This document shows, in pieces, positions 1-64,000 of a stretch of DNA of 64,000 bases. Below the pieces are notes generated by a model. The model was not told where the DNA came from. It saw only the letters and a program-made list of their open reading frames with translations, and did no database searches. Made by a program: the position numbers and the translations under genes. The first letter of the stretch is position 1. Each line of letters begins with the position of its first letter. This stretch comes from an uncultured Clostridia bacterium. GTDB taxonomy: Bacteria > Bacillota > Clostridia > Oscillospirales > Acutalibacteraceae. The stretch is from contig CANQFC010000001.1 of the NCBI GenBank assembly GCA_947598155.1, positions 248,001-312,000 of the forward strand. Reading direction: 5' to 3'.

Positions 1-1310
1 ACGTCTTTTTTCCTGTCAACGAGGAAGATAAAGCCGTCCTCGTCGCGCATGGCCATATCGCCTGTGTAAAGCCAGCCGTCCTTGAGCGCTTTTGCGGTAG
101 CCTCGGGGTCGTTGTAGTAACACTCCATAACGCCGTCGCCTTTAACGCAGAGCTCGCCTACTTCCTGACCCGAAATTTCGTTGCCGTTTTCGTCTACTAT
201 TTTCACTTGCCAGCCGTAACCCGGAACGCCTATCGCGCCTACCTTATGTACGTTTTCAACGCCAAGATGAACTGCGCCGGGCCCTATTGACTCAGAGAGG
301 CCGTAGTTAGTGTCATATTGATGATTCGGAAAATACTCAAGCCAGTGTTTAATAAGACTTCTGGGAACAGGCTGCGCGCCTATGTGCATAAGCCGCCAAT
401 GCGACAGGTCATAGTCCTCAAGCTTTAATTTGCCCGAGTCAAGCGCATTTAAAATATCCTGCGCCCACGGAACCAAAAGCCAAACTATGGTGCATTTTTC
501 CTTTGAAACCGCGTCTAATATAAATTCGGGCTTTGTGCCTTTAAGTAAAACGGCCTTTGAACAGCTTATAAGCGAGCCGAACCAGTGCATCTTAGCGCCC
601 GTATGGTAAAGCGGGGGGATACAGAGAAAAACGTCGTTTTTGCTTTGCGAATGGTGCTTTTGCTCTACAATGCAGGAATGAATTAAAGACCTGTGCTTGT
701 GAAGTATAGCCTTCGGGAATCCCGTAGTGCCCGAGGAAAAGTAAATAGCCGCGTAGTCGTCTTCGGTAAGCGGAATATTCGGGTTAAGGCTGCTGGAATC
801 GGCGGAAATATTATAATAATTCTCCGCAAACGAGGGGCATCCGTCGCCCACATAAATGAGAAGTCTGTTTTTGCTTATTTCATCGGCGATTTTTTCAACT
901 CTGCCAATAAATTCAGGGCCGAATACGAGCATATCGGCTTCCGAAAGGTCAATACAGTATTTAATTTCGTCCGACGCGTATCGGAAATTCAGCGGAACGG
1001 CCATAGCTCCGGTTTTTAGAATGCCGAAATAAATCGGCAGCCACTCAAGGCAGTTCATTAAAAGAACGGCAACTTTATCGCCTTTGCCTATGCCGAGGTT
1101 TATAAGGGCGTTTGCAAACCTGTTCGCCTTTTCGTTGAAAACCGCCCATGTAATTTCATTTCGGTAATATGAGCGTCCCGTCGGCTCGACAAGCTCATAA
1201 TCACGCCAAGTAAGACGGCGGTTATCCGAAATTTCGGGGTTGATTTCCACTAAAGCGACGTCGCCTCCGTGTTCACGGCTGTTTTTTTCCAATAAATCTA
1301 CAATTGTCAT
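1..1310 (-). CDS. AMP-forming acyl-CoA synthetase, C-terminus cut by window edge
   Basis: The reading frame starts at ATG 1310-1308 behind AGGTGAAAAT and is still open at the window edge, so 436 codons are visible. It carries the ANL-superfamily adenylation signature SSGTTGFPK at about residue 190, a YGLSES substrate/ATP motif, and GWLYTGD followed by VDRKKD near the edge. Only the small C-terminal domain is missing. By family, it activates a carboxylic acid as acyl-AMP and transfers it to CoA, in the cytoplasm. The substrate cannot be read from the sequence; a medium or long-chain fatty acid or an aryl acid are both possible. It is divergent from the amidohydrolase, with a 160 bp shared spacer. 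Confidence 0.9.
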   Translation of the reverse strand, partial: MTIVDLLEKNSREHGGDVALVEINPEISDNRRLTWRDYELVEPTGRSYYRNEITWAVFNEKANRFANALINLGIGKGDKVAVLLMNCLEWLPIYFGILKTGAMAVPLNFRYASDEIKYCIDLSEADMLVFGPEFIGRVEKIADEISKNRLLIYVGDGCPSFAENYYNISADSSSLNPNIPLTEDDYAAIYFSSGTTGFPKAILHKHRSLIHSCIVEQKHHSQSKNDVFLCIPPLYHTGAKMHWFGSLISCSKAVLLKGTKPEFILDAVSKEKCTIVWLLVPWAQDILNALDSGKLKLEDYDLSHWRLMHIGAQPVPRSLIKHWLEYFPNHQYDTNYGLSESIGPGAVHLGVENVHKVGAIGVPGYGWQVKIVDENGNEISGQEVGELCVKGDGVMECYYNDPEATAKALKDGWLYTGDMAMRDEDGFIFLVDRKKD

Positions 1311-1471
1311 ATTTTCACCTTTTCTTGGTAGGATTTTTATGTTATAATAGTTTCATAAGTAATATATAAGCAATTCGGTGTTTAAAGAATTGAATACAGT
1401 AAAAAATAAACGAAAGGAGCTGTCTTTGCGTAATATTGAATTTTTGCGCAAACGGCGTATCGAAAGTAATT

Positions 1472-2269
1472 ATGGTAATTGATTTTCACACGCACACATT
1501 TCCTGATAAAATAGCCGCGCAGACTATCAAATTTCTGTCGGAAAAGGGAAATACAAAGCCTTACAGGGAGGGAACTCTTTCTGCGCTTAAAGAATCTATG
1601 AAAAAATCAGGCGTTGATTATTCCGCGGTATTGCCCGTTGCCACCGCGCCAAAACAAGTCGGCTCAATAAACAGGCTCAGCGCCGAGGAGAACGGCAAGG
1701 ACGGGATTTTTTTCGCGGGGGCAATCCACCCGGACTGCGAAAATGTTGAAGAAATACTTGATTTCGTTAAATCAAACGGGCTGTTCGGCATAAAAATCCA
1801 TCCGGATTATCAGGGCGTTTATTTTGACGATGAAAGGTATATACGCATAATGCGTGAGGCCGCAAAGCGGGATTTGATTATTGTAACTCACGCGGGGGTC
1901 GACGTCGGCTACCCTGACGACGTTCACTGCACGCCCGATATGGTGCTCAATGTTTTGTCAAAACTCAAGGGAATAATTGAAAACAAGCTCGTACTCGCCC
2001 ATATGGGCGGCTGTGATTTGCCTGACGAGGTGTTAAAAAAGCTTGCAGGCGGGCCCGTATATTTTGACACGTCGTTTGTGCTTGACAAATACACAGACAA
2101 GTGCAGGGAGATTATAGAAAAGCACGGTTTTGACAAAATACTTTTTGCAACCGATTCTCCTTGGAGCGAACAAAAAAAGTTTGTCGAGATAATCAAAGAG
2201 TACGGATTTTCAAAAGAACAAACCGATATGATTCTTTACAGAAACGCGAAAAGGCTTTTAAATATATAG
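1472..2269 (+). CDS. Metal-dependent amidohydrolase (TIM barrel)
   Basis: 265 residues from ATG 1472 (MVIDFHTHTFPDK). The metal-ligand motifs of the amidohydrolase_2/TatD-like superfamily are in order: HTH near the N-terminus, IKIHPDYQG, THAGVDVGYP, LAHMGG and FATDSPW near the C-terminus. It probably hydrolyses or decarboxylates a small organic substrate, which is not predictable. The start is ambiguous. An in-frame TTG at 1436 would add 12 residues. The good Shine-Dalgarno AAAGGAG at 1413-1419 is better placed for a TTG at 1426 in another frame, which encodes an 18-residue peptide ending just past the ATG. I prefer 1472 because family members begin this way. A hairpin terminator follows. Confidence 0.85.
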   Translation: MVIDFHTHTFPDKIAAQTIKFLSEKGNTKPYREGTLSALKESMKKSGVDYSAVLPVATAPKQVGSINRLSAEENGKDGIFFAGAIHPDCENVEEILDFVKSNGLFGIKIHPDYQGVYFDDERYIRIMREAAKRDLIIVTHAGVDVGYPDDVHCTPDMVLNVLSKLKGIIENKLVLAHMGGCDLPDEVLKKLAGGPVYFDTSFVLDKYTDKCREIIEKHGFDKILFATDSPWSEQKKFVEIIKEYGFSKEQTDMILYRNAKRLLNI

Positions 2270-2294
2270 AAATATGCTATCATTTTACCTGCCG

Positions 2295-2319
2295 AAAGTC
2301 AAGAATTTCGACTTTTTTT
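2295..2319 (+). terminator. Rho-independent terminator after the amidohydrolase
   Basis: AAAGTC pairs with GACTTT around a nine-base loop and runs into seven T residues. It closes the amidohydrolase unit. Confidence 0.75.
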
Positions 2320-2594
2320 GCGATAGAAATTAAAGGGGTAAAATAGTATATAATATACAAAAAACCGTATGCAAAGATGCCGAAGATGTTTTGCCTTAAT
2401 ACTTAAAATTGAAACGGGCCGCTTTCTTTAGTAAGGCGGTTCGCTTTTTACTGTCGGAAAATAACTTATTTCTCAGCTCGGTTTGCATTGCTCTTTTTGT
2501 CACGCCGATTGACGGGGCAAGCCCATTATTGAATTGCGCAAACTGCGTAATTTTGTTAAAATAAAAAGCGAATAAAAAATTTTTTTGAAAATTT
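2320..2594. other. Intergenic spacer with hairpin and dispersed element
   Basis: No gene was seen. A second imperfect hairpin (CCGC 2419-2422 with GGCGG 2435-2439, followed by a T tract) lies ahead of the dispersed repeat at 2461-2533. The remainder is AT-rich leader of the sigma factor operon. Confidence 0.5.
2461..2533 (+). repeat. Dispersed intergenic element, full-length copy
   Basis: Begins ATAACTTATTTCTCAG and ends TTGACGGGGCAAGCCC then ATTATTGAA. Both ends recur in other spacers of this window. The 33961-34023 copy matches it along most of its length, including TTTCTCAG, CGGTTT and ACGCCG. It lies about 110 bp upstream of the sigma factor start. Confidence 0.7.
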
Positions 2595-2645
2595 TTGTCA
2601 GTTTTTCGATTTTTGACGACTACTATACGAAAGAGAGTGAGTCAG

Positions 2646-3194
2646 TTGAATAGCGCTGTTAAAAAACTGGCAGACGAAAAGCTCAAAGAAGCTTACGGAC
2701 TTTGCTATTTGCCTTTAATTAAATACTGCAACGTGCGTATGGGCGACGCGCGCGCTTCGGCGGATGACTGCGTTCAGGAAGCGTTTTTGGTCTATTACAA
2801 CCGCTTGCTTTCGGGCGAGCAGATTGAAAATCCGAGAGCGTATCTTTACCGTACCGCAGATAATTTCGTAAAACGCGCCGTTGAATCTTACAGCAAAACG
2901 GTTAAACATACAGTTCCGTTGGAGCAGGCAAGCGAGCTTCAGTCCGACGTTCTGTCTTTCATAGCGGAAAACACAGATTATGACAGCTTGGCGGAAAAAC
3001 TGCTGGATTCGCTCAGCGATAGGGAAAAACAGTTTTACAGGCTTAAATACACGGAAAAGCTTTCACTGTCCGAGATAGCAAAGCTTTTAGATATTTCGCC
3101 GTCAGCCGCCGCCAAGCGAAGTTCAAGACTCAGACTGCAAATAAAAGAAAAAATTACTGATTTTATTGAATCTCAAAGTGAAGGAGATGTGTAA
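2646..3194 (+). CDS. ECF-type sigma-70 family RNA polymerase sigma factor
   Basis: 182 residues if started at TTG 2646, which follows GAGAGTGAG at good spacing. An upstream TTG at 2595 would add 17 residues but lacks a ribosome binding site. Region 2 is recognisable in ADDCVQEAFLVYYNRL and NPRAYLYRTADNFV. Region 4 is in LSDREKQFYRLKYTEKLSLS and EIAKLLDISPSAAAKRSSR, a helix-turn-helix that reads the -35 box. It should direct polymerase to a small regulon. The next gene encodes a membrane protein of anti-sigma layout and the one after that a secreted dockerin protein, so the three genes form a likely signalling operon for the cell surface. Confidence 0.88.
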   Translation: MNSAVKKLADEKLKEAYGLCYLPLIKYCNVRMGDARASADDCVQEAFLVYYNRLLSGEQIENPRAYLYRTADNFVKRAVESYSKTVKHTVPLEQASELQSDVLSFIAENTDYDSLAEKLLDSLSDREKQFYRLKYTEKLSLSEIAKLLDISPSAAAKRSSRLRLQIKEKITDFIESQSEGDV

Positions 3195-3195
3195 A

Positions 3196-4260
3196 GTGGA
3201 AAGACTGAAAATCAATTCGTCAATTCTACGGTATATTTTAGACGACCGTGAAGCAACCGATGAATTGCGCGAATTTTTAAACTCAGTAATAGATGACGAG
3301 CTTAGCAAAAATGAAAACGCCGACTGCGATTTAATAGACGAATGTATAAACGCTTTGGAAGAGCTTGATTCTGAAAATCCGCTTGAAAGTCCGCGCTTAA
3401 CTGTTTTGACGTCAGAAGAAAAGTTCCTGAAGAGCATACAAAAAAAGTCGCGTCTTCAAAAGAACAAATACCAAAAACTCGCTGTTATTTGCGCTTCGGC
3501 AGTATTGCTTTTTGCGTTAGGGTCGGTTAAAACAGAATCCGGCCAAACCGTCGCCAAAAGCGTTGCAAAAAAGATTGCGGCTGTTTTTAATATTAAAAAT
3601 CTCGGTGATTCAGAAGGTGAGACCTCCGCGCCGGAAACCGAACCGCAAATTACTGAACCCGCTTCGATTTCCGATACATCGCAGGAGGCGCTGACCGAGG
3701 TTTCATCCGAACAGCAGATTGATATGACGACGCCAAAAACGGCGGCGCCCGTGTTGTTTGAAAAAATTCGGGGCGTACTTTCCGAAAAAGCGAAGACGGA
3801 GTATAAGATAGGCGATAAGCTTGATACTGACGGCGTGCAGATTTTTGCGGTATACAGTGACGGCAGTGAGAAACAAATACCGATTGACAAGTGCAGCGTA
3901 TCGGTTCCGCAGAATTTCGCAAAGGACGCCGGGCGATATAAAATAACTGTAACATATCGGGAAAAGTCTTTTTCTTATGACGTAAAGGTATATGCCGAAA
4001 AAGAAAGCGTAATTATCAACTCAATTTACGGAACTTTCCCGAATGATTATGATTTTACCGTCGAATCATTTGACGACATTGACCTAACGGGAATGACGGT
4101 TACGGCGGTTTATTCGGACGGCAGTGAAAAAAACATTCCGCTTGAGGAATGTGAAATAAATGTAGAGAAAAATTTTATGGAAATTGAAAACAAAGCTCTT
4201 ATTACCGTTACTTACGAAGAGCGTCAATTTTCGTTTGTGCTGACAAAGGAGGAAAAATAA
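3196..4260 (+). CDS. Membrane anti-sigma-factor-like protein with two Ig-like ectodomains
   Basis: 354 residues from GTG 3196, nine bases after AAGGAG; the sigma gene stop is at 3192-3194. An upstream in-frame ATG at 3187 touches the ribosome binding site and is rejected. The N-terminal ~85 residues are acidic, helical and cytoplasmic, suited to holding a sigma factor. One membrane segment follows (LAVICASAVLLFALGSV), then a Ser/Thr/Pro/Glu-rich linker. Two bacterial Ig-like (group 3) domains follow, each with the hallmark VYSDGSEKxIP and an ITVTY strand. I infer an anti-sigma factor whose outer Ig-like domains sense a surface or polysaccharide signal, as in the RsgI idea. No recognised anti-sigma motif was identified. 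Confidence 0.7.
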   Translation: MERLKINSSILRYILDDREATDELREFLNSVIDDELSKNENADCDLIDECINALEELDSENPLESPRLTVLTSEEKFLKSIQKKSRLQKNKYQKLAVICASAVLLFALGSVKTESGQTVAKSVAKKIAAVFNIKNLGDSEGETSAPETEPQITEPASISDTSQEALTEVSSEQQIDMTTPKTAAPVLFEKIRGVLSEKAKTEYKIGDKLDTDGVQIFAVYSDGSEKQIPIDKCSVSVPQNFAKDAGRYKITVTYREKSFSYDVKVYAEKESVIINSIYGTFPNDYDFTVESFDDIDLTGMTVTAVYSDGSEKNIPLEECEINVEKNFMEIENKALITVTYEERQFSFVLTKEEK

Positions 4261-6471
4261 ATGAAAAAAACTAATGGTATCAAAAAAATGTTGGCAATTC
4301 TTTTCTGTGTATTGCTTGTACTGTCCGCTGTGCCGCTGTATTCATTTGCCGAAGAGCCGCACTCATTTGAATTTAAAACGGTTGGCGATGAAGTAACGCT
4401 TGTGCGCTGTAAACCGGGTACGGCGACAGACATTGAGGTTCCCGAAATATACAACGACAAGCCCGTAACGGTTATTGAAGACGGCGCTTTTACAGCTTTG
4501 GGATATACGGGAGCTGACGGGGAAGATGTCTCATATAATGTAACGCTGCCCAAGACGATAAAGAAAATAGGATTTATGTCTTTCGGTATGAGCAATGTTG
4601 CCGTAACCAATTTGAACGAACTTTCAAATCTTGAATATATAGGCGCATACGCATTTGCGCTTTCAAATTTGTCCGGCGATATTGTACTTTCGGACAAGGT
4701 AACATATGTAGGCGCATCTGCTTTTACATATACTGATATTACTTCTCTTCATCTCGGCAAAAATGTAAATATTCCTCAGCCGGAATCATCTAAAAAAGTT
4801 GTTCAGTATATGGTAAGCTCTTCACTGTCCTTTTTTGCAAAACAAGCAAACTTATCGACTACGGTTTCTGAAAAGAGCATAGCGCTTTGCTGTCAGAAAC
4901 TTAAAAAAATAACTGTTGATTTAAGCAACCCGAATTACCGTTCGGTAAACGGTGTGCTTTACAGTAAGGATATGACAAAGCTTTACGCATATCCTTCAGG
5001 TAAACAGAACACTGTTTTCATTATGCCGTCAACAGTTGACGCTTTCTACAATGCGTTTGGCGGATTTTACATTACTCCGGTTAATATTCTCGGAATGACA
5101 TTTGATATTTTTGAACAAAATAATTTTATACCCTCCGGTTCTTCATCAGATGAGCAAGGCGGCAGTATGCTGAATAAGAGCAGCAAATTTGCAAGCAATC
5201 TTAAAAACATTGTAATTTCCGACAGAGTTTCAGAGATTGTGGACATTGCCTTTTACAATACCGGGATTGAAAGCGTCTTCATTTCAAAAAGCGTTACAAA
5301 TATAGGCAAGAAGGCATTTTGGCACTGCACAGACCTTACTACGGTAGGTTTTGACCGCAATTCTTCATTTAAATCTCTTCCCGAAGAATGCTTTAAAGAC
5401 TGCACAAACTTAAAAAATATAACATTCGGCCGTATCAATTACCTTGAATCACTTGTATTCGGCAACTGCTCGGCTCTTGAAAGAGTCGATCTTACAAATG
5501 TTATGGCGATTGAGAGCACCGCGTTTGACGGATGCGACAGTCTTACCGATATTGTTTATCAGAATACGGAATCGGAAGAGAGAGCGACCGTTTCGGCTCA
5601 GGCTTTTGACAATACTGCTTCGCTTGAGAACGTTATGCTTGGCAACTCGGTTGAAAAAATTGAGGATAAAGCCTTTGCAAACTGCCAGAACCTTAAATCC
5701 GCATACATTTCAGAGGAGATTGAAAGCATAAGCGACACCGCGTTTGACGGTTGCGACAATCTCACGATTTTCTGCCCGTCGGAGGAATGCTACGCCTACT
5801 CTTACGCAAAGGCGAACAATATACCTGTAACGACTTTACAGGTAATGCCTATTCCGAATCAAACCTATACGGGCGAGGCTATTGAGCCTGAGATTACCGT
5901 TAAATCAAGCGGTCAGGTATTAAAGCAGGGCAACGATTACAGCACTTATTTCAAGGACAATATTGAGGCGGGTCTGGCAACAGTAAACGTTTTGGGCGAG
6001 GGCAAATACAGTATGTTCGCTTCAGTCTGCAAATTTGCGATTGTCCAAAGAAACATTAACGACGGCGTTTCAGTGGGCGAAATTGCGCCTCAGGTATTAA
6101 ACGGCGAAAAGGCCGAGCCTGAAGTTACGCTCTCCTACAACGGAAGAACTCTTCAAAAGGATACGGACTACGCCGTTGAATATATGGACAACACTGAAGC
6201 GGGAACTGCGGCGGCAGTAATTATGGGTAAAAACAATTTCGTCGGAGTTTGCACCGTGGAATTTGAAATTATTGCACCCGATAATAAGAATACTGGCGAC
6301 GCAAACAATGACGGCACAATTGACATAAACGACTACGCAATGGTTAAAAACTATGTAACCTGTCAGAGCAAGCTGACAGATGCTCAAAAGGAATTTGCCG
6401 ACATCAATAAAGACGGTACGGTAGACATTTTTGACGCCATAGCGATAGACTGTATTATTCATAACACGTGA
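4261..6471 (+). CDS. Secreted leucine-rich-repeat (BspA-like) protein with C-terminal dockerin
   Basis: 736 residues. Starts at ATG 4261 directly after the previous stop, with GGAGG inside the previous gene's end, so translation is coupled. A signal peptide (MKKTNGIKKMLAILFCVLL...SFAEE) precedes BspA-type LRR_5 repeats over roughly residues 60-500, for example IGKKAFWHCTDLTTV and IEDKAFANCQNLKSA. Two beta-sandwich repeats with the pattern NxTYTGExIEPEITV/YNGRTLQKDTDYAVEY follow. A type I dockerin begins near residue 677, with paired calcium loops GDANNDGTIDINDY and ADINKDGTVDIFDA. Dockerins bind cohesins, so the protein probably docks onto a scaffold or the wall. It is the likely target of the upstream sigma/anti-sigma pair. 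Confidence 0.85.
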   Translation: MKKTNGIKKMLAILFCVLLVLSAVPLYSFAEEPHSFEFKTVGDEVTLVRCKPGTATDIEVPEIYNDKPVTVIEDGAFTALGYTGADGEDVSYNVTLPKTIKKIGFMSFGMSNVAVTNLNELSNLEYIGAYAFALSNLSGDIVLSDKVTYVGASAFTYTDITSLHLGKNVNIPQPESSKKVVQYMVSSSLSFFAKQANLSTTVSEKSIALCCQKLKKITVDLSNPNYRSVNGVLYSKDMTKLYAYPSGKQNTVFIMPSTVDAFYNAFGGFYITPVNILGMTFDIFEQNNFIPSGSSSDEQGGSMLNKSSKFASNLKNIVISDRVSEIVDIAFYNTGIESVFISKSVTNIGKKAFWHCTDLTTVGFDRNSSFKSLPEECFKDCTNLKNITFGRINYLESLVFGNCSALERVDLTNVMAIESTAFDGCDSLTDIVYQNTESEERATVSAQAFDNTASLENVMLGNSVEKIEDKAFANCQNLKSAYISEEIESISDTAFDGCDNLTIFCPSEECYAYSYAKANNIPVTTLQVMPIPNQTYTGEAIEPEITVKSSGQVLKQGNDYSTYFKDNIEAGLATVNVLGEGKYSMFASVCKFAIVQRNINDGVSVGEIAPQVLNGEKAEPEVTLSYNGRTLQKDTDYAVEYMDNTEAGTAAAVIMGKNNFVGVCTVEFEIIAPDNKNTGDANNDGTIDINDYAMVKNYVTCQSKLTDAQKEFADINKDGTVDIFDAIAIDCIIHNT

Positions 6472-6508
6472 TTTCATAACAATGATTTCATAAATTTTCT
6501 TCCTGTAA

Positions 6509-6545
6509 TTTCACTCCTCGGAGCAATTCGAGGAGTGAAATACTT
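6509..6545 (+). terminator. Strong terminator after the LRR-dockerin gene
   Basis: A perfect 12 bp stem TTTCACTCCTCG / CGAGGAGTGAAA with an eight-base loop, followed by TACTTTT. Confidence 0.85.
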
Positions 6546-6596
6546 TTGAATTTAAGATTATCAAAATAAATTATATATTATAACGTAAACATAATA

Positions 6597-6633
6597 AAAA
6601 AGCGAAACTCAAAAATTGAGCCTCGCTTTTTTT
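6597..6633. terminator. Bidirectional terminator
   Basis: AAAAAGCGA and TCGCTTTTTTT flank an inner CTCAA/TTGAG stem. It has A and T tracts on both sides, so it can end the YczE-like operon on the minus strand as well as plus-strand read-through. Confidence 0.75.
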
Positions 6634-6645
6634 GTCTGTTGAAAT

Positions 6646-7308
6646 TCAGGGCAGATTATGCGTTAAGAGCTTAGTCAGCTTTCCTTTCAGACGTTTTGTA
6701 AAGAATTTTACCGTAAATCCCGTGAGCAGGGCGGAAATGAACGTTCCCTCGCGTGCGCCGACAATTTTCATATCAAAAAACACAAGCGACATAATCACCG
6801 CCGCGGTAACACAGCCGATGTCAAACGCTATCTTAACATTGCCGAATTGAAAGCCCGTTTTGTCCGCAATAGCTTTAACTATTGCCTCGCCGGAATTTAA
6901 AATAACGTCTGCGATGACTGAAAGCGAAATTCCGAACCCGAGAATAACAATACCGCCGAAAAGCATTAAAAGCCTTGAAAAATAATTGCTTACGGGGATA
7001 AATGACGCAATTCGCATTCCGAGGTCGGTAAAATAACCGAATAAAAACGAAATCGGCACTTGCATAAGCTGATAGAGCTTAAAATCTTTTTTTAAAATTA
7101 CAATTTGACCGAGTATGAGCACACAATTCCAAATAATAAGCCAAGTGCCCATAGTTATGGAGCTGAATTTAATGCTCATAACGTTCGCAACCGATGATAT
7201 GGGCGAAACGCCGAGTTCACCCCGCTTTGTAAACGCGATTCCGACCCCGGCAAAGAATAAGCCGACTATAAAAAGTGCGTATCTTTTAGCAAGTTCCTTT
7301 TTACTCAT
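6646..7308 (-). CDS. YczE/YyaS/YitT-type integral membrane protein
   Basis: 220 residues, mostly hydrophobic, with about five to six membrane segments and a basic C-terminal tail. The N-terminal stretch FFAGVGIAFTKRGELGVSPI is the pattern seen in YczE/YitT-like Firmicute membrane proteins, whose biochemical role is unknown. The gene overlaps the end of metH by eight bases, so it is the last member of the metF-metH operon. A role in moving a one-carbon, sulfur-amino-acid or cobalamin-related compound is only guilt by association. Confidence 0.75.
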   Translation of the reverse strand: MSKKELAKRYALFIVGLFFAGVGIAFTKRGELGVSPISSVANVMSIKFSSITMGTWLIIWNCVLILGQIVILKKDFKLYQLMQVPISFLFGYFTDLGMRIASFIPVSNYFSRLLMLFGGIVILGFGISLSVIADVILNSGEAIVKAIADKTGFQFGNVKIAFDIGCVTAAVIMSLVFFDMKIVGAREGTFISALLTGFTVKFFTKRLKGKLTKLLTHNLP

Positions 7309-9724
7309 TTGATTCTCCGCTTTCGACTAAGTTTAAGGAATATCTGACGGTTTCCATGGCGTCTTTAGCGTAAAAATGCGCGCCGATGCTGTCCGCGTAC
7401 TCCTGCGTCAGCACTGCCCCGCCGACAATAACTTTTACGTCCGGCGCTTTTTCCCGAAGTAAACGAATGGTGTCTGCCATAGCGGGCACCGTTGTTGTCA
7501 TTAAAGCGCTTAACCCCACAAGCTTTGTCTTTGTGCGAAGGACTTCGTCGACAATTTTTTCAGGCGGAACGTCCTTGCCTAAATCGTAGACTTCAAAACC
7601 GTAATTTTCCATAATCAGCTTAACTATATTTTTGCCTATGTCGTGAATATCCCCTTTAACTGTTGCAAGGACAAATTTACCTTTACTGACTGTGTTTGAG
7701 GGATTCTCTTTGATTTTAAGTTTAATTTTTTCAAAAGCCGATGACGCGGCCTCGGCGCTCATAAGCAACTGAGGCAGATATGTAGTTTTGTTCTCAAAGC
7801 TTTTGCCGACAATGTCAAGAGCGGGTATTATCTGAGAATTTACAATGTCAAGAGGCTCGGCTTTTTCCAGAAGTAGCTCCGTAATCGCCGACGCTTTTTC
7901 CTTTAAGCCTTTGACTATTGCTCTTTGCAGTTCGCTTTCCGCGCAGGGCGCGGCGTCTTCGGCGGGAGCGCTTTTCACTGCGTCAAACTGCGGCCGCGCA
8001 TATTTTTCAATGTTTTCAATAAAATCGGCGCAGTTGCGGTCAAGCCCTTTAAGCGCTTTGAATGAGTAATAGCTTTTCATCATCTCGTTTGAATCGGGGT
8101 TCATAATAGCGGCGGAAAGTCCGTTTTCAAGAGCGAGCGTGAAAAAAGCGCCGTTTAAAATATCCCTGTGCGGAAGTCCGAAAGAAACGTTTGAAACTCC
8201 AAGCAGAGTATGGCATTTTAACTCGTTCTTTATTATATTTAATGTTTCAAGGGCTGTGCAGGCTGATTTATTGTCTGCGCTGACCGTCATTGCAAGCGAG
8301 TCAAAAATCAGGTCTTTTTTGCTTATTCCGTATGCCTTTGCGGTATTTATAATTTTTTTCGCAATTTCAACTCTTTTTTCAGCCGTTTCGGGAATCCCAT
8401 TTTCATCAAGAGTTAAGCAGACAACCAAACCGCCGTATTTTTTTACAAGCGGAAAAATTGCTCTCATACTTTCTTCTTTGCCGTTGACGGAATTTATCAT
8501 TGGCTTTCCGTTGTAGCGGCGCAGGGTCGCCTCCATAGCCTGTACGTCTGAGGTGTCGATTTGCAGGGGCAGGTCAATAATAGCCTGAAGTTCAAAACAA
8601 ACTCTTTGAAGTGTTTCCTTCTCGTCAATTTCGGGAAGTCCCACATTTACGTCAAGAATATGAACGCCCTTTTCCTGTTGCTTTAAACCCTCGTTCAAAA
8701 CGTAGTCAATATCGTTGTTTCTAAGCGCCTCTTTAAACATTTTTTTGCCCGTAGGGTTAATTCGTTCTCCTATAAGCACGGGCGAATCTTTAAATTCAAC
8801 GGCATGGGTGTAAGAGCTTACCATAGTTATATTTTTATCAGAGATTTGTTTAGGCGAAATGTTCTTTACCTTTTGAACCGTTGCCGAAATGTATTCCGGG
8901 TCGGTGCCGCAGCAACCGCCGAAAATTCGTATTCCGTCGTTCACATATTTCATCATTATATTTGAAAATTCATTTGGTTTTACATCGTAAACCGTTTGTC
9001 CGTCAACCGATTTGGGCAGTCCGGCGTTGGGCTTTAAAATAACGGGAAGGGAAGAGTATTTAAGATATTCTTTCACAACGCCCGCAAGCTGAGCAGGGCC
9101 GAGCGAGCAGTTCGCGCCGACGGCGTCAACGCCCAAACCTTCCAGCATTGCGACCATAGCGGCAGGGGTTGCGCCCGTCATAAGCTTGCCGTCCTCGCCG
9201 TAAGCGTTTGAAACGAATATCGGTAAATCGGCGTATGTCTTTGATGCCAAAACTGCCGCTTTTGTGTCAAGAGAATCGTTCATCGTTTCAATGAAAATAA
9301 GGTCTGCGCCGTATTTTGCGCCGATTTTGACCGTTTTTGCGTAACATTCAACGGCCTCTTCAAAATCAAAATCGCCGTAAGGCTTTAACAGCCTGCCGAG
9401 AGGGCCTATGTCAAGCGCAATGAATTTCGGCTGCGCCCCTGCGGAAAGCTCCCGCGCTTTTTTGGCGTTTTCAACGGCGCTTTTTATAATATCCTCAAGT
9501 TCAGAGCCGTTAAATTTCAGGCAGTTTGCGCCGAATGTGTTCGTGTTAATTACGTTGGAACCTGCGTCAAAGTACCGCCTGTGAATGTCAATGATTTGCT
9601 CGGGATGCGTAATATTTCGTCTTTCGGGGAGTTCGCCGGGCATAAGCCCGTTTTTTTGGAGAATTGTGCCCATACCTCCGTCAAGACAGACTAAATTGTT
9701 CTTCATATAATCCAAAACGGTCAT
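7301..9724 (-). CDS. metH: Cobalamin-dependent methionine synthase, lacking the activation domain
   Basis: 807 residues from ATG 9724, which overlaps the preceding gene's TGA as ATGA. The N-terminal homocysteine-binding barrel shows the zinc cysteines in GANCSL and GGCCGTD. A pterin-binding (methyltetrahydrofolate) barrel follows, with GERINPTG. A helical cap and B12-binding Rossmann domain come next, with KGDIHDIGKNIVK, whose His is the lower axial cobalt ligand. The protein stops after the B12 domain. The reductive activation domain of the ~1200-residue E. coli enzyme is absent and is supplied by the next gene upstream. It transfers methyl from 5-methyl-THF to homocysteine, giving methionine, in the cytoplasm. 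Confidence 0.95.
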   Translation of the reverse strand: MTVLDYMKNNLVCLDGGMGTILQKNGLMPGELPERRNITHPEQIIDIHRRYFDAGSNVINTNTFGANCLKFNGSELEDIIKSAVENAKKARELSAGAQPKFIALDIGPLGRLLKPYGDFDFEEAVECYAKTVKIGAKYGADLIFIETMNDSLDTKAAVLASKTYADLPIFVSNAYGEDGKLMTGATPAAMVAMLEGLGVDAVGANCSLGPAQLAGVVKEYLKYSSLPVILKPNAGLPKSVDGQTVYDVKPNEFSNIMMKYVNDGIRIFGGCCGTDPEYISATVQKVKNISPKQISDKNITMVSSYTHAVEFKDSPVLIGERINPTGKKMFKEALRNNDIDYVLNEGLKQQEKGVHILDVNVGLPEIDEKETLQRVCFELQAIIDLPLQIDTSDVQAMEATLRRYNGKPMINSVNGKEESMRAIFPLVKKYGGLVVCLTLDENGIPETAEKRVEIAKKIINTAKAYGISKKDLIFDSLAMTVSADNKSACTALETLNIIKNELKCHTLLGVSNVSFGLPHRDILNGAFFTLALENGLSAAIMNPDSNEMMKSYYSFKALKGLDRNCADFIENIEKYARPQFDAVKSAPAEDAAPCAESELQRAIVKGLKEKASAITELLLEKAEPLDIVNSQIIPALDIVGKSFENKTTYLPQLLMSAEAASSAFEKIKLKIKENPSNTVSKGKFVLATVKGDIHDIGKNIVKLIMENYGFEVYDLGKDVPPEKIVDEVLRTKTKLVGLSALMTTTVPAMADTIRLLREKAPDVKVIVGGAVLTQEYADSIGAHFYAKDAMETVRYSLNLVESGESNE

Positions 9725-10425
9725 AATATTTCCTGCTTTCTGAAACCGCAATTTTTATTTGCGCATTCGCTGCATTTGTTCTCAAACTCTTTATCGCATA
9801 TTTCGCTTTTAATTCCCATAATCGCCGTAACCGATTTTGACGGCGACATTAAAAGACTGCCGTTTAGTGAAACGCCTATTTTCCTGTTACAGTCAAGCAA
9901 ACCGAATATTTCTCTTTGAGTTTCAAGCGGAAAATCGCCGTATCCGGGTGAAAATCTTCTTGTAACGGAAAGTCCTTCGCCGTCAAGGAGGCTTTTTGCG
10001 TCTTCGCAAAACTTATCGCAAAGGCTTTCTATACGCTCTGCGCCGTATGCGTTTGCCAAAAGGGCTTTTAAAGGCGAAATTTTTTGCTGTTTCGCAATGT
10101 AACGGTCAGTTTCCAATCCGACGGTCGCGGAAAAAACGATTATCTCAGAGCAGTTTTTCAGCAAGCGGGAAAGAGACTGCGAATGAGAGCCAAACGGCAG
10201 AGAAGGTGCGCCGTTTTCCCAAGCAACCGTCATTCGCCTGTAACAAACCGCATATAAAAAAATTCCCTTTGTTTCTTTTTTGACCTCTTCAAAGGCGTTT
10301 TTTAATTCTCGGCTGATTTCATTCTGTTTGCCGAGAAAGCCCGAATACCGCCAAATCTCGCTTTCGTTTACAGGCGGTATTTCGCTTTCGCGGTATTTTT
10401 TTATAAAAACCGTATTTTCGTCCAT
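9721..10425 (-). CDS. Stand-alone MetH activation-domain protein
   Basis: 234 residues from ATG 10425, eight bases after GGAG; a GTG nine bases further upstream is less likely. RRFSPGYGDFPLETQ matches the RxxPGYxxxP S-adenosylmethionine-binding motif of the methionine synthase activation domain. Near the C-terminus, four cysteines (CDKEFENKCSECANKNCGF) could bind metal. It should reductively remethylate the oxidised cob(II)alamin of MetH using SAM. Its stop overlaps the metH start (ATGA), so the two halves of a classical MetH are translationally coupled as separate proteins. Clostridia commonly have this split arrangement. Confidence 0.88.
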   Translation of the reverse strand: MDENTVFIKKYRESEIPPVNESEIWRYSGFLGKQNEISRELKNAFEEVKKETKGIFLYAVCYRRMTVAWENGAPSLPFGSHSQSLSRLLKNCSEIIVFSATVGLETDRYIAKQQKISPLKALLANAYGAERIESLCDKFCEDAKSLLDGEGLSVTRRFSPGYGDFPLETQREIFGLLDCNRKIGVSLNGSLLMSPSKSVTAIMGIKSEICDKEFENKCSECANKNCGFRKQEIL

Positions 10426-10430
10426 TAAAA

Positions 10431-11318
10431 TCACTCCGAAAAGCTGTTCCCCAAAATAGCGGAAAGATTTTGCATAATTCCCTTTGCTATATCGGGCTTG
10501 TTCATAGAGTAAACGTGTACATTGGTAATTCCGTTTGCGTAAAGGTCGATAATTTGGTCTGTGGCATAGGCGACGCCCGCTTGTTTCATAGCCTCGGGAC
10601 TTGTCCCGAATTTATCGACAACGGCTTTAAACCGCTGAGGCATAAAGGCGCCTGAAAGCTTTATGGCCCTGTCAACCTGATTTGCATTTGTAATCGGCAT
10701 AATTCCCGGAATCACGGGAACCGTAATTCCAGCCTCTCTTATTTTATAAAGAAAATTATAGAAAAGGTTGTTGTCAAACACCATTTGAGTAGTGAGAAAA
10801 TCGGCGCCGGCGTCTACCTTTTCTTTGAGATATTTTATGTCCTCTCTTTGGTTGGGGCTTTCGGGGTGTACCTCGGGATAACATGCGGCGCCTATGCAGA
10901 AATCGCCGTTTTCGCAAAGCTCGCGAATCAAATCTACGGCGTAGCGGTAATCCCAGTATTTTTTATCGGAATTTTGAAGCTCCGGCGTAAGGTCGCCGCG
11001 AAGAGCCATAACGTTTGTAATACCGGCGTTTTTCATATCGTCTATCCGTTTTTTGACAATGGCTTTGCTTGAGGAAATGCAGGTCAAATGCGCCAGCGTA
11101 GGAACGCCGTATTTTTCTTGAATGTTTTGAGCTACTGACAGCGTGTAATCGCTTGTTCCGCCACCCGCGCCGTATGTAACGCTCATAAACGCGGGGCTCA
11201 TAGCGGCAATTTTTTCGGTTGCGGTTTTGACGCTCTCAAACGATGTTTCTTTTTTGGGAGGAAAAACCTCAAATGAAAGCGACATAGAACTTTTATTTAA
11301 AATTTCAGTGATTAGCAT
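10431..11318 (-). CDS. metF: 5,10-methylenetetrahydrofolate reductase
   Basis: 295 residues, normal bacterial MetF length. ATG 11318 is preceded by AGGGAATGAG. Family signatures include LSFEVFPPK near the N-terminus, MSVTYGAGG, LTCISSSK, ALRGD and TTQMVFDN in the FAD-binding TIM barrel. It reduces methylene-THF to methyl-THF, the methyl donor for MetH. It is the first gene of the operon metF - activation protein - metH - YczE-like protein, whose start codons sit 6 bp or less from, or overlap, the preceding stop. Confidence 0.95.
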   Translation of the reverse strand: MLITEILNKSSMSLSFEVFPPKKETSFESVKTATEKIAAMSPAFMSVTYGAGGGTSDYTLSVAQNIQEKYGVPTLAHLTCISSSKAIVKKRIDDMKNAGITNVMALRGDLTPELQNSDKKYWDYRYAVDLIRELCENGDFCIGAACYPEVHPESPNQREDIKYLKEKVDAGADFLTTQMVFDNNLFYNFLYKIREAGITVPVIPGIMPITNANQVDRAIKLSGAFMPQRFKAVVDKFGTSPEAMKQAGVAYATDQIIDLYANGITNVHVYSMNKPDIAKGIMQNLSAILGNSFSE

Positions 11319-11349
11319 ATTCTCATTCCCTTATGAAAACTGTCATAAA

Positions 11350-11378
11350 ATTATATCATTCATTAAAATTACTTTCAA
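11350..11378 (-). promoter_or_regulatory. Sigma-A promoter of the metF operon
   Basis: On the minus strand TTGAAA is followed by exactly 17 bases and TATAAT, ending about 32 bp before the metF start codon. I saw no SAM, cobalamin or T-box leader in the short spacer. Confidence 0.75.
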
Positions 11379-11448
11379 TATTATTTATTTAATATTCAAT
11401 AAAAAAGTAGAAAAAATAAAAAATATATGATACAATTATCAAAAATAC

Positions 11449-11472
11449 GACGGGGCAAGCCCCTTATTGAAA
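11449..11472 (+). repeat. Dispersed element, right-end copy
   Basis: GACGGGGCAAGCCCCTTATT followed by GAAA. It is the right-end module of the window-wide repeat, ending 12 bp before the flavin reductase start. GGGGC/GCCCC could form a small hairpin in the 5' leader. Confidence 0.65.
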
Positions 11473-11484
11473 GGTAGTGGAAAA

Positions 11485-12102
11485 ATGGATAATAAAGCAT
11501 TATTTAATTTGTCTTACGGAGTTTTTGTGCTGTCATCGAAAAGCGGTGAAAAAATAAACGCCTGCATAACAAATACATGTATGCAGGTGGCGAATGACCC
11601 CGTCAGAATAGCCATATCTGTTATCAATACAAATCTGACTTGCGATTACATTAAGGAAAGCTCGGTATTTTCATTAAGCGTTTTGGATAAAACGTGTATT
11701 TATGATACCATTAAGCATTTCGGTATGCAGTCGGGCAGAGACGTAAATAAATTTGAAGGCGTGAAAATGCCTTTGGATATAAACGGAGTGCCGTATATGG
11801 CTTGGAGCGCCTGCTCGGTTATAAGCGCAAAGGTTACCGAAAGCATAGATCTCGGCACGCATACTCTGTTTATCGCTCAGGTTACCGATATGCGCGTTTT
11901 AAGCGATGAAGAGCCGCTGACTTATGCGGATTATCACAAGAATATAAAGCCAAAGCCCACAAAAACGGATGTTAACAAAAAGATAATCGGCTGGAAATGC
12001 AAAATCTGCGGATTTGTATATGAAGGCGAAAATCTGCCCGAGGATTATATCTGCCCGCTTTGCGGCCACGGAGCGGATGATTTTGAACCGATTTACGGGT
12101 AA
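11485..12102 (+). CDS. Flavin reductase-rubredoxin fusion protein
   Basis: 205 residues from ATG 11485 behind GGTAGTGG. Residues 1-155 form a flavin reductase-like FMN-binding split barrel (FNLSYGVFVLSS, NACITNTCMQVANDPVRI, THTLFIAQV). The last ~40 residues are a rubredoxin with both iron knuckles, CKICGFVYEG and CPLCGHG. This matches the high-molecular-weight rubredoxin layout found in anaerobes, where it passes electrons from NAD(P)H to oxygen- or peroxide-reducing partners. A detoxification role is inferred from family. It stands alone between two minus-strand units. Confidence 0.88.
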   Translation: MDNKALFNLSYGVFVLSSKSGEKINACITNTCMQVANDPVRIAISVINTNLTCDYIKESSVFSLSVLDKTCIYDTIKHFGMQSGRDVNKFEGVKMPLDINGVPYMAWSACSVISAKVTESIDLGTHTLFIAQVTDMRVLSDEEPLTYADYHKNIKPKPTKTDVNKKIIGWKCKICGFVYEGENLPEDYICPLCGHGADDFEPIYG

Positions 12103-12111
12103 CAGGGATTT

Positions 12112-14334
12112 TTACGGTAAAAACGGCTCTTGCAGTTCCAAATCACCGTCCGCCAGCGAATTTTTGACGGCACAGCGTTTTATTTCGGAACCGTGTTTAA
12201 AATAAATAGGCGTAGTTTTAAGGTCGACAGGTTTTTCTATCCAAATACCTGTCGATTCTGTTATTTCGTTTGTAAAGAAATCTCTCCAAACGCCTTTCGG
12301 AAGGTAAACATTTCTGACCGTACTTTTTGAAAGGGGCTTTAAAACAGGCGCTACGAGTATATTGTCTCCGAACATATACTCGTTGTCAATATTATAAACG
12401 TTTCGGTCATCGGGATATTCAAGATACAGCGCCCTCATCATCGGGAGCCCTGTCTTTGTGCATTTTTCCGCTTGCTCGTATATGTAAGGTATTAAAGAAT
12501 ATCTGAGCTTGTCGTAATATCTGAATATTTCGCACGCCTCTTTAGAAAACGCCCACGGTTCACGGTGGGTGGTATCGCCTGCGCCGTGGCACCTTGCGTG
12601 GGAGGAAAACATACCCATTTGCGCCCAGCGCACATAAAGCTCGTCGTCGGGCATACCCAAAAATCCGCCTATATCGTGTGAAAAGAACGGTATTCCGCTT
12701 ATGCCCATTGACAACGCGCCCCTGAGCGTTGCGGCAAGCGCTTCAAAGCTGCACTGGCTGTCGCCGCCCCAATGAATCGGATAACGCTGACTGCCCGCAG
12801 TGCCGCTCCTTGCCCAAACAAGGTTTTCGCCGCTCGCCTCCTTTGAGGCGTTAAAGACCGTGTGATTATAAACGAGCGAATATAAATTGTGAAAATGACG
12901 GCCGTCAATAGAATGGTAGAACGCCTCTTCCGGGATTCCCTCGCCAAAATCGGTTTTAATCGCCGCGGCGCCCATTTTTATCAAACCGTAAATTTTATCG
13001 CCATACCATTTTCTTGCGTCGGGATTTGAAAAGTCGATGATAACGTCGTTTGTCCAACTTCCCTTGCATTCTTTGGGCATCTGATACGGATTTCCGTCTT
13101 TATCCTTCGCAAGATAGCCGTTTTGCACGGCCTCCGAATAATGGGTGTTGCCCTCGTTCGGAGGTATAAAATTGTACTGCCAAAGGGAAGTACGAAATCC
13201 CTGTTCTCTTAGTTTCTTAATATTTTGCTCGGGATTCGGAAAACGCTCCTGCGAAAATTTTAAATCGCAGTCCCAATCTTTTTTGAACCACGCCGTATCA
13301 AGGTGGATAACGTCGCAGGGAATGTCATATTTCCGCAGTTTCTCCGCGACGTCAAAAACGGTATCCCAAGAAGTGTAGCTGTTTCTGCTCATCCAGAGGC
13401 CAAAGCTCCAAAGGGGAGGCAGGGGAGCGAATCCCGTAAGACAGCAATAGGATTTGATAATCTCCTTTGGCGTATCGCCTTGAATTACGAAATATTCCAT
13501 TTGATTGTCAGCGACAGAAAATTGAATAGAGGAGCAATCCTCGGTGGCAATGTCCCAGCTTGTTCGGGCGCCGCTGTTTAAAAACAGGCCGTAACCCTTA
13601 GTTGAGATGTAAAACGGAATATTGACATAGGTTCTTCTGCTAACTGTGCCGACTGCGTCTTTATTGTGAAAATCTACCGTTCGCCCGTTTCTTATAAGGC
13701 TGTCAAAGCGCTCGCCGAGCCCATAAATTATTTCGTCGCTTTCAAGCTCCAAAGCCTCAAAGGCACAGTATTCGCCGCCGCGAGTGCCTATTGCCATATC
13801 GCAGGAGTCGGGCGTTCGGAAATTGTTTTTTCGCTGTGAATAATATTCCCCGCCGTTTTTGACGAAAGATGAAATCTTGGCGGTGCGCTTTTCAATATGT
13901 ATCTCGATTTTCTTCGTCTTAATTATGATAAAATCGCCGCTTAAATCGACCTTAAAATCAACCTTCTGAGGCTCGGCAATTAACATTCTCGCCTCTTTCG
14001 GAATACCTTTAAAGGGGTTTTCGGGGTATTTTTTATCGGAAAATAAGACTTTAAAAACGGTATCGCTCCAGAGCTGTATATGAAGGTATAATCGCTTTAT
14101 TTCCGCATCGCACGGTTTTAGCAAATAAATCTGTGTTTCGTGCGTGTAGGAAAGAACGGCCTTTTGCGCGGCCGCCGAAAATGTCAGAATGACGCCTGAA
14201 TCGGTTTCCTCTGCAAAAATTATTTCACTCGGTCTGTTTAGAACCGCGTTGTATTTGTTTATATCGCCTTCATTCCCAAAGGCGCTTTCTTCAGCTTTAA
14301 ACTGCGGAAATTCCGCGTCGTTCGGTATGTTCAT
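12112..14334 (-). CDS. Alpha-xylosidase, glycoside hydrolase family 31
   Basis: 740 residues from ATG 14334, six bases after GAGGTG; the in-frame GTG nine bases upstream overlaps that site. The GH31 nucleophile aspartate is about residue 462 in IKTDFGEGIP. The acid/base aspartate is about residue 525 in HWGGDSQ. The long N-terminal beta-sandwich (~1-270) precedes the barrel, and GLWMSRNSYTSWDTV resembles YicI-type xylosidases. It has no signal peptide, so it acts inside the cell, removing alpha-xylosyl residues from xyloglucan-type oligosaccharides. An alpha-glucosidase activity cannot be excluded. The divergent AraC regulator is the likely controller. Confidence 0.9.
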   Translation of the reverse strand: MNIPNDAEFPQFKAEESAFGNEGDINKYNAVLNRPSEIIFAEETDSGVILTFSAAAQKAVLSYTHETQIYLLKPCDAEIKRLYLHIQLWSDTVFKVLFSDKKYPENPFKGIPKEARMLIAEPQKVDFKVDLSGDFIIIKTKKIEIHIEKRTAKISSFVKNGGEYYSQRKNNFRTPDSCDMAIGTRGGEYCAFEALELESDEIIYGLGERFDSLIRNGRTVDFHNKDAVGTVSRRTYVNIPFYISTKGYGLFLNSGARTSWDIATEDCSSIQFSVADNQMEYFVIQGDTPKEIIKSYCCLTGFAPLPPLWSFGLWMSRNSYTSWDTVFDVAEKLRKYDIPCDVIHLDTAWFKKDWDCDLKFSQERFPNPEQNIKKLREQGFRTSLWQYNFIPPNEGNTHYSEAVQNGYLAKDKDGNPYQMPKECKGSWTNDVIIDFSNPDARKWYGDKIYGLIKMGAAAIKTDFGEGIPEEAFYHSIDGRHFHNLYSLVYNHTVFNASKEASGENLVWARSGTAGSQRYPIHWGGDSQCSFEALAATLRGALSMGISGIPFFSHDIGGFLGMPDDELYVRWAQMGMFSSHARCHGAGDTTHREPWAFSKEACEIFRYYDKLRYSLIPYIYEQAEKCTKTGLPMMRALYLEYPDDRNVYNIDNEYMFGDNILVAPVLKPLSKSTVRNVYLPKGVWRDFFTNEITESTGIWIEKPVDLKTTPIYFKHGSEIKRCAVKNSLADGDLELQEPFLP

Positions 14335-14453
14335 ATTGTTCACCTCGAGTATTATTTTAATATATTTACTTGAATAAACAAGAAATATATTATAGAATAT
14401 TAGCTGAAAGTTAAGGTTAGTATATCTGTAAATGACAATGCTTGAGGTGCGGT

Positions 14454-15203
14454 ATGTATTTTGAGGCTAAAAACAGCAAATTTAACCATTATGCGGACAT
14501 AACGATAGATAACATAGTTTGTGTTCCTCACTGCCATACAAGTTATGAAATCCTTTTTGCCGTTAAAGGTAAAATTCGCGCGAACATCGGCGGAACCGAC
14601 TATACAGTTTCTGAAAACAATGCCGTTATGATTTTTCCGATGCAAATTCATTCATATTTGTCTTTAGAGGACAGCCGCGCTGAAATTTCAATTTTCTCAA
14701 AAGATTATATAGCTGATTTTTACGCCGAAACAAATGATAAAGCCCCAATCAACCCGGTTTTTCCGTTTAATATAGCGGACGAGCGGGTTTTACTGCGGTC
14801 AAACAGCAGGTATGAAATAAAGTCTATACTGTATAAATACTGCGCGGTTATAACAAATAACGGGCTGGAGTTATCGCCTAAAAAGAACGAGGATTTACTG
14901 ACAAAGATAGTTTTGTTTACTCAGAAAAATTTTAAAAACAACATCACTCTTAAAAAAATGGCAAACGAGCTTGGGTACAGTTATAATTATTTATCGTCAT
15001 ATTTTAAAGCGCACTTTGCCTGCGGATTTTCTGCATACGTAAATAAACTGCGGCTTGAAGAAAGCGTATATATGCTGAAAAGGACTGACAGAACAATAAC
15101 CGATATTGCGTATTCCTCGGGCTTTACAAGCGTAAGGCGTTTTAACGACGTTTTTAAAAACGAGTATAATTTGTCTCCGACAGAGTACAGAAACGGCAAA
15201 TAA
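14454..15203 (+). CDS. AraC-family transcriptional regulator
   Basis: 249 residues from ATG 14454, five bases after GAGGTG. An N-terminal cupin-like ligand pocket (PHCHTSYEILFAVKGKI, ENNAVMIFP) precedes a C-terminal double helix-turn-helix (LKKMANELGYSYNYLSSYFK and ITDIAYSSGFTSVRRFNDVF). It is divergent from the alpha-xylosidase with a 119 bp shared spacer, so activation of that gene by a xylose-containing sugar is the obvious inference. It ends before a strong terminator. Confidence 0.9.
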   Translation: MYFEAKNSKFNHYADITIDNIVCVPHCHTSYEILFAVKGKIRANIGGTDYTVSENNAVMIFPMQIHSYLSLEDSRAEISIFSKDYIADFYAETNDKAPINPVFPFNIADERVLLRSNSRYEIKSILYKYCAVITNNGLELSPKKNEDLLTKIVLFTQKNFKNNITLKKMANELGYSYNYLSSYFKAHFACGFSAYVNKLRLEESVYMLKRTDRTITDIAYSSGFTSVRRFNDVFKNEYNLSPTEYRNGK

Positions 15204-15238
15204 TTTTTTTGTTACAGGCATATGCGGTTAATGAATCA

Positions 15239-15275
15239 AAAACGCCTCTCACAGTCTTTGAGAGGCGTTTTATTT
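15239..15275. terminator. Bidirectional terminator between the AraC gene and carB
   Basis: A perfect 13 bp stem AAAACGCCTCTCA / TGAGAGGCGTTTT with a seven-base loop. A-rich and T-rich flanks on both strands serve both converging genes. Confidence 0.88.
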
Positions 15276-15288
15276 TGTTCCCGTTACT

Positions 15289-18200
15289 TTATTTCGCGTC
15301 AATAGCGGAGATTCCGAGCGTTACCTCCTCAAGCACATCAAGAAGCATTCTAACTGTGTCAAGAGAGGTGAGCATTGTAATGTTATTTTGCGCGGCGCAC
15401 TGCCGAATGGCAATACCGTCTCCGTAATGCTTGCCTGAAAGAATGGCGCGGGTGTTGATTACATAGCTGACGTAACCCGCGCGGATAGATTCGAGAACCT
15501 CGTCGCTTCCCTCGCTGGGCTTGCGGCGGATACGCGTCCTGATTCCGTGGGATTTCAAAAATTCTCCTGTCAGAGTTGTGGCCTCAATGTTGAACCCCAT
15601 ATTGTAGAAACGGCGGATAAGCGGAAGAGTTTCCTCCTTGTCCTCATCGGCAACGCTGACGACAACTGTGCCGTAATTGCGCAGGGTAAGCCCCGACGCC
15701 ATCATAGCCTTATAAGCCGCTCTGTGCAGTTTCTTATCGTATCCGATAGCCTCTCCGGTGGATTTCATTTCGGGCGAGAGATAAGCGTCCATACCACGAA
15801 GTTTAGAGAAAGAAAACGCAGGAGCTTTTACATAAAAGCGTTCCCTTTCTTTCGGGTAAATATCAAATATTCCCTGCTCCGAGAGAGATACTCCGAGGTT
15901 GCAAAGTGTTGCAATATCCGCAAGGCTGTAACCCGTTGCCTTTGAAAGGAACGGAACCGTTCTTGATGAACGCGGGTTTACCTCGATAATATAGACGTTT
16001 TCGTTTTCGTCAACAATAAACTGAATGTTAAAAAGGCCGATTATGCCAATGCCAAGCCCCAATTTTTCGGTATAGTCAAGAATTGTTTCTTTAACATTGT
16101 CCGAAAGGCTGTAAGACGGATAGACGCTGATAGAGTCGCCCGAGTGAACGCCCGTTCTCTCAACAAGCTCCATAATTCCGGGAACGAATACGCGCTTGCC
16201 GTCGCAAATCGCGTCTACCTCAACTTCTTTTCCTCGGATATATTTATCAACCAAGACGGGTCTGTCCTCATCTATTTCCACGGCGGTTTTAAGGTATTCG
16301 CGAAGAGAGTTCTCGGTAGCTACAATCTGCATCGCCCTGCCGCCAAGCACAAAGCTGGGGCGGACAAGCACGGGAAAACCAATCTCGTTTGCGGCTTTAA
16401 TGCCCTCCTCAATGCTTGTTACAGCCTGACCTTTCGGCTGAGGAATGCCAAGGGAAATCAACAGCTTTTCAAATGAGTCGCGGTTTTCGGCCCGCTCTAT
16501 GGCGTCACAGTCTGTGCCGATTATTTTAACGCCGCGTTCGAAAAGAGGCTCTGCAAGGTTAATGGCCGTTTGGCCGCCCAGAGTCGCAATAACGCCTTCG
16601 GGCTTTTCAAGCTCAATGATGTTCATAACGTCCTCTGTGCAAAGCGGCTCAAAGTACAGCTTGTCGGAGCAGGTATAGTCTGTTGATACCGTTTCAGGGT
16701 TGTTGTTTATTATAATAGCCTCATATCCCGAAGATTTAATAGTTTTTACCGCGTGAACGGTGGAATAGTCAAATTCTACGCCCTGACCTATGCGGATAGG
16801 CCCTGAGCCCAACACAATGACTTTCTTTTTGTCCGATACCTTTGATTCGTTTTCCTCTTCGTAGGTGGAATAAAAATACGGAATATAGCTTTCAAATTCG
16901 GAGGCGCAGGTGTCAATCATTTTGTAGACGGGAAGAATGCCGTTTTCTTTGCGGAGCTCAAATACCCGCGTTTCCGGCATATTCCAGAACAGAGATATTG
17001 CTTTATCCGAAAAGCCCATTTTTTTTGCGGAACGAAGAATCTCAATATCGCCGATGTTTTCTTTGATTTCTTTTTCTTTTTCCACAATGTTTCTAAGCTT
17101 TCGGATAAAGAAACGGTCAATGGCGCAAGCCTCTGTGATGCTGTCAACGTCAGTACCGAGGCGTAAAAGCTCGGCGATGGCATAAATGCGGTCGTCCGTG
17201 CCTATTTTAATGTATTTTAATAAATCTTCCTTTTTCATACCGTCAAATTTTCGGTTGTGCAAATGGCAAAGCCCTATTTCAAGAGACCGCACTGCTTTTA
17301 AAAGGCTTTCTTCAACCGTTCTGCCGATGCTCATAACCTCGCCTGTGGCTTTCATCTGCGTGGAAAGAGAGTTGTTGGCGTCCGCGAATTTGTCAAAAGG
17401 AAAACGCGGCATTTTTGTTACCACATAGTCAAGAGTCGGTTCAAATGAGGCGGGGGTGTTGGCAATACGGATTTCGTCAAGCGTCATACCCACCCCTATT
17501 TTTGCGGATACCCTGGCTATCGGGTATCCGCTCGCCTTGGAGGCAAGCGCTGATGAACGTGAAACTCTCGGGTTTACTTCAATAAGATAGTACTGAAAAG
17601 AGTTGGGGTCAAGGGCAAACTGCACGTTACAGCCGCCTTCAATTTTCAGCGCGCGAATGATTTTAAGCGCGCTGTCACGCAACATATGGTATTCTTTGTT
17701 CGTAAGCGTCTGCGATGGGCAAACCACTATTGAATCGCCCGTGTGAATGCCGACAGGGTCAACATTTTCCATATTACAAATTGTGATAGCGGTATCATTG
17801 CTGTCGCGTATAACTTCGTATTCGATTTCTTTGTAGCCCTTGACGCTCTTTTCAATAAGCACTTGCCTAACCGGCGAAAGCGAGATAGCGTTTTTCATAA
17901 GGGGTAAAAATTCCTCTTCGTTGTCGGCAAAGCCGCCGCCGGTTCCGCCAAGCGTAAACGCGGGTCGGAGAACAACGGGGTATCCGATTTTTCTCGCGAC
18001 TGCCAAGCCCTCCTCAACAGAGCTTGCAATGTCAGAGGGCAGAACGGGCTCGCCGAGCTCTTCGCAGAGCTCCTTAAACAGCTCGCGGTCCTCCGCGCGC
18101 TCAATGGAACTGCTTTTCGTTCCGAGGAGCTCAACGCGGCATTCAGCAAGAACACCTTTCTTTTCAAGCTGCATAGCAAGGTTAAGCCCGGTTTGGCCGC

Positions 18201-18471
18201 CGATGCCGGGTAAAATTGCGTCGGGACGTTCATAGCGGACGATTTTCGCTATGTATTCCAAAGTCAGCGGCTCCATATAGACCTTATCGGCAATGGAGGT
18301 ATCCGTCATAATGGTTGCGGGGTTACAGTTGCAAAGCACAACCTCGTAGCCCTCTTCCTTTAGGGCAAGGCACGCCTGCGTTCCGGCGTAGTCAAATTCA
18401 GCCGCCTGACCTATTACAATAGGGCCGGAACCGATAACGAGTACTTTTTTAATATCAGTTCTCTTAGACAT
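15289..18471 (-). CDS. carB: Carbamoyl-phosphate synthase large subunit
   Basis: 1060 residues, normal length. Two homologous ATP-grasp halves are visible, one starting [20 protein letters not shown] and the second at about residue 550 with [22 protein letters not shown]-terminal allosteric MGS-like domain follows. It makes carbamoyl phosphate from bicarbonate, ammonia delivered by CarA, and two ATP, feeding pyrimidines and arginine. Its start overlaps carA by eight bases. It is the distal gene of a minus-strand row running from glutamine synthetase. Confidence 0.97.
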
Positions 18472-19558
18472 TTTTTCGCTCCTCCATCATTTTAATAAAA
18501 CGGTCAAATAAATACGCGCTGTCTTGAGGGCCGGGCGCGCTTTCAGGGTGGTACTGAACGCTGAACACGTTATCTTTACCGCATTTCACGCCTTCAACGG
18601 TGTTGTCAAGCAGATTTATGTGCGTAACGGTGAGCGGCGTTCCGGCAAGCGATTCCAAATCTACCGCATACGAGTGATTTTGCGAAGTGATTTCTATTTT
18701 ATTCGTTTCAAGATTTCGCACGGGGTGATTTCCGCCGCGGTGTCCGAATTTTAACTTGTATGTTTTGGCACCGTAAGCCAATGATATAATCTGGTGACCG
18801 AGGCATATGCCAAAAATGGGATACCTGCCTATAAGTCTTTTTACGGTTTCTACGGTTTGCGGCACGTCTTCAGGGTTGCCCGGGCCGTTTGAAATAAATA
18901 TTCCGTCGGGATTTAAAGCCGTAATATCGCCCGCGGTGGTGTTCCAAGGCACTGCTGTCACTTTGCATCCGCGCAAATTCAGCGACCTCACAATATTCAT
19001 CTTCATACCGCAGTCAATGGCCGCTATATGGTATTTTTGATTTTCGGTATGGAATACTGCGGTTTTATCACAGCTGACCTTAGATACAGCGTCGGTCGGA
19101 ATATCAGAGGATTTTAATATTTTGAGTCCCTCTTCCAAAGAGACGTCAATATCCGTTATAAGCGCCCTGCGCGACCCTTTGTCACGGATAGAACGTGTGA
19201 GCTTTCTTGTGTCGATGCCCCAAATCCCGGGAATACCGAACCGTTTCATAACTTCCGACAGAGTGGCGGCGCTCCTGAAATTTGAGAGCTCATCGTTGTA
19301 TTCGCGGACAATGAGCGCGCCTATGGTGGGAGTATCGCGTTCAAAGTCGTCGTCCGCCATACCGTAATTTCCAATCAGCGGATATGTCATAACAACCGCC
19401 TGATACGTATAAGACGGGTCGGACATAATCTCTTGATAGCCTGCCATAGACGTGTTGAACACAATTTCAAGCACAGCCGTTTTGTCGGCGCCGAATCCGT
19501 AGCCGGAATATTCCTGTCCGTCTTCCAAAATAATTTTTCTGTCAAATTCCTTTACCAT
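18464..19558 (-). CDS. carA: Carbamoyl-phosphate synthase small (glutaminase) subunit
   Basis: 364 residues, standard length. The start ATG 19558 follows GAGGTACCGAGATT. The N-terminal CPSase_sm domain ([24 protein letters not shown]) is followed by a class I glutaminase with the nucleophile cysteine in FGICLGHQ and the His/Glu pair near VQYHPES. It hydrolyses glutamine and channels ammonia to CarB. It lies 12 bp after purF, so two glutamine-consuming enzymes share one transcript. Confidence 0.97.
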
Positions 19559-19570
19559 AATCTCGGTACC

Positions 19571-20992
19571 TCATTTTTTTATATCTGATAAACGCAGTTC
19601 ATAGCGGTCTTTGCGTGTGTCAGTCGGAATTTTTGTGGGATAATTTCCGTTAAAGCAGGCGCTGCAAAAATTACAGTTACCCGCGATATGCGCTAACTCT
19701 TCTGCGGGAAAGTACCCTAAAGAGTCGGCGCCGATCATATCGCGTATTTCGGAAACGCTGTGTTTGCAGGCAATCAAATGCTCCTCGGAATCAATATCCG
19801 TTCCGTAATAGCACGGGTGCAAAAACGGCGGTGAAGAAATGCGCACGTGAACCTCTTTTGCACCTGCGTCACGCAGAAGGTTGACAACGCGTCCCACCGT
19901 GTTGCCCCTGACAATAGAGTCGTCTACCAAAACAACACGTTTGCCGCGCACACTTTCCTCCACGGCGGAGAGCTTTATTCTTACGCCGTCTATTCTGGCG
20001 CCCTGCCCGGGGGAAATAAATGTTCTTCCTATGTACTTGTTCTTTATGAGCCCTATTCCGTAAGGAATACCTGACTCTTGGCTGAATCCGAGCGCCGCGT
20101 CTAAACCGGAATCGGGCGCGCCGATTACAATATCGGCTTGAACGGGATGAGCCTTGGCGAGAATTTTCCCTGCGGTTACTCTGGATTTATGGACGGAAAC
20201 GCCGTCTATTACCGAATCCGGACGGGCAAAATAAATGTACTCAAAAACGCAGAGCTTTTTATCCTTCTTTCCGCAGTGTTCGCGGCGGCATACAACGCCG
20301 TTCTTGCCGAATACCAATATTTCTCCCGGTTCTACGTCGCGTATAAACTCCGCGCCGACTGCTTTGACCGCACAGCTTTCAGAGGCTACTACATACATTC
20401 CGTCAGCGGTTTTGCCGTAGCATAAGGGGCGGAACCCGTAAGGGTCTCTTGCGCAGATAAGCTTTTGGGGTGACATTAAAACAAGGGAGTACGCGCCGTC
20501 AAGAATGTTCATCGCCCTGCTTACGGCGTCTTCAATCGAGGGAGAATTAAGCCTTTCCTTTGTGATGATATATGCGATAGTTTCGGTATCGCTTGTAGTA
20601 TGGAAGATTGCGCCCGTAAGCTCCAATTCACTTCTAAGCTCGGCGGCGTTACTGAGATTGCCGTTATGAGCCAAAGCCATTCTGCCCTTTTGATGGTTGA
20701 CTTCAATAGGCTGACAGTTGTTTCGGTTAGTTCCGCCGGTTGTACCGTATCTTGCGTGGGCAACCGCCATCGTGCTTTTCGGTAAGCGTGACAGAATATC
20801 TCCCGAAAAAACTTCGCTGACAAGCCCCGTATCTTTGTGGGATACGAACACACCGTCGTCGTTTACTACGATTCCACAGCTTTCCTGACCTCTGTGCTGG
20901 AGCGCGTACAGCCCGTAATATGAGATGCTCGCTACATCACAGGGCTCGGGTGAAATAACGCCGAATACGCCGCATTCTTCGTGGATACTCAT
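19571..20992 (-). CDS. purF: Amidophosphoribosyltransferase
   Basis: 473 residues from ATG 20992 after GGAGG. The short propeptide MSIHEE precedes Cys7, the class II glutaminase nucleophile (ECGVFGV). The phosphoribosyltransferase signature VVLVDDSIVRGNT is present. Cysteines in GNCNFCSACFNGNYPT match the iron-sulfur-type PurF of Bacillus. It catalyses the first committed step of purine synthesis (PRPP + glutamine). Its placement between ammonium transport and carAB instead of in a purine operon is notable. Confidence 0.96.
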   Translation of the reverse strand: MSIHEECGVFGVISPEPCDVASISYYGLYALQHRGQESCGIVVNDDGVFVSHKDTGLVSEVFSGDILSRLPKSTMAVAHARYGTTGGTNRNNCQPIEVNHQKGRMALAHNGNLSNAAELRSELELTGAIFHTTSDTETIAYIITKERLNSPSIEDAVSRAMNILDGAYSLVLMSPQKLICARDPYGFRPLCYGKTADGMYVVASESCAVKAVGAEFIRDVEPGEILVFGKNGVVCRREHCGKKDKKLCVFEYIYFARPDSVIDGVSVHKSRVTAGKILAKAHPVQADIVIGAPDSGLDAALGFSQESGIPYGIGLIKNKYIGRTFISPGQGARIDGVRIKLSAVEESVRGKRVVLVDDSIVRGNTVGRVVNLLRDAGAKEVHVRISSPPFLHPCYYGTDIDSEEHLIACKHSVSEIRDMIGADSLGYFPAEELAHIAGNCNFCSACFNGNYPTKIPTDTRKDRYELRLSDIKK

Positions 20993-21009
20993 AAAAACCT
21001 CCGTAAATT

Positions 21010-21075
21010 TATTCAAAGGCAGCGCCGATTAACCCGTTGAATTTCTCTTCGGTGATTTCGGCGCTACCTGACTTT
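21010..21075. promoter_or_regulatory. Large inverted repeat in the purF leader
   Basis: AGGCAGCGCCGA and TCGGCGCTACCT form a ~12 bp stem with one mismatch around a ~29-base interior that can also pair (ACCG...CGGGT). It ends close to the purF ribosome binding site. On the plus strand it is followed by a T-rich tract. It could be an attenuator or translational control element; no known riboswitch was recognised. Confidence 0.45.
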
Positions 21076-21085
21076 TTTGTTTTTT

Positions 21086-21118
21086 ATATAACTTATGCAA
21101 GAGATGCCCGCTGCCTTA
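21086..21118 (+). repeat. Dispersed element, left-end copy
   Basis: TATATAACTTATGCAAGAGA followed by TGCCCGCTGCC. It is the left-end module (ATAACTTAGGCAAGA-like) of the dispersed family, located in the spacer between the 55-residue gene and purF. Confidence 0.55.
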
Positions 21119-21126
21119 TAGTCAGC

Positions 21127-21294
21127 TTAATCCCAAGCGGTAGTATTCAGGGCATATTCCGTTTTGCTGTTATCTGTTCGGGAAAGAAAGGCTTTCTCGT
21201 ATATGGGATTCGGAATTTCGGATTTAAGCAAAAATTCAGGAATTTGCTCTGAAAAATCAAATTGGGAAATAAATTTTTCTCCGTTATTATACAT
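21127..21294 (-). CDS. Small hypothetical protein (55 aa) after amtB-PII
   Basis: ATG 21294 follows GAAAGG at nine bases. The frame runs 55 codons to TAA 21127. The protein begins MYNNGEKFISQFDFSEQIPE and ends TEYALNTTAWD. It is acidic and soluble, with no membrane segment or cysteine. I do not recognise it. It begins 26 bp after the AmtB-PII stop on the same strand, so it is very likely co-transcribed with nitrogen genes. A small modulator of PII or glutamine synthetase would fit the position, but that is only conjecture. Codon use is like that of its neighbours. Confidence 0.6.
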   Translation of the reverse strand: MYNNGEKFISQFDFSEQIPEFLLKSEIPNPIYEKAFLSRTDNSKTEYALNTTAWD

Positions 21295-21319
21295 AAGTAA
21301 ATCCCTTTCTGATTATGAT

Positions 21320-23083
21320 TTATTCGACATCCTGAAGGGCGTCATAGCCTTCTTCTCCCGTGCGGATTTTTACGACATTTTCAACGTCGTAAACAAAAAC
21401 TTTTCCGTCGCCGATATGGCCGGTGTAAAGCACTTTTTTAGCCGTGTCGATTACACTGCGCACAGGCACCTTGCTGACTACAATATCGACTTGAATTTTC
21501 GGCAGGAGGTTAGCTTCCACCTGAACGCCCCTGTAATATTCGGGCTTGCCTTTCTGGATGCCGCATCCGAGTACGTGGGAAACGGTCATACCCGTAATAC
21601 CGATGTCTATCATTGCGGCTTTCAGCGCCTCAAAGCGAGACTCCTTACAGATTATCTCCACTTTTGTAAACTTTGGAGTTCCATCGTCAAATGAGGGCAT
21701 CTTTTTAACGGTAACGGCTTCAGCCACGGGAACATCGCCTGTTACGGCTGTTGCCTCCTCATAACCGTAATCAAGACTTTCAACTGCGGGTACAAAGTCC
21801 GCGTAAGCGCTGGGAAGACCGTGCTCCGAGCTGTCAAGACCTTTTATTTCTTCTTCTTGTGAAACACGAAGACCGACAGTCTTTTTGATTACCAGGAATG
21901 AAATAGTCATTGTTATTGCGGTCCACGCAAGAATTGCCAATATTCCGAGTAATTGTACGCCAAACAGTTTGAAACTGCCTGTGTAGAGCAATCCTTTAAG
22001 CCCCGCGGGGGCGTCGGGATTTGCGAGCAGTCCTACGGCAAGCGTACCCCAAACGCCGTTTGCAAAGTGAACGCCGACAGCGCCGACAGGGTCGTCAATA
22101 TGCAGTTTTAAATCAAGCGTTTCTACAACAACTACAACAAGAATGCCCGAAACAATGCCTATAATTGCGGAGCCGAGAGCGTCAACCGCGTCACAGCCTG
22201 CCGTTATGCCGACCAAACCTGCCAGAGAGCCGTTCAGGCACATAGATACGTCCGGCTTGCCGTTTTTTATCCAAGTAAATATCATAGTTGTGCAGGTTGC
22301 CACAGCAGGGGCTATGGTAGTCGTTACAAAAATTGAGGCAAGCGAATTGTTATCCCATGCGGCGGCTCCGTTAAAGCCGTACCAGCCAAACCAAAGAATA
22401 AAACAGCCAAGAGCGCCGAGAGTTATTGAATGGCCGGGAATGGCGTTGACCTTGATAACTTTGTTTTCTTTGTCTCTGACATATTTTCCTAGGCGCGGAC
22501 CCACCATAATTGCCCCAATCAAAGCGGTAATTCCTCCGACGGAGTGAATCGCCGCAGAACCGGCAAAATCGTGAAATCCGAGTTGCGCGAGCCAACCCTG
22601 CGGGTTCCAAACCCAGCCTGCTTCAACGGGATAAACAAACAGTGAGATTATTCCCGAGTAAATGCAGTAAGATATAAATTTTGTCCGTTCTGCCATAGAG
22701 CCGGAAACGATAGTTGCCGCCGTTGCGCAGAACACAAGGTTGAAAACGAACGACGGAGCGTTTCCGCTTTGTAAAAATCCGCCGAAATCGGTAAGTATTT
22801 TAAGATTCGGTATTCCGAAAATCCCCAAGACGTAATCCTCCGCCATCATAAGGCTGAATCCGAGCAAAACGAATACAACCGTTCCGATACAGAAGTCCAT
22901 AAGGTTTTTCATAATGATGTTGCCTGCGTTTTTTGCTCTGGTAAATCCCGTTTCAACCATAGCAAATCCCGCCTGCATAAAGAATACAAGCGCGGCGCCT
23001 ATAAGGTACCAAACGCCGAATACCTCACTTGTAACGGATTCTTCTACAAGTTTTGTGATTTCTTCAATAGCCAACAGTGTCAT
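21320..23083 (-). CDS. amtB: Ammonium transporter fused to a PII signalling domain
   Basis: 587 residues. The first ~420 form an Amt/Rh channel with 11 membrane segments (QAGFAMVETGFTRAKNAGN, FDFAGSAAIHSVGGI-like core HDFAGSAAIHSVGG, and a conserved pore His region). A ~45-residue acidic linker leads to a complete GlnB/GlnK-type PII domain from about residue 470 (KVEIICKESRFEAL, T-loop KPEYYRGVQVE, C-loop TGHIGDGKVFVYDV). PII normally plugs AmtB in trans when nitrogen is plentiful; here the plug is covalently attached. It follows the glutamine synthetase gene by 31 bp. Confidence 0.93.
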   Translation of the reverse strand: MTLLAIEEITKLVEESVTSEVFGVWYLIGAALVFFMQAGFAMVETGFTRAKNAGNIIMKNLMDFCIGTVVFVLLGFSLMMAEDYVLGIFGIPNLKILTDFGGFLQSGNAPSFVFNLVFCATAATIVSGSMAERTKFISYCIYSGIISLFVYPVEAGWVWNPQGWLAQLGFHDFAGSAAIHSVGGITALIGAIMVGPRLGKYVRDKENKVIKVNAIPGHSITLGALGCFILWFGWYGFNGAAAWDNNSLASIFVTTTIAPAVATCTTMIFTWIKNGKPDVSMCLNGSLAGLVGITAGCDAVDALGSAIIGIVSGILVVVVVETLDLKLHIDDPVGAVGVHFANGVWGTLAVGLLANPDAPAGLKGLLYTGSFKLFGVQLLGILAILAWTAITMTISFLVIKKTVGLRVSQEEEIKGLDSSEHGLPSAYADFVPAVESLDYGYEEATAVTGDVPVAEAVTVKKMPSFDDGTPKFTKVEIICKESRFEALKAAMIDIGITGMTVSHVLGCGIQKGKPEYYRGVQVEANLLPKIQVDIVVSKVPVRSVIDTAKKVLYTGHIGDGKVFVYDVENVVKIRTGEEGYDALQDVE

Positions 23084-23090
23084 CTTCTTT

Positions 23091-23118
23091 CATTTAATAA
23101 GGGGCTTGCCTAAGTTAT
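23091..23118 (-). repeat. Dispersed element, minimal fused copy
   Basis: Read on the minus strand, ATAACTTAGGCAAGCCCC then TTATTAAATG joins the left-end and right-end modules directly without a middle. It overlaps the end of the glutamine synthetase gene and supplies the leader of amtB-PII. Confidence 0.65.
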
Positions 23119-25211
23119 TTTACGCTGAAGAGCAGGTCTGCGTAAGACGGGAAAGGCCAATATTTCTTTGAGGTCAGTGTTTCTGCCTCATCGCAGGCAA
23201 GCCTGAGACTGCTCATAACAGCGAGCACGGAATCGCGAATCATAACGGATTCGCTCCCTATATCTTTTGCGCCGTTCAAAGAGTTGAGCGCGTTTTCCAA
23301 TTTCTCGGATTCGGAGGCGATTTGGTCTGTAAGCACAGAGAGCTTTCTTACGACGCCTGTTTCGTAAGCGCATTCAAGAGAGGAATCAATAGCTTTTTTT
23401 GCTGCGGCGGACTTTGCGACGTCTGCGGCGTAAGCCTCTATTGCGGGGGCAATCTGCGTTTTTGCCATATCGACCATGGTGTTTGCCTCAATGATGATAG
23501 TCTTGCAATAGTTTTCCAGCATAATCTCGTATCTCGATTTAAGCTCCGCTTCGGTGAAAACGCCGTGGGATGTAAGCATATCAACATTTTTCTTATCCAA
23601 AAGATGCGGCATACAATCCGCCGTAGTGCGGTAATTTAGCAGGCCGCGCTCTTCTGTCGCTTCTTTTATCCAGCTTTCGTCATAGCCGTTGCCGTTGAAA
23701 ATTATGCGCTTATGGTCTTTAATAGTTTTCCTAATCATTTCGTGGAGCGCGGTTTCAAAGTCGTCGGCGTTTTCAAGTCTGTCGGCGTATATCTTGAGAG
23801 ATTCCGCAACGGCGCTGTTGAGCATAATGTTTGCGCAGGCTATGCTGTTTGAAGAGCCAAGCATACGGAATTCAAACTTGTTACCAGTGAAAGCAAATGG
23901 GGAGGTTCTGTTGCGGTCGGTAGTATCACGGTTAAACTTCGGCAAAACGTCAACGCCGAGCTTCATCTGCGTTTTTTCGGCGCCCTTGTATGGCGTGCCG
24001 GTTTCAATTGCCTCAAGAACGCCGTTTAATTCATCGCCGAGGAAAATTGAAACAACAGCGGGAGGAGCCTCGTTCGCGCCAAGGCGATGGTCGTTACCGG
24101 CTGTTGCAACCGATATTCTCAGAAGGTCCTGATAATCGTCAACCGCTTTTATTACGGCGCACAGGAACAAAAGGAACTGAGCGTTTTCATAAGGAGTAGC
24201 GCCGGGTGAGAGAAGATTTTGGCCGGCGTCGGTGGCAATCGACCAGTTGTTGTGCTTACCGCTGCCGTTGACGCCCGCAAAGGGCTTTTCGTGGAGCAGG
24301 CATACAAGACCGTGCTTTGCGGCAACTTTCTGCATTATCTCCATAGTAAGCTGGTTATGGTCGGTCGCGATATTTGTCGTCGTATAGATAGGTGCAAGCT
24401 CGTGCTGAGCAGGTGCAACCTCGTTATGCTCTGTTTTTGCCAAAATGCCGAGTTTCCAAAGCTCGTCGTTTAATTCTTCCATATAGGCGGCGACTCTCGG
24501 CTTGATAACGCCGAAGTAATGGTCGTCCATTTCCTGGCCTTTGGGCGACTTTGCTCCGAACAAGGTGCGGCCAGTAAGGCGAAGATCCGGACGAAGGTCA
24601 TACATTTCTTTTGTTACAAGAAAATATTCCTGTTCCGGGCCGACAGAGCTTGTAACCCGTTTTACGCTGTCGTTGCCGAACAGACGGAGAATGCGCAGAG
24701 CCTGCTTGTTAAGAGCCTCCATAGAGCGGAGCAGGGGAGTTTTCTTGTCAAGCGCGTGGCCGCCGAAAGAGCAGAAAGCAGTGGGAATACACAATGTTTT
24801 TCCCTTGATAAACGCGTATGACGTGGGGTCCCAAGCAGTGTAGCCCCTTGCCTCAAAAGTGGCGCGCAGTCCGCCGCTGGGGAAAGAAGACGCGTCAGGC
24901 TCGCCTTTTATGAGCTCTTTGCCCGAAAATTCCATAATTACGCCGCCGTCGGGGGAAGGAGAAATAAAGCTGTCGTGTTTTTCGGCTGTAATGCCTGTGA
25001 GCGGCTGGAACCAGTGGGTGTAATGCGTTGCGCCCCTTGAAACCGCCCAATCTTTCATTGCTATGGCAACTGCGTTGGCAACGCCGATGTCAATTTCAGC
25101 GCCTTCGTCAATCGTCTTTTTGAGCGAGGCGTAAACTTTAGCCGACAGTGTAGCTTTCATTACTCTGTCGTCAAAGACTGAACTTCCAAAATAATCTGTT
25201 ACAGTTTTCAT
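23115..25211 (-). CDS. glnN: Type III glutamine synthetase
   Basis: 698 residues, the length of GSIII and much longer than GSI (~450). GSIII-specific segments include [28 protein letters not shown], the catalytic stretch [23 protein letters not shown], the ATP-site region [12 protein letters not shown] and a long helical C-terminus. It makes glutamine from glutamate, ammonia and ATP. It is the first gene of the minus-strand nitrogen unit, transcribed from a perfect promoter through two tandem hairpins (see 25258-25405), so expression is probably set by transcription attenuation. Confidence 0.96.
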
Positions 25212-25257
25212 ACATATATCTCCTTTAAATATTTAATAAGCGCGTTAAAAGATAAAA

Positions 25258-25288
25258 GCGCCTTTAATGCGAAAAACATTAAAGACGC
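25258..25288 (-). promoter_or_regulatory. Second leader hairpin of the GSIII operon
   Basis: On the minus strand GCGTCTTTAATG pairs with CATTAAAGGCGC (one mismatch) and is followed by TTTTATCTTTT. It resembles the upstream terminator hairpin in sequence; both are preceded by an AGGCAA(A/T)GGCGTCTTT-type block, as if duplicated. Confidence 0.7.
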
Positions 25289-25321
25289 CATTGCCTGTTT
25301 ATGAAATTTTAATTATTAAGT

Positions 25322-25358
25322 AAAAAAAGCGTCTTTGAGCATACATTCTCAAAGACGC
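25322..25358 (-). terminator. Leader terminator (attenuator) of the GSIII operon
   Basis: On the minus strand GCGTCTTTGAG and CTCAAAGACGC form an 11 bp perfect stem followed by seven T residues. It lies between the operon's promoter and glnN. Unrelieved, it would stop transcription about 110 bp before the gene, so antitermination must be possible. Confidence 0.8.
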
Positions 25359-25376
25359 CTTTGCCTTATGTTGCGT

Positions 25377-25405
25377 ATTATACACCGACAGAAATTTTTT
25401 GTCAA
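25377..25405 (-). promoter_or_regulatory. Consensus promoter of the GSIII operon
   Basis: TTGACA, 17 bases, TATAAT on the minus strand: a perfect sigma-A promoter. Confidence 0.9.
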
Positions 25406-25466
25406 TCCCTTTTAAAACTTTTTTGAAAATCAGCGGCGAAAAGTATAGCGACTTTCCGCTAACTAC

Positions 25467-25495
25467 TTGACAAAGAATAAGTCCGAGAGTATAAT
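25467..25495 (+). promoter_or_regulatory. Consensus promoter of the glutamate synthase operon
   Basis: TTGACA, 17 bases, TATAAT on the plus strand, divergent from the equally perfect glnN promoter about 60 bp away. This pair organises the whole nitrogen island. Confidence 0.9.
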
Positions 25496-25528
25496 TATGA
25501 AAAAATGAGCAACGGCGTTCGTTTCGGT

Positions 25529-25563
25529 GCGGAGTATTCTGCGCTGAGATGAGCGCTTTTTTT
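25529..25563 (+). promoter_or_regulatory. Overlapping antiterminator/terminator in the glutamate synthase leader
   Basis: Terminator: GCGCT 25541-25545 with AGCGC 25552-25556, then seven T. Upstream hairpin: GCGGA 25529-25533 with TCTGC 25538-25542. The two share bases 25541-25542, so only one can form fully. This is the geometry of an attenuation switch. The trans-acting factor or ligand is not visible here. Confidence 0.65.
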
Positions 25564-25586
25564 ATTTAACTTAAAGAGGGACCGAT

Positions 25587-26681
25587 ATGAAATTAGAAGG
25601 ACAGGTGCGAATCCCGTCAGGATGTGCAATAGCCGCCGTTATCTCTAAAGAAGGGAACAGAATGTCCGGCGAGCTTATTTACAATTCAATGAAACCGATG
25701 CACGACCGTTCCAACGGGCTTGGCGGCGGTTTTGCAGGTTACGGCATTTATCCTGAATACAGAGAATTTTACGCGCTGCATATGTTTTTTGATTCCCGTT
25801 CAACACGCAAGGAGTGCGAAGTGTTCTTAAAGGAGCGCTTTGAAATTGTAAAAAGTGAAATTATTCCGACAAGAACCATTCCGGCTATTACGGACGAACC
25901 GATTATTTGGCGATATTTTGTCGCTCCGCTGAAATCTCTGCTCGTTTCAATGCAGCTTGACGAAAAAGAATTTGTAGCGCGCACCGTTATGAAGATAAAT
26001 ACGGAGATAAACGGCGCTTACGTCTTTTCAAGCGGTAAAAATATGGGCACTTTTAAGGCCGTCGGTTTTCCCGAGGACGTCGGCGTGTTTTATAAATTAG
26101 AGGAATACGAGGGATATTCTTGGACGGCGCACGGCCGTTACCCTACCAATACTCCGGGCTGGTGGGGAGGAGCTCATCCGTTCACCCTGCTTGATTGGTC
26201 TATTGTGCATAACGGGGAAATTTCTTCTTACGACGCTAACCGGCGCTTTATTGAGATGTTCGGGTATAAATGCACTCTGCAAACCGATACCGAGGTTATC
26301 ACTTATATAATGGACTACCTGATTCGCAGGCAGGGGCTTGAGCTTGAGGAGGCCGCGAGCGTTATTGCCGCGCCGTTTTGGAGCACTATTGAAGGTATGG
26401 CTGATGAGGAAGATAGAAACAGGCATACTTTTTTGCGCACGGTATTTCCGAGCCTGCTTATTACAGGGCCGTTTTCTATCGTCCTCGGTTTTAACGGAGG
26501 GCTTATGGCGCTTAATGACCGCCTGAAACTTCGCTCCATGGTAGTCGGCGAAAAAGATGACAGAGTATATATCGCTAGCGAAGAGGCGTCAATCCGCGTA
26601 ATGGAGCCGAACGCCGAAAATATTTGGGCACCCGCCGGCGGCGAACCGGTAATAGTTAAGGTAAAGGAAGGCGCGTATTAA
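25587..26681 (+). CDS. Glutamate synthase, class II glutaminase subunit (split type)
   Basis: 364 residues from ATG 25587 after AGAGGGACC. Corresponds to the N-terminal amidotransferase domain of GltB, encoded here as a separate protein as in archaeal-type glutamate synthases. Cys13 in SGCAIAAV is the expected N-terminal nucleophile after removal of 12 residues. AHGRYPTNTPG, VHNGEISSYDANRRF and LQTDTEVI are typical class II glutaminase motifs. It releases ammonia from glutamine for the synthase subunit encoded next. Confidence 0.93.
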   Translation: MKLEGQVRIPSGCAIAAVISKEGNRMSGELIYNSMKPMHDRSNGLGGGFAGYGIYPEYREFYALHMFFDSRSTRKECEVFLKERFEIVKSEIIPTRTIPAITDEPIIWRYFVAPLKSLLVSMQLDEKEFVARTVMKINTEINGAYVFSSGKNMGTFKAVGFPEDVGVFYKLEEYEGYSWTAHGRYPTNTPGWWGGAHPFTLLDWSIVHNGEISSYDANRRFIEMFGYKCTLQTDTEVITYIMDYLIRRQGLELEEAASVIAAPFWSTIEGMADEEDRNRHTFLRTVFPSLLITGPFSIVLGFNGGLMALNDRLKLRSMVVGEKDDRVYIASEEASIRVMEPNAENIWAPAGGEPVIVKVKEGAY

Positions 26682-26682
26682 A

Positions 26683-28188
26683 ATGGGAGTGGAATTTATT
26701 TATCCCGAATTTGAAGTAATTAGAAATACGGATCGCTGCATTGCCTGCCGGGTGTGCGAAAGGCAGTGCGCGAATGAAGTGCATACATTTAACAAAATAA
26801 AAGGCGTAATGGCAGCCGATGAAACAAAATGCGTAAACTGTCAGCGATGCGTATCGCTTTGCCCTACAAGAGCGCTTAAAATAGTTAAAAGCGACTGCGT
26901 TCTCCGTGAAAACGCAAACTGGCAGAACGATACGGTAAAAGAAATCTATAAGCAGGCTAACAGCGGCGGAGTACTGCTTTCTTCCATGGGCAATCCGAAG
27001 AGTCTGCCCGTATATTGGGACAAAATACTTATCAACGCTTCACAGGTAACCAATCCTCCTATTGATCCGCTCAGAGAACCGATGGAGACCCGTGTTTTCC
27101 TCGGTAAAAAGCCTGAAAAAATAGAGCGCGGCAAAAACGGTAAAATTAAATGCGAGACGCCTGCGCAGCTTGAGCTCTCAATGCCGGTTATGTTTTCGGC
27201 TATGAGTTACGGCTCAATAAGCTATAACGCTCACGCGTCGCTTGCGCGCGCGGCGACAGAGCTCGGTATTCTCTACAACACCGGCGAGGGCGGTCTTCAC
27301 GAGGATTTTTACGTTTACGGCAAAAACACTATTGTTCAGGTCGCCTCGGGCCGTTTCGGCGTTTATGAAGATTATTTAAAAGCGGGAGCCGCGGTTGAAA
27401 TCAAAATGGGGCAGGGGGCGAAACCCGGTATAGGCGGCCATTTGCCGGGCGCTAAAATTGTAGGGGACGTTTCGCGTACCCGTATGATTCCCGAAGGGTC
27501 GGACGCCATTTCTCCGGCTCCGCATCATGATATATATTCGATTGAAGATTTGCGGCAGCTTGTTTTTTCGCTGAAAGAGGCTACCGAATATAAAAAGCCC
27601 GTAATCGTAAAGGTTGCCGCGGTGCATAATATTGCCGCCATTGCCAGCGGCATCGCAAGAAGCGGCGCCGATATAATTGCGATTGACGGATTCAGAGGGG
27701 GCACAGGCGCGTCGCCTACGCGTATCCGTGACAATGTGGGTATTCCGATTGAACTTGCTTTGGCGGCCGTTGACCAACGTCTTCGCGACGAGGGAATCCG
27801 AAACAACGTATCGCTTGTTGTCGGCGGAAGCATTAGAAGCTCATCGGATGTAGTAAAGGCGATTGCCCTTGGCGCTGACGCCTGCTATATAGCAACCGCG
27901 GCCCTTTTGGCTCTTGGCTGTCACCTTTGCCGTACCTGCCAAAGCGGCAAATGTAACTGGGGTATCGCAACTCAGCGGCCAGAACTTGTAAAGCGCCTGA
28001 ATCCGGATATTGGCAGTGAGCGCCTTATAAACCTGATGAACGCTTGGCGCCATGAAATAAAAGAACTAATGGGCGGTATGGGTATAAACTCTATTGAATC
28101 CCTGAAAGGCAACCGCCTTATGCTTCGGGGCATAGGGCTTACTGATAAAGAACTTGAGATTCTCGGTATTTCTCACGCAGGGGAGTGA
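26683..28188 (+). CDS. gltB: Glutamate synthase FMN/iron-sulfur catalytic subunit (split type)
   Basis: 501 residues. The N-terminus holds two [4Fe-4S] ferredoxin motifs (CIACRVCERQC and CVNCQRCVSLC). A FMN-binding TIM barrel follows (KMGQGAKPGIGGHLPG, RGGTGASPTRIRDNVGIP). The cysteine cluster CHLCRTCQSGKCNWG corresponds to the [3Fe-4S] site of GltB. It condenses 2-oxoglutarate with ammonia to glutamate. It starts one base after the previous stop. Confidence 0.95.
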   Translation: MGVEFIYPEFEVIRNTDRCIACRVCERQCANEVHTFNKIKGVMAADETKCVNCQRCVSLCPTRALKIVKSDCVLRENANWQNDTVKEIYKQANSGGVLLSSMGNPKSLPVYWDKILINASQVTNPPIDPLREPMETRVFLGKKPEKIERGKNGKIKCETPAQLELSMPVMFSAMSYGSISYNAHASLARAATELGILYNTGEGGLHEDFYVYGKNTIVQVASGRFGVYEDYLKAGAAVEIKMGQGAKPGIGGHLPGAKIVGDVSRTRMIPEGSDAISPAPHHDIYSIEDLRQLVFSLKEATEYKKPVIVKVAAVHNIAAIASGIARSGADIIAIDGFRGGTGASPTRIRDNVGIPIELALAAVDQRLRDEGIRNNVSLVVGGSIRSSSDVVKAIALGADACYIATAALLALGCHLCRTCQSGKCNWGIATQRPELVKRLNPDIGSERLINLMNAWRHEIKELMGGMGINSIESLKGNRLMLRGIGLTDKELEILGISHAGE

Positions 28189-28197
28189 TAAGATAAA

Positions 28198-28626
28198 ATG
28201 AAACGAGTTTATGTAAATGAAGAATGGTGTCTTGGCTGTCACTTGTGCGAGTATAATTGCGCTTTTGCCAATTCGGGTATTGCGGATATGGCCACGGCGC
28301 TTAAAGGAAAACCGATTTACCCCCGTATCCATATTGAGGGCGACGATAAAATTTCCTATGCGGTGTCCTGCCGCCACTGCTCTGACCCTATCTGTGTAAA
28401 AAGCTGTATCGCGGGGGCAATCTACAAAGAAGACGGCGTGGTGCGTATTGATAAGAACAAGTGCGTCGGCTGTCTTACGTGCGTGCTTGTGTGTCCTTAC
28501 GGCTCGCTTGCTCCCGATGAAGACGGTGTGATGCAGAAATGCGAGCTTTGTATGCGAAACTCCTGCGGGGAACCGGCCTGCGTTAAGGGATGCCCCAACA
28601 GGGCTATCGTTTATGAAGAGAGGTGA
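28198..28626 (+). CDS. Four-cluster ferredoxin-type electron-transfer subunit
   Basis: 142 residues rich in cysteine: CLGCHLCEYNC, CRHCSDPICVKSC, CVGCLTCVLVC and CELCMRNSCGEPACVKGC. Together they can hold four [4Fe-4S] clusters in the HycB/DmsB manner. It lies between the synthase subunit and a flavin oxidoreductase, so it probably wires NAD(P)H-derived electrons to the FMN site. Confidence 0.9.
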   Translation: MKRVYVNEEWCLGCHLCEYNCAFANSGIADMATALKGKPIYPRIHIEGDDKISYAVSCRHCSDPICVKSCIAGAIYKEDGVVRIDKNKCVGCLTCVLVCPYGSLAPDEDGVMQKCELCMRNSCGEPACVKGCPNRAIVYEER

Positions 28627-28632
28627 GGACGA

Positions 28633-29865
28633 ATGAAAGAGTATGTTATCATAGGAAACGGTGTTGCGGCGGCGGGCGCGATTGAAGGCATACGCAAGTC
28701 AGACAGCACAGGCAAAATAACAGTTGTATCTGAAGAAAATCACCCGGTTTACTGCCGCCCTCTTATCTCATATTATTTGGAGAACAAAACCGATACCGAG
28801 CGTATGAACTACCGCGGCGCGGATTTTTATGAAAATATGGGCTGTGAAGTCCTCTACGGCAAAAAAGCCGTAAATATTGACGCCCGCGCAAAAAAAGTAG
28901 TACTTGACGACGGCGCCGAGCTGCCATATTCGTCTATTTGCGTCGCGACGGGCTCGTCTCCTTTTATTCCGCCGTTTGAGGGCTTGGAAAAGGTCAGAAA
29001 TAAATTCTGCTTTATGACCTTAGACGACGCTTTTGCCATTGAAAAAGCCGTAAATGAGGACAGCCGAGTGCTTATTGTCGGCGCCGGGCTTATAGGGCTT
29101 AAATGCGCGGAGGGCATTAAAGGGCGTGTGAAAAGCATAACCGTATGCGACATTGCCGACCGAGTGCTTTCAAGCATTCTCGACGCGGACTGCGCCTTTG
29201 TTATACAAAAACATATGGAGGAGAACGGCATAAGGTTTTTGCTCGGCGACAGCGTCGCCTGTTTTGAGGACGGCTCCGCGGTTATGAAAAGCGGAAAGCG
29301 GGTCAGCTTTGACGCCCTCGTTCTTGCTGTCGGAGTACGTGCGAACACTGCGCTCGTAAAAGACATCGGAGGGGAAGTAAACCGAGGCATTGTTGTAAAC
29401 GAGCGTATGGAAACGTCTGTGAAAGATATATTTGCCGCGGGCGACTGCACCGAAGGATATGACGTTTCTTCCGGCGAAAAAAGAGTGCTCGCTATTTTGC
29501 CTAACGCCTATATGCAAGGGCATACTGCCGGCGTAAATATGTCGGGAGGCGATGAAGTTTTTGATAAGGCAATACCGATGAATTCCATCGGATTTTTCGG
29601 TATGCATGCAATGACTGCGGGAACATATGACGGAGAAATGCTTGAAGAAAAAACCGAAAAATCGCTAAAACGTTTTTTCACCAAGGACGGAGTACTGAAA
29701 GGCTTTATTATTATAGGTGAAAACGAGCGCGCGGGAATATATACTTCTCTTATCCGTGAGCGTACTTCGCTTGATACAGTTGATTTTGACTTAATGAGAA
29801 AAACCGCGACGTCTGCCGCGTTTTCACCTGAAATCCGCAGGAAAAAGTTTGGAGGAGAGGTTTAA
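28633..29865 (+). CDS. NAD(P)/FAD-dependent oxidoreductase of the glutamate synthase complex
   Basis: 410 residues from ATG 28633 behind GAGGTGAGG. FAD-binding GNGVAAAGAIEGI at the N-terminus, NAD(P)-binding VLIVGAGLIGLKCAEG near residue 150, and the second FAD motif IFAAGDCTEGYD near residue 270 place it in the pyridine nucleotide-disulfide oxidoreductase superfamily (nitrite reductase/rubredoxin reductase-like). No redox-active CxxxxC was seen. It most likely supplies reducing power to the split glutamate synthase. Confidence 0.92.
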   Translation: MKEYVIIGNGVAAAGAIEGIRKSDSTGKITVVSEENHPVYCRPLISYYLENKTDTERMNYRGADFYENMGCEVLYGKKAVNIDARAKKVVLDDGAELPYSSICVATGSSPFIPPFEGLEKVRNKFCFMTLDDAFAIEKAVNEDSRVLIVGAGLIGLKCAEGIKGRVKSITVCDIADRVLSSILDADCAFVIQKHMEENGIRFLLGDSVACFEDGSAVMKSGKRVSFDALVLAVGVRANTALVKDIGGEVNRGIVVNERMETSVKDIFAAGDCTEGYDVSSGEKRVLAILPNAYMQGHTAGVNMSGGDEVFDKAIPMNSIGFFGMHAMTAGTYDGEMLEEKTEKSLKRFFTKDGVLKGFIIIGENERAGIYTSLIRERTSLDTVDFDLMRKTATSAAFSPEIRRKKFGGEV

Positions 29866-29868
29866 TAT

Positions 29869-30588
29869 ATGTTACTTAACGTCAAAGACCTTGATTACAG
29901 GGCTCTGAATGAAAAATTAAGGAACGCAGGCGGAAATATTACTCTTAAAGATTGTTGTGGACAGCGCTTTATAGGCGTAGGTATGTCCAAAAAGAAAATT
30001 ACTGTTAACGGCATACCGGGAAACGCTTTGGGAGCGTATCTCAACGGAGCTACCATAACGGTTAACGCGAACGCCCAGGACGCTGTCGGCGACACTATGA
30101 ACGAGGGAAAAATCATCATACACGGCAACATCGGCGACGCCGCCGGCTATGCTATGCGGGGAGGAAAAATTTTTGTCAAAGGTAATGCCGGTTACAGAGC
30201 CGGTATCCATATGAAAGAGTATGAGGACAAAGTCCCTGTAATGGTAATAGGCGGGACAGCCGGCAGTTTTTTAGGCGAATATCAGGCTGGGGGAGTTATT
30301 GTGGTTCTTGGGCTTGAGGCCGAAAACAAGAAAATCGTAGGATTTTTCCCCTGTACGGGAATGCACGGCGGAAAAATATTTCTCAGAGGCGATTGTAAGG
30401 GCATAACTTTCCCGAGTCAGGTTGTGGTTCGCCCAGCTGACGAGTCGGATATGAAAGAGCTTAAAACATACGTTTCCGAATACTGCAAATTATTCGGCCG
30501 CGATATAAACGCGGTAATGGATTCACCTTTTACCGTTGTTACGCCCGACAGCAAAAACCCGTATAAGCAAATGTACGTTCCGAACTAA
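29869..30588 (+). CDS. Glutamate synthase GXGXG (alpha subunit C-terminal) domain protein
   Basis: 239 residues. The right-handed beta-helix repeats (GNALGAYLNGATITVNANAQ, GDTMNEGKIIIHGNIGDAAG, YAMRGGKIFVKGNAGYRAG) are the GXGXG domain that closes full-length GltB, encoded here as its own gene. The segment around residues 155-180 carries GFFPCTGMHGGKIFLRGDC. It is structural and interfaces with the synthase subunit. Last gene of the five-gene operon. Confidence 0.92.
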   Translation: MLLNVKDLDYRALNEKLRNAGGNITLKDCCGQRFIGVGMSKKKITVNGIPGNALGAYLNGATITVNANAQDAVGDTMNEGKIIIHGNIGDAAGYAMRGGKIFVKGNAGYRAGIHMKEYEDKVPVMVIGGTAGSFLGEYQAGGVIVVLGLEAENKKIVGFFPCTGMHGGKIFLRGDCKGITFPSQVVVRPADESDMKELKTYVSEYCKLFGRDINAVMDSPFTVVTPDSKNPYKQMYVPN

Positions 30589-30592
30589 GATT

Positions 30593-30826
30593 GCGCGCGG
30601 AAAGTCGGCTGTCAAGGAGCCGCGCGCGTAACAAACGAAACGGCGGCGCGGGTGAGGTTTATTACGGCGGCAATTTGCAGAATGTGAGCTTTCGGAACAT
30701 AACAGAATAAAAGGGACGTGCAGGGCTAAAAATGCTCCAAAACCGTCCCTAAAATATAAAAGCCTCCTTCGCGGGAGGCTTTTTTTCTTTTCGGGCAGTT
30801 CATTTTGCCCGATTTGGTTTTCTGCT
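30593..30826. terminator. Hairpin-rich operon end with bidirectional terminator
   Basis: Three stems follow the operon: GCGCGCGG 30593-30600 with CCGCGCGC 30620-30627; AGGGACG 30712-30718 with CGTCCCT 30744-30750; and the classic terminator AGCCTCC 30761-30767 with GGAGGCT 30774-30780 followed by T7. The last also has an A tract upstream and can end the minus-strand Xre gene. No coding sequence was seen. Confidence 0.75.
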
Positions 30827-31078
30827 TTACGGTCTTTCGGATTTGTTTCGGGCGGGATTTTTCCGTATTCTGCCCGCGGGTTTTACAGTGTGCTCCAAAA
30901 GATAGTCGGTGCTGACCCCGTAAAGGTCGGCAAGACGAATCACAAAATCCACGGGAATTGTGCGCTCTCCTTTCTCATAGCGGCGATATACCTCCCTCTT
31001 GCAGCCCAAGAAGTCGGCGATGTTTTGCTGCGTCAGATCGTGATCAATCCGAAGGTCGTATATTCTTTTGAAATACAT
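30827..31078 (-). CDS. Xre-family helix-turn-helix regulator
   Basis: 83 residues from ATG 31078 behind AAGGGTGA; a longer frame upstream runs through the operators and is rejected. LTQQNIADFLGCKREVYRRY is a Cro/CI-type helix-turn-helix, followed by IPVDFVIRLADLYGVSTDYLL and a basic Arg/Lys/Pro tail. Two near-identical operator-like palindromes just upstream suggest autoregulation. It probably controls itself and the local promoter at 31092. Confidence 0.88.
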   Translation of the reverse strand: MYFKRIYDLRIDHDLTQQNIADFLGCKREVYRRYEKGERTIPVDFVIRLADLYGVSTDYLLEHTVKPAGRIRKNPARNKSERP

Positions 31079-31091
31079 TTTTGTTTCACCC

Positions 31092-31120
31092 TTGACAATG
31101 CTATCATTTAGTGGTATAAT
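31092..31120 (+). promoter_or_regulatory. Consensus plus-strand promoter containing an Xre operator
   Basis: TTGACA, 17 bases, TATAAT. The spacer is filled by ATGCTATCATTTAGTGG, a version of the palindrome at 31131. It points rightwards into the 3' end of a minus-strand gene, so its product would be a short or antisense RNA. Confidence 0.7.
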
Positions 31121-31130
31121 AACGCTTGTA

Positions 31131-31150
31131 ATGCTACCATTTGGTAGCAT
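31131..31150. promoter_or_regulatory. Palindromic operator for the Xre regulator
   Basis: ATGCTACCATTTGGTAGCAT is an almost perfect 20 bp palindrome. The related ATGCTATCATTTAGTGGTAT lies at 31099-31118. Two spaced copies next to an HTH gene indicate cooperative repressor binding. Confidence 0.7.
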
Positions 31151-31169
31151 ATTATGCGCGCGTTGCGCG

Positions 31170-31361
31170 TTATGCTTTTTTCCGACCAATGAGCTTGTCG
31201 GGGTCATCCACATATATTGACGCCTCGCCGCACTGCGGGCACACTGCCGCTTTTAGCTTTACGGCGTTGCGTCCTTTTTCGGGGCGTATAACAATCCCGT
31301 AGCCCGAGGTGATTTTATAGTTTTCTTCCATTTCCGCGCCGCAACGAATACATTTGCGCAT
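31170..31361 (-). CDS. Small double-CxxC zinc-ribbon protein
   Basis: 63 residues from ATG 31361, with AAGGAG at 11 bases. CIRCGAEM near the N-terminus and CPQCGEASIYV near residue 45 form a rubredoxin-like zinc knuckle pair, as in YgiT/MqsA-like N-terminal domains. It precedes the Xre gene on the same strand, so the pair could be a split zinc-ribbon plus HTH regulator. The function is otherwise unknown. Confidence 0.75.
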   Translation of the reverse strand: MRKCIRCGAEMEENYKITSGYGIVIRPEKGRNAVKLKAAVCPQCGEASIYVDDPDKLIGRKKA

Positions 31362-31436
31362 ATTTGTTATTCTCCTTATGTAAATCTTATTAAAAATATT
31401 TACCACATCGGCGGTTTTTGACTACCGATTCGTCAA

Positions 31437-33818
31437 TTAGTACTCTCTCGCCTTTCTTTTACGAATCAAAACGCCAAATCCGACAAGCAACAGCGCGGAG
31501 ACAAACGCCGACATAGCCATAGCCGTATAAAGCTCGGCTCCGTCTACTCCCGTTTCGGGAGATGCGTCCTCACTTACCGCAGGATTTTTTGATTGCCCGT
31601 TTTCATCGCTCGGAGTCTTATCGGGCAACTCTTGCTCGGTAGGCTCTATTCCCGCCATAAAATTATCGAGCGAATTAAGAAATTCGGAATACAGCGCGTC
31701 GGCCTCCTCCTGAGTTTCAACATTCTCAAGCTTTGAAAGAGTTTCATCGGAAAGGGCTTTGAGCTCCTCAATATATCTTTGCTTATCTTTATCGCTTAAA
31801 TCGGTACGCTCCAAAATCGCATTTTCCGCCTCTGCAACTTTCTGTGTGACAGCGGAGATAATTTCCTGCGTGGAAACTCCGGGTTCTCTTACGTTATTTT
31901 CATCAACAATAAACCCAAGGCGGTAATAGCCCTCTTTAGTAGTTACGGTGCCGGAGCCTGAATAATTGTTGACATATACGGGCTGGCCGTCCGAAGACTG
32001 CTTTAAGAAAAGCGTGTGCGCTCCTTTTGACAGCTTAACCGAAATGTTTCCGTCGGAGTCTGTAATATACTCGGAGTAATCTTTGCCGTCTATACTGAGA
32101 TCAACGCATACATTTGAAAGCGCGCCGCCGTCTTCTTTATCAGAAATAATGGGAACCGAAACGGTGTAATATTCGGGCGACTTGTCGTTTGCAATAAGTA
32201 TTCTGTTTTTAATATTCGGATAATTAAGCGGTGAACCGTCCTCAGTAAGCGAAAGGATATAGTCCATAACTATCTGATCCTCTCCGCCGAGTTCGCCGAG
32301 CTTCTCCGCGCCAAGCGCAGTGAACGATGATGAAACATAGCTGTTTGTAACGAGCATAAGCTCGGTGGTTTCATCAGCGCGATTGAGAGCCGTGCCGTTA
32401 TCAAGCACAACCTTTGTTACCTTTGCGCCGCTTTTGGCCGCAGGGTCGTAAGTGTAAGTAAGACCGCTTACCTGCATAAAGCTGCCGCTTACCCGCTCGC
32501 GCACAATAAGACCTGTTTCGTCCTGCCCTGTTGAGGTCAGTCCGGATTCAAGCGCCATATAGAGCTGTGACGGATTTATTTTCACAACATCGACCATATT
32601 CCCGTGATTAAACGCATTTAAAAGATCGCCTTTGGTTACTTTGCCGGCCGGCAATGCAGACGAAATGCCGCCGCCGTTTTCGAGAGCTACAACAGGAATA
32701 TCATAGCCGTTTTGCTCTGCAAAAATATCGGCGTAATTCAAAAATGCGTCCGTAACAAAATCGCCGTAGGTAGTTTCAACTATTCTTGATTCGGCGTAAT
32801 CCCAGTAGATATACCCACCCCAAAGCGGCGTAGTGTTAACGCAAAGCTCCTGACCGAGAATATCGGCCTGAGCGGCGTTCGCCTTATCCAAAGCGCCGCG
32901 AACATTTTCCGCGGCTTCTTTTCCGGCCTGCGTAAGGGGATAGTTCATAGCGTCTTCGTAATTAAGCAACAAACCTTGAGCCGTTACGTTGTCGCCATCA
33001 AAAGTAAGTGTAATTTGGCCGAGAGCCGTAAAATTAGTTCCTGTTTGTATAACGGGAACCGAGTGAGCGCCGCGAGTATAATTTTTTTGCTCAACGGTGT
33101 GACTGTGTCCGTCAACAACCGCCGTAACACGCGACAATTCCGAATCGGTAAGCGCATTGAGAAGATCGGCGCTCGTGTTTTCAACCGCCGCCGAATTATC
33201 GCCCATATGCGTTATAAGCACGATTGCGTCCGTCGTATCGGATATTTCGGCTATCTGTTCCTTGGCGGCTTTGATTTCATTGAGAAATTCAACGCCGGCA
33301 AGCTTTGACGGATTTGTTGACGACGCTGTGCTGACGGTCGTAAGGCCGATAAAAGCAATTGATTTTCCACCCGCCTCAACAACGGTGTGGCCGTCAAGCA
33401 TCGGCTTGCCGTTAAGCGTAACGTTTGCTCCGAGAATCGGGAAATCCGCCGCTTTTTTGTTTGAAAGCAGTCTGTCGCTTCCGTAATCAAATTCGTGGTT
33501 ACCTGCCGCCATAGCGTCGTAACCCGCTGCATTCATAACTTTTATAACGTCCTCTCCCTGTGAAACGGTGGCAAACGATGCGCCCTGAGTAGCGTCGCCC
33601 GCGTCAACAAGCAGCGCGTTGGGAGTTGAGGCCTTGATTGCGGCCGCCTGAGCAAGACCTATTGAAGTTTCGCTGTTATCAACCGTTCCGTGAATATCGT
33701 TTGTGGTAAAAAAGGTAACAGTTACGGGCTTGTCTGCCGCAAGCGCCTGAATCGGCACCGCCGAAAATACAAGAATCAAGGCAAGCAGTAAAGGCATTAT
33801 TCTTTTCTTTAAATGCAT
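31437..33818 (-). CDS. Wall-anchored 5'-nucleotidase / 2',3'-cyclic phosphodiesterase family protein
   Basis: 793 residues from ATG 33818 after AGGAGTG. A signal peptide (MHLKKRIMPLLLALILVF...ALAAD) leads into a calcineurin-like metallophosphatase with TTNDIHGT, DAGDATQG, AGNHEFDYG, THMGDNS and VDGHSHT. A 5'-nucleotidase C-terminal domain follows (ENGGGISSALPAGKVTKGDL). A helical FIVAR-like segment follows, then an acidic linker and the sorting signal SPETG with a hydrophobic stretch and RKRK tail. A sortase should attach it to peptidoglycan, where it scavenges nucleotides or dephosphorylates extracellular nucleotides. Confidence 0.92.
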   Translation of the reverse strand: MHLKKRIMPLLLALILVFSAVPIQALAADKPVTVTFFTTNDIHGTVDNSETSIGLAQAAAIKASTPNALLVDAGDATQGASFATVSQGEDVIKVMNAAGYDAMAAGNHEFDYGSDRLLSNKKAADFPILGANVTLNGKPMLDGHTVVEAGGKSIAFIGLTTVSTASSTNPSKLAGVEFLNEIKAAKEQIAEISDTTDAIVLITHMGDNSAAVENTSADLLNALTDSELSRVTAVVDGHSHTVEQKNYTRGAHSVPVIQTGTNFTALGQITLTFDGDNVTAQGLLLNYEDAMNYPLTQAGKEAAENVRGALDKANAAQADILGQELCVNTTPLWGGYIYWDYAESRIVETTYGDFVTDAFLNYADIFAEQNGYDIPVVALENGGGISSALPAGKVTKGDLLNAFNHGNMVDVVKINPSQLYMALESGLTSTGQDETGLIVRERVSGSFMQVSGLTYTYDPAAKSGAKVTKVVLDNGTALNRADETTELMLVTNSYVSSSFTALGAEKLGELGGEDQIVMDYILSLTEDGSPLNYPNIKNRILIANDKSPEYYTVSVPIISDKEDGGALSNVCVDLSIDGKDYSEYITDSDGNISVKLSKGAHTLFLKQSSDGQPVYVNNYSGSGTVTTKEGYYRLGFIVDENNVREPGVSTQEIISAVTQKVAEAENAILERTDLSDKDKQRYIEELKALSDETLSKLENVETQEEADALYSEFLNSLDNFMAGIEPTEQELPDKTPSDENGQSKNPAVSEDASPETGVDGAELYTAMAMSAFVSALLLVGFGVLIRKRKAREY

Positions 33819-33960
33819 AAAAATCACTCCTATTTTAACAAATATAGTTAATATAACATTTATCAATTAAAAAGTAAAGATTTTTCGTCCATTTGCTTTT
33901 CTCGTATAAGAAATTTAAACTGATTTTCACCGAAAACAAGAGGATAAAATCCACATCTGA

Positions 33961-34023
33961 TTTCTCAGAGCGGTTTACACTGTGTCTGTAACGCCGCTTG
34001 ACGGGGCAGACCCTTATTGAAAA
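33961..34023 (+). repeat. Dispersed element copy upstream of the LytTR gene
   Basis: TTTCTCAGAGCGGTTTACAC followed by the end module TTGACGGGGCAGACCCTTAT then TGAAA. Closest relative of the 2461 copy. Confidence 0.7.
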
Positions 34024-34033
34024 CAATAAAAAC

Positions 34034-34081
34034 TTGCAATATTTTTTTAACTATCGTATAATCAAATTGTGATTATACGAT
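34034..34081 (+). promoter_or_regulatory. Promoter with overlapping 12 bp-arm palindrome
   Basis: TTGCAA 34034-34039, 17 bases, TATAAT 34057-34062. The -10 box lies within a perfect inverted repeat, ATCGTATAATCA and TGATTATACGAT around five bases (34053-34081). A regulator bound there would block polymerase; the LytTR protein or an unlinked factor are candidates. Confidence 0.75.
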
Positions 34082-34105
34082 TTTTGTCGTTAATGGGGAG
34101 ATTTT

Positions 34106-34822
34106 ATGCAAATTGCTATATGCGACGATATAACAGAGTGCCGATTGTCTGTGAAGTGTTACGCAGAAGAATATTTCAAATTACACCATTTGGAATGCAA
34201 TATTGACGAATATAAAACGGGAGCAGATTTAATTAAATCCGATAAAACCTATGACATATTATTTCTTGACATAAAGCTTGGCGACTTAAACGGTATTGCA
34301 GTTGCTAAAGAAATACAGAAAAAAAGTAATAACACCGTTATTCTTGTTGTTACTGCGTATAATCAATATTTGGACGATGCTATGGATATTCAGGTAACAC
34401 GATATATTGATAAACCCGTAAAGCAAAACCGTATTTTCTCTGCGCTTGACAAAGCGCTCTCCGTTATAAACGAAAGCGTTATAACACTGCACGCAAAAGA
34501 CAGTCAGGTTATAAGGCTCAAAGCTTCCGATATTGTTTATGTCGAAGCAAAACTTAGAGGCGTTTTTATTTTTACAACGGAAAGCTCTTTTGTAATAAAA
34601 GAAACTATGAAACAGCTTCGCCCCTTGCTTATGGCATCTTGTTTTGCCGTTCCCCATAACAGTTATATAGTTAATATGAACTATATAATGCACTTTAAAA
34701 GAAGCGAAATCGCCTTAGCACAACCATATCAAAATATAAGGATTTCTGTTGCTTCGAGAAAACAGCCGGAATTTAAAAAACAATTTTTTAATTTTTTAGG
34801 AGGGGATATAAGCCACGAATAG
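34106..34822 (+). CDS. LytTR-family response regulator (orphan)
   Basis: 238 residues from ATG 34106 behind GGGGAG. Receiver domain with acidic DD near residue 8, phospho-acceptor Asp in ILFLDIKLGD near residue 57, T/A in VVTAYN and Lys in YIDKPVK. A LytTR DNA-binding domain starts near residue 130 (HAKDSQVIRLKASDIVYVEA, VPHNSYIVNMNYI). Members (AgrA, VirR) usually control peptide signalling, bacteriocins or wall functions. No sensor kinase lies beside it; a 27-residue membrane peptide gene lies downstream. Confidence 0.92.
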   Translation: MQIAICDDITECRLSVKCYAEEYFKLHHLECNIDEYKTGADLIKSDKTYDILFLDIKLGDLNGIAVAKEIQKKSNNTVILVVTAYNQYLDDAMDIQVTRYIDKPVKQNRIFSALDKALSVINESVITLHAKDSQVIRLKASDIVYVEAKLRGVFIFTTESSFVIKETMKQLRPLLMASCFAVPHNSYIVNMNYIMHFKRSEIALAQPYQNIRISVASRKQPEFKKQFFNFLGGDISHE

Positions 34823-34874
34823 AATTATAACAGATATTGTGTTTCCGAAGAAAAATTTATATACAATGACTATG

Positions 34875-34913
34875 AAATCGGGCTGACATTTTTATTTGTC
34901 AGCCCGATTTTTC
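34875..34913 (+). terminator. Terminator after the LytTR regulator
   Basis: A perfect 14 bp stem AAATCGGGCTGACA / TGTCAGCCCGATTT followed by TTCTG. Confidence 0.88.
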
Positions 34914-34941
34914 TGCATTTATACTCTCAGTTTATGCATTT

Positions 34942-34966
34942 ATCGTAAATTATTGATATTAACGAT
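34942..34966. promoter_or_regulatory. Degenerate palindrome related to the LytTR promoter operator
   Basis: ATCGTAAATTATTGATATTAACGAT keeps the outer ATCGT/ACGAT arms of the 34053 palindrome with similar spacing. It lies upstream of the small peptide gene at 35084, suggesting a shared regulator. Confidence 0.4.
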
Positions 34967-35083
34967 ATTTTTAAGATAAAAATAGGTGTATTTATTTTGA
35001 CGTTCATATTATAAGGAGCATATTTTACAGAAAAGAATTTTAAAGTAATTTTATATATGAAATAAATTAGGAGATGTTAGCCG

Positions 35084-35167
35084 ATGAAAAATAAGAAAAT
35101 TTGGATTTCGCTGTCGGTGACAATCATTTTAATCTTTGTAATTATAGTATCGTTTTCTCATACTTGA
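35084..35167 (+). CDS. 27-residue single-span membrane peptide
   Basis: ATG 35084 after TTAGGAG at longish spacing, ending TGA 35165-35167. It begins MKNKKIW, continues as one hydrophobic helix (ISLSVTIILIFVIIVSF) and ends SHT. No ORF of this size can be trusted on its own. The ribosome binding site, a possible promoter (TTGACG, 18 bases, TATTTT) and its place after a LytTR regulator support it. It could be a small membrane regulator or a secreted signal; neither is shown. Confidence 0.4.
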   Translation: MKNKKIWISLSVTIILIFVIIVSFSHT

Positions 35168-35580
35168 ACCTCATTTTTATAATTTTTTGCCGAGGTCATA
35201 CGCCATTTGCGGATATCCCGAATGCTGCGTCATAATAGTAAAAAGGCGTCACAAACACCTTCATGTCGCATCCAGTATTTTCTGCCGTATCCCGTTCACA
35301 TCATTTTTTTGGACACACGGGCCTTCGTACCCGCAATGAATCCGTCCTCCGCCATGGGGTCAAGACCAAGAAACCCCATTTCCCGGCGGAACACATCGTC
35401 TACCGGGTGGGCGTGAAAGTCAACTGTTATATGTGTATTCATGATCGTACTTCACCGCCATGGTGTTCTTTTTTTCTGCCGTCTTTCGCGTATTTGTCAT
35501 CTTTTTCTTTCCACCAAGCGGCCGTGTGGGGAATCCCTGCGCCGAGATTTCCGGCACAGGGATTTCAAGCAATTTCAAAT
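35168..35580. other. Degenerate spacer downstream of the flavodoxin gene
   Basis: Apart from the 48-codon remnant at 35296-35442 this stretch holds only a stem AATCCCTGCGCCG / CGGCACAGGGATT (about 35535-35570), which may end the flavodoxin operon without a good T tract. No intact gene was seen. Confidence 0.5.
35296..35442 (-). pseudogene. Possible amidohydrolase N-terminal remnant
   Basis: 48 codons on the minus strand starting MNTHITVDFHAHPVDDVFRR and ending RVSKKMM. The DFHAHP start is the metal-binding opening of amidohydrolases, as in the intact enzyme at 1472, but the frame ends after 48 residues. It lies downstream of the flavodoxin gene and could be a decayed operon member. Confidence 0.4.
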
Positions 35581-36234
35581 TTATTTGATTCCAAGCCCAT
35601 TTGCCCACGCGAGTACATCGTCAGCGGAGGCTCCGGCGGAAAAGCGGCGCCCTTCAAGCCATTTAGCTCCCTTTGCGGCAGAGCGCAGAGCAGAATCACT
35701 GTTTCCAAAGCCACTGCTGGCGGAGGTGCAGAACGCGACCAACGTCTTGCCGGAGAAATCATAGCTTTCAACAAATGTACTCATGATTCGCGGCGATTCG
35801 CCCCACCAAATGGGATAGCCGATGAATACGACGTCGTACTGCTCCATATTCGCAACAGTTCCGGAGATTGCTGGGCGGGCGGACGGGTCGTTCATTTCCA
35901 CAGAGGAACGGCTTTTTGAATTATTGTAGTCCAAATCCTCGTCCGTATAAGGCTCTGACGGCGTAATTTCGTAAAGGTCAGCGCCGAGTCCGTTCGCTAA
36001 TTTCTGCGCCACGCCCTCGGTGTTGCCCGTAGCCGAGAAATAGGCCACAAGGATTTTTCCGGACTTATCACTTTCATTTCCCGCTTTGGAAGATGTCGCG
36101 GACTGATCTTCTGTATTCTGCGAAGAGCCGGTATTACCGTCTTTTTCAGTCGATTCGGTGCCGGCTGTGCAAGCGGCAAGGGCAAACACCATAACAAATG
36201 CAAGTAAAATCGCTGTAAGCTTTTTTGTTTTCAT
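35581..36234 (-). CDS. Lipoprotein flavodoxin
   Basis: 217 residues. A lipoprotein signal (KKLTAILLAFVMVFALAACT; lipobox LAAC) and a ~40-residue Ser/Thr/Asp/Glu linker precede a flavodoxin fold with the FMN phosphate loop VAYFSATGNTEGVA, FIGYPIWWGESP and FCTSASSGFGNS. It should be anchored on the outer face of the membrane, carrying electrons between membrane-linked partners. Its start overlaps the end of the preceding carboxymuconolactone decarboxylase/cupin gene by four bases (ATGA), so they are co-translated. Confidence 0.9.
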   Translation of the reverse strand: MKTKKLTAILLAFVMVFALAACTAGTESTEKDGNTGSSQNTEDQSATSSKAGNESDKSGKILVAYFSATGNTEGVAQKLANGLGADLYEITPSEPYTDEDLDYNNSKSRSSVEMNDPSARPAISGTVANMEQYDVVFIGYPIWWGESPRIMSTFVESYDFSGKTLVAFCTSASSGFGNSDSALRSAAKGAKWLEGRRFSAGASADDVLAWANGLGIK

Positions 36235-36986
36235 TTTAAACCTCCGTATTGTCCGTCGTCGACAGGCTCAAGCCATTCGTTGGAGCCGTTTTCGCCGGGG
36301 ACTTCAATCGCCAAATGGGAGAACCAGCTGTCCGGCGCGGCGCCGTGCCAATGCTTGACTCCTACGGGGATATTTATGCAGTCGCCGGGTTTCATCTCGA
36401 CAGGCTCCTTGCCCCATTCCTGATAGTACCCGCGCCCGCCGACGCAGATGAGAATTTGTCCGCCGCCTTTATCCGCGTGATGAACGTGCCAGTTGTTGCG
36501 GCATTTTGGCTCAAAGGTCACATTGAAAATGCCGACCTGCTCTTTGGATACGGGCGCAAGGTAGCTCTGCCCGATGAAATACTGCTTAAAGCCGTCGTTC
36601 GGCGCGCCAATGGGGAAGAGAATAGTGTTTTGATAGCGGTCTTTCTCCGTCAATTCCGGCTCCGTTTCGTTCCAGACGTCCTTCGCCAGACGGAACACTG
36701 CCCACGCCTTCGGCCAGCCGACGTAAAAGCCGACGTGCGTCACGATAGTGGCAATCTCCGCCCTCGTCACGCCGTGCGCCTTGGCATTTTCAAGGTGATA
36801 GGTCAGCGATGAATCGGTAATGCCCGAACTCATCAGAGCCACAACGGTGATTATACAACGGGTTTTAAGGTCAATGTCCTGATTGTTCCAGTTCTCGCCG
36901 AAGAGAACGTCGTCGTTAAAATGGGCGAAGTCAGGCGCAAATTCGCCGAGCTGATTTCTGCCCGCAGTTTGTGTAATTTTTTCCAT
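36231..36986 (-). CDS. Carboxymuconolactone decarboxylase-like / cupin fusion
   Basis: 251 residues from ATG 36986 after AGGAGGATAATACC. N-terminal ~110 residues: an alpha-helical CMD/AhpD-like domain (TRCIITVVALMSSGITDSSL, IATIVTHVGFYVGWPKAWA) without the CxxC of AhpD peroxidases. The C-terminal cupin has a metal-binding pattern (NWHVHHADKGGGQILI, GDCINIPVGVKHWHG). This fusion commonly sits with aldo-keto reductases and flavodoxins in TetR-regulated operons. The substrate is unknown; a small reactive carbonyl or quinone is a reasonable guess. Confidence 0.88.
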   Translation of the reverse strand: MEKITQTAGRNQLGEFAPDFAHFNDDVLFGENWNNQDIDLKTRCIITVVALMSSGITDSSLTYHLENAKAHGVTRAEIATIVTHVGFYVGWPKAWAVFRLAKDVWNETEPELTEKDRYQNTILFPIGAPNDGFKQYFIGQSYLAPVSKEQVGIFNVTFEPKCRNNWHVHHADKGGGQILICVGGRGYYQEWGKEPVEMKPGDCINIPVGVKHWHGAAPDSWFSHLAIEVPGENGSNEWLEPVDDGQYGGLK

Positions 36987-37017
36987 GGTATTATCCTCCT
37001 ATAATATAAATTATTGT

Positions 37018-38028
37018 TTATACTACATTTCCGGCCTTCTGCTTGCCGTTCTGCGCCATAACGCCGACAAGCGCGTGCGGCACGTACAGTTCTTCGAGAT
37101 AGTCAATCTCACCCTGCGTCAGTTCCAAATCGACCGCCTTTGCCGCGCCGTCCACATGGGAAAATTTCGTCGCCCCGACAACAGGCGAGGTCACTTTTGT
37201 CAGCAACCACGCAAGGGAAATTTCTGTCATGGATACGCCGCGCCCCGCGGCCAGTTCCGCGACGCGGGCTATGATTTTTCCGTCCGCCTCAGCGGTGGCG
37301 TCGTACTTAAATTTCGCGTAGGCGTCCTCTTGCAACCGCTTGGAGGTTTCACCGGGGCGCTTTGCGAGCCGCCCGCCGGCGAGGGCGCTGTACGGCGTCA
37401 TGGCGATATTCTGATCTTTGCAGAAGGGAGCCATTTCCCGCTCCTCCTCGCGGGCAATCAAGTTGTAATGCCCCTGAATTGACACAAATTCTGTCAGCCC
37501 GTGTTCTCTTGCGTAAAAGTTTGCCTTGGCAAGCTGCCATGCAAAGCAGTTGGATATACCGATATACCGCGCCTTGCCGGATTTTACGGCATTATCCAGC
37601 CCCTCCATGATTTCCTCCATAGGCGTGTGGTAGTCCCACATATGATAGATATAGAGGTCAACGTAATCCATTCCGAGATTTTTAAGGCTTTGATTCAGAT
37701 AATTTTCAATGTGCTTTTGTCCGCTAATGCCCGCGTCAATCTCGTCCTGTGTTCTGGGCGTGAACTTTGTAGCAATCACAAAATCGTCCCGCTTTACAAA
37801 ATCCCGCAGGGCTTTTCCGACAAACTGCTCGCTGGTGCCGTTCTGATACGCGATTGCAGTATCATAAAAATTGATTCCTAAGTCCAACCCGCGCCTTACG
37901 ATCTCGCGTGTCTGCGTTTCACTCACCGTCCAGCTGTGCTGACCCGTGGCGGAATTGCCAAAGCCCATACAGCCCATGCAGATGCGGGAAACGGTCAAAT
38001 CGGATTTTCCTAATTTCGTGTACTTCAT
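37018..38028 (-). CDS. Aldo/keto reductase
   Basis: 336 residues from ATG 38028, six bases after AGGAGG. The tetrad is visible: Asp and Tyr in GINFYDTAIAYQNG, Lys in FVIATKFTPR, His in YVDLYIYHMW. NADPH-binding residues lie near VVGATKFSHVDGA at the C-terminus. It reduces aldehydes or ketones with NADPH in the cytosol. Second gene of the TetR-led operon. Confidence 0.93.
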   Translation of the reverse strand: MKYTKLGKSDLTVSRICMGCMGFGNSATGQHSWTVSETQTREIVRRGLDLGINFYDTAIAYQNGTSEQFVGKALRDFVKRDDFVIATKFTPRTQDEIDAGISGQKHIENYLNQSLKNLGMDYVDLYIYHMWDYHTPMEEIMEGLDNAVKSGKARYIGISNCFAWQLAKANFYAREHGLTEFVSIQGHYNLIAREEEREMAPFCKDQNIAMTPYSALAGGRLAKRPGETSKRLQEDAYAKFKYDATAEADGKIIARVAELAAGRGVSMTEISLAWLLTKVTSPVVGATKFSHVDGAAKAVDLELTQGEIDYLEELYVPHALVGVMAQNGKQKAGNVV

Positions 38029-38039
38029 CAAGAACCTCC

Positions 38040-38663
38040 TTATTCGCCTAACAGCATTCTTGCGCAGTTGTAGGTGATTTCATAAATCGACATAAACACA
38101 TAGTTGACGCCCGCTTTCTCCATAGCCGTCCTCTGCTTTTCCGTAACAAACGTGTACGGATAAATCCCGAACATAAAGGGGAAAAAGGTGTAGAGAAACC
38201 TTTGCTTTTCGGCAATCGGCATATCCGGGAAATACTTTTCCAAACAGTGCATGACCGTTTTCAAGGAGTTGCCGTAGGCGACTTTGAATTCGACGAGCCG
38301 TTCGGGGCGGCTGCTGCTTTCCAAATCGTAATGATTCATAGACATAATCTTGAGCAGCTGCGCGCGTTTTTCAAGCGAATGCGCCAATTTTTCGGCAAAG
38401 CTGTCCTTGGTAAGCGACGTATTTTCCGCTATGATTTGATTTAAGTCGGCAATCCACAGTTCATATTCCCGCTTGAGCAGAGCAAGAAAAATTTCCTCTT
38501 TAGTCTGAAAGTAGTTGTAAATCGAGGTGCGTGTGAAACTGGTGGCGCTGCCAATATCTTTTAATGTAATTTCCTTAAAGCTCTTCGTCTGATAGAGCTT
38601 TTCGCAGGCGTTAATGATTTCTTCCCTGCGGGCTTCTGTCAGTTCCGGCGTTCCTTTCGGCAT
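38040..38663 (-). CDS. TetR-family regulator of the redox operon
   Basis: 207 residues from ATG 38663 with GAGGA eight bases upstream; a GTG five codons earlier lies on that site and is rejected. N-terminal HTH: EIINACEKLYQTKSFKEITL, KDIGSATSFTRTSIYNYFQT. The C-terminal ligand domain resembles YsiA/AcrR-like groups but has no diagnostic motif. First gene of the operon and likely autoregulated through the two TGACAC palindromes at its promoter. Confidence 0.9.
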   Translation of the reverse strand: MPKGTPELTEARREEIINACEKLYQTKSFKEITLKDIGSATSFTRTSIYNYFQTKEEIFLALLKREYELWIADLNQIIAENTSLTKDSFAEKLAHSLEKRAQLLKIMSMNHYDLESSSRPERLVEFKVAYGNSLKTVMHCLEKYFPDMPIAEKQRFLYTFFPFMFGIYPYTFVTEKQRTAMEKAGVNYVFMSIYEITYNCARMLLGE

Positions 38664-38698
38664 AGGCGGATTCCTCACTTTTGTTCCAATTATATTGC

Positions 38699-38748
38699 TG
38701 ACACTGTGTCAACAAAGTTAGCATAACACCATTCTGACACGGTGTCAA
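38699..38748 (-). promoter_or_regulatory. TetR-controlled promoter with two operators
   Basis: Minus-strand promoter TTGACA (38748-38743), 17 bases, TATGCT (38725-38720). Palindromes TGACACTGTGTCA at 38699-38711 and TGACACGGTGTCA at 38735-38747 differ only at the central bases. The second covers the -35 box. Confidence 0.82.
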
Positions 38749-38881
38749 TATGTTTTTCAAATTTTCTTCTGTCTTTCACAAGCTTTTCGCATTGCACTCG
38801 TATGAGTTTGCTTAGTAATGCTACGGTATTTGTATTAATGAAGAAACCACATGGTTATTTTTTGAAAAAAATTCCTGTTTT

Positions 38882-38953
38882 ATAACTTAGGCAAGAGAGG
38901 CGGTTTGCGCCGCGCCTCTTGCCGCTTTGAATGACGGAGCAAACCCCTTGTTG
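38882..38953 (+). repeat. Dispersed element, full-length copy with hairpin
   Basis: Starts ATAACTTAGGCAAGAGAGGC and ends GACGGAGCAAACCCCTTGTT. The middle can pair GGCAAGAG...AGGCG with CGCCTCTTGCC. The rest of 38749-39093 is AT-rich and holds no gene. Confidence 0.7.
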
Positions 38954-39018
38954 TACGTTGACTTGTTTAAACAATAATGGTACAATATAACCAATATATT
39001 AAGCGCGATGAACAGCCG

Positions 39019-39042
39019 TGACGGGGAGCCGCTTATTGAAAA
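39019..39042 (+). repeat. Dispersed element, right-end copy
   Basis: TGACGGGGAGCCGCTTATTG then AAAA, 52 bp upstream of the giant protease start. Confidence 0.6.
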
Positions 39043-39093
39043 GTTATTGCCAAAAAACGGGTATGTGAATCACGCATAGCAGGAGGGGTTTGT

Positions 39094-42000
39094 ATGAAAC
39101 GTATAAAGTCGATTTTGTCCATTTTCTTAGTGGTTGTTTTGCTGATTGGAAGCGTTCCGACGATTGCTTTTGCTTTTTCCGAAAGCGACGGTCTTGCGCT
39201 TATCGAGGTCGAACCTACCATTGATCCGCGCTTGCCGGATTTGTTTGAGCAGGAGGACGGACCGACAGAGCCGGAATACGCTCCGGACGACATCGTTCGC
39301 GTGGCTATCGTTTTAGACGATGAGTCCGCCATTGACAAGGGCTATCCCGTTGCGACGATCGGAAACGACAAAGCCGCCGCCAATTATCAGGACAAGCTGT
39401 GCCGCGAGCAGGAAAAGGTCGTGGACAGAATTGAGAAAAAGGTTTTGGACGGCGAGGATTTGGACGTTGTCACGAATTTGACGCTCGTTGCGAACCTTGT
39501 CTCTGCCGATGTAGAATATTCGCAAATTGAAGAGATTGAAGACGTCAGGGGCGTTAAAGAGGTCGTAATTGAGAATGTGTACGAGCCTTTGGAGGACGAA
39601 CAGACCGCAGGCGAAAAAGCCGACGCGCTTGAAAAGGCACTGACCGAATATACAGGCGCGGGCGCGCGCATAGCCATTATCGACTCCGGCGTGAATGACG
39701 AACACCAGTCCTTTGACGCGGACGCCCTCAACTACTCGTTAAAGCAGTCCGCGCCGGACGCCGACAACAACGGCACGGTTGACGACAAAGAGCTGGAGGC
39801 CTATAAAGAAAGTCTTAATTTTATGACGCAGGACGACGTCGCCAAGGCTGTGAACACAGACCGTCTCCACGTTTTGAAGACACATCAAAACGCCGAGGAG
39901 CTTTACCTGAACGATAAAATCCCGTTTGCATATAATTACGCCGATTTCAGCCATTTCACGCAAAACGGCGGCGCGGGCATTCACGGCTCGCACGTTTCGG
40001 GCATCGCCGCCGCAAATACATATATTCCCGTTCAAAACGAGGAGAATACAGAAAATACGGAAAATACAGAGAAAACCTTTGTCAAGGCCGAGGAATCAAA
40101 CGCCGTGGTCGGCACTGCTCCCGACGCGCAGATTCTGAACCTTAAGGTTTTCGGCAACGTTATGTGTACCGATTCCGTGATTGCTATGGCGATTGAGGAC
40201 GCGCTCATACTCGGCGCGGACGTGCTCAACCTTTCTCTCGGTACGGCCGAGGTCGGTTTCTCCTGCTCCGACAGCATTTTCGGTGATGTTTTTGACGAGC
40301 TTTCCAAGCAGGGCGTTCTCATCATGGGCGCGGTCGGCAACGACGGCGCTTGGATGAGTGAGAACAAAAACGGCAGACCGAATAAGCTTTACGCGGACGA
40401 CGTGAATATGTCGCTTTGTACGCCGCCCTCGTCCTATGCCGACTTTATGGGCGTTGCTTGGGCAGACGGCAACGGCGCGGACGGTACGCACCCTACCATA
40501 AACAAAAGCAGTGCATACGGCATTCCGAGCAGTCTGATGCTCCAGCCGGAGATCACCGCGAACGGAACGCAGGTAAACTCCGTTGACGGAGGCTCGAAAA
40601 ACGGCTACACAAAGCTTTCCGGCACGTCTATGGCGTCCCCGGACGTTGCGGGCGCGGCGGCGGTCGTTGCGCAATACCTGCGCGCAAAGCAGGCACAGTT
40701 CGGCAACGATTCTTTCCTGAACCGTGCGCTGGCGCAGAACAACACCCTGAACAAAGGTATGATCACCGGCGGGCTTTTGATGTCCACCGCAGAGCCGATG
40801 CTTGATCCGGAGGGCAATTATTATTCACTGCTGCGTCAGGGCGCGGGACTTCTGAATACAGGGCGCGCGTCCTCGGCCAAATCGTTTATCGAAATAGCCG
40901 GTCAGAGCCGCGGCCGCGTCAAGGCCGAGGTCGGCGACTGCCCCGACGGCAGCAATACGTTTCACTATACCTTCACACTGCACAACGTGAGCGACACCGA
41001 CAGAAACTACGTATTTCAAACGAACCTGTTTACCGAGGATATAGTAACCGAAAACGGCATTGATTACCTTGCCGACAAGACCCGAACTCTTGCGGGCGCG
41101 ACGACCTACCAAATCGGCGGCGAGGTGCTTGATTTCAACACTGAGCTGAACGCCGACATAAACCGTGACGGCAAGACCGACGCTGACGACGCGCAAGCTC
41201 TGCTTGATTACCTCTCCGGCAAAAACGACGGAAAAGACCTTAATTTGGAGGTCGCCGACGTTGACACGGACGGCAGGAAAACGACATACGACGCGCATTT
41301 GATTTTGAAGGGGCTGAAAACCTCCGCCGTTACGGTCAAAGCAAACGAAAGCGTCACCGTTGACGTAAATATCAAGGTTTCGGAGGACGTAAAGGCCAAA
41401 TATCCGAACGGCACATATTTAGAGGGCTTTACCTCGGTTGTTCCCGTCGCTTTGGGCGAAGAGGAGGCGGACGTCACGCACACCATCCCGATTCTCGGAT
41501 TTTGCGGCAACTGGTCTGACCCCTCCATGTTCGACCGCAACAATTTTGTGGAGAGCTTCAGCGGCATAAACGACACAATCCCCTATACGCAAAATCCGCA
41601 GGGCGTCTACAACATCAACTATCTGACGTATCAGGATGAAAGCGGCAATTTGTTAAAGCAGGCCGTCAACCTGTACGACGACAAGAGCAGCATTCCGCTC
41701 GACAAGCTCGCTCTCAGCCCGAACGTCACAATCCGCAGCATTCAGCTTACCCTGATCCGTCCGGCGGGCGCGATGTGTTTCGTCATTATGACAAAGGACG
41801 AAATGGGCAACCGCCATGTAGAGCATATCGACGCAGTTTACGTACACCAGACCTGCGCCTTTCCGAGTCCCAACAGCACGAGCGGATGGAGCCGCACGTC
41901 TGTGAGCCTGCCTGTGCGCGCCACCTTGAAGAAGATGCTGAAAAATACCGGCGTCAAGGAGGGCGACAAAATTGAACTCGGCGCTGTGGCAGTGCCGGAA

Positions 42001-45000
42001 TATTATGAGGAAACACCGGGAAAAACCATTTCAAAAGAGCGGATAAAAAAGCTGATTGAAGACGGCGCGCTCGGCGACGGCGCATATCTCACGACCACGG
42101 TCACGCTCGACGGCAATGCTCCCACGGTCGAGGAGGTGCAGCCGGACGGCGGGACCCTCCGCGTCACCGCTAAGGACGAGCAAAGCGTCGCCTTTATCGG
42201 CCTTTACAGCAGCAACGGCACCTATTCATTTGAAAAGCATATTCCGGACGGGGCCGACGCGAATCTGTCTGTCGTTGTGAATTTTGATGTCGCCCGGCTC
42301 CAAGAGGGCAGCAGCTACAACATCGTCGTCGGCGACTACGCCGGCAACCGGAGTATGTACCGCTTTACCTTTGGGAAAAAGCAGGATATTTCCGGCAGGG
42401 TAATTGCCAACGTCCGCTCAAACTCCGGCGGCAGTGGGCAGCTCGGCCGCGGCGACTGGGTTGCCGTCAAGCCCGACAACTTCTACTATGGCAACGGAAT
42501 CGTTTTCTCCAACGACGCGTCGGCGCTCCTTGCCGGGGCGGACGCGGCGGACGGGTATCTCTGGCAGGCGTTTGAGGACGGCAGCCTCTGCGTAGCGCCG
42601 ATTGGCGACGTGAACGCAAAGCAGTTTATCTGCGACCTTTCGGCCGCCGGAATGCAGACGGTGCGCGACCTTTCATTCAACCCGAAGGACAAAATGCTCT
42701 ATGCCGCGGACGGCTCCGATACGCTTTGGCAGATTGACCCGATGCACGGCGACGTTAAGGCCGTGCAGAAAGTAAAGGTCGGCGAAAGTCCCGCCGCGCT
42801 GTACGGTCTCGCCGTCAACAAAGCGGGGGAGGCCGTTGCCACCCACTACGACGAATCGGCGGGGAAGAGCACGCTCGTCCGGTGGCAGATCGTCGGGAAC
42901 GACGACACGGTGGCCGCCGAAACGTGCCGCATCGGTCACACCGAGCTTTCTAGCATGCGCTATATCAGCCTGACTTGGAAGGATTCCTCCCGCACGGTTC
43001 TATACGCCGCCTGCGCCGAAAACCTTGAACGGTCGAACCTCAAAAACTATTTGTATGAAATTTCTTCAATCAATTTTTCAAACGGAAATTGCACATCGTA
43101 CAAAACCAATTCCGGATTTGATAACAACATGTCGCTGTTTTACGAAGCGGTGCGCGGGCTGGTCAACCTCGCCACGATGCCGGAACTCGGTCTTGTGAAG
43201 GACGGCGAATCCGCCGCGCCCGCCGCGCTCCGGATCCTCGGCGCAAAGAAGGAACTGATTGCGGGTGACACGCTGCAGCTCACCGCCGCGATTTCCCCGT
43301 GGAACGCGCAGAGCGCCGCGGCGTCGGTTCAGTGGCATGCGGACGGCGCCGCCTCGGTCGACGGAAACGGACTTGTCACCGCGACTGGGGAGGGAAAAGC
43401 GACGGTTACCGCGACCCTTCAAACGGACGGCGAGCCTCTCACTGCGGAATGCGAGATCGAGGTGAAGCCTGCGCCGAATATCGACGTTGCCGCCGTGTTC
43501 TGTGAGGGTAACGGCGCCTATTATTGGGAGAGCTTTAATACCGCCGAGCCCAACAAACGCAAGCGCCTCGCCTCCTCGAACGCGTACACCGCCGGCACGC
43601 TGAACCGCAGCCAGAATTGCCTGTACCTGTTCTCGGGAAGCTGGGCGTACCGGGTGGATCCGCAGACCTTCCGGGCGGAATCACTGGAGGCGGCCATCGA
43701 CGATTCCCACAAGCACGCCGACGCCGCGCCCGGCAGATCGGACGGCATACGTACCAGCTTTGGCTATTTCACGGTGGAGACCAACGGGCAGACGCTTCTG
43801 CTCGGCTCCCGGCTCAACAGCGAGTATGGGAAACAAAAGGACAGCTTTGATGTGGTGACGGTGAGTCTGCACACGGGCCGCGTGGACATCGGCGCGCTGG
43901 CGGGCATCGCCTGTAAGGGCGTCGTCGAGACCGAGGATCTCTCCGATTACAGAGAGGAAGATAAAAATCCCGAGCTCAAAGGCCAAAAATATACGGCCGA
44001 CATGTACTATGTAATCAACGAAAGCGGAGACCTGTTCGCGCTGTACTGCTACGAGGCGCCACGCTGGTACTATGATGCAAAACTGGGCAAGCCGGGCGAA
44101 TGGGCCGTTACGGAGATCGTCTATGAAGAACGGCTCGGCCACGTGGACGGCGTAAGCTTGCCCGGAGTGAGCCAGATGTCAAACTATGCCACCTCATCCA
44201 TGGTTTACGACACCGCGTCTGACAAGCTCGTGCTCGTCAGCAAAATCGGCAACGGCCTTGCCAAGGTGCAGGTCATCGACCCGAATACGCATTCTCTGGT
44301 GATGACCCGTGAATTCGACGACGACGTGCGGCAGGTAGGCGTTTTGTATCAGTACGATTATTCGGATTATCCCGACCTTACGCCGACTGCGGCAAACGTC
44401 TACGACACGGTTCAGACGCACGCGGAAAATCCTGTCAATGTTGAGGTGAACGAGGACGAAAAAACCGTTACCTATAATTTGACAGGGGAGAACACCACAA
44501 ACGGTTTGACGACCGTTCAGTATGATCCAAGCGTGATGACTTTCAAGAGCCTTGCCTCTTCAATGACGTTTAATTCCTACTGCGTCGACAGCGAAAACGG
44601 GACGGTTACCATCGCGTTTGCCGATGCTGACGAGATAATCCCGTCGGCGCAAATCACATTCACCTTTGAGCCGCAAAAAGCGGAGCAGAGGACACAGCTC
44701 ACTGTTACCGAAAGCGAGAGGGGAAATCCGAAGAATTACACTTCGACTACACGGACGGAAACGGTAACGCTGCCCAAAAAGCCTGTGAAAATGATAGAAA
44801 TAGAGACAGGCCCAGACAAGACCGAGTATATTGAGGGGCAGGCTCTTGATACGGCGGGACTTGAGGTGCTCGCGGTTTACAGTGACGGCACAAAAGAGCC
44901 GCTTGCTAAGGGCGATTACACGGTCATTGTCCCCGATGACTTCTCAAAGCCCGGCACGCACACCGTAACGGTTAATTATCAAGGCCTCACCGCAATGTTT

Positions 45001-46359
45001 GAGGTGAAGGTAAAAGAAAAAACCGCCGTCGGCATTACGGTCAGCAAAAATCCGAATAAAATGGAATACATTGAGGGAACTGCATTTGACGGTACCGGTA
45101 TGGAGCTTGAGTTGGAGTACGACAACGGCGCGACCGAAAAGGTCACATCAGGCTGGGAAATCGGCGATTACGATTTCAGCAAACCGGGTAAGTGTGACGT
45201 CGTTATATCCTATCAGGGATGTAAAACGACTTTACAGGTGAATGTCGTCGCCAAGTCGTTGGTTTCCATCTCGGTCAGCAAAAATCCGAATAAAATGGAA
45301 TACATTGAGGGAACTGCATTTGACGGTACCGGTATGGAACTTGAGTTGCAGTACGACAACGATACGACCGAAAAGGTCACGTCAGGCTGGGAAATCGGCG
45401 ATTACGATTTCAGTACTCCCGGTCAAAAGCAAGTCACGGTGACCTATGGCGGAAAAACCGCGGCCTTGACCGTGACGGTGACCCAAAAATCGCTTACCGG
45501 GATTGCGCTCACAACGCCGCCGGACAAACAGGTTTATTTGGAAAATTCGGAAGATTTGGATATTCGCGGCGGAAAGCTCACGCTTTATTATGACAATGGC
45601 ACGACTGAGGAAATTGAGCTTTCAGACGGAATGATTGCGGACGGGTTTGATAACACAAAGCCGGGCAAGCAGACGGTGACCGTGACCTATGGCGGATTTA
45701 CCGCGACGTTTGAAGTGACGGTTCGAGCCAAGGATATTGAACATATTGAAATCACCCGCCGCCCCAACAAGATGGACTATGTCGAGGGAACGAAGTTCGA
45801 CCCGCAGGGGATGGAGATCACCGTTTATTACAACAACGGGCAAACGGAAGTCATAACCGATGGCTGGGAAATCGCATATACATTTGACAAAGCCGGCACA
45901 AGCGATGTTAAGGTTTCCTATCAGGGTCATGAGACGGTGTTGACTGTGAATGTCGATGCTAAGACGCTGACTCGAATTGAAATAACGAAGATGCCGGATA
46001 ACACGGAGTACACGGAAAACTCTGAGTTCGACGGCGCCGGGATGGAAATCACGCTTTATTACGACAACGGCACAACGGAGACAATTACTGAGGGCTGGAC
46101 GGCTGAGTATGATTTCAGCGTTCTCGGTCAGCGTGAGGTAAAAATAAGCTACGGCGGCGTTGCGACCGATTTCACCGTGACGGTAAAGGCCTCCTCGCAG
46201 TCACCGACTATCCTAGACGGCGACAAGTATGACGAGGGCGGCAAGAGTCCGCAGACGGGCAACGATAGCCGCCGGTACATTTGGCTGCTTATGATGTTGG
46301 TTTCCGGCAGTATGCTGACACTGCTTGCAGTACGGAAAAAACGTCATCTTTACGATTGA
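39094..46359 (+). CDS. Giant wall-anchored subtilisin-family (S8) protease with dockerin, cohesin-like and Ig-like modules
   Basis: 2421 residues from ATG 39094 behind AGGAGGGG. Signal peptide KRIKSILSIFLVVVLLIGSV. Inhibitor-like propeptide to ~170. Catalytic triad Asp197 (IIDSGVND), His300 (GIHGSHVSGI) and Ser512 (SGTSMASPDVAG). A dockerin-type calcium pair lies inside the chain near 685-745 (ADINRDGKTDADDA, ADVDTDGRKTTYDA). A beta-propeller-like region follows (~1090-1375), then a group 2 Ig-like domain (~1379-1455). A cohesin-like sandwich covers ~1764-1890, then six group 3 Ig-like repeats (~1900-2365). The end is SPQTG, a hydrophobic helix and RKKRHLYD, a sortase signal. It should be a surface protease exposed on the wall; substrates are unknown. 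GC is higher around 42.4-44.3 kb than in the flanking parts. Confidence 0.92.
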   Translation: MKRIKSILSIFLVVVLLIGSVPTIAFAFSESDGLALIEVEPTIDPRLPDLFEQEDGPTEPEYAPDDIVRVAIVLDDESAIDKGYPVATIGNDKAAANYQDKLCREQEKVVDRIEKKVLDGEDLDVVTNLTLVANLVSADVEYSQIEEIEDVRGVKEVVIENVYEPLEDEQTAGEKADALEKALTEYTGAGARIAIIDSGVNDEHQSFDADALNYSLKQSAPDADNNGTVDDKELEAYKESLNFMTQDDVAKAVNTDRLHVLKTHQNAEELYLNDKIPFAYNYADFSHFTQNGGAGIHGSHVSGIAAANTYIPVQNEENTENTENTEKTFVKAEESNAVVGTAPDAQILNLKVFGNVMCTDSVIAMAIEDALILGADVLNLSLGTAEVGFSCSDSIFGDVFDELSKQGVLIMGAVGNDGAWMSENKNGRPNKLYADDVNMSLCTPPSSYADFMGVAWADGNGADGTHPTINKSSAYGIPSSLMLQPEITANGTQVNSVDGGSKNGYTKLSGTSMASPDVAGAAAVVAQYLRAKQAQFGNDSFLNRALAQNNTLNKGMITGGLLMSTAEPMLDPEGNYYSLLRQGAGLLNTGRASSAKSFIEIAGQSRGRVKAEVGDCPDGSNTFHYTFTLHNVSDTDRNYVFQTNLFTEDIVTENGIDYLADKTRTLAGATTYQIGGEVLDFNTELNADINRDGKTDADDAQALLDYLSGKNDGKDLNLEVADVDTDGRKTTYDAHLILKGLKTSAVTVKANESVTVDVNIKVSEDVKAKYPNGTYLEGFTSVVPVALGEEEADVTHTIPILGFCGNWSDPSMFDRNNFVESFSGINDTIPYTQNPQGVYNINYLTYQDESGNLLKQAVNLYDDKSSIPLDKLALSPNVTIRSIQLTLIRPAGAMCFVIMTKDEMGNRHVEHIDAVYVHQTCAFPSPNSTSGWSRTSVSLPVRATLKKMLKNTGVKEGDKIELGAVAVPEYYEETPGKTISKERIKKLIEDGALGDGAYLTTTVTLDGNAPTVEEVQPDGGTLRVTAKDEQSVAFIGLYSSNGTYSFEKHIPDGADANLSVVVNFDVARLQEGSSYNIVVGDYAGNRSMYRFTFGKKQDISGRVIANVRSNSGGSGQLGRGDWVAVKPDNFYYGNGIVFSNDASALLAGADAADGYLWQAFEDGSLCVAPIGDVNAKQFICDLSAAGMQTVRDLSFNPKDKMLYAADGSDTLWQIDPMHGDVKAVQKVKVGESPAALYGLAVNKAGEAVATHYDESAGKSTLVRWQIVGNDDTVAAETCRIGHTELSSMRYISLTWKDSSRTVLYAACAENLERSNLKNYLYEISSINFSNGNCTSYKTNSGFDNNMSLFYEAVRGLVNLATMPELGLVKDGESAAPAALRILGAKKELIAGDTLQLTAAISPWNAQSAAASVQWHADGAASVDGNGLVTATGEGKATVTATLQTDGEPLTAECEIEVKPAPNIDVAAVFCEGNGAYYWESFNTAEPNKRKRLASSNAYTAGTLNRSQNCLYLFSGSWAYRVDPQTFRAESLEAAIDDSHKHADAAPGRSDGIRTSFGYFTVETNGQTLLLGSRLNSEYGKQKDSFDVVTVSLHTGRVDIGALAGIACKGVVETEDLSDYREEDKNPELKGQKYTADMYYVINESGDLFALYCYEAPRWYYDAKLGKPGEWAVTEIVYEERLGHVDGVSLPGVSQMSNYATSSMVYDTASDKLVLVSKIGNGLAKVQVIDPNTHSLVMTREFDDDVRQVGVLYQYDYSDYPDLTPTAANVYDTVQTHAENPVNVEVNEDEKTVTYNLTGENTTNGLTTVQYDPSVMTFKSLASSMTFNSYCVDSENGTVTIAFADADEIIPSAQITFTFEPQKAEQRTQLTVTESERGNPKNYTSTTRTETVTLPKKPVKMIEIETGPDKTEYIEGQALDTAGLEVLAVYSDGTKEPLAKGDYTVIVPDDFSKPGTHTVTVNYQGLTAMFEVKVKEKTAVGITVSKNPNKMEYIEGTAFDGTGMELELEYDNGATEKVTSGWEIGDYDFSKPGKCDVVISYQGCKTTLQVNVVAKSLVSISVSKNPNKMEYIEGTAFDGTGMELELQYDNDTTEKVTSGWEIGDYDFSTPGQKQVTVTYGGKTAALTVTVTQKSLTGIALTTPPDKQVYLENSEDLDIRGGKLTLYYDNGTTEEIELSDGMIADGFDNTKPGKQTVTVTYGGFTATFEVTVRAKDIEHIEITRRPNKMDYVEGTKFDPQGMEITVYYNNGQTEVITDGWEIAYTFDKAGTSDVKVSYQGHETVLTVNVDAKTLTRIEITKMPDNTEYTENSEFDGAGMEITLYYDNGTTETITEGWTAEYDFSVLGQREVKISYGGVATDFTVTVKASSQSPTILDGDKYDEGGKSPQTGNDSRRYIWLLMMLVSGSMLTLLAVRKKRHLYD
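45040..45423 (+). repeat. Near-identical tandem 234 bp repeat inside the giant protease
   Basis: The segment starting GTCAGCAAAAATCCGAATAA at 45040 recurs at 45274 with only a few substitutions over ~150 bp, then diverges. The period is 78 codons, one Ig-like domain. It indicates recent duplication. Confidence 0.85.
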
Positions 46360-46413
46360 CACTATTGGATAAAATTTTCGGTACATTTTTGAATGTTAAA
46401 TTTTGCGCCGCAG

Positions 46414-46473
46414 AAAACAAATAAATAGCCGGAGCGGGTCAGTAGGATGACTCGCTCCGGCTATTTGTTATGC
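46414..46473 (+). terminator. Terminator after the giant protease
   Basis: AATAGCCGGAGCGGGTCA and TGACTCGCTCCGGCTATT form a long stem with one mismatch, flanked by ACAAATA and TTTGTT. Strong intrinsic terminator. 46474-46684 downstream shows only short frames that I do not trust. Confidence 0.85.
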
Positions 46474-46684
46474 GTAAAATAATTAGTATGGTCACAACCT
46501 CGAAATCCAATTCGTATTTCTTGCCAAAACATTTGTTTCGTTTAATGATGACACAATTAAAAAGTTTCTTGAATAGCAAATGCCCTACTTATATATCGGG
46601 CACGGAACTTTTGGACAGACAGTCCTCCGAAAAACGGCAGAATACGACAAGCAGAAAAAACATCCATACAAAACGGAGAAAGCG

Positions 46685-47422
46685 TCATTTTTGATTCTTA
46701 TCGTCATCGTTCTTAATCCTTGCCAATTCATCCATATATCCGGCTGTTATGATGCCCGCCGGCAGAGCAACTATCGCAATACCGAAAAGGGAGGACACCA
46801 TGGTTATGATACGCCCAATTTCCGTAACGGGATAAATATCACCATATCCCATAGTAGTCAGCGACACAGTCGCCCAATAAATCGCCTCAAAAAAGGATTG
46901 AAAAGAGGCCGGTTCTACATTGAAAACAATTAACGCGGAAATCAGAATATATCCCAATGCTAAAACCAGCACATAGCCTAAAGGTCCCTTTTGTTTTTTG
47001 AATATATTTGCGATTATTATGGCATTTTTTGAATAGCGAAAAAGCTTAAAGGCGCGAAACACGCGCAGAGCGCGGAACATACGCAACAGCCTCAGCAATT
47101 TCAACCCCTGATTCAACAGGGTTATAGAAGGCAGTATCGACAGTAAATCGACAATCGCCATCGGGGAAAATGGGTAACGAATAAAAGATACAGCGCTTTT
47201 TTGCTCAAATTTAAAGTCTGCAGTCGCCCAGCGGAGCAAATAGTCGATGATGAAAATTACAAAGCACACCTTGTCCGCAACCTCAAAGCACATATAAGAA
47301 CGCTTAAACGCCAATGGCAGTATGCTGATAAGAATAACGGCAATCATAAAGAAATCGTAGACGGAACTGAGCGCGTCGTTGCCGTTTGATGCGGAAACGA
47401 CTTCATAGATTCTTTTTCTCAT
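46685..47422 (-). CDS. Voltage-gated-type potassium channel
   Basis: 245 residues. Six membrane segments: an S4-like helix with regularly spaced arginines (LLRLLRMFRALRVFRAFKLF) and a pore loop with the selectivity filter TTMGYGD, followed by S6 (ITMVSSLFGIAIVALPAGII). Short cytoplasmic ends and no RCK or cyclic-nucleotide domain. It resembles the KvAP/prokaryotic Kv group. It should pass potassium across the cytoplasmic membrane. It stands alone on the minus strand, converging on the giant protease's terminator. Confidence 0.93.
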   Translation of the reverse strand: MRKRIYEVVSASNGNDALSSVYDFFMIAVILISILPLAFKRSYMCFEVADKVCFVIFIIDYLLRWATADFKFEQKSAVSFIRYPFSPMAIVDLLSILPSITLLNQGLKLLRLLRMFRALRVFRAFKLFRYSKNAIIIANIFKKQKGPLGYVLVLALGYILISALIVFNVEPASFQSFFEAIYWATVSLTTMGYGDIYPVTEIGRIITMVSSLFGIAIVALPAGIITAGYMDELARIKNDDDKNQK

Positions 47423-47733
47423 ATTTCATACCCCTATATATTTGATAAACTTTTATCACAATTATATTTGTCTTTCTGCTTGATGTCAAGATTCAAAAGG
47501 GAGCGCGATAAAGCAACCGTGGCGGAACAATACGGGCTTTGACCCCGCCGTCGTTTCACCACCCACCGGGCGCGCCCGCGGTGCCATACGACGCGCTCCG
47601 CGCGCCTCGGCGGAAATCTCTATCTTTGCAAAAAAATGTATATGGTATTACCAGTTATATAGAATCACGGAAAGCAAATCTACTTGCTTTCTGTGAGATA
47701 TATTTGTATAATAATATAGGGGTAATGTTATAA
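47423..47733. promoter_or_regulatory. Spacer with a consensus-like promoter for the accessory patch
   Basis: TTGCTT 47684-47689, 17 bases, TATAAT 47707-47712 on the plus strand, overlapped by an inverted repeat CACGGAAAGCAA / TTGCTTTCTGTG (about 47666-47695). A GC-rich island at 47540-47620 contains GCGGTGCCATACGACGCGC, which recurs with one change at 59945. No gene was seen. Confidence 0.6.
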
Positions 47734-48051
47734 TTGAAAAAACAACTGAAAAAGTTTTTCCCGTTTATCACATTTATTTTCATTCTTGCATTGCTATTTT
47801 GCTGAATATTGTTGTTTTATTCAATCAATGTACCCGAAGTTGCTGTTGTTCAGCAGGTAGCAGATTCGTTAGCTGATAAAGGGTTAAAGCCAAATAACGT
47901 AACGAATACAGCAATGACAAGTTCTCTGCTGGTGTAGCTATCGGTGCTCCAATGGTAGCAACTGGAATGTTGGCATTTGCTCTTTATGGTGTGGGGGGTT
48001 GCTCCCTTTTGGGGAATAGAAATGGAATTGATTGAATGGGCAGGTGAATAA
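47734..48051 (+). pseudogene. Broken secreted/toxin-like gene with stops and frameshifts
   Basis: From TTG 47734 a signal-like peptide (KKQLKKFFPFITFIFILALL) ends at TGA 47803. The same frame then continues as ILLFYSINVPEVAVVQQVAD to TAG 47935. A shifted frame gives SAGVAIGAPMVATGMLAFAL then YGVGG, and after a run of six G the third frame gives VAPFWGIEMELIEWAGE ending at TAA 48049. These pieces read smoothly when joined, so this is a decayed or phase-off gene. The product is not recognised. Confidence 0.55.
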
Positions 48052-48053
48052 AA

Positions 48054-48563
48054 GTGAAAGGTAATATTGAATTTGACGGAATGATTACGGGCAAAGCTAA
48101 GAAACTTTATTACAAAAAAGAGGCGCTTTCGTGGATTTGCTTGATTACGTCTATTTGGCTCGGTTGCGCTGTTATAATGCTGATAGCATTTTCCTTGATG
48201 TTCGGGCGGTTTGACATAGATTTGTGTGGCTATATTTTATGTGTAGTTGTATTGCTATTTATTTTCTGCGCTTTAGCGGTAACAGTATTGCACTTTAAAA
48301 AGTATAGCCTTAAAACTATATCATTAGATAGAAAAAATCTCTATATATTAAAGGGCAAAAAGAATTATATCGTGCCTGTATCCGGTATAAAGGAAATTGT
48401 AGATTACGGAGAGTTTTATCAGATTAAGCTGTATTTTGTCGCATATGTCGGCTTTGAATTCAACATTTTCATTTGTCAGAAGAATTTGATTACAAAAGGC
48501 ACGCTTGAGGAATTTGAAAAAATATTTGATGACAAAATCGTCAGGAGCGATAAAAATGATTGA
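48054..48563 (+). CDS. Two-span membrane protein, immunity-like (paralogue 1)
   Basis: 169 residues from GTG 48054 after AGGTGA. N-terminal FDGMITGKAKKLYYKKEAL, two adjacent membrane helices (about 28-52 and 62-86), then a ~75-residue cytoplasmic domain containing KNYIVPVSGIKEIVDYGEFY and ending GTLEEFEKIFDDKI. The next gene has the same layout and matching motifs, so they are paralogues. The pattern (small membrane protein next to Rhs debris) suggests an immunity protein, resembling YcxB-like families. Function not demonstrated. Confidence 0.7.
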   Translation: MKGNIEFDGMITGKAKKLYYKKEALSWICLITSIWLGCAVIMLIAFSLMFGRFDIDLCGYILCVVVLLFIFCALAVTVLHFKKYSLKTISLDRKNLYILKGKKNYIVPVSGIKEIVDYGEFYQIKLYFVAYVGFEFNIFICQKNLITKGTLEEFEKIFDDKIVRSDKND

Positions 48564-49017
48564 ATTTAAAGGCTGTTTAACGGGCACAGCACAGGAATAT
48601 GCCTTAAAGAAAAATGCAAGATTGATTCAAAGATTTTTGTTTTCAGGGGCGGTGTGCCTGATTCCCGTCTCATATATTATTTCCGTTACAGTTCTTCACA
48701 ACTTTTGGATTTTTATTCTTCCTGCACTGTTCCTTGCCTCGGTAGTAATTACAGGAATAACCTATAAAAAGCGCACTCAGCAGTTACCGAAATGCATTTG
48801 CATTGACGGCGGAACTATTGAAGTCAGCTTTAAATTTAATGTAGTGACATTGGATATAAGCAAGGTTAAGGCGGTTTACGACTGCGGCAGTTTTTATGAA
48901 ATTGTCCCTAAAAATGTATTTATGCTTTGTGTTTTTATATGTCAGAAGGATTTGCAGACAGAGGGTACACCCGAAGAGTTTGAAACGCTGTTTGACGGAA
49001 AAATAGCAAGAAAATAA
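48556..49017 (+). CDS. Two-span membrane protein, immunity-like (paralogue 2)
   Basis: 153 residues from ATG 48556, behind AGGAG and overlapping the previous stop by eight bases. Same order as its neighbour: IEFKGCLTGTAQEYALKKNA, two membrane helices, VVTLDISKVKAVYDCGSFYE and ending GTPEEFETLFDGKIARK. The shared FIxCQKxLxTxGTxEEFExxFDxKI tail makes duplication clear although identity is low. Probably co-translated with its paralogue. Confidence 0.72.
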   Translation: MIEFKGCLTGTAQEYALKKNARLIQRFLFSGAVCLIPVSYIISVTVLHNFWIFILPALFLASVVITGITYKKRTQQLPKCICIDGGTIEVSFKFNVVTLDISKVKAVYDCGSFYEIVPKNVFMLCVFICQKDLQTEGTPEEFETLFDGKIARK

Positions 49018-49033
49018 GAAAAAATAATCTGGG

Positions 49034-49140
49034 AACGGTTCTGCGATTAAAAAATTAAGTCAAAAAGCGTTACAGTCGCTTTTGATAGGCTTGTCCTGCG
49101 CTCACCGCCTTTTTGTACAGGACAAGCTGAAAACAGCACA
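49034..49140 (+). repeat. 105 bp hairpin repeat, copy 1
   Basis: AACGGTTCTGCGATTAAAAA at the left, then AAAAAGCG/CGCTTTT, then the perfect stem GCTTGTCCTG 49089-49098 with CAGGACAAGC 49118-49127, ending TGAAAACAGCACA. Copies 2 and 3 lie at 51064 and 52246. Each copy joins Rhs-like sequence at its right edge. Confidence 0.85.
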
Positions 49141-49266
49141 GTAAAATGGTACTGCTATGACGGAGACGGAACAAGAGAAGCCATAGAGTACAATGATTTC
49201 AACATGTATCACACAGCAAAACATACATATCAAGGTATAAAAGACGTATATTCTCCGTTTGATTAG
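49141..49266 (+). pseudogene. Rhs/YD-repeat fragment 1
   Basis: 42 codons in frame from the end of repeat copy 1: VKWYCYDGDGTREAIEYNDF, then MYHTAKHTYQGIKDVYSPFD and stop. The first half equals the Rhs tail at 51200. The second half is a different, unrecognised tip. It looks like the end of a displaced toxin cassette. Confidence 0.65.
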
Positions 49267-49308
49267 CAATACAAATTTTTTAAATCAATCTACAAAGGAG
49301 CTATTCTG

Positions 49309-49971
49309 GTGGATAAATTGAAATTTTCTCAAAAACTAAAAAAGTGCTTTGAAATAAAAACTAAAAAAGATATATTTGTTCTCTGTGTTTTTATAGTATT
49401 ACTCTTACTTACAATAACCTGTTTAATAGAACAAGATCAAATTGTAAAAGAAATAACTGTACTTAGATATGAAAATAAATATAAGCAAACACAAGATTGT
49501 TCAGATTTAGTTGACCTTGTCATGGTAATGCAAGAAAGTATTAGGAAAAATGATAAAATTAAATACTCAAAAATATTAGTAAATAATATTACAGAAGATG
49601 GAATACGTAATAGTTTAATGGCAAAAGAAAAACCACAAGTTATAGATAATCTATTAGAACTTGAGACACCTTTTGAGTTTGCAGTAAATGTTTATTTTCG
49701 TTGTATATTGAATTCAAAAGAATACGAATTATACATATCGGAATTTGCAGATTTATACCCCAAGCTTTCATACGAAATGAGAATAGTAGTAGATGCAATT
49801 GCACCGGATAATTACAGTCAAACAAAAGATATAAAAGTTTTGAAAGCCGGGGTTAAAGCAAATAAAAACTTGTCCGAAAGCACTGATGATGAATTGCTAA
49901 GACGTCAATGTGAAGTAAATGCAAAGAGTCTTGAAACTGTTATAGCTGAAATTGAATCTTCTTCATCTTGA
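49309..49971 (+). CDS. Membrane-anchored helical protein, immunity-like (family 2)
   Basis: 220 residues from GTG 49309 after AAAGGAG. A basic N-terminus and one membrane helix (IFVLCVFIVLLLLTITCLI) precede an all-helical, Lys/Glu-rich extracytoplasmic domain of ~170 residues. No catalytic motif was seen. The layout is shared with the gene at 50127. Position after an Rhs tip fragment favours an immunity role, protecting the envelope side; unproven. Confidence 0.65.
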   Translation: MDKLKFSQKLKKCFEIKTKKDIFVLCVFIVLLLLTITCLIEQDQIVKEITVLRYENKYKQTQDCSDLVDLVMVMQESIRKNDKIKYSKILVNNITEDGIRNSLMAKEKPQVIDNLLELETPFEFAVNVYFRCILNSKEYELYISEFADLYPKLSYEMRIVVDAIAPDNYSQTKDIKVLKAGVKANKNLSESTDDELLRRQCEVNAKSLETVIAEIESSSS

Positions 49972-50115
49972 AAACACGGGCGAGGAAAAAGTTGGGATAT
50001 GCTTACAGAAAATGAACAGCAAAGAGTTGTAGAATCAGCTCCGGATTGGGATAAAAGATATTTCTTTTATGCGCTTAATGATGGTAAAGAAACTGCAATT
50101 GACATACTTCCTTAG
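49972..50115 (+). pseudogene. Orphan C-terminal fragment
   Basis: The frame of the previous gene continues past its TGA as KHGRGKSWDMLTENEQQRVV, then ESAPDWDKRYFFYALNDGKE and TAIDILP, ending at TAG 50113. The codons look genuine but no start or ribosome binding site was seen. Likely the tail of a lost gene. Confidence 0.45.
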
Positions 50116-50126
50116 GAGGATTTTCC

Positions 50127-50936
50127 ATGAGAAATAAAATTTTTAATGTATTTACTGTACTTGCTATAATCCTTTCAGTATGTGTAGTTGTATATGGTGC
50201 AATTGAAATAAAAAAGTTGAAAGACCCCAACAGCATTGAATCTTTTATTGCTGTTTATGAAAATGAACCAAACAATCGTCATCTTATAGGTTTATGCAAT
50301 AAATTAAGTATCGAGAAGGACAAAAGACTTTTTAAGTACTTTGATGATTTTATAAATATGGAAAATTTTGATACGGAGGTAAGAAACAGCGAAAAAAAGA
50401 GTATGACTGATACCGAAATAGACTTTTATCACGATTTGATGATTACATATGCTTTTGAAACATGTGCTAAGAATAATGACATAGATTTGTTTGCAGAGAT
50501 AATGCTTAAATATTATCCTCAGATACGTGATAAAGATAAGCTCTTTTATCTTTCTTTAGCAAATGACGGTAGCACTGAGTCAACAGAGTTTTTTAAAGCT
50601 AACTCTGAAAAAATATTAAACGTTTTGGAAGAATTATATGCAACGGACGATAATCCAAAATTAAAACTGCGGTATCTTATGGAAATAGAAACATATTATT
50701 CCTGTGATGAGATTAAAAACATTAAGCCTTATAAAGAAAAACATAATGATGAACTTGCACAGTTGATTAAGGATTGCGGCTTTGATTCTGATATGGAAAA
50801 GGTGTCTGTGCTATCTGCCTATTTTAAGTCGTATTGGGAGCATTTGATTACAGGTAAGGACAACGATGGTTGGAATTCAGCTTTAAATGAAACAATGGTT
50901 AAATATGATAACTTTGACACCTACGTGATCAATTGA
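50127..50936 (+). CDS. Membrane-anchored helical protein, immunity-like (family 2)
   Basis: 269 residues from ATG 50127 after TAGGAGG. One N-terminal membrane helix (IFNVFTVLAIILSVCVVVYG) then a helical, acidic domain with TPR-like spacing (LMITYAFETCAKNNDIDLFA, KLFYLSLANDGSTESTEFFK). It resembles its neighbour at 49309 in architecture. Not recognised as a named family. Confidence 0.65.
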   Translation: MRNKIFNVFTVLAIILSVCVVVYGAIEIKKLKDPNSIESFIAVYENEPNNRHLIGLCNKLSIEKDKRLFKYFDDFINMENFDTEVRNSEKKSMTDTEIDFYHDLMITYAFETCAKNNDIDLFAEIMLKYYPQIRDKDKLFYLSLANDGSTESTEFFKANSEKILNVLEELYATDDNPKLKLRYLMEIETYYSCDEIKNIKPYKEKHNDELAQLIKDCGFDSDMEKVSVLSAYFKSYWEHLITGKDNDGWNSALNETMVKYDNFDTYVIN

Positions 50937-51063
50937 TGTAGAGTATGGGTGTATGTTATGGGATAATGGTGGTGTGTAATGAAAAAAGATTGTTATATTG
51001 TAGATCGTGTCAGTATCTATTGATAACAACAACTTTAGAACTTAATGGACATATGAGTAATTG

Positions 51064-51156
51064 AAAAATTAAATCAAAAAGCGTTACAGTCGCTTTTGAT
51101 AGGCTTGTCCTGCGCTCACCGCCTTTTGGCACAGGACAAGCTGAAAACAGCACAGT
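51064..51156 (+). repeat. 105 bp hairpin repeat, copy 2
   Basis: Same body as copy 1 (AAAAAGCGTTACAGTCGCTT, GCTTGTCCTG...CAGGACAAGC). Its right end runs into Rhs coding sequence at CACAGTAACGGAATTGCGAC; the in-frame TGA at 51142 is contributed by the repeat. 50937-51063 holds no convincing gene. Confidence 0.85.
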
Positions 51157-51627
51157 AACGGAATTGCGACAGAATATTTTCTTGACGGCAGTGCAATAAT
51201 TGCCGAAAAGACCGGAAATGACGTAAAATGGTACTACTATGACGGAGACGGAACAAGAGAAGCCATAGAGTACAAGGGCAATGTTTACTACTATTTCTAC
51301 AACGCTCAGGGCGATGTAATGGGCTTGTACGACAATAACCTAAATGTTGTTGTCAATTACACTTACGACTCTTGGGGTAATGTTGTAAGTATAACAGGCT
51401 CACTTGCAAAAACTCTCGGTCAGGATAACCCGTTCAGATACAGGGGATATTACTTTGATTCTGACACTGGACTTTACTACCTCAACAGCAGATATTATGA
51501 TGCAAATACGGGCAGATTTATCAATGCTGACGGCTTAGTTCAAACAGGTCAAGGCTTGCTCGATAAGAATATGTTTGCGTATTGCATGAATAATCCTATT
51601 TTATATCAATATCGGAGGTTTGGTAAT
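51145..51627 (+). pseudogene. Rhs C-terminal core, 5'-truncated by the repeat
   Basis: From just after TGA 51142 the frame reads SNGIATEYFLDGSAIIAEKT, WYYYDGDGTREAIEYKGN, YTYDSWGNVV, NPFRYRGYYFDSDTGLYYLN, SRYYDANTGRFINADG and YCMNNPI. This is the invariant end of an Rhs/YD-repeat core, after which a variable toxin normally starts. Here no toxin follows; the frame runs straight into the next gene. The N-terminal thousand or more residues are missing. Confidence 0.88.
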
Positions 51628-52191
51628 ATGAAATTAGGTAAAAGCAATATTGTGTTGTCGATAGTAATCTCACTACTGTTAATAATCATATCAGCAATAG
51701 TATATAAAGACTTTTCATACCGCTACGGCGATAAAAATAAAGGCTCTTTAACCATAAACGAAAATACAAGCGATAAGCCGAATAATACTGATGCTAATTC
51801 CAAACTACAAAATTATACAGTTGCAGTTGATTTAGACAAAGAGTATAGTCGTAGATTATCAAACGCAAAATCCAATACGGAAATTACCGAAATAAATTCA
51901 GAATTTGCAGATAAATGGAAAAACGAAATAGATACAAATTATCAAAAGCTTTTAACGATTGCTGAGAAATCCTTTAGAGAAAAACTGATTATATCACAAG
52001 CAGAATGGTATATATATGCAAAAAAATATATTGATGAAAGATATGAATATTTATTGGAAGAGTACCAAACCGGTACAACGGTACCTATCATAATATCGGA
52101 ATTTGAGTGTAATTTATATCGTGAACGAGCGATTGAGCTTTTTGAAATGTATAATAAATTAAATGAACTGCATAGTTCTGTAATTGACTGA
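51628..52191 (+). CDS. Membrane-anchored DUF1311/LprI-like protein
   Basis: 187 residues from ATG 51628 with CGGAGG at eight bases, although the upstream Rhs frame is open into it. One membrane helix (IVLSIVISLLLIIISAIVY), an Asn/Asp/Ser linker, then a C-terminal domain with the lysozyme-inhibitor LprI N-terminal pattern: YQKLLTIAEKSFREKLIISQ, AEWYIYAKKYIDER, GTTVPIIISEFECNLYRERA, IELFEMY. The first Cys of the usual pair is absent. It may be an immunity or inhibitor protein that became fused to an Rhs tail after loss of the toxin. Confidence 0.65.
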   Translation: MKLGKSNIVLSIVISLLLIIISAIVYKDFSYRYGDKNKGSLTINENTSDKPNNTDANSKLQNYTVAVDLDKEYSRRLSNAKSNTEITEINSEFADKWKNEIDTNYQKLLTIAEKSFREKLIISQAEWYIYAKKYIDERYEYLLEEYQTGTTVPIIISEFECNLYRERAIELFEMYNKLNELHSSVID

Positions 52192-52245
52192 ATATCTTGT
52201 AAAATTATATAAAGACAGATAAAGGTAAGACAAGGATAAGACCAG

Positions 52246-52352
52246 TAACGGTTCTGCGATAAAAAATTAAATCAAAATGCGTTACAGTCGCTTTTTGATA
52301 GGCTTGTCCTGTGCTAACCGCCTTTTTGCACAGGACAAGCTGAAAACAGCAA
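52246..52352 (+). repeat. 105 bp hairpin repeat, copy 3
   Basis: AACGGTTCTGCGATAAAAAA, then the same two stems with a few substitutions (GCTTGTCCTGTGCTAACCGC ... CACAGGACAAGC). The right edge is AAAGTAACAGAGTTGCAACG, still resembling the Rhs junction of copy 2 before diverging. Confidence 0.85.
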
Positions 52353-52384
52353 AGTAACAGAGTTGCAACGGACTTAATTAACTG

Positions 52385-52447
52385 TTTATACATTACGCAA
52401 GATGTCCCGCCTCTATATATGGCGGGTTACATTTTGCCTAAGTTATA
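52385..52447. repeat. Dispersed element, two-ended hairpin copy
   Basis: Left TTATACATTACGCAAGATGT, stem CCCGCC 52406-52411 / GGCGGG 52421-52426, right ATTTTGCCTAAGTTAT. It carries left-end modules facing each other, making a palindrome. Confidence 0.65.
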
Positions 52448-52517
52448 AAGTTCAAATTTTGCGCTGTATAAAACAAAGAAAGAGAAAAATCCGGCAAAAG
52501 ATATATCCGCCGTTACA

Positions 52518-53312
52518 ATGCAGCTTGACTGTTTGCAGAACATAGCAGATCTTTGGACAAAAGGCGTTTCGAATTCAATGAATGAGCTTGAAAAGTATGT
52601 AAAGTCCGAAACTGCGGACAGTAATCCAAATCAAAACTTTGAAACAGACAATGAACGGGTATATAATAGTAAAAAATATGCAAAGTCACTATTTAAAGAT
52701 GGAGTATTTCCAAGTTACAAAGAATCTAATGGAAGCGATGCTAATACAGAATCTACATTGTGGGCATCAGCGGAAGATGTAAATCAGGTAGACTGGAGAC
52801 TGCAAAGTTATAAGGGCTCATGGTATATAATTGAAAAATTTGATGATACATCATTTGGGTATCAAGTAACTGGAAAAGTACCTAAAAAGAAATATAGTTA
52901 CTATGCATCAGAATGGGAGAAGCAGTATGGACAAAGATTTGAAAAATCAATGGAAGACAGCGAGAACTCAATTGATAATATCTATAGGAGAACAAATTGG
53001 GATAGAGAAAGAGCAACAAATCTTGATGATGATGTCACTCAATACTCCAGAAAAAATTTATCAGTTCAACGAATGGGCAAAAGCGAGAACAGAGAACAAC
53101 AAAATCAACTCAACACCGAACAGAGTTCTTTCAGCGGCGACGAGAATAGGCAGAGGAATGAAACCTCTGGATTAGAGGAAAAATCTGAGAGTGAAAAATT
53201 CTCAGTAAAAACAGTCCCAAATAACAGGCAATTACTGTCGCAGACTCTTGTATTAAATTGTGAGACTAATGCGCTTAATAAACAGCAATTTATGCGTATC
53301 AGCAAGCAATAG
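52518..53312 (+). CDS. Hypothetical protein of the accessory patch (possible toxin or element remnant)
   Basis: Up to 264 residues from ATG 52518. No good ribosome binding site was seen, and coding-like sequence seems to extend upstream (KNPAKDISAVT), so the 5' end may be lost. The first ~140 residues look like a folded domain (NSKKYAKSLFKDGVFPSYKE, DVNQVDWRLQSYKGSWYIIE, FGYQVTGKVPKKKYSYYASE). The rest is Gln/Asn/Glu/Ser-rich and overlaps the 52927 gene in another frame; KFSVKT near the end recalls element-encoded polyvalent proteins. Not recognised with confidence. Confidence 0.4.
   Translation: MQLDCLQNIADLWTKGVSNSMNELEKYVKSETADSNPNQNFETDNERVYNSKKYAKSLFKDGVFPSYKESNGSDANTESTLWASAEDVNQVDWRLQSYKGSWYIIEKFDDTSFGYQVTGKVPKKKYSYYASEWEKQYGQRFEKSMEDSENSIDNIYRRTNWDRERATNLDDDVTQYSRKNLSVQRMGKSENREQQNQLNTEQSSFSGDENRQRNETSGLEEKSESEKFSVKTVPNNRQLLSQTLVLNCETNALNKQQFMRISKQ
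52927..53175 (+). CDS. Small helical protein, accessory
   Basis: 82 residues from ATG 52927, behind GGGAGAAGCAGT. Sequence MDKDLKNQWKTARTQLIISI, GEQIGIEKEQQILMMMSLNT, PEKIYQFNEWAKARTENNKI, then NSTPNRVLSAATRIGRG. It has a balanced hydrophobic pattern, unlike the overlapping frame, and resembles small proteins carried on Clostridial mobile elements. It overlaps the second half of the 52518 frame, so one of the two is probably not translated there, or they are a toxin/partner pair. Function unknown. Confidence 0.5.
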   Translation: MDKDLKNQWKTARTQLIISIGEQIGIEKEQQILMMMSLNTPEKIYQFNEWAKARTENNKINSTPNRVLSAATRIGRGMKPLD

Positions 53313-53363
53313 AGCGTAAATTTGCCAAAGTACGGAATATAGGAAATTTACATAAAATGTGTA

Positions 53364-53411
53364 TTGACATTTTGTAAATCGGTTGATATAATAAACATAC
53401 TAAAAGTATGT
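53364..53411 (+). promoter_or_regulatory. Promoter and operator of the TetR/transporter unit
   Basis: TTGACA 53364-53369, 17 bases, TATAAT 53387-53392: perfect consensus. The palindrome ACATACTAAAAGTATGT (53395-53411) covers the start site. Confidence 0.88.
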
Positions 53412-53422
53412 ATGGGTGAATT

Positions 53423-54085
53423 ATGGCAAGAAATAAATATCCCGAAGAAACGGTAAATCTGATACTTGACACGGCACAGAGGCTTTTTATTGAAAAAGGC
53501 TATGAGCACACAACCGTTCAAGATATAATTGACAATTTAGGCGGTCTTACAAAAGGCGCAATTTATCATCATTTCAAATCAAAGGAAGATATTTTGAACG
53601 CTGTTATCGAAAGGCTTTTCCGTGAAAATACGCTTTCTGCAAAGTGGAATAAAATTGCAAAAGATGAGAATATGAACGGCGCAGAAAAACTCAAGGCATT
53701 GCTTTATGAAGCTATTGTTGATGAGCAGGAACAGACCTTCAGGAGTATGGGAATACATTTTCAGAATATGCCTCAGATGTTAAGCGACTTGGTTTTAAGG
53801 TCTGTTAATGACATTGCGCCACAAGCAATAAAGCCTGTTTTGGAACAGGGAATACAGGACGGCTCAATTAAAGTCCCATTTGCAAAAGAACTCTCTGAGG
53901 TTATATCATTACTTGCAAACGTATGGTTTAATCCGCTTGTATTTCCGATGACAGACGACGACCTTAATAAAAAATGTCAGTTGATTTTGGGTATGATGTC
54001 AATGCTTGGCGTTGATGTAACGGATATTTATCCTGCTGTTTACAATATGAACAGGCAAATAAATGAAAGGGAAAGCAGAAAATAA
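53423..54085 (+). CDS. TetR-family regulator of a sugar transporter
   Basis: 220 residues from ATG 53423. N-terminal HTH in LILDTAQRLFIEKGYEHTTV, QDIIDNLGGLTKGAIYHHFK, SKEDILNAV, typical TetR/AcrR. The ligand domain is helical with no diagnostic motif. The palindrome at its own promoter recurs twice before the transporter gene, so it probably represses both itself and the transporter and releases on binding a substrate of that transporter. Confidence 0.92.
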   Translation: MARNKYPEETVNLILDTAQRLFIEKGYEHTTVQDIIDNLGGLTKGAIYHHFKSKEDILNAVIERLFRENTLSAKWNKIAKDENMNGAEKLKALLYEAIVDEQEQTFRSMGIHFQNMPQMLSDLVLRSVNDIAPQAIKPVLEQGIQDGSIKVPFAKELSEVISLLANVWFNPLVFPMTDDDLNKKCQLILGMMSMLGVDVTDIYPAVYNMNRQINERESRK

Positions 54086-54121
54086 AAATTGTCGCTCGGC
54101 GGCAATTTATTTTGAAAATAT

Positions 54122-54194
54122 ACATACTAAAAGTATGCGAGCAAGCCGTTTTATGCGGCAATATATTTTGCTTAGATACATACTAAAAGTATGT
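54122..54194 (+). promoter_or_regulatory. Two further TetR operators before the transporter
   Basis: ACATACTAAAAGTATGC (54122-54138) and ACATACTAAAAGTATGT (54178-54194), 56 bp apart and nearly identical to the operator at 53395. A possible promoter between them is TTTATG, 17 bases, TAGATA. Confidence 0.85.
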
Positions 54195-54212
54195 ATTGAA
54201 AGGAGCATAATA

Positions 54213-55613
54213 ATGAAAACAAAATTAACAACCGAAAAAACACGCTGGCTTTTAGGCTTGTCGGGGCAGAATATTCTTTATGCGCTTGTGTCGTCACTAT
54301 TTGCATACTACTTGCAGTTTACTGTTCTCATTCCTGCCTTGCCGCTCGGAATTATATTAAGCACAGCGAGAATATTTGATGCAGTAAAAGAACCGTTCAT
54401 AGGTGCATACATAAATAAAGGGAAATGGACTTTGCAGAAATATCTTTATTATCTGCCGATACCGACTGCAACAGTTACGGCGCTCTGTTTTACAATGAAG
54501 ATATATTCAGCCGAAAACAGCAATTTTCAAAATGTTTCAATTATAATATACGCCTTCATTATATTTATTTTGTGGGAAATAATTTTTTCATTCGGCGATA
54601 TACCTATGATAAGCTACCCTAATGTGATTTGCAGTGATGAGAAAGGCCGTACAAAGCTCTTGTCGTTAAGACCTGTGGGAGGAATGGTTTGCAGTATATG
54701 CTGTCTGATTTTTCAGCCCCTTGCCTTTGCAATGTCGGATTTTTTCGGCGGCACACAGAAAGATGAAAGAAACGCATTTTTTATAATTGCGTTGATATTC
54801 TCTGCCGTAGGATGTATTCTTTATCAGGCAACAGTACCGAAAAAGAGACTCAAATATTATTGCGAAAACAAATCTGATACGAAAAATCAGTACAAATATA
54901 TTTTAACAAATCCGCTTTTAAAGAAAATAATCGTTTCGGGACTGCTCTCTTCCATGAGTTCTTTGCAGGGCGTTGTAATGGCCGCTTTGGTAGCTTTCTA
55001 CTTTTCAAGCAAAAATTCGGGACTTACATTTCTTTATACGTTTCTGCTAGGCACAGGCAGTTTTATAGGACTTATGCTTTCGGCGGTTTTTGTGCCTGTC
55101 CTTTCAGAAAGATTCGGAAATATAAAGGCGTATATTTTGTGTAACCTTGCATCCATTTTGCCGAATATCCTTATTTTCATTATTTATCTGAACAACAAAA
55201 CTACAATGAACAGCTTTGCAAATTTTTCTGCAATGTTTATTTTGATGTTGGCGGAAGGGGGCTTTGTAAGCTTTGCTTCAAGCATTCGCACACTTCTTAT
55301 TAACGATGCAGTTGAGCTTGAAAGACAGTTTTCGGGTAATACGCCGACGGCCTTGTTTTTCTCTTTTCAAACGGCAATAATAAAAATTCAAACAGGTGTA
55401 TCTTCACTGATTTCAAGTCTGGGGTATGCGATAATCGGCTTTACAAGTGAAAAAACGGCGTTGCTTAACGACTATATAGCACAGGGCTTTATCGCAAGAG
55501 AAAGCAGTGAATATACGCGGCTGTTCACAATGCTATTTTTTATGTTTACCGTTCTTCCTGCGGTCAGCTCATTTCTTGCGGTAATACCGTTTGCTAAAAT
55601 ACATAAATTGTAA
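54213..55613 (+). CDS. GPH-family (MelB-like) sugar:cation symporter
   Basis: 466 residues from ATG 54213 after AAAGGAG; the frame extends 50 codons further upstream through the operators and that part is not coding. Twelve membrane segments, with STARIFDAVKEPFIGAYINK matching the GPH/MelB signature (D in helix 2, cation site) and a loop GRTKLLSLRP. It probably imports a glycoside or exports a compound under the linked TetR regulator; TetR control is unusual for MelB-like carriers and hints at an efflux role. Confidence 0.85.
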   Translation: MKTKLTTEKTRWLLGLSGQNILYALVSSLFAYYLQFTVLIPALPLGIILSTARIFDAVKEPFIGAYINKGKWTLQKYLYYLPIPTATVTALCFTMKIYSAENSNFQNVSIIIYAFIIFILWEIIFSFGDIPMISYPNVICSDEKGRTKLLSLRPVGGMVCSICCLIFQPLAFAMSDFFGGTQKDERNAFFIIALIFSAVGCILYQATVPKKRLKYYCENKSDTKNQYKYILTNPLLKKIIVSGLLSSMSSLQGVVMAALVAFYFSSKNSGLTFLYTFLLGTGSFIGLMLSAVFVPVLSERFGNIKAYILCNLASILPNILIFIIYLNNKTTMNSFANFSAMFILMLAEGGFVSFASSIRTLLINDAVELERQFSGNTPTALFFSFQTAIIKIQTGVSSLISSLGYAIIGFTSEKTALLNDYIAQGFIARESSEYTRLFTMLFFMFTVLPAVSSFLAVIPFAKIHKL

Positions 55614-55632
55614 CTCTCACTGATTACAAAAA

Positions 55633-55682
55633 CGGAACCCGCCGCCTTTATAGGCGGCGGGACATCTCTTGTCTGAGTTATA
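55633..55682. repeat. Dispersed element with perfect hairpin, converging genes
   Basis: CCCGCCGCC 55638-55646 and GGCGGCGGG 55653-55661, then ACATCTCTTGTCTGAGTTAT, the left-end module reversed. It sits between converging genes and can also act as a terminator. Confidence 0.65.
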
Positions 55683-58208
55683 TCAGCTGTACGCAGGCGC
55701 AATAGTTACGCTCGCAACATTCGGCGCGTATGCGGTCATATTATTAAACTTACTCTCGCCGTTATTCGTAAAGGTTACCGTGTTCTCGCCCTCGTTAAGC
55801 ACAATATTGGCGGTAACGGTTTTGAAATTTTCAATGCTTTGTGTGTTGCGGAACCATACGTTGCGGCTTTCACCGTTTACTCCTACGGTCAGGTAACATT
55901 CAATTAAATCGACATTGTAATCGTGTAATCCGCCCTCACGGTTGTTGGAATACAGAATAGTCATTCTGTAACTGCCTGATTTTGGAACTGTTATCTTAAA
56001 TTCCGCTTTGCCTGCGTCGGAGGATATTGAGTTAACATATTCCGTTTCGCCGACACGGCTTATCTTCGCGCCGTCGGAAAGTGTCATATCAGAAGGCTTA
56101 ACGCTAAAGCTTTCGGCCTCCTTAGCCTCGGTTTTAATAATACACGAGGCGCAGTTCTTATCCAAAACCTCGATATAATTAAGTCCTCTGCGAAGATAAA
56201 CCGTCGCTGTTCCGTTTTCATCAGCCTTGCACGGCGCTTTATCAAGCAGGAAATCCGCATTTGCGGTAATATTTATTGTATAAAAGCCGTCATAGGGCGC
56301 AACAGCTAAAAATGCGGAGGTGTTCTCATTGCTCCTGTCGCTGTCGGGAAGAATAGATATTTCACTTTGCTCCGCTTTAGGATAAACAAGCACACTGTCA
56401 AGAACATACGTCCCTTGGGAGTACTTAAATGTGATTTCATGCTCACCCGCTGAAAGTTCGGCGGTAAGCGTCAGACAGCTTGTAAATTCGCTTTTCACCG
56501 TATTTTTAAATTTAACCGTCTGTTCCTCGCCGTCGATGCCGAAAAGCGCCTCGGCGCTCACTCTGTCATTCGGCGTACTGCCGTCATTCCACTTACCGTA
56601 AATAATATCCAAATTATACGTTCCGTCGCTCGGCGCATTAACTTTTATGCTTACGCCGTCGCCGATTTTTTCAATTCCTCCGACCATACCCTCGGTCTGC
56701 CCCGTTGTTGCGTATGCGCTGTCATAGGTATAGGCTTTGCCTAAAAGAGCGCCGTCCTCAAACTCATATCTTACGGGAAGAGACTCGTTTTCATAGCTTT
56801 TCTTTTCCACACCGTCTGATTTTTTTACGGTTATTCTGTAAACTGATGAAGTGTCAGCGCAGTCAACCTTTATTTTCATTGAATTGCCGACCTTTTTAGT
56901 GTATTCCTTTACTACGGTCGGAGCAGATACAACGCCGCTCAATCCCTTATAGTAAACGCACTCGATTTTAACATTAACATTCCCGTCGGAAAGCTCGGTT
57001 GCGTCAAGATTTTTAAGCTTTATATTGCTTTCATAATCACAGCCGCCTACTATTACGGTGATTTCGTCCTTGCTGTCATTAACGCAGGTTACGGCGTCTA
57101 ACGGGACATAGTGAAAGCGGTCTCTGTTATACTTAACCACATTTGCGACGTCCGAATGGAAAATATCAATTACCTTTGAGTCAAGGCGCTTGCCCTGCAT
57201 ATCGGCATACCACCTGTAAAGCCACCAGTTAGCATTAGGCGAATTATCGTCGGCGGCAGTATCGCAGAGATTATTTGCAAGCCGCCAGAAAGCAACGTTC
57301 CCGTATATCCCCGTTTTTTCCATAGCCGTTATGTAGTGAATCATTTTTCCGGGATTTCCGCACTCCTCCATTGTACCGTATTCGGTAACGATTATCGGAA
57401 GGCAAACGCCGTATTTCTTTTCTGCCTCTCTGTACTCTTCGGTATGATCCTCTAAAAACGCCGAGGAGCTTGCGCTCAATTCATGATATATCATAACATC
57501 AGGCATACAGTCGTTTTCACTGCAGAAATCCATAAACGAGGTAAGCTTTTCTATGTTGTATTCAAAGTAACCCGGACCGCCGATTTTTGCATCGGGGTCA
57601 ATTTTCCTTACGGCGTCATACGTCTTTTTCCATGCATTGTAAAAATTCTTCCTGCCCTCGTCGTTGAACTGCGGATTTCCGTCTGTATCCTCAGCACCGA
57701 ACCAGACAGCGTTATCACATTCGTTATAAAGGCAGTAAACAACCCTGTCCCGATAGTCTGTTTCACAGATGCTTTTAACCTGATTTATAACCTGGGGCAT
57801 AAACCGTTCGTCTAAAAAGCTCTCCCAATCATAATTTCCCGCTCTGCGAAGTTCCTCTATTTCCTCATGGGCGTAGTACCAAGTGTCAAAACAGTCCTGA
57901 AGATATACTACTATATAGTCGCACGAGTCGAGGTTTGGCGCAACATCGTTTACATCGCCGATAGGGTGCTGTAAACCGCCGTAGGTCTTTTGAGATTCCG
58001 ATGAAATATCAAGGCTTTCGACCATTTCGGCAGACGGCACACCCTCGGTGGCAAGTCCGTAAAGAAAGCCCGTAGCCCTCGTTGTCATATCACCTGTTTC
58101 AACGGAGCAATCTATTTCAACTGTGGGCTTAAACGCATATTTTACGCCCGGAAGAATAAGTCCTATTACGGTAATAATGCTCATAATAAAAGAACCGATT
58201 TTTAACAT
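55683..58208 (-). CDS. Secreted clan GH-A glycosidase with carbohydrate-binding modules
   Basis: 841 residues from ATG 58208 after GGGG. An N-terminal hydrophobic signal/anchor (FIMSIITVIGLILPG) is followed by a GH39/GH5-like TIM barrel. The acid/base is likely Glu163 in YCLYNECDN and the nucleophile Glu276 in IIVTEYGTM; GGPGYFEY and YHEL match strand motifs of clan GH-A. After residue ~460 come two beta-sandwiches of CBM6/35 type (RYEFEDGALLGKA...DSVLVYP and ESFSVKPSDMTLSDGA...). It probably cleaves a plant or host glycan at the surface. The transporter upstream on the same strand likely imports its product. Confidence 0.82.
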   Translation of the reverse strand: MLKIGSFIMSIITVIGLILPGVKYAFKPTVEIDCSVETGDMTTRATGFLYGLATEGVPSAEMVESLDISSESQKTYGGLQHPIGDVNDVAPNLDSCDYIVVYLQDCFDTWYYAHEEIEELRRAGNYDWESFLDERFMPQVINQVKSICETDYRDRVVYCLYNECDNAVWFGAEDTDGNPQFNDEGRKNFYNAWKKTYDAVRKIDPDAKIGGPGYFEYNIEKLTSFMDFCSENDCMPDVMIYHELSASSSAFLEDHTEEYREAEKKYGVCLPIIVTEYGTMEECGNPGKMIHYITAMEKTGIYGNVAFWRLANNLCDTAADDNSPNANWWLYRWYADMQGKRLDSKVIDIFHSDVANVVKYNRDRFHYVPLDAVTCVNDSKDEITVIVGGCDYESNIKLKNLDATELSDGNVNVKIECVYYKGLSGVVSAPTVVKEYTKKVGNSMKIKVDCADTSSVYRITVKKSDGVEKKSYENESLPVRYEFEDGALLGKAYTYDSAYATTGQTEGMVGGIEKIGDGVSIKVNAPSDGTYNLDIIYGKWNDGSTPNDRVSAEALFGIDGEEQTVKFKNTVKSEFTSCLTLTAELSAGEHEITFKYSQGTYVLDSVLVYPKAEQSEISILPDSDRSNENTSAFLAVAPYDGFYTINITANADFLLDKAPCKADENGTATVYLRRGLNYIEVLDKNCASCIIKTEAKEAESFSVKPSDMTLSDGAKISRVGETEYVNSISSDAGKAEFKITVPKSGSYRMTILYSNNREGGLHDYNVDLIECYLTVGVNGESRNVWFRNTQSIENFKTVTANIVLNEGENTVTFTNNGESKFNNMTAYAPNVASVTIAPAYS

Positions 58209-58296
58209 TTGCCTAACCCCTTTTATACAATGTAAAATACTGTACCGTCATTTTGTATCCGTTAATATTTTAATACACCTTCCGTGTTTAAACAAT

Positions 58297-58342
58297 GGCA
58301 AGTTTAGGCGGTATAATGACGGGGCAAGCCCCTTATTGAAAA
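58297..58342 (+). repeat. Dispersed element copy in the transporter-glycosidase spacer
   Basis: GGCAAGTTTAGGCGGTATAA then TGACGGGGCAAGCCCCTTAT and TGAAAA. The right-end module is identical to that at 11449. Confidence 0.7.
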
Positions 58343-58385
58343 GACCTCTGAAACGGCCTTCTTCAGATGCTAAAACCCGTTTTTT

Positions 58386-59783
58386 TTATTTCGTATCATC
58401 TTTATGACTGTACTTTTTAATTCCTTCTGTAACCTTTTTATCATTATATACAATAAATAAAATTAAGGAAATCAGGCTGAATACACCTGCATATACTCCT
58501 GTGAGCTTAACGCCCTTCATACCGACAGATTCGCCGCTTGCAGCGCCTATTGCCAATACGCTTGATACAACTATCATGGCAATACTGACTGCTATTTTTT
58601 CAAGGAATGTTTTAACTGCTGAGAAAATGCCCTCTCTGTTAACTCCGCTTTCTAAACAGTCCAATTGAATAATATCAGAAATAACAGACTGCGGAAGAAT
58701 GTTGATAGCGGCAAACGGGAATGCAACCAATATTCCGACTCCGATACCGATTATCAATTCATGCCCTGCGAATAATGCGGCAACTTTATCACCAATATAA
58801 ATGAATGCAAATACTAAGGTGAAGATGGCGCTTGCTATGATTAGCGGGATTTTTTTGTTATATTTTCTTGAAATCATAACAATAAGCGGGAACAGACAAA
58901 TTGCAGTCACGATTGCTGACAGAAGAACATAAAATACTTGGCTTTCTTCAATATTTAACAGCATAGTGATATAGTACAGCATTGCAGTTTCAAAAAAGCA
59001 CAACGAAATAAAGCTAAACAAATCTCCAAGACTGAAAATTACAAAGTTACGGTTTTTTAAAACTAAACCAAAGGATTTAAGTAAAGAATCATTCGGCTTT
59101 GTGCTGTTATGTACATAGTCCTTCTCATTGAAAGCATAAGCGCTGAGCAAAAGGCAAATTATACCGATTGCAACAAATACAGTGAATACTGCACGCCATG
59201 CCCATAACGGCGACAGGCCTGCATTCTTCAGCAGATTTACAAACAATGTCGCGGCATACATAAAGGCGCTTGAGCCCATAAAGAATACTGTGCTGACAGT
59301 GTAGTATCCGACACGCACATTGGCGTCGGGAATAATTTCAGGAACAAGCGCATTGCGAGGAATGAAAAAGAATGTATATGCAACATAATAGGTGACAAGG
59401 AAAAATCCGACCCAAATTGCGTTGCCCACGGAGCCCTCTTTAAACGGCGCATAAAAAATCAGTAACAGCGAAAGGGCATAAGGAAGGGCAGAAAATCGCA
59501 AAAACGGCATACGCCTGCCGTCCTTGTGGTTGCATTTGTCCGAAAGAGTTGCAACCAACGGATCTGTAACGGCATCAACAACTTTACTGATACCTGTAAT
59601 TAGTGCCATAACTGTAATAAATCCTAATAATTTGTTTTGCGGTAATAAATTAGGCAATCCGCTTTTTACTGTGGGCTGAAAAAAATACAGCAGGTAATTG
59701 CCTATCATACCGTTAAAAAGCCCCTTGGCAATATCCGCTAAACAATAGCGGTACATTTTTCTTTTGGGCAATGCTTGTGACAT
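58386..59783 (-). CDS. GPH-family sugar transporter paired with the glycosidase
   Basis: 465 residues from ATG 59783, nine bases after GAAGGAG; an ATG seven codons upstream overlaps that site. Twelve membrane segments. ISKVVDAVTDPLVATLSDKC and KDGRRMPFLRFSALPYAL match the GPH signature (Asp pair and RxxP loop). It should import an oligosaccharide or glycoside with a cation. It lies 177 bp ahead of the glycosidase on the same strand, a common sugar-utilisation pair. Confidence 0.9.
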   Translation of the reverse strand: MSQALPKRKMYRYCLADIAKGLFNGMIGNYLLYFFQPTVKSGLPNLLPQNKLLGFITVMALITGISKVVDAVTDPLVATLSDKCNHKDGRRMPFLRFSALPYALSLLLIFYAPFKEGSVGNAIWVGFFLVTYYVAYTFFFIPRNALVPEIIPDANVRVGYYTVSTVFFMGSSAFMYAATLFVNLLKNAGLSPLWAWRAVFTVFVAIGIICLLLSAYAFNEKDYVHNSTKPNDSLLKSFGLVLKNRNFVIFSLGDLFSFISLCFFETAMLYYITMLLNIEESQVFYVLLSAIVTAICLFPLIVMISRKYNKKIPLIIASAIFTLVFAFIYIGDKVAALFAGHELIIGIGVGILVAFPFAAINILPQSVISDIIQLDCLESGVNREGIFSAVKTFLEKIAVSIAMIVVSSVLAIGAASGESVGMKGVKLTGVYAGVFSLISLILFIVYNDKKVTEGIKKYSHKDDTK

Positions 59784-59815
59784 GGTAAATTTCTCCTTCA
59801 TCATTTTATATAGCT

Positions 59816-59844
59816 AATATACCATATTTTTTTAAAAAGTACAA
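59816..59844 (-). promoter_or_regulatory. Promoter of the transporter-glycosidase unit
   Basis: Minus strand TTGTAC, 17 bases, TATATT, about 33 bp before the start codon. Confidence 0.65.
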
Positions 59845-59850
59845 ATTATT

Positions 59851-59895
59851 TATAATTTAGGCAAAAAAAGTCCCCGCCGCAAAAGCGGCGAGGAC
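59851..59895 (-). repeat. Dispersed element / terminator-like hairpin
   Basis: TATAATTTAGGCAA then GTCCCCGCCGC 59870-59880 and GCGGCGAGGAC 59885-59895 around AAAA, with a T7 tract when read on the minus strand. It combines the left-end module with an intrinsic terminator, shielding the transporter promoter from upstream minus-strand transcription. Confidence 0.7.
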
Positions 59896-60397
59896 AGATT
59901 TGGCAGGGGACAGAAGGACTTGAAGTTGCTTTGCAACCCCTCTTGCGGTGCCCTACGACGCGCGGCTTGGAGTGGATGTTGAAAGGGGAAACCCTTTGAT
60001 ATGATTGGCTTTGTTGAGCCTTTTGCTGCTGTTTTACCATAAGACCGCGTTCCGTTTGATGCTTTTTTGATGCTATGAAATCTTTTCCGCTTACTATATA
60101 ATAAACGCTGACAATTTGATGCTGTAAAAGTCTCAAAAGCTCAATAATTGTGCCGCAGCAAACAAAGAAAGGAGTGACGTAGATGTTCAACATAAAATGA
60201 CGGAGTCAGAGTAACTAAATTACTTTTTGAAACGCACTGTTTTAAGCCATATTTTCACTTTTAGGTCTCTCAAAAATCTTAGGTAAAATATTTTAACTTG
60301 ACTTTTAGAATTTTATTCTCCGAGGTAAATGCGATAAATAATATTAAACACACTTTCTTTTAACATTATTTTAATAATACGCTTATTCGGCAGCAGT
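59896..60397. other. Spacer without a convincing gene
   Basis: About 500 bp. A minus-strand frame of 115 codons crosses the hairpin and has no protein-like character. It contains GCGGTGCCCTACGACGCGC, a near copy of the 47578 block, and looks like worn mobile-element DNA. Confidence 0.5.
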
Positions 60398-60424
60398 TTG
60401 TCAATACTATTGCTGAGGTGTATT

Positions 60425-60958
60425 ATGAAAGATATATTGAAATACGCAGGGCTACTGCTGCTCGGTTTATTTGTCGCGGTTATCGGCTATCCGTTATTAC
60501 ACGAAACGGGACATTGGATTACTGCAATTTTATTTGGGGCAGAGGTTACGGATTTTAAACTGTTTCCGTTACCATATGTTATATGTAAAACGCCGATTGA
60601 TAACAAGGCGAGCTTTGTTTTCATAGGTCTTTCTGGACTGTATCTGCCTGCGGTATTATCGTTAATAATCCGACCTAAATCCTTCTGGCTTTGGTACGGC
60701 AATTTAATTGTCAACGGGATTTGCCTGTTATCGTTTATAATATCGCTTGCATCTGTTATTTTGTATAGCTTTGGCATTACCGTTGCCAATGAAGATGTCA
60801 TTCAGATTTTAATGCTATGCGGTAAGGGCAGTATTGCTCTTGCTATATCTGCAATTTTTGCAATAGCCGTTATGTCTTATTCAATAATAAAGCAAAAACC
60901 TATAAACAGAATTATAAATTATTTTGAAATACCTATAAATAAAGCGAGTGCAGAATAA
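60425..60958 (+). CDS. Small membrane zinc-metalloprotease-like protein (M50-type HExxH)
   Basis: 177 residues from ATG 60425 with GAGGTG five bases upstream; an earlier in-frame start at 60398 lies before that site. Four or five membrane segments. HETGHW near residue 24 fits the HExxH zinc motif of site-2 protease (M50) families, at the end of the first helix as expected. A second metal ligand (NxxPxxxxDG or similar) is not clear, so it may be a minimal or non-catalytic relative. It lies just left of the invertible segment. Confidence 0.65.
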   Translation: MKDILKYAGLLLLGLFVAVIGYPLLHETGHWITAILFGAEVTDFKLFPLPYVICKTPIDNKASFVFIGLSGLYLPAVLSLIIRPKSFWLWYGNLIVNGICLLSFIISLASVILYSFGITVANEDVIQILMLCGKGSIALAISAIFAIAVMSYSIIKQKPINRIINYFEIPINKASAE

Positions 60959-60978
60959 TAAACTGCATTCGCTTTATT
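60942..60978 (+). terminator. Terminator after the M50-like gene
   Basis: AAAGCGAGTGCAG and CTGCATTCGCTTT pair with one mismatch, followed by ATTTTCGC. Confidence 0.75.
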
Positions 60979-61000
60979 TTCGCTTATTATATGAAAAAAT

Positions 61001-61037
61001 AAAACTGCTTTCACGTTTGGAAAGCAGTTTTATTTTT
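61001..61037. terminator. Bidirectional terminator abutting the left inverted repeat
   Basis: A perfect 12 bp stem AAAACTGCTTTC / GAAAGCAGTTTT with a seven-base loop. T tracts lie on both strands (ATTTTT to the right; TTTTATTTTTTC on the minus strand). In the present orientation it meets the outward promoter at 61097 within about 60 bases. Confidence 0.88.
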
Positions 61038-61055
61038 CGTAGAACTAACAGTTCT
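61034..61055. repeat. Left inverted repeat of the invertible segment
   Basis: TTTTCGTAGAACTAACAG then TTCT, 22 bp, the exact reverse complement of 62442-62463. It contains the internal dyad TAGAACT-AAC-AGTTCTA expected of a tyrosine recombinase core site. Confidence 0.9.
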
Positions 61056-61096
61056 AAAATATAAAAAGTGACAAATTAAGACATTATTTTTTATAT

Positions 61097-61125
61097 ATTA
61101 TAACAGCAAAACGTCTATATGTCAA
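61097..61125 (-). promoter_or_regulatory. Perfect outward-facing promoter inside the invertible segment
   Basis: On the minus strand TTGACA (61125-61120), 17 bases, TATAAT (61102-61097). It points left through the inverted repeat towards a terminator, with no minus-strand gene to serve. After inversion it would read rightwards into the protease at 62565. Confidence 0.88.
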
Positions 61126-61256
61126 TAAAACAAATATAAATTTTGCGGCGTTTTGCCGAGAAAGCGTGAAATTGTTTTTTAAAAAACTGCAATTTATAAT
61201 TATTTATGGTCTGATAATTGGTCAGAATAGTTTTTTAAAGGAAAGGAGTTGCATTT

Positions 61257-62372
61257 ATGCCAAGAAGAGGTGATAACATACACAAAAGAAAGGACGGTCG
61301 TTGGGAAGGAAGGTACAGGGACGGATATAAAAATGATGGAACAGTAAAATACAGCTCCGTGTATGCTTCCACATATTCAGAATGTAAGGCTAAGCTGGAA
61401 TTTTTGAAAAGCAGTTTGCCGAATGCGGTCAAATCAAAGGATATGAAATTTTCAGAGATAACAGCGTTATGGACGGAATCTAACAGGGTGAGATTAAAGG
61501 GCTCTACTCAGGCAAAATATCAGAATATTATAGATACGCATATTCTTCCTTCGCTTGGCGGATTAAAGATGTCTGAAATCAATTCTGTTACCGTAAACAG
61601 CTTTTTGGACAATAAAATTAACAGCGGAGGGATACGGTACGGTGAAAAGCTGTCAGCTTCATATGTAAGAACAATGGCAATCATAACAGAAGCGATTATT
61701 AAATTTGCTGTTGCCGAGGGCTGGTGCGCGCCGTTAAAAACGCCTATTCACAAACCCGCCGCTGCCCAAAGCAACCCCACTGTATTAAGCAAAGAGGTTG
61801 AACTCAGACTGTTAAATGCTTTACAAAATGAGCAAAGCAGTGCATCAGTAGGCACTTTACTTGCATTAAATACCGGTATGCGAATAGGAGAGGTATGCGC
61901 ATTGCAATGGGACGATGTGGATTTTAAAAACAATGTCATTCACGTAAGACACACCGTAGCCAGAGTGAGCGGTAACAGCATTAAGCAGAAAACAAAACTG
62001 ATACTTGATACGCCTAAGACTTTATCGTCTCAAAGAGAAATTCCCATATCTGATGCTTTAAAAAGAGTTATGCTCAAGGCGTATGCAAACAGCAATTCAG
62101 GTTTTGTAATCTCAAAAAACAATAATTTTATTGGCACAAGAACCTTTGATTATCAGTACAGGAATATGTTAAAAGCGCACAATCTGCCTGTAATGAATTT
62201 TCATATTTTGCGTCACACCTTTGCCACACGGTGTGCAGAATCGGGCATGGATGCCAAAACGCTGAGCCGTTTATTGGGTCATGCTTCCGCAAATATATCT
62301 TTGAATGTATATGTGCATCCGTCCATAGATACTATGAAAAAACAGCTTGATTCACTGTACACTTCTGCTTAA
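61257..62372 (+). CDS. Tyrosine recombinase (integrase/invertase) inside inverted repeats
   Basis: 371 residues; ATG is at 61257 behind AAAGGAG. N-terminal AP2-like arm-binding segment (IHKRKDGRWEGRYRDGYKND), SAM-like core-binding domain (~65-160), then the catalytic domain with Arg209 (NTGMRIGEVCAL), a Lys near 254, His316 and Arg319 (NFHILRHTFATRC), His342 (LLGHAS) and nucleophile Tyr352 (LNVYVHPS). All catalytic residues are present. No excisionase, relaxase or other mobility gene accompanies it. The flanking 22 bp inverted repeats and outward promoter suggest that it inverts its own segment. Confidence 0.93.
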   Translation: MPRRGDNIHKRKDGRWEGRYRDGYKNDGTVKYSSVYASTYSECKAKLEFLKSSLPNAVKSKDMKFSEITALWTESNRVRLKGSTQAKYQNIIDTHILPSLGGLKMSEINSVTVNSFLDNKINSGGIRYGEKLSASYVRTMAIITEAIIKFAVAEGWCAPLKTPIHKPAAAQSNPTVLSKEVELRLLNALQNEQSSASVGTLLALNTGMRIGEVCALQWDDVDFKNNVIHVRHTVARVSGNSIKQKTKLILDTPKTLSSQREIPISDALKRVMLKAYANSNSGFVISKNNNFIGTRTFDYQYRNMLKAHNLPVMNFHILRHTFATRCAESGMDAKTLSRLLGHASANISLNVYVHPSIDTMKKQLDSLYTSA

Positions 62373-62441
62373 AATGGTCAAAATTATGGTCCAAGGAACA
62401 CAAAAGCCTATACACATAAATACGCCGACTGTCTTTTTAAC

Positions 62442-62463
62442 AGAACTGTTAGTTCTACGAAAA
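62442..62463. repeat. Right inverted repeat of the invertible segment
   Basis: AGAACTGTTAGTTCTACG then AAAA. Perfect inverse of 61034-61055. It lies 101 bp before the protease start codon; no convincing promoter was seen between them. Confidence 0.9.
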
Positions 62464-62564
62464 TAATATTTTTAGCAAAACTGTCTGTAATTATTCGCGT
62501 AAAGATGTGAACGGTAATTTGCCGATTACATATAAAAACAAATTCAATGCAGAGGAGTAAAAAA

Positions 62565-64000
62565 ATGAAAATTAAAGAAACAAAGAGACGCCGATTTATC
62601 AGTCGTGTTATCGCAATTGTAATGGCATTTTGTCTTATGTTCAGCGCAGTCATTACCGTAAATGCGGCGGAGGCTAACGAGCGTGTGCATGACGCAAAAA
62701 GCGGCGTTGTTCAGATTCAGGTTTGGTTTTATGATGTAGAAGCCGCACATGAAGAGTTTGTGCACTCGGGAACAGGTTTCCTTATCAATGAAAATACGAT
62801 TGTTACATGTCAGCATGTAGCTAACGGCTATTCAGATGAAGAGTATTTATACTGGACTCAGATGATAAATGAAGCTTTAGGCGGAAACCGCACTGTTGCT
62901 GAGGTTAAAGATAAGTTAGAGTTGCGCGTAAGTGTTTACCGCGATGTTTATGTTAAAGCCACAGTTAAAAAGGCAAGTACCGAAATGGACTATGCAGTTC
63001 TGACCTTAAACGAGCCCATCAAAGACCGCGTTCCGTTAAAACTCCGCGACAGTTCAACACTCCGTCAGACAGAGGATGTTTTTGCATTAGGTTTTCCTGG
63101 AGAAATGGTAAATCTTGAGAACGCCAAGTATTACGATGTTTCATCTGTTGAAATCACCGGCGGCAAGGTAAATAGAATCGCCGATATGAGCTTTGATGTC
63201 AAAGACAGTTACGGGGAAATAACCGGCCGTTATAACAGTGTAAACTGTGTTGAACACGGCGCAATTATTTCAGGCGGCAATTCAGGCGGCCCGTTGGTTG
63301 ATGCTGACGGCAATGTTGTCGGTATTAATGCGGTGGGCAGCAACACGCGAAATATTGCAATCGCCAGTAAACAGCTTATTGATGTATTAGATGCGCTCGG
63401 AATCTCTTATACATCGGCAGATGCTCAACCGTCTGAATCACCTTCGGAAAATGTCAGCAGTGAAGCGCCGCAAGTGGATACAGGCAGACTGTCAGGATTG
63501 ATTACAGATGCAGAAGCTGTGAATGCTAATGATTACAGCGAAGAGTCATACAAAAATCTTAAAAATGCTATCACAGCGGCTAAATCTGCTTTAACCTCCG
63601 ACTCACAAAGCGAAATTGACAAAGCAGCATCAGAGCTTAAAAATGCAATTGACGCATTAGAAAATAATAAAGCAAAATCTCCTATGGGGAAATACGGTCT
63701 GATTATTGTAATTGCTCTGGTTGCAGTTGCAATTATAGCGGTGGTAATCGTTCTTGTTGTTCTCGGAAAGAAAAAGTCAAAGCCTCAGGCGGCGCAGGCA
63801 GTTCCTGCTTCTGCACCCGTGGTTCAAGCTCCCGCTTCGAAGCCTGTTGCTTCTGCAAAGCCCGCAGCGCCTGCATCTTCGGAAACTACGGTTCTTTCAC
63901 AGGGCTCAAGCGAGACAACCGTTCTTTCGCAGGGAGCAGGGGAAACTACTGTTCTTTCTCAGAATGTACATGGCGGTACTCTGGTGCGTTTAAGCAATAA
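62565..64000 (+). CDS. Membrane-anchored trypsin-like serine protease, C-terminus cut by window edge
   Basis: 478 codons are visible from ATG 62565 after AGAGGAG. Signal-anchor ISRVIAIVMAFCLMFSAVIT. HtrA/trypsin-fold triad: His84 in VTCQHV, Asp142 in MDYAVL, Ser240 in GGNSGGPLV. A FIVAR-like helical hairpin (~308-367) and a membrane helix near 378-400 follow, then a Pro/Ala-rich cytoplasmic linker with three tandem ETTVLSQ motifs and GGTLVRLSN at the edge. Such Thr-rich ETTVL motifs precede FHA domains in some actinobacterial and Firmicute proteins; an FHA domain beyond the edge is a prediction. Expression would depend on the inversion state of the upstream segment. Confidence 0.87.
   Translation, partial: MKIKETKRRRFISRVIAIVMAFCLMFSAVITVNAAEANERVHDAKSGVVQIQVWFYDVEAAHEEFVHSGTGFLINENTIVTCQHVANGYSDEEYLYWTQMINEALGGNRTVAEVKDKLELRVSVYRDVYVKATVKKASTEMDYAVLTLNEPIKDRVPLKLRDSSTLRQTEDVFALGFPGEMVNLENAKYYDVSSVEITGGKVNRIADMSFDVKDSYGEITGRYNSVNCVEHGAIISGGNSGGPLVDADGNVVGINAVGSNTRNIAIASKQLIDVLDALGISYTSADAQPSESPSENVSSEAPQVDTGRLSGLITDAEAVNANDYSEESYKNLKNAITAAKSALTSDSQSEIDKAASELKNAIDALENNKAKSPMGKYGLIIVIALVAVAIIAVVIVLVVLGKKKSKPQAAQAVPASAPVVQAPASKPVASAKPAAPASSETTVLSQGSSETTVLSQGAGETTVLSQNVHGGTLVRLSN

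Follow-up and report, generated by a model that had tools for sequence, protein, structure and literature searches.

This locus raises the question of whether a tyrosine recombinase gene that lies between two inverted repeats, just ahead of a protease gene, belongs to the remains of a mobile element or to a switch that turns a promoter round. By the window we mean the whole stretch of 64,000 nt that was analysed, which ends within the protease gene. We conclude that the locus is very probably an autonomous invertible promoter cassette, in which the recombinase, of the arm-binding Tn916/Tn1549 type, inverts the 1,430 bp that include its own gene and so switches the protease operon OFF or ON.

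The segment in the window

The 1,430-bp segment is bounded by two identical 22-nt inverted repeats, at 61034-61055 and 62442-62463, and the recombinase is the sole gene between them. The features discussed are as follows.

60995..61037, no strand assigned: bidirectional intrinsic-terminator-like hairpin with an 18-bp perfect stem and a 7-nt loop, overlapping the left repeat by 4 nt
61034..61055, plus strand: left inverted repeat (IRL), TTTTCGTAGAA-CTAACAG-TTCT, being the outer arm, the inferred 7-bp overlap region and the start of the inner arm
61097..61125, minus strand: consensus promoter TTGACA-N17-TATAAT with a TG ahead of the -10, directed outwards and leftwards through IRL
61172..61200, plus strand: candidate recombinase promoter TTGTTT-N17-TATAAT, with a weak -35 and a perfect -10
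61207..61223, plus strand: 5' pair of arm-like direct repeats, TGGTC-N7-TGGTC, 50 bp upstream of the recombinase start
61257..62372, plus strand: tyrosine recombinase of 371 aa, with an N-terminal domain (three strands and a helix), core-binding and catalytic domains
62375..62391, plus strand: 3' arm-like direct repeat pair TGGTC-N7-TGGTC, directly past the recombinase stop
62442..62463, minus strand: right inverted repeat (IRR), identical in sequence to IRL
62565..64000 and on past the window end, plus strand: the target, a secreted or membrane trypsin-like protease with a FIVAR-like region (below the Pfam cut-off) and an FHA domain past the window end

The core symmetry of the repeat is based on 248 sites from the 124 cassettes of the family described below. 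A search of the window for the repeat with up to 3 mismatches gave just these two sites, and none in 100 shuffles; the 18-nt repeat core, also with up to 3 mismatches, occurs at just these two places in the 2.14-Mb genome, for which a reversed-pattern control gave 1 match.

The anatomy proposed in the first-pass annotation stands. The two perfect 22 bp inverted repeats around 1430 bp were confirmed from the sequence and by inversion in silico, and the one complete tyrosine recombinase gene inside them is the ORF at 61257-62372, whose matches to PF00589 and PF14659 put it in the Phage_integrase family and make it neither a serine recombinase nor a DDE transposase. The perfect TTGACA-17-TATAAT promoter said to face out through the left repeat is there on the minus strand, from 61125 to 61097, and matches the sigma-70 consensus at 12/12 positions, and the protease placed 101 bp beyond the right repeat does start at 62565. 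It was also said to lack an obvious promoter, with which the data agree, as promoter-like matches on the plus strand of 60900-62700 score 9/12, and the 8 counted over the two strands are near the shuffled mean (6.8). When the segment is inverted in silico the repeats stay unchanged and the promoter lands 165 bp upstream of the protease ATG, where about 170 bp had been estimated.

The first-pass annotation also has the outward promoter firing now into a bidirectional terminator. The halves of the stem (60995-61012 and 61020-61037) fold on either strand, with folding z of -8.9 on the minus and -8.2 on the plus strand, and the promoter would thus fire into a terminator-like structure, but a terminator scan of 60900-62700 listed none, this hairpin included, in our reading because its T-run is absorbed in the stem. 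Between the recombinase and the protease there is no terminator by folding (z 0.27) or by the terminator scan of the 3' gap, and the OFF state may therefore leak.

We propose that recombination between the two inverted core sites, carried out by the recombinase, turns round all 1,430 bp. In the OFF state, which is that of this assembly, the outward promoter would face the left terminator-like hairpin, and in the ON state it would lie some 165 bp upstream of the start codon of a protease/PP2C/kinase/surface-protein operon. We find no support for the earlier suggestion that the segment, by carrying the recombinase gene, might bias its own switching, as the candidate recombinase promoter is itself inside and would turn with the segment, the outward promoter being divergent from the gene; recombinase expression should therefore not depend on orientation.

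The protease heads a same-strand row of genes that reaches beyond the window, and locus L297 was used for the view past its end. The order there is protease-FHA, PP2C phosphatase, Ser/Thr kinase, two small proteins and a 1,979-aa protein with Big (bacterial Ig-like) domains. The protease sequence has three ETTVLSQ motifs upstream of the FHA domain, and these may be phospho-threonine sites for that domain.

Orthologous loci in opposite orientation

A search of 398 genomes of the family for relatives of the protease (P0002) gave 6 with a match at 1e-40, among them that of the window; within the genus none of the other 38 of the 39 genomes had a match at 1e-20. Cassette and protease occur together in three genera of this one family, namely in the window, in G1050 (L346) and in G413 (L068). 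L346 has a recombinase at 62%, the core repeat, a 12/12 promoter and the protease in the same gene order as the window (OFF), with which it is collinear at 66.8% over 1,958 bp. L068 likewise has a recombinase (63%), repeats, a 12/12 promoter and the protease (49% over 503 aa); its protease is found at the promoter end of the cassette, with 89 bp between it and the repeat (ON). When L346 and L068 are compared, the protease side aligns at 75.4% over 5,833 bp on opposite strands and the cassette at 72.5% on the same strand. The protease-side alignment starts at the repeat in both: at 1933 in L346, where the repeat is at 1934-1948, and at 5953 in L068, where it is at 5932-5952. The cassette is inverted, between species, at the orthologue of the window's locus. 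The same is seen in an unrelated pair, L100 and L197, in which both flanks are swapped up to the repeats.

A search for the cassette in both orientations in relatives had been proposed in the first-pass annotation, and these two pairs provide such cases, the breakpoint between L346 and L068 being at the repeat; the opposite orientation in other species also supports its view of the window as the OFF state. We would expect the segment to switch within a strain as well, with its own recombinase as the inverting enzyme and with transcription of the protease row following its orientation. Same-species copies in opposite orientation were sought among the Enterococcus raffinosus plasmid records and among identical copies (an Erm(B)-linked cassette), and none was found. 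Only 1 of the 16 listed close pairs with repeats in both members is opposite (L100/L197), a figure that we count against switching, the pairs not being mutually independent.

The cassette was looked for beside four homologues fetched from the same family, and is present in L346, with L347, L348 and L349 having no recombinase match. L349 has two inverted repeats of score 14 that are not tied to any recombinase. In looking for an empty site we found the transporter neighbour matched in 11 of the 39 genus genomes (own included), and beyond the transporter nothing aligned in the 4 that were fetched, contig ends limiting the view, and no empty site was seen.

Inverted-repeat ends are also what one would expect of a transposon that had landed upstream of genes, and an identical cassette is indeed present in several genomes, while some genomes hold several related cassettes. 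We think a transposon of this kind extremely unlikely, given that the enzyme is a tyrosine recombinase, complete in its catalytic residues, and no DDE transposase, that the association of cassette and protease is kept in three genera, and that no target-site duplication was found by eye at the outer cassette edges.

The family of cassettes and the genes beside them

Returning to the invertible cassette, we sought relatives of its recombinase in the genus, the order and the class, in named genomes (best 80 of 568), in viral contigs (best 80 of 436) and in 9 of 12 plasmid records; 7 phage records and the other 3 of the 12 plasmid records were left out. The survey yielded 228 loci with usable flanks. 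In the viral contigs the exact 21-nt repeat was not found, and a scan with a single protein confirmed no relative there.

The first-pass annotation would have given up its reading had the recombinase been conserved without its repeats. With duplicates kept, the recombinase has flanking repeats of score at least 14 at 141 of the 167 loci that reach 200 bits, at 4 of the 38 between 150 and 200 bits and at none of the 23 under 150 bits, the low-bit relatives serving, in place of shuffles, as the control for this relaxed score. The 26 of the 167 that have no flanking repeat of score 14 are counted against the cassette. Exact inverted repeats of at least 14 bp were present in 49 of 64 loci as against 4 of 1,280 shuffles. 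For a non-redundant set 144 of 145 cassettes were kept, the transposon-like L119 being dropped, and 124 were left after removal of 90%-identical copies. A third copy of the repeat, with 4 mismatches at most, is found in 4 of the 124 loci, and among 31 loci of relatives without flanking repeats there is 1 clear case (L187) of an inverted pair around a promoter only.

An outward promoter of at least 11/12 is present in 66 of 122 cassettes (two of the 124 with short 5' gaps being excluded) and an inward one in 4 of 122; the controls gave 4 of 121 and 5 of 121 for the outer flanks and 9 of 1,220 for shuffles. The 56 of 122 without a promoter of at least 11/12 are again counted against. Once the loci are turned to match strand there is a single cassette layout, with median gaps in the 124 cassettes of 195 bp 5' of the gene and 70 bp 3' of it, and this rules out the two cassette architectures that had been considered. 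A terminator is present in the 3' gap of 25 of 114 cassettes, where 3.4 are expected, and the window cassette has none.

In a FastTree tree of 109 recombinases, built from 64 of the 124 rows that bear repeats and a sample of 45 rows that have none, the repeat label changes 13 times as against 34.9 when shuffled. The window falls within a set of 12 rows, all with repeats.

The outward genes are varied. Among nearest genes within 250 bp there are 16 families common to at least two cassettes, 7 of them found in both orientations, which favours inversion, and 9 in one, which counts against it, with 2 of the 7 being the two flanks of a single pair (L100/L197). Among the targets are a SipW-like signal peptidase, TadZ with a TadA-like ATPase, an FHA-FtsK ATPase, and LytTR and TetR regulators. 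One cultured carrier of a cassette is Ruminococcus flavefaciens FD-1 (L159). In the 124 cassettes there is an outward gene on the left only (ON) in 20, on the right only (OFF) in 68, on both sides in 18 and on neither in 18. The 18 with outward genes within 250 bp on both sides could suggest that an invertible cassette mainly serves two divergent neighbours, or the recombinase itself, and that the protease is incidental here. For the window this seems to us very unlikely: its left neighbour reads towards the cassette with two hairpins in between, and the protease stays beside the cassette in three genera.

The recombinase, its arm-like sites and known systems

Residues R209, K254, H316, R319, H342 and Y352 of the recombinase are invariant in 21 of 21 aligned recombinases, and the RKHRH set and nucleophilic tyrosine are present, the catalytic role of each residue being assigned by motif. 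The model has strands at 8-10, 16-24 and 30-37 and a helix at 40-53, followed by core-binding and catalytic domains like those of Tn1549 Int (PDB 6emy, 6emz and 6en0), which is the best match in both fold and sequence and the closest protein in PDB. For the N-terminal domain, sequence searches gave a weak AP2 match in 5 of 17 (best 4e-4) and a PDB search matched no integrase domain; the solved Tn1549 chains begin at residue 82 and thus provide no test of it. The modelled fold places the recombinase among the arm-binding integrases of Tn916/Tn1549 type.

The paired TGGTC repeats are probably the arm sites to which the N-terminal domain binds. The arm-repeat analysis used 55 of 61 (60 loci and the window), with L103, L113 and L119 dropped for weak or transposon-like repeats and L102, L114 and L115 being without repeats. 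Across the 124 cassettes, GTC pairs spaced 12-13 bp lie on the recombinase strand in 92 cases at the 5' side and in 86 at the 3' side, and on the reverse strand in 2 (5') and 1 (3'), the shuffled means being 3.4 and 3.7. The 3' arm lies a median of 62 bp from the edge of IRR (10-90% range 57-69, n=86).

In the proposed complex the N-terminal domain would sit on the paired TGGTC repeats and the rest of the recombinase on the cores. As each core has arms on its inner side only, each end would resemble a half-armed attL or attR; as the cores are inverted, the reaction would turn the segment round instead of excising it; and as substrate and product share their layout, it should be reversible. The 5' arms are just past the candidate recombinase promoter, and binding there could thus repress the gene.

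The order of N-terminal three strands and helix, core-binding and catalytic domains is that of the IntTn916 subgroup and Tn1549 Int (PMC8138268). That subgroup integrates and excises mobile elements, whereas the cassette has inverted cores and no mobile element between them. That paper gives the arm-binding domain as a strong predictor of phage or ICE function, to which, as worded there, the cassette is an exception. With a recombinase that is closest to Tn1549 Int and of a type so tied to mobility, one could argue for a dead or degraded integrative element, with an ordinary phage or ICE integrase and inverted repeats that are remnants of its ends. We regard this as very unlikely: the recombinase is alone between the sites with no phage or ICE there, the non-redundant set has it between repeats in 124 cassettes with many different neighbouring genes, the inversion between orthologous loci has its breakpoint at the repeats, and there is no tRNA gene in window positions 50000-64000. 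This last result also bears on a tRNA-type attachment site, raised in the first-pass annotation as another possible site of action, and together with the opposite-orientation orthologues and the repeats around relatives it favours the invertible switch.

The cassette shares with the C. difficile RecV switches and fimS with FimB/FimE a tyrosine recombinase and a promoter flanked by short inverted repeats, placed ahead of surface genes. The RecV and fimS segments are not known to have a recombinase gene in them, nor RecV and FimB/FimE an arm-binding domain; the window recombinase differs in being encoded inside the segment and in being of the arm-binding type. The Hin/H segment of Salmonella has a serine recombinase and a Fis-bound enhancer, in contrast to the tyrosine recombinase and arm-like repeats of the window cassette. 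The two are alike in having the recombinase gene inside the inverted segment and an outward promoter for the neighbouring operon, the position of the Hin gene being mentioned in PMC5903667.

In a 2025 survey in Microbiome (PMC11892184), Clostridia inverton group 139 is statistically linked to invertase group 35, a tyrosine-type recombinase/integrase, and it is possible that group 35 and the window recombinase are the same enzyme family. A group-139 example with coordinates, from Clostridium sp. D5, differs in having about 205 bp between the repeats, so that no recombinase gene fits inside. Our literature search, with most subscription journals outside its reach, found no description of cassettes with the recombinase inside and arm-like sites. 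Invertible promoters are thus known already, as is a recombinase gene inside the inverted segment (Hin), and what is new is a recurrent cassette driven by an integrase of the arm-binding type with its own arm-like sites.

If this is correct, many Clostridia genes that are annotated just as site-specific integrase would be self-contained phase-variation switches, and the signature of core, arm pairs and outward promoter would predict which surface and secretion genes are switched. A broader proposal, on which we are evenly divided, is that arm-binding Tn916-type integrases have, in one large lineage, given up mobility to become the motor of portable inversion cassettes. With arms on the inner side only and attL- and attR-like ends placed head to head, excision would have become reversible promoter inversion. 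Across Clostridia the 1.4-kb cassette would have been recruited before protease-FHA, signal-peptidase, TadZ, FHA-FtsK and LytTR genes, and even before TnpB-like genes whose nuclease seems to be dead, and enterococci would hold relatives of it; the rate of flipping may be set by the binding of arms over its own start region. In Enterococcus raffinosus the row beyond the cassette consists of hypothetical proteins and signal peptidases, and in E. gilvus there are WxL genes beyond a recombinase whose flanking repeat is weak (score 12).

The protease gene row

The protease beside the cassette and the genes that follow it were read across the window and locus L297, which extends the row past the window end:

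window 62565-64000 and L297:4566-15746, protease and downstream gene row

The protease carries a FIVAR-like region, a membrane segment, three ETTVLSQ motifs and an FHA domain, and in L297 it is followed by genes for a PP2C, a PknB-like kinase and then a giant Ig-repeat protein. The row, from protease-FHA through PP2C and PknB-like kinase to Ig-repeat protein, resembles a relay based on threonine phosphorylation that would serve a surface system.

TnpB-like genes beside related cassettes

At three loci with relatives of the recombinase, a TnpB-like protein is encoded next to the repeat-flanked cassette:

L126:4185-5525, TnpB-like protein, by homology to the L215 protein
L181:5867-7273, TnpB-like protein, by homology to the L215 protein
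L215:4274-5623, TnpB-like protein, matching NCBIfam guided_TnpB below cut-off

The gene lies on opposite sides of the cassette in different loci among these. On inspection by eye the RuvC acidic residues are apparently substituted, so that these proteins may be nuclease-dead, RNA-guided regulators under a flipping promoter.

Copies and variants of the cassette

Genomes G316 and G380 each have several related cassettes (L321, L322, L324-L326), in which the repeat motif runs in the reverse direction and the gap between repeat and recombinase start is shorter; these may be a sub-lineage that has multiplied within genomes. Locus L187 has a recombinase relative without flanking repeats, and 3' of the gene a short inverted pair with members about 140 bp apart:

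L187, 1275-1458 relative to recombinase start, short inverted pair downstream of the gene

The pair may bound a promoter-only inverton on which recombinases of this family act.

On two Enterococcus raffinosus plasmids (L129 and L130) the cassette and its right side are 99.7% identical, whereas the left flanks differ beyond a point some 230 bp out from the left repeat. One identical cassette is also shared by several genomes, Butyricicoccus pullicaecorum and Blautia glucerasea among them (L085, L086, L088, L166, L167). Its neighbours in L085 are:

134 bp outside one cassette repeat, helix-turn-helix regulator-like gene
450 bp outside the other repeat, Erm(B) gene
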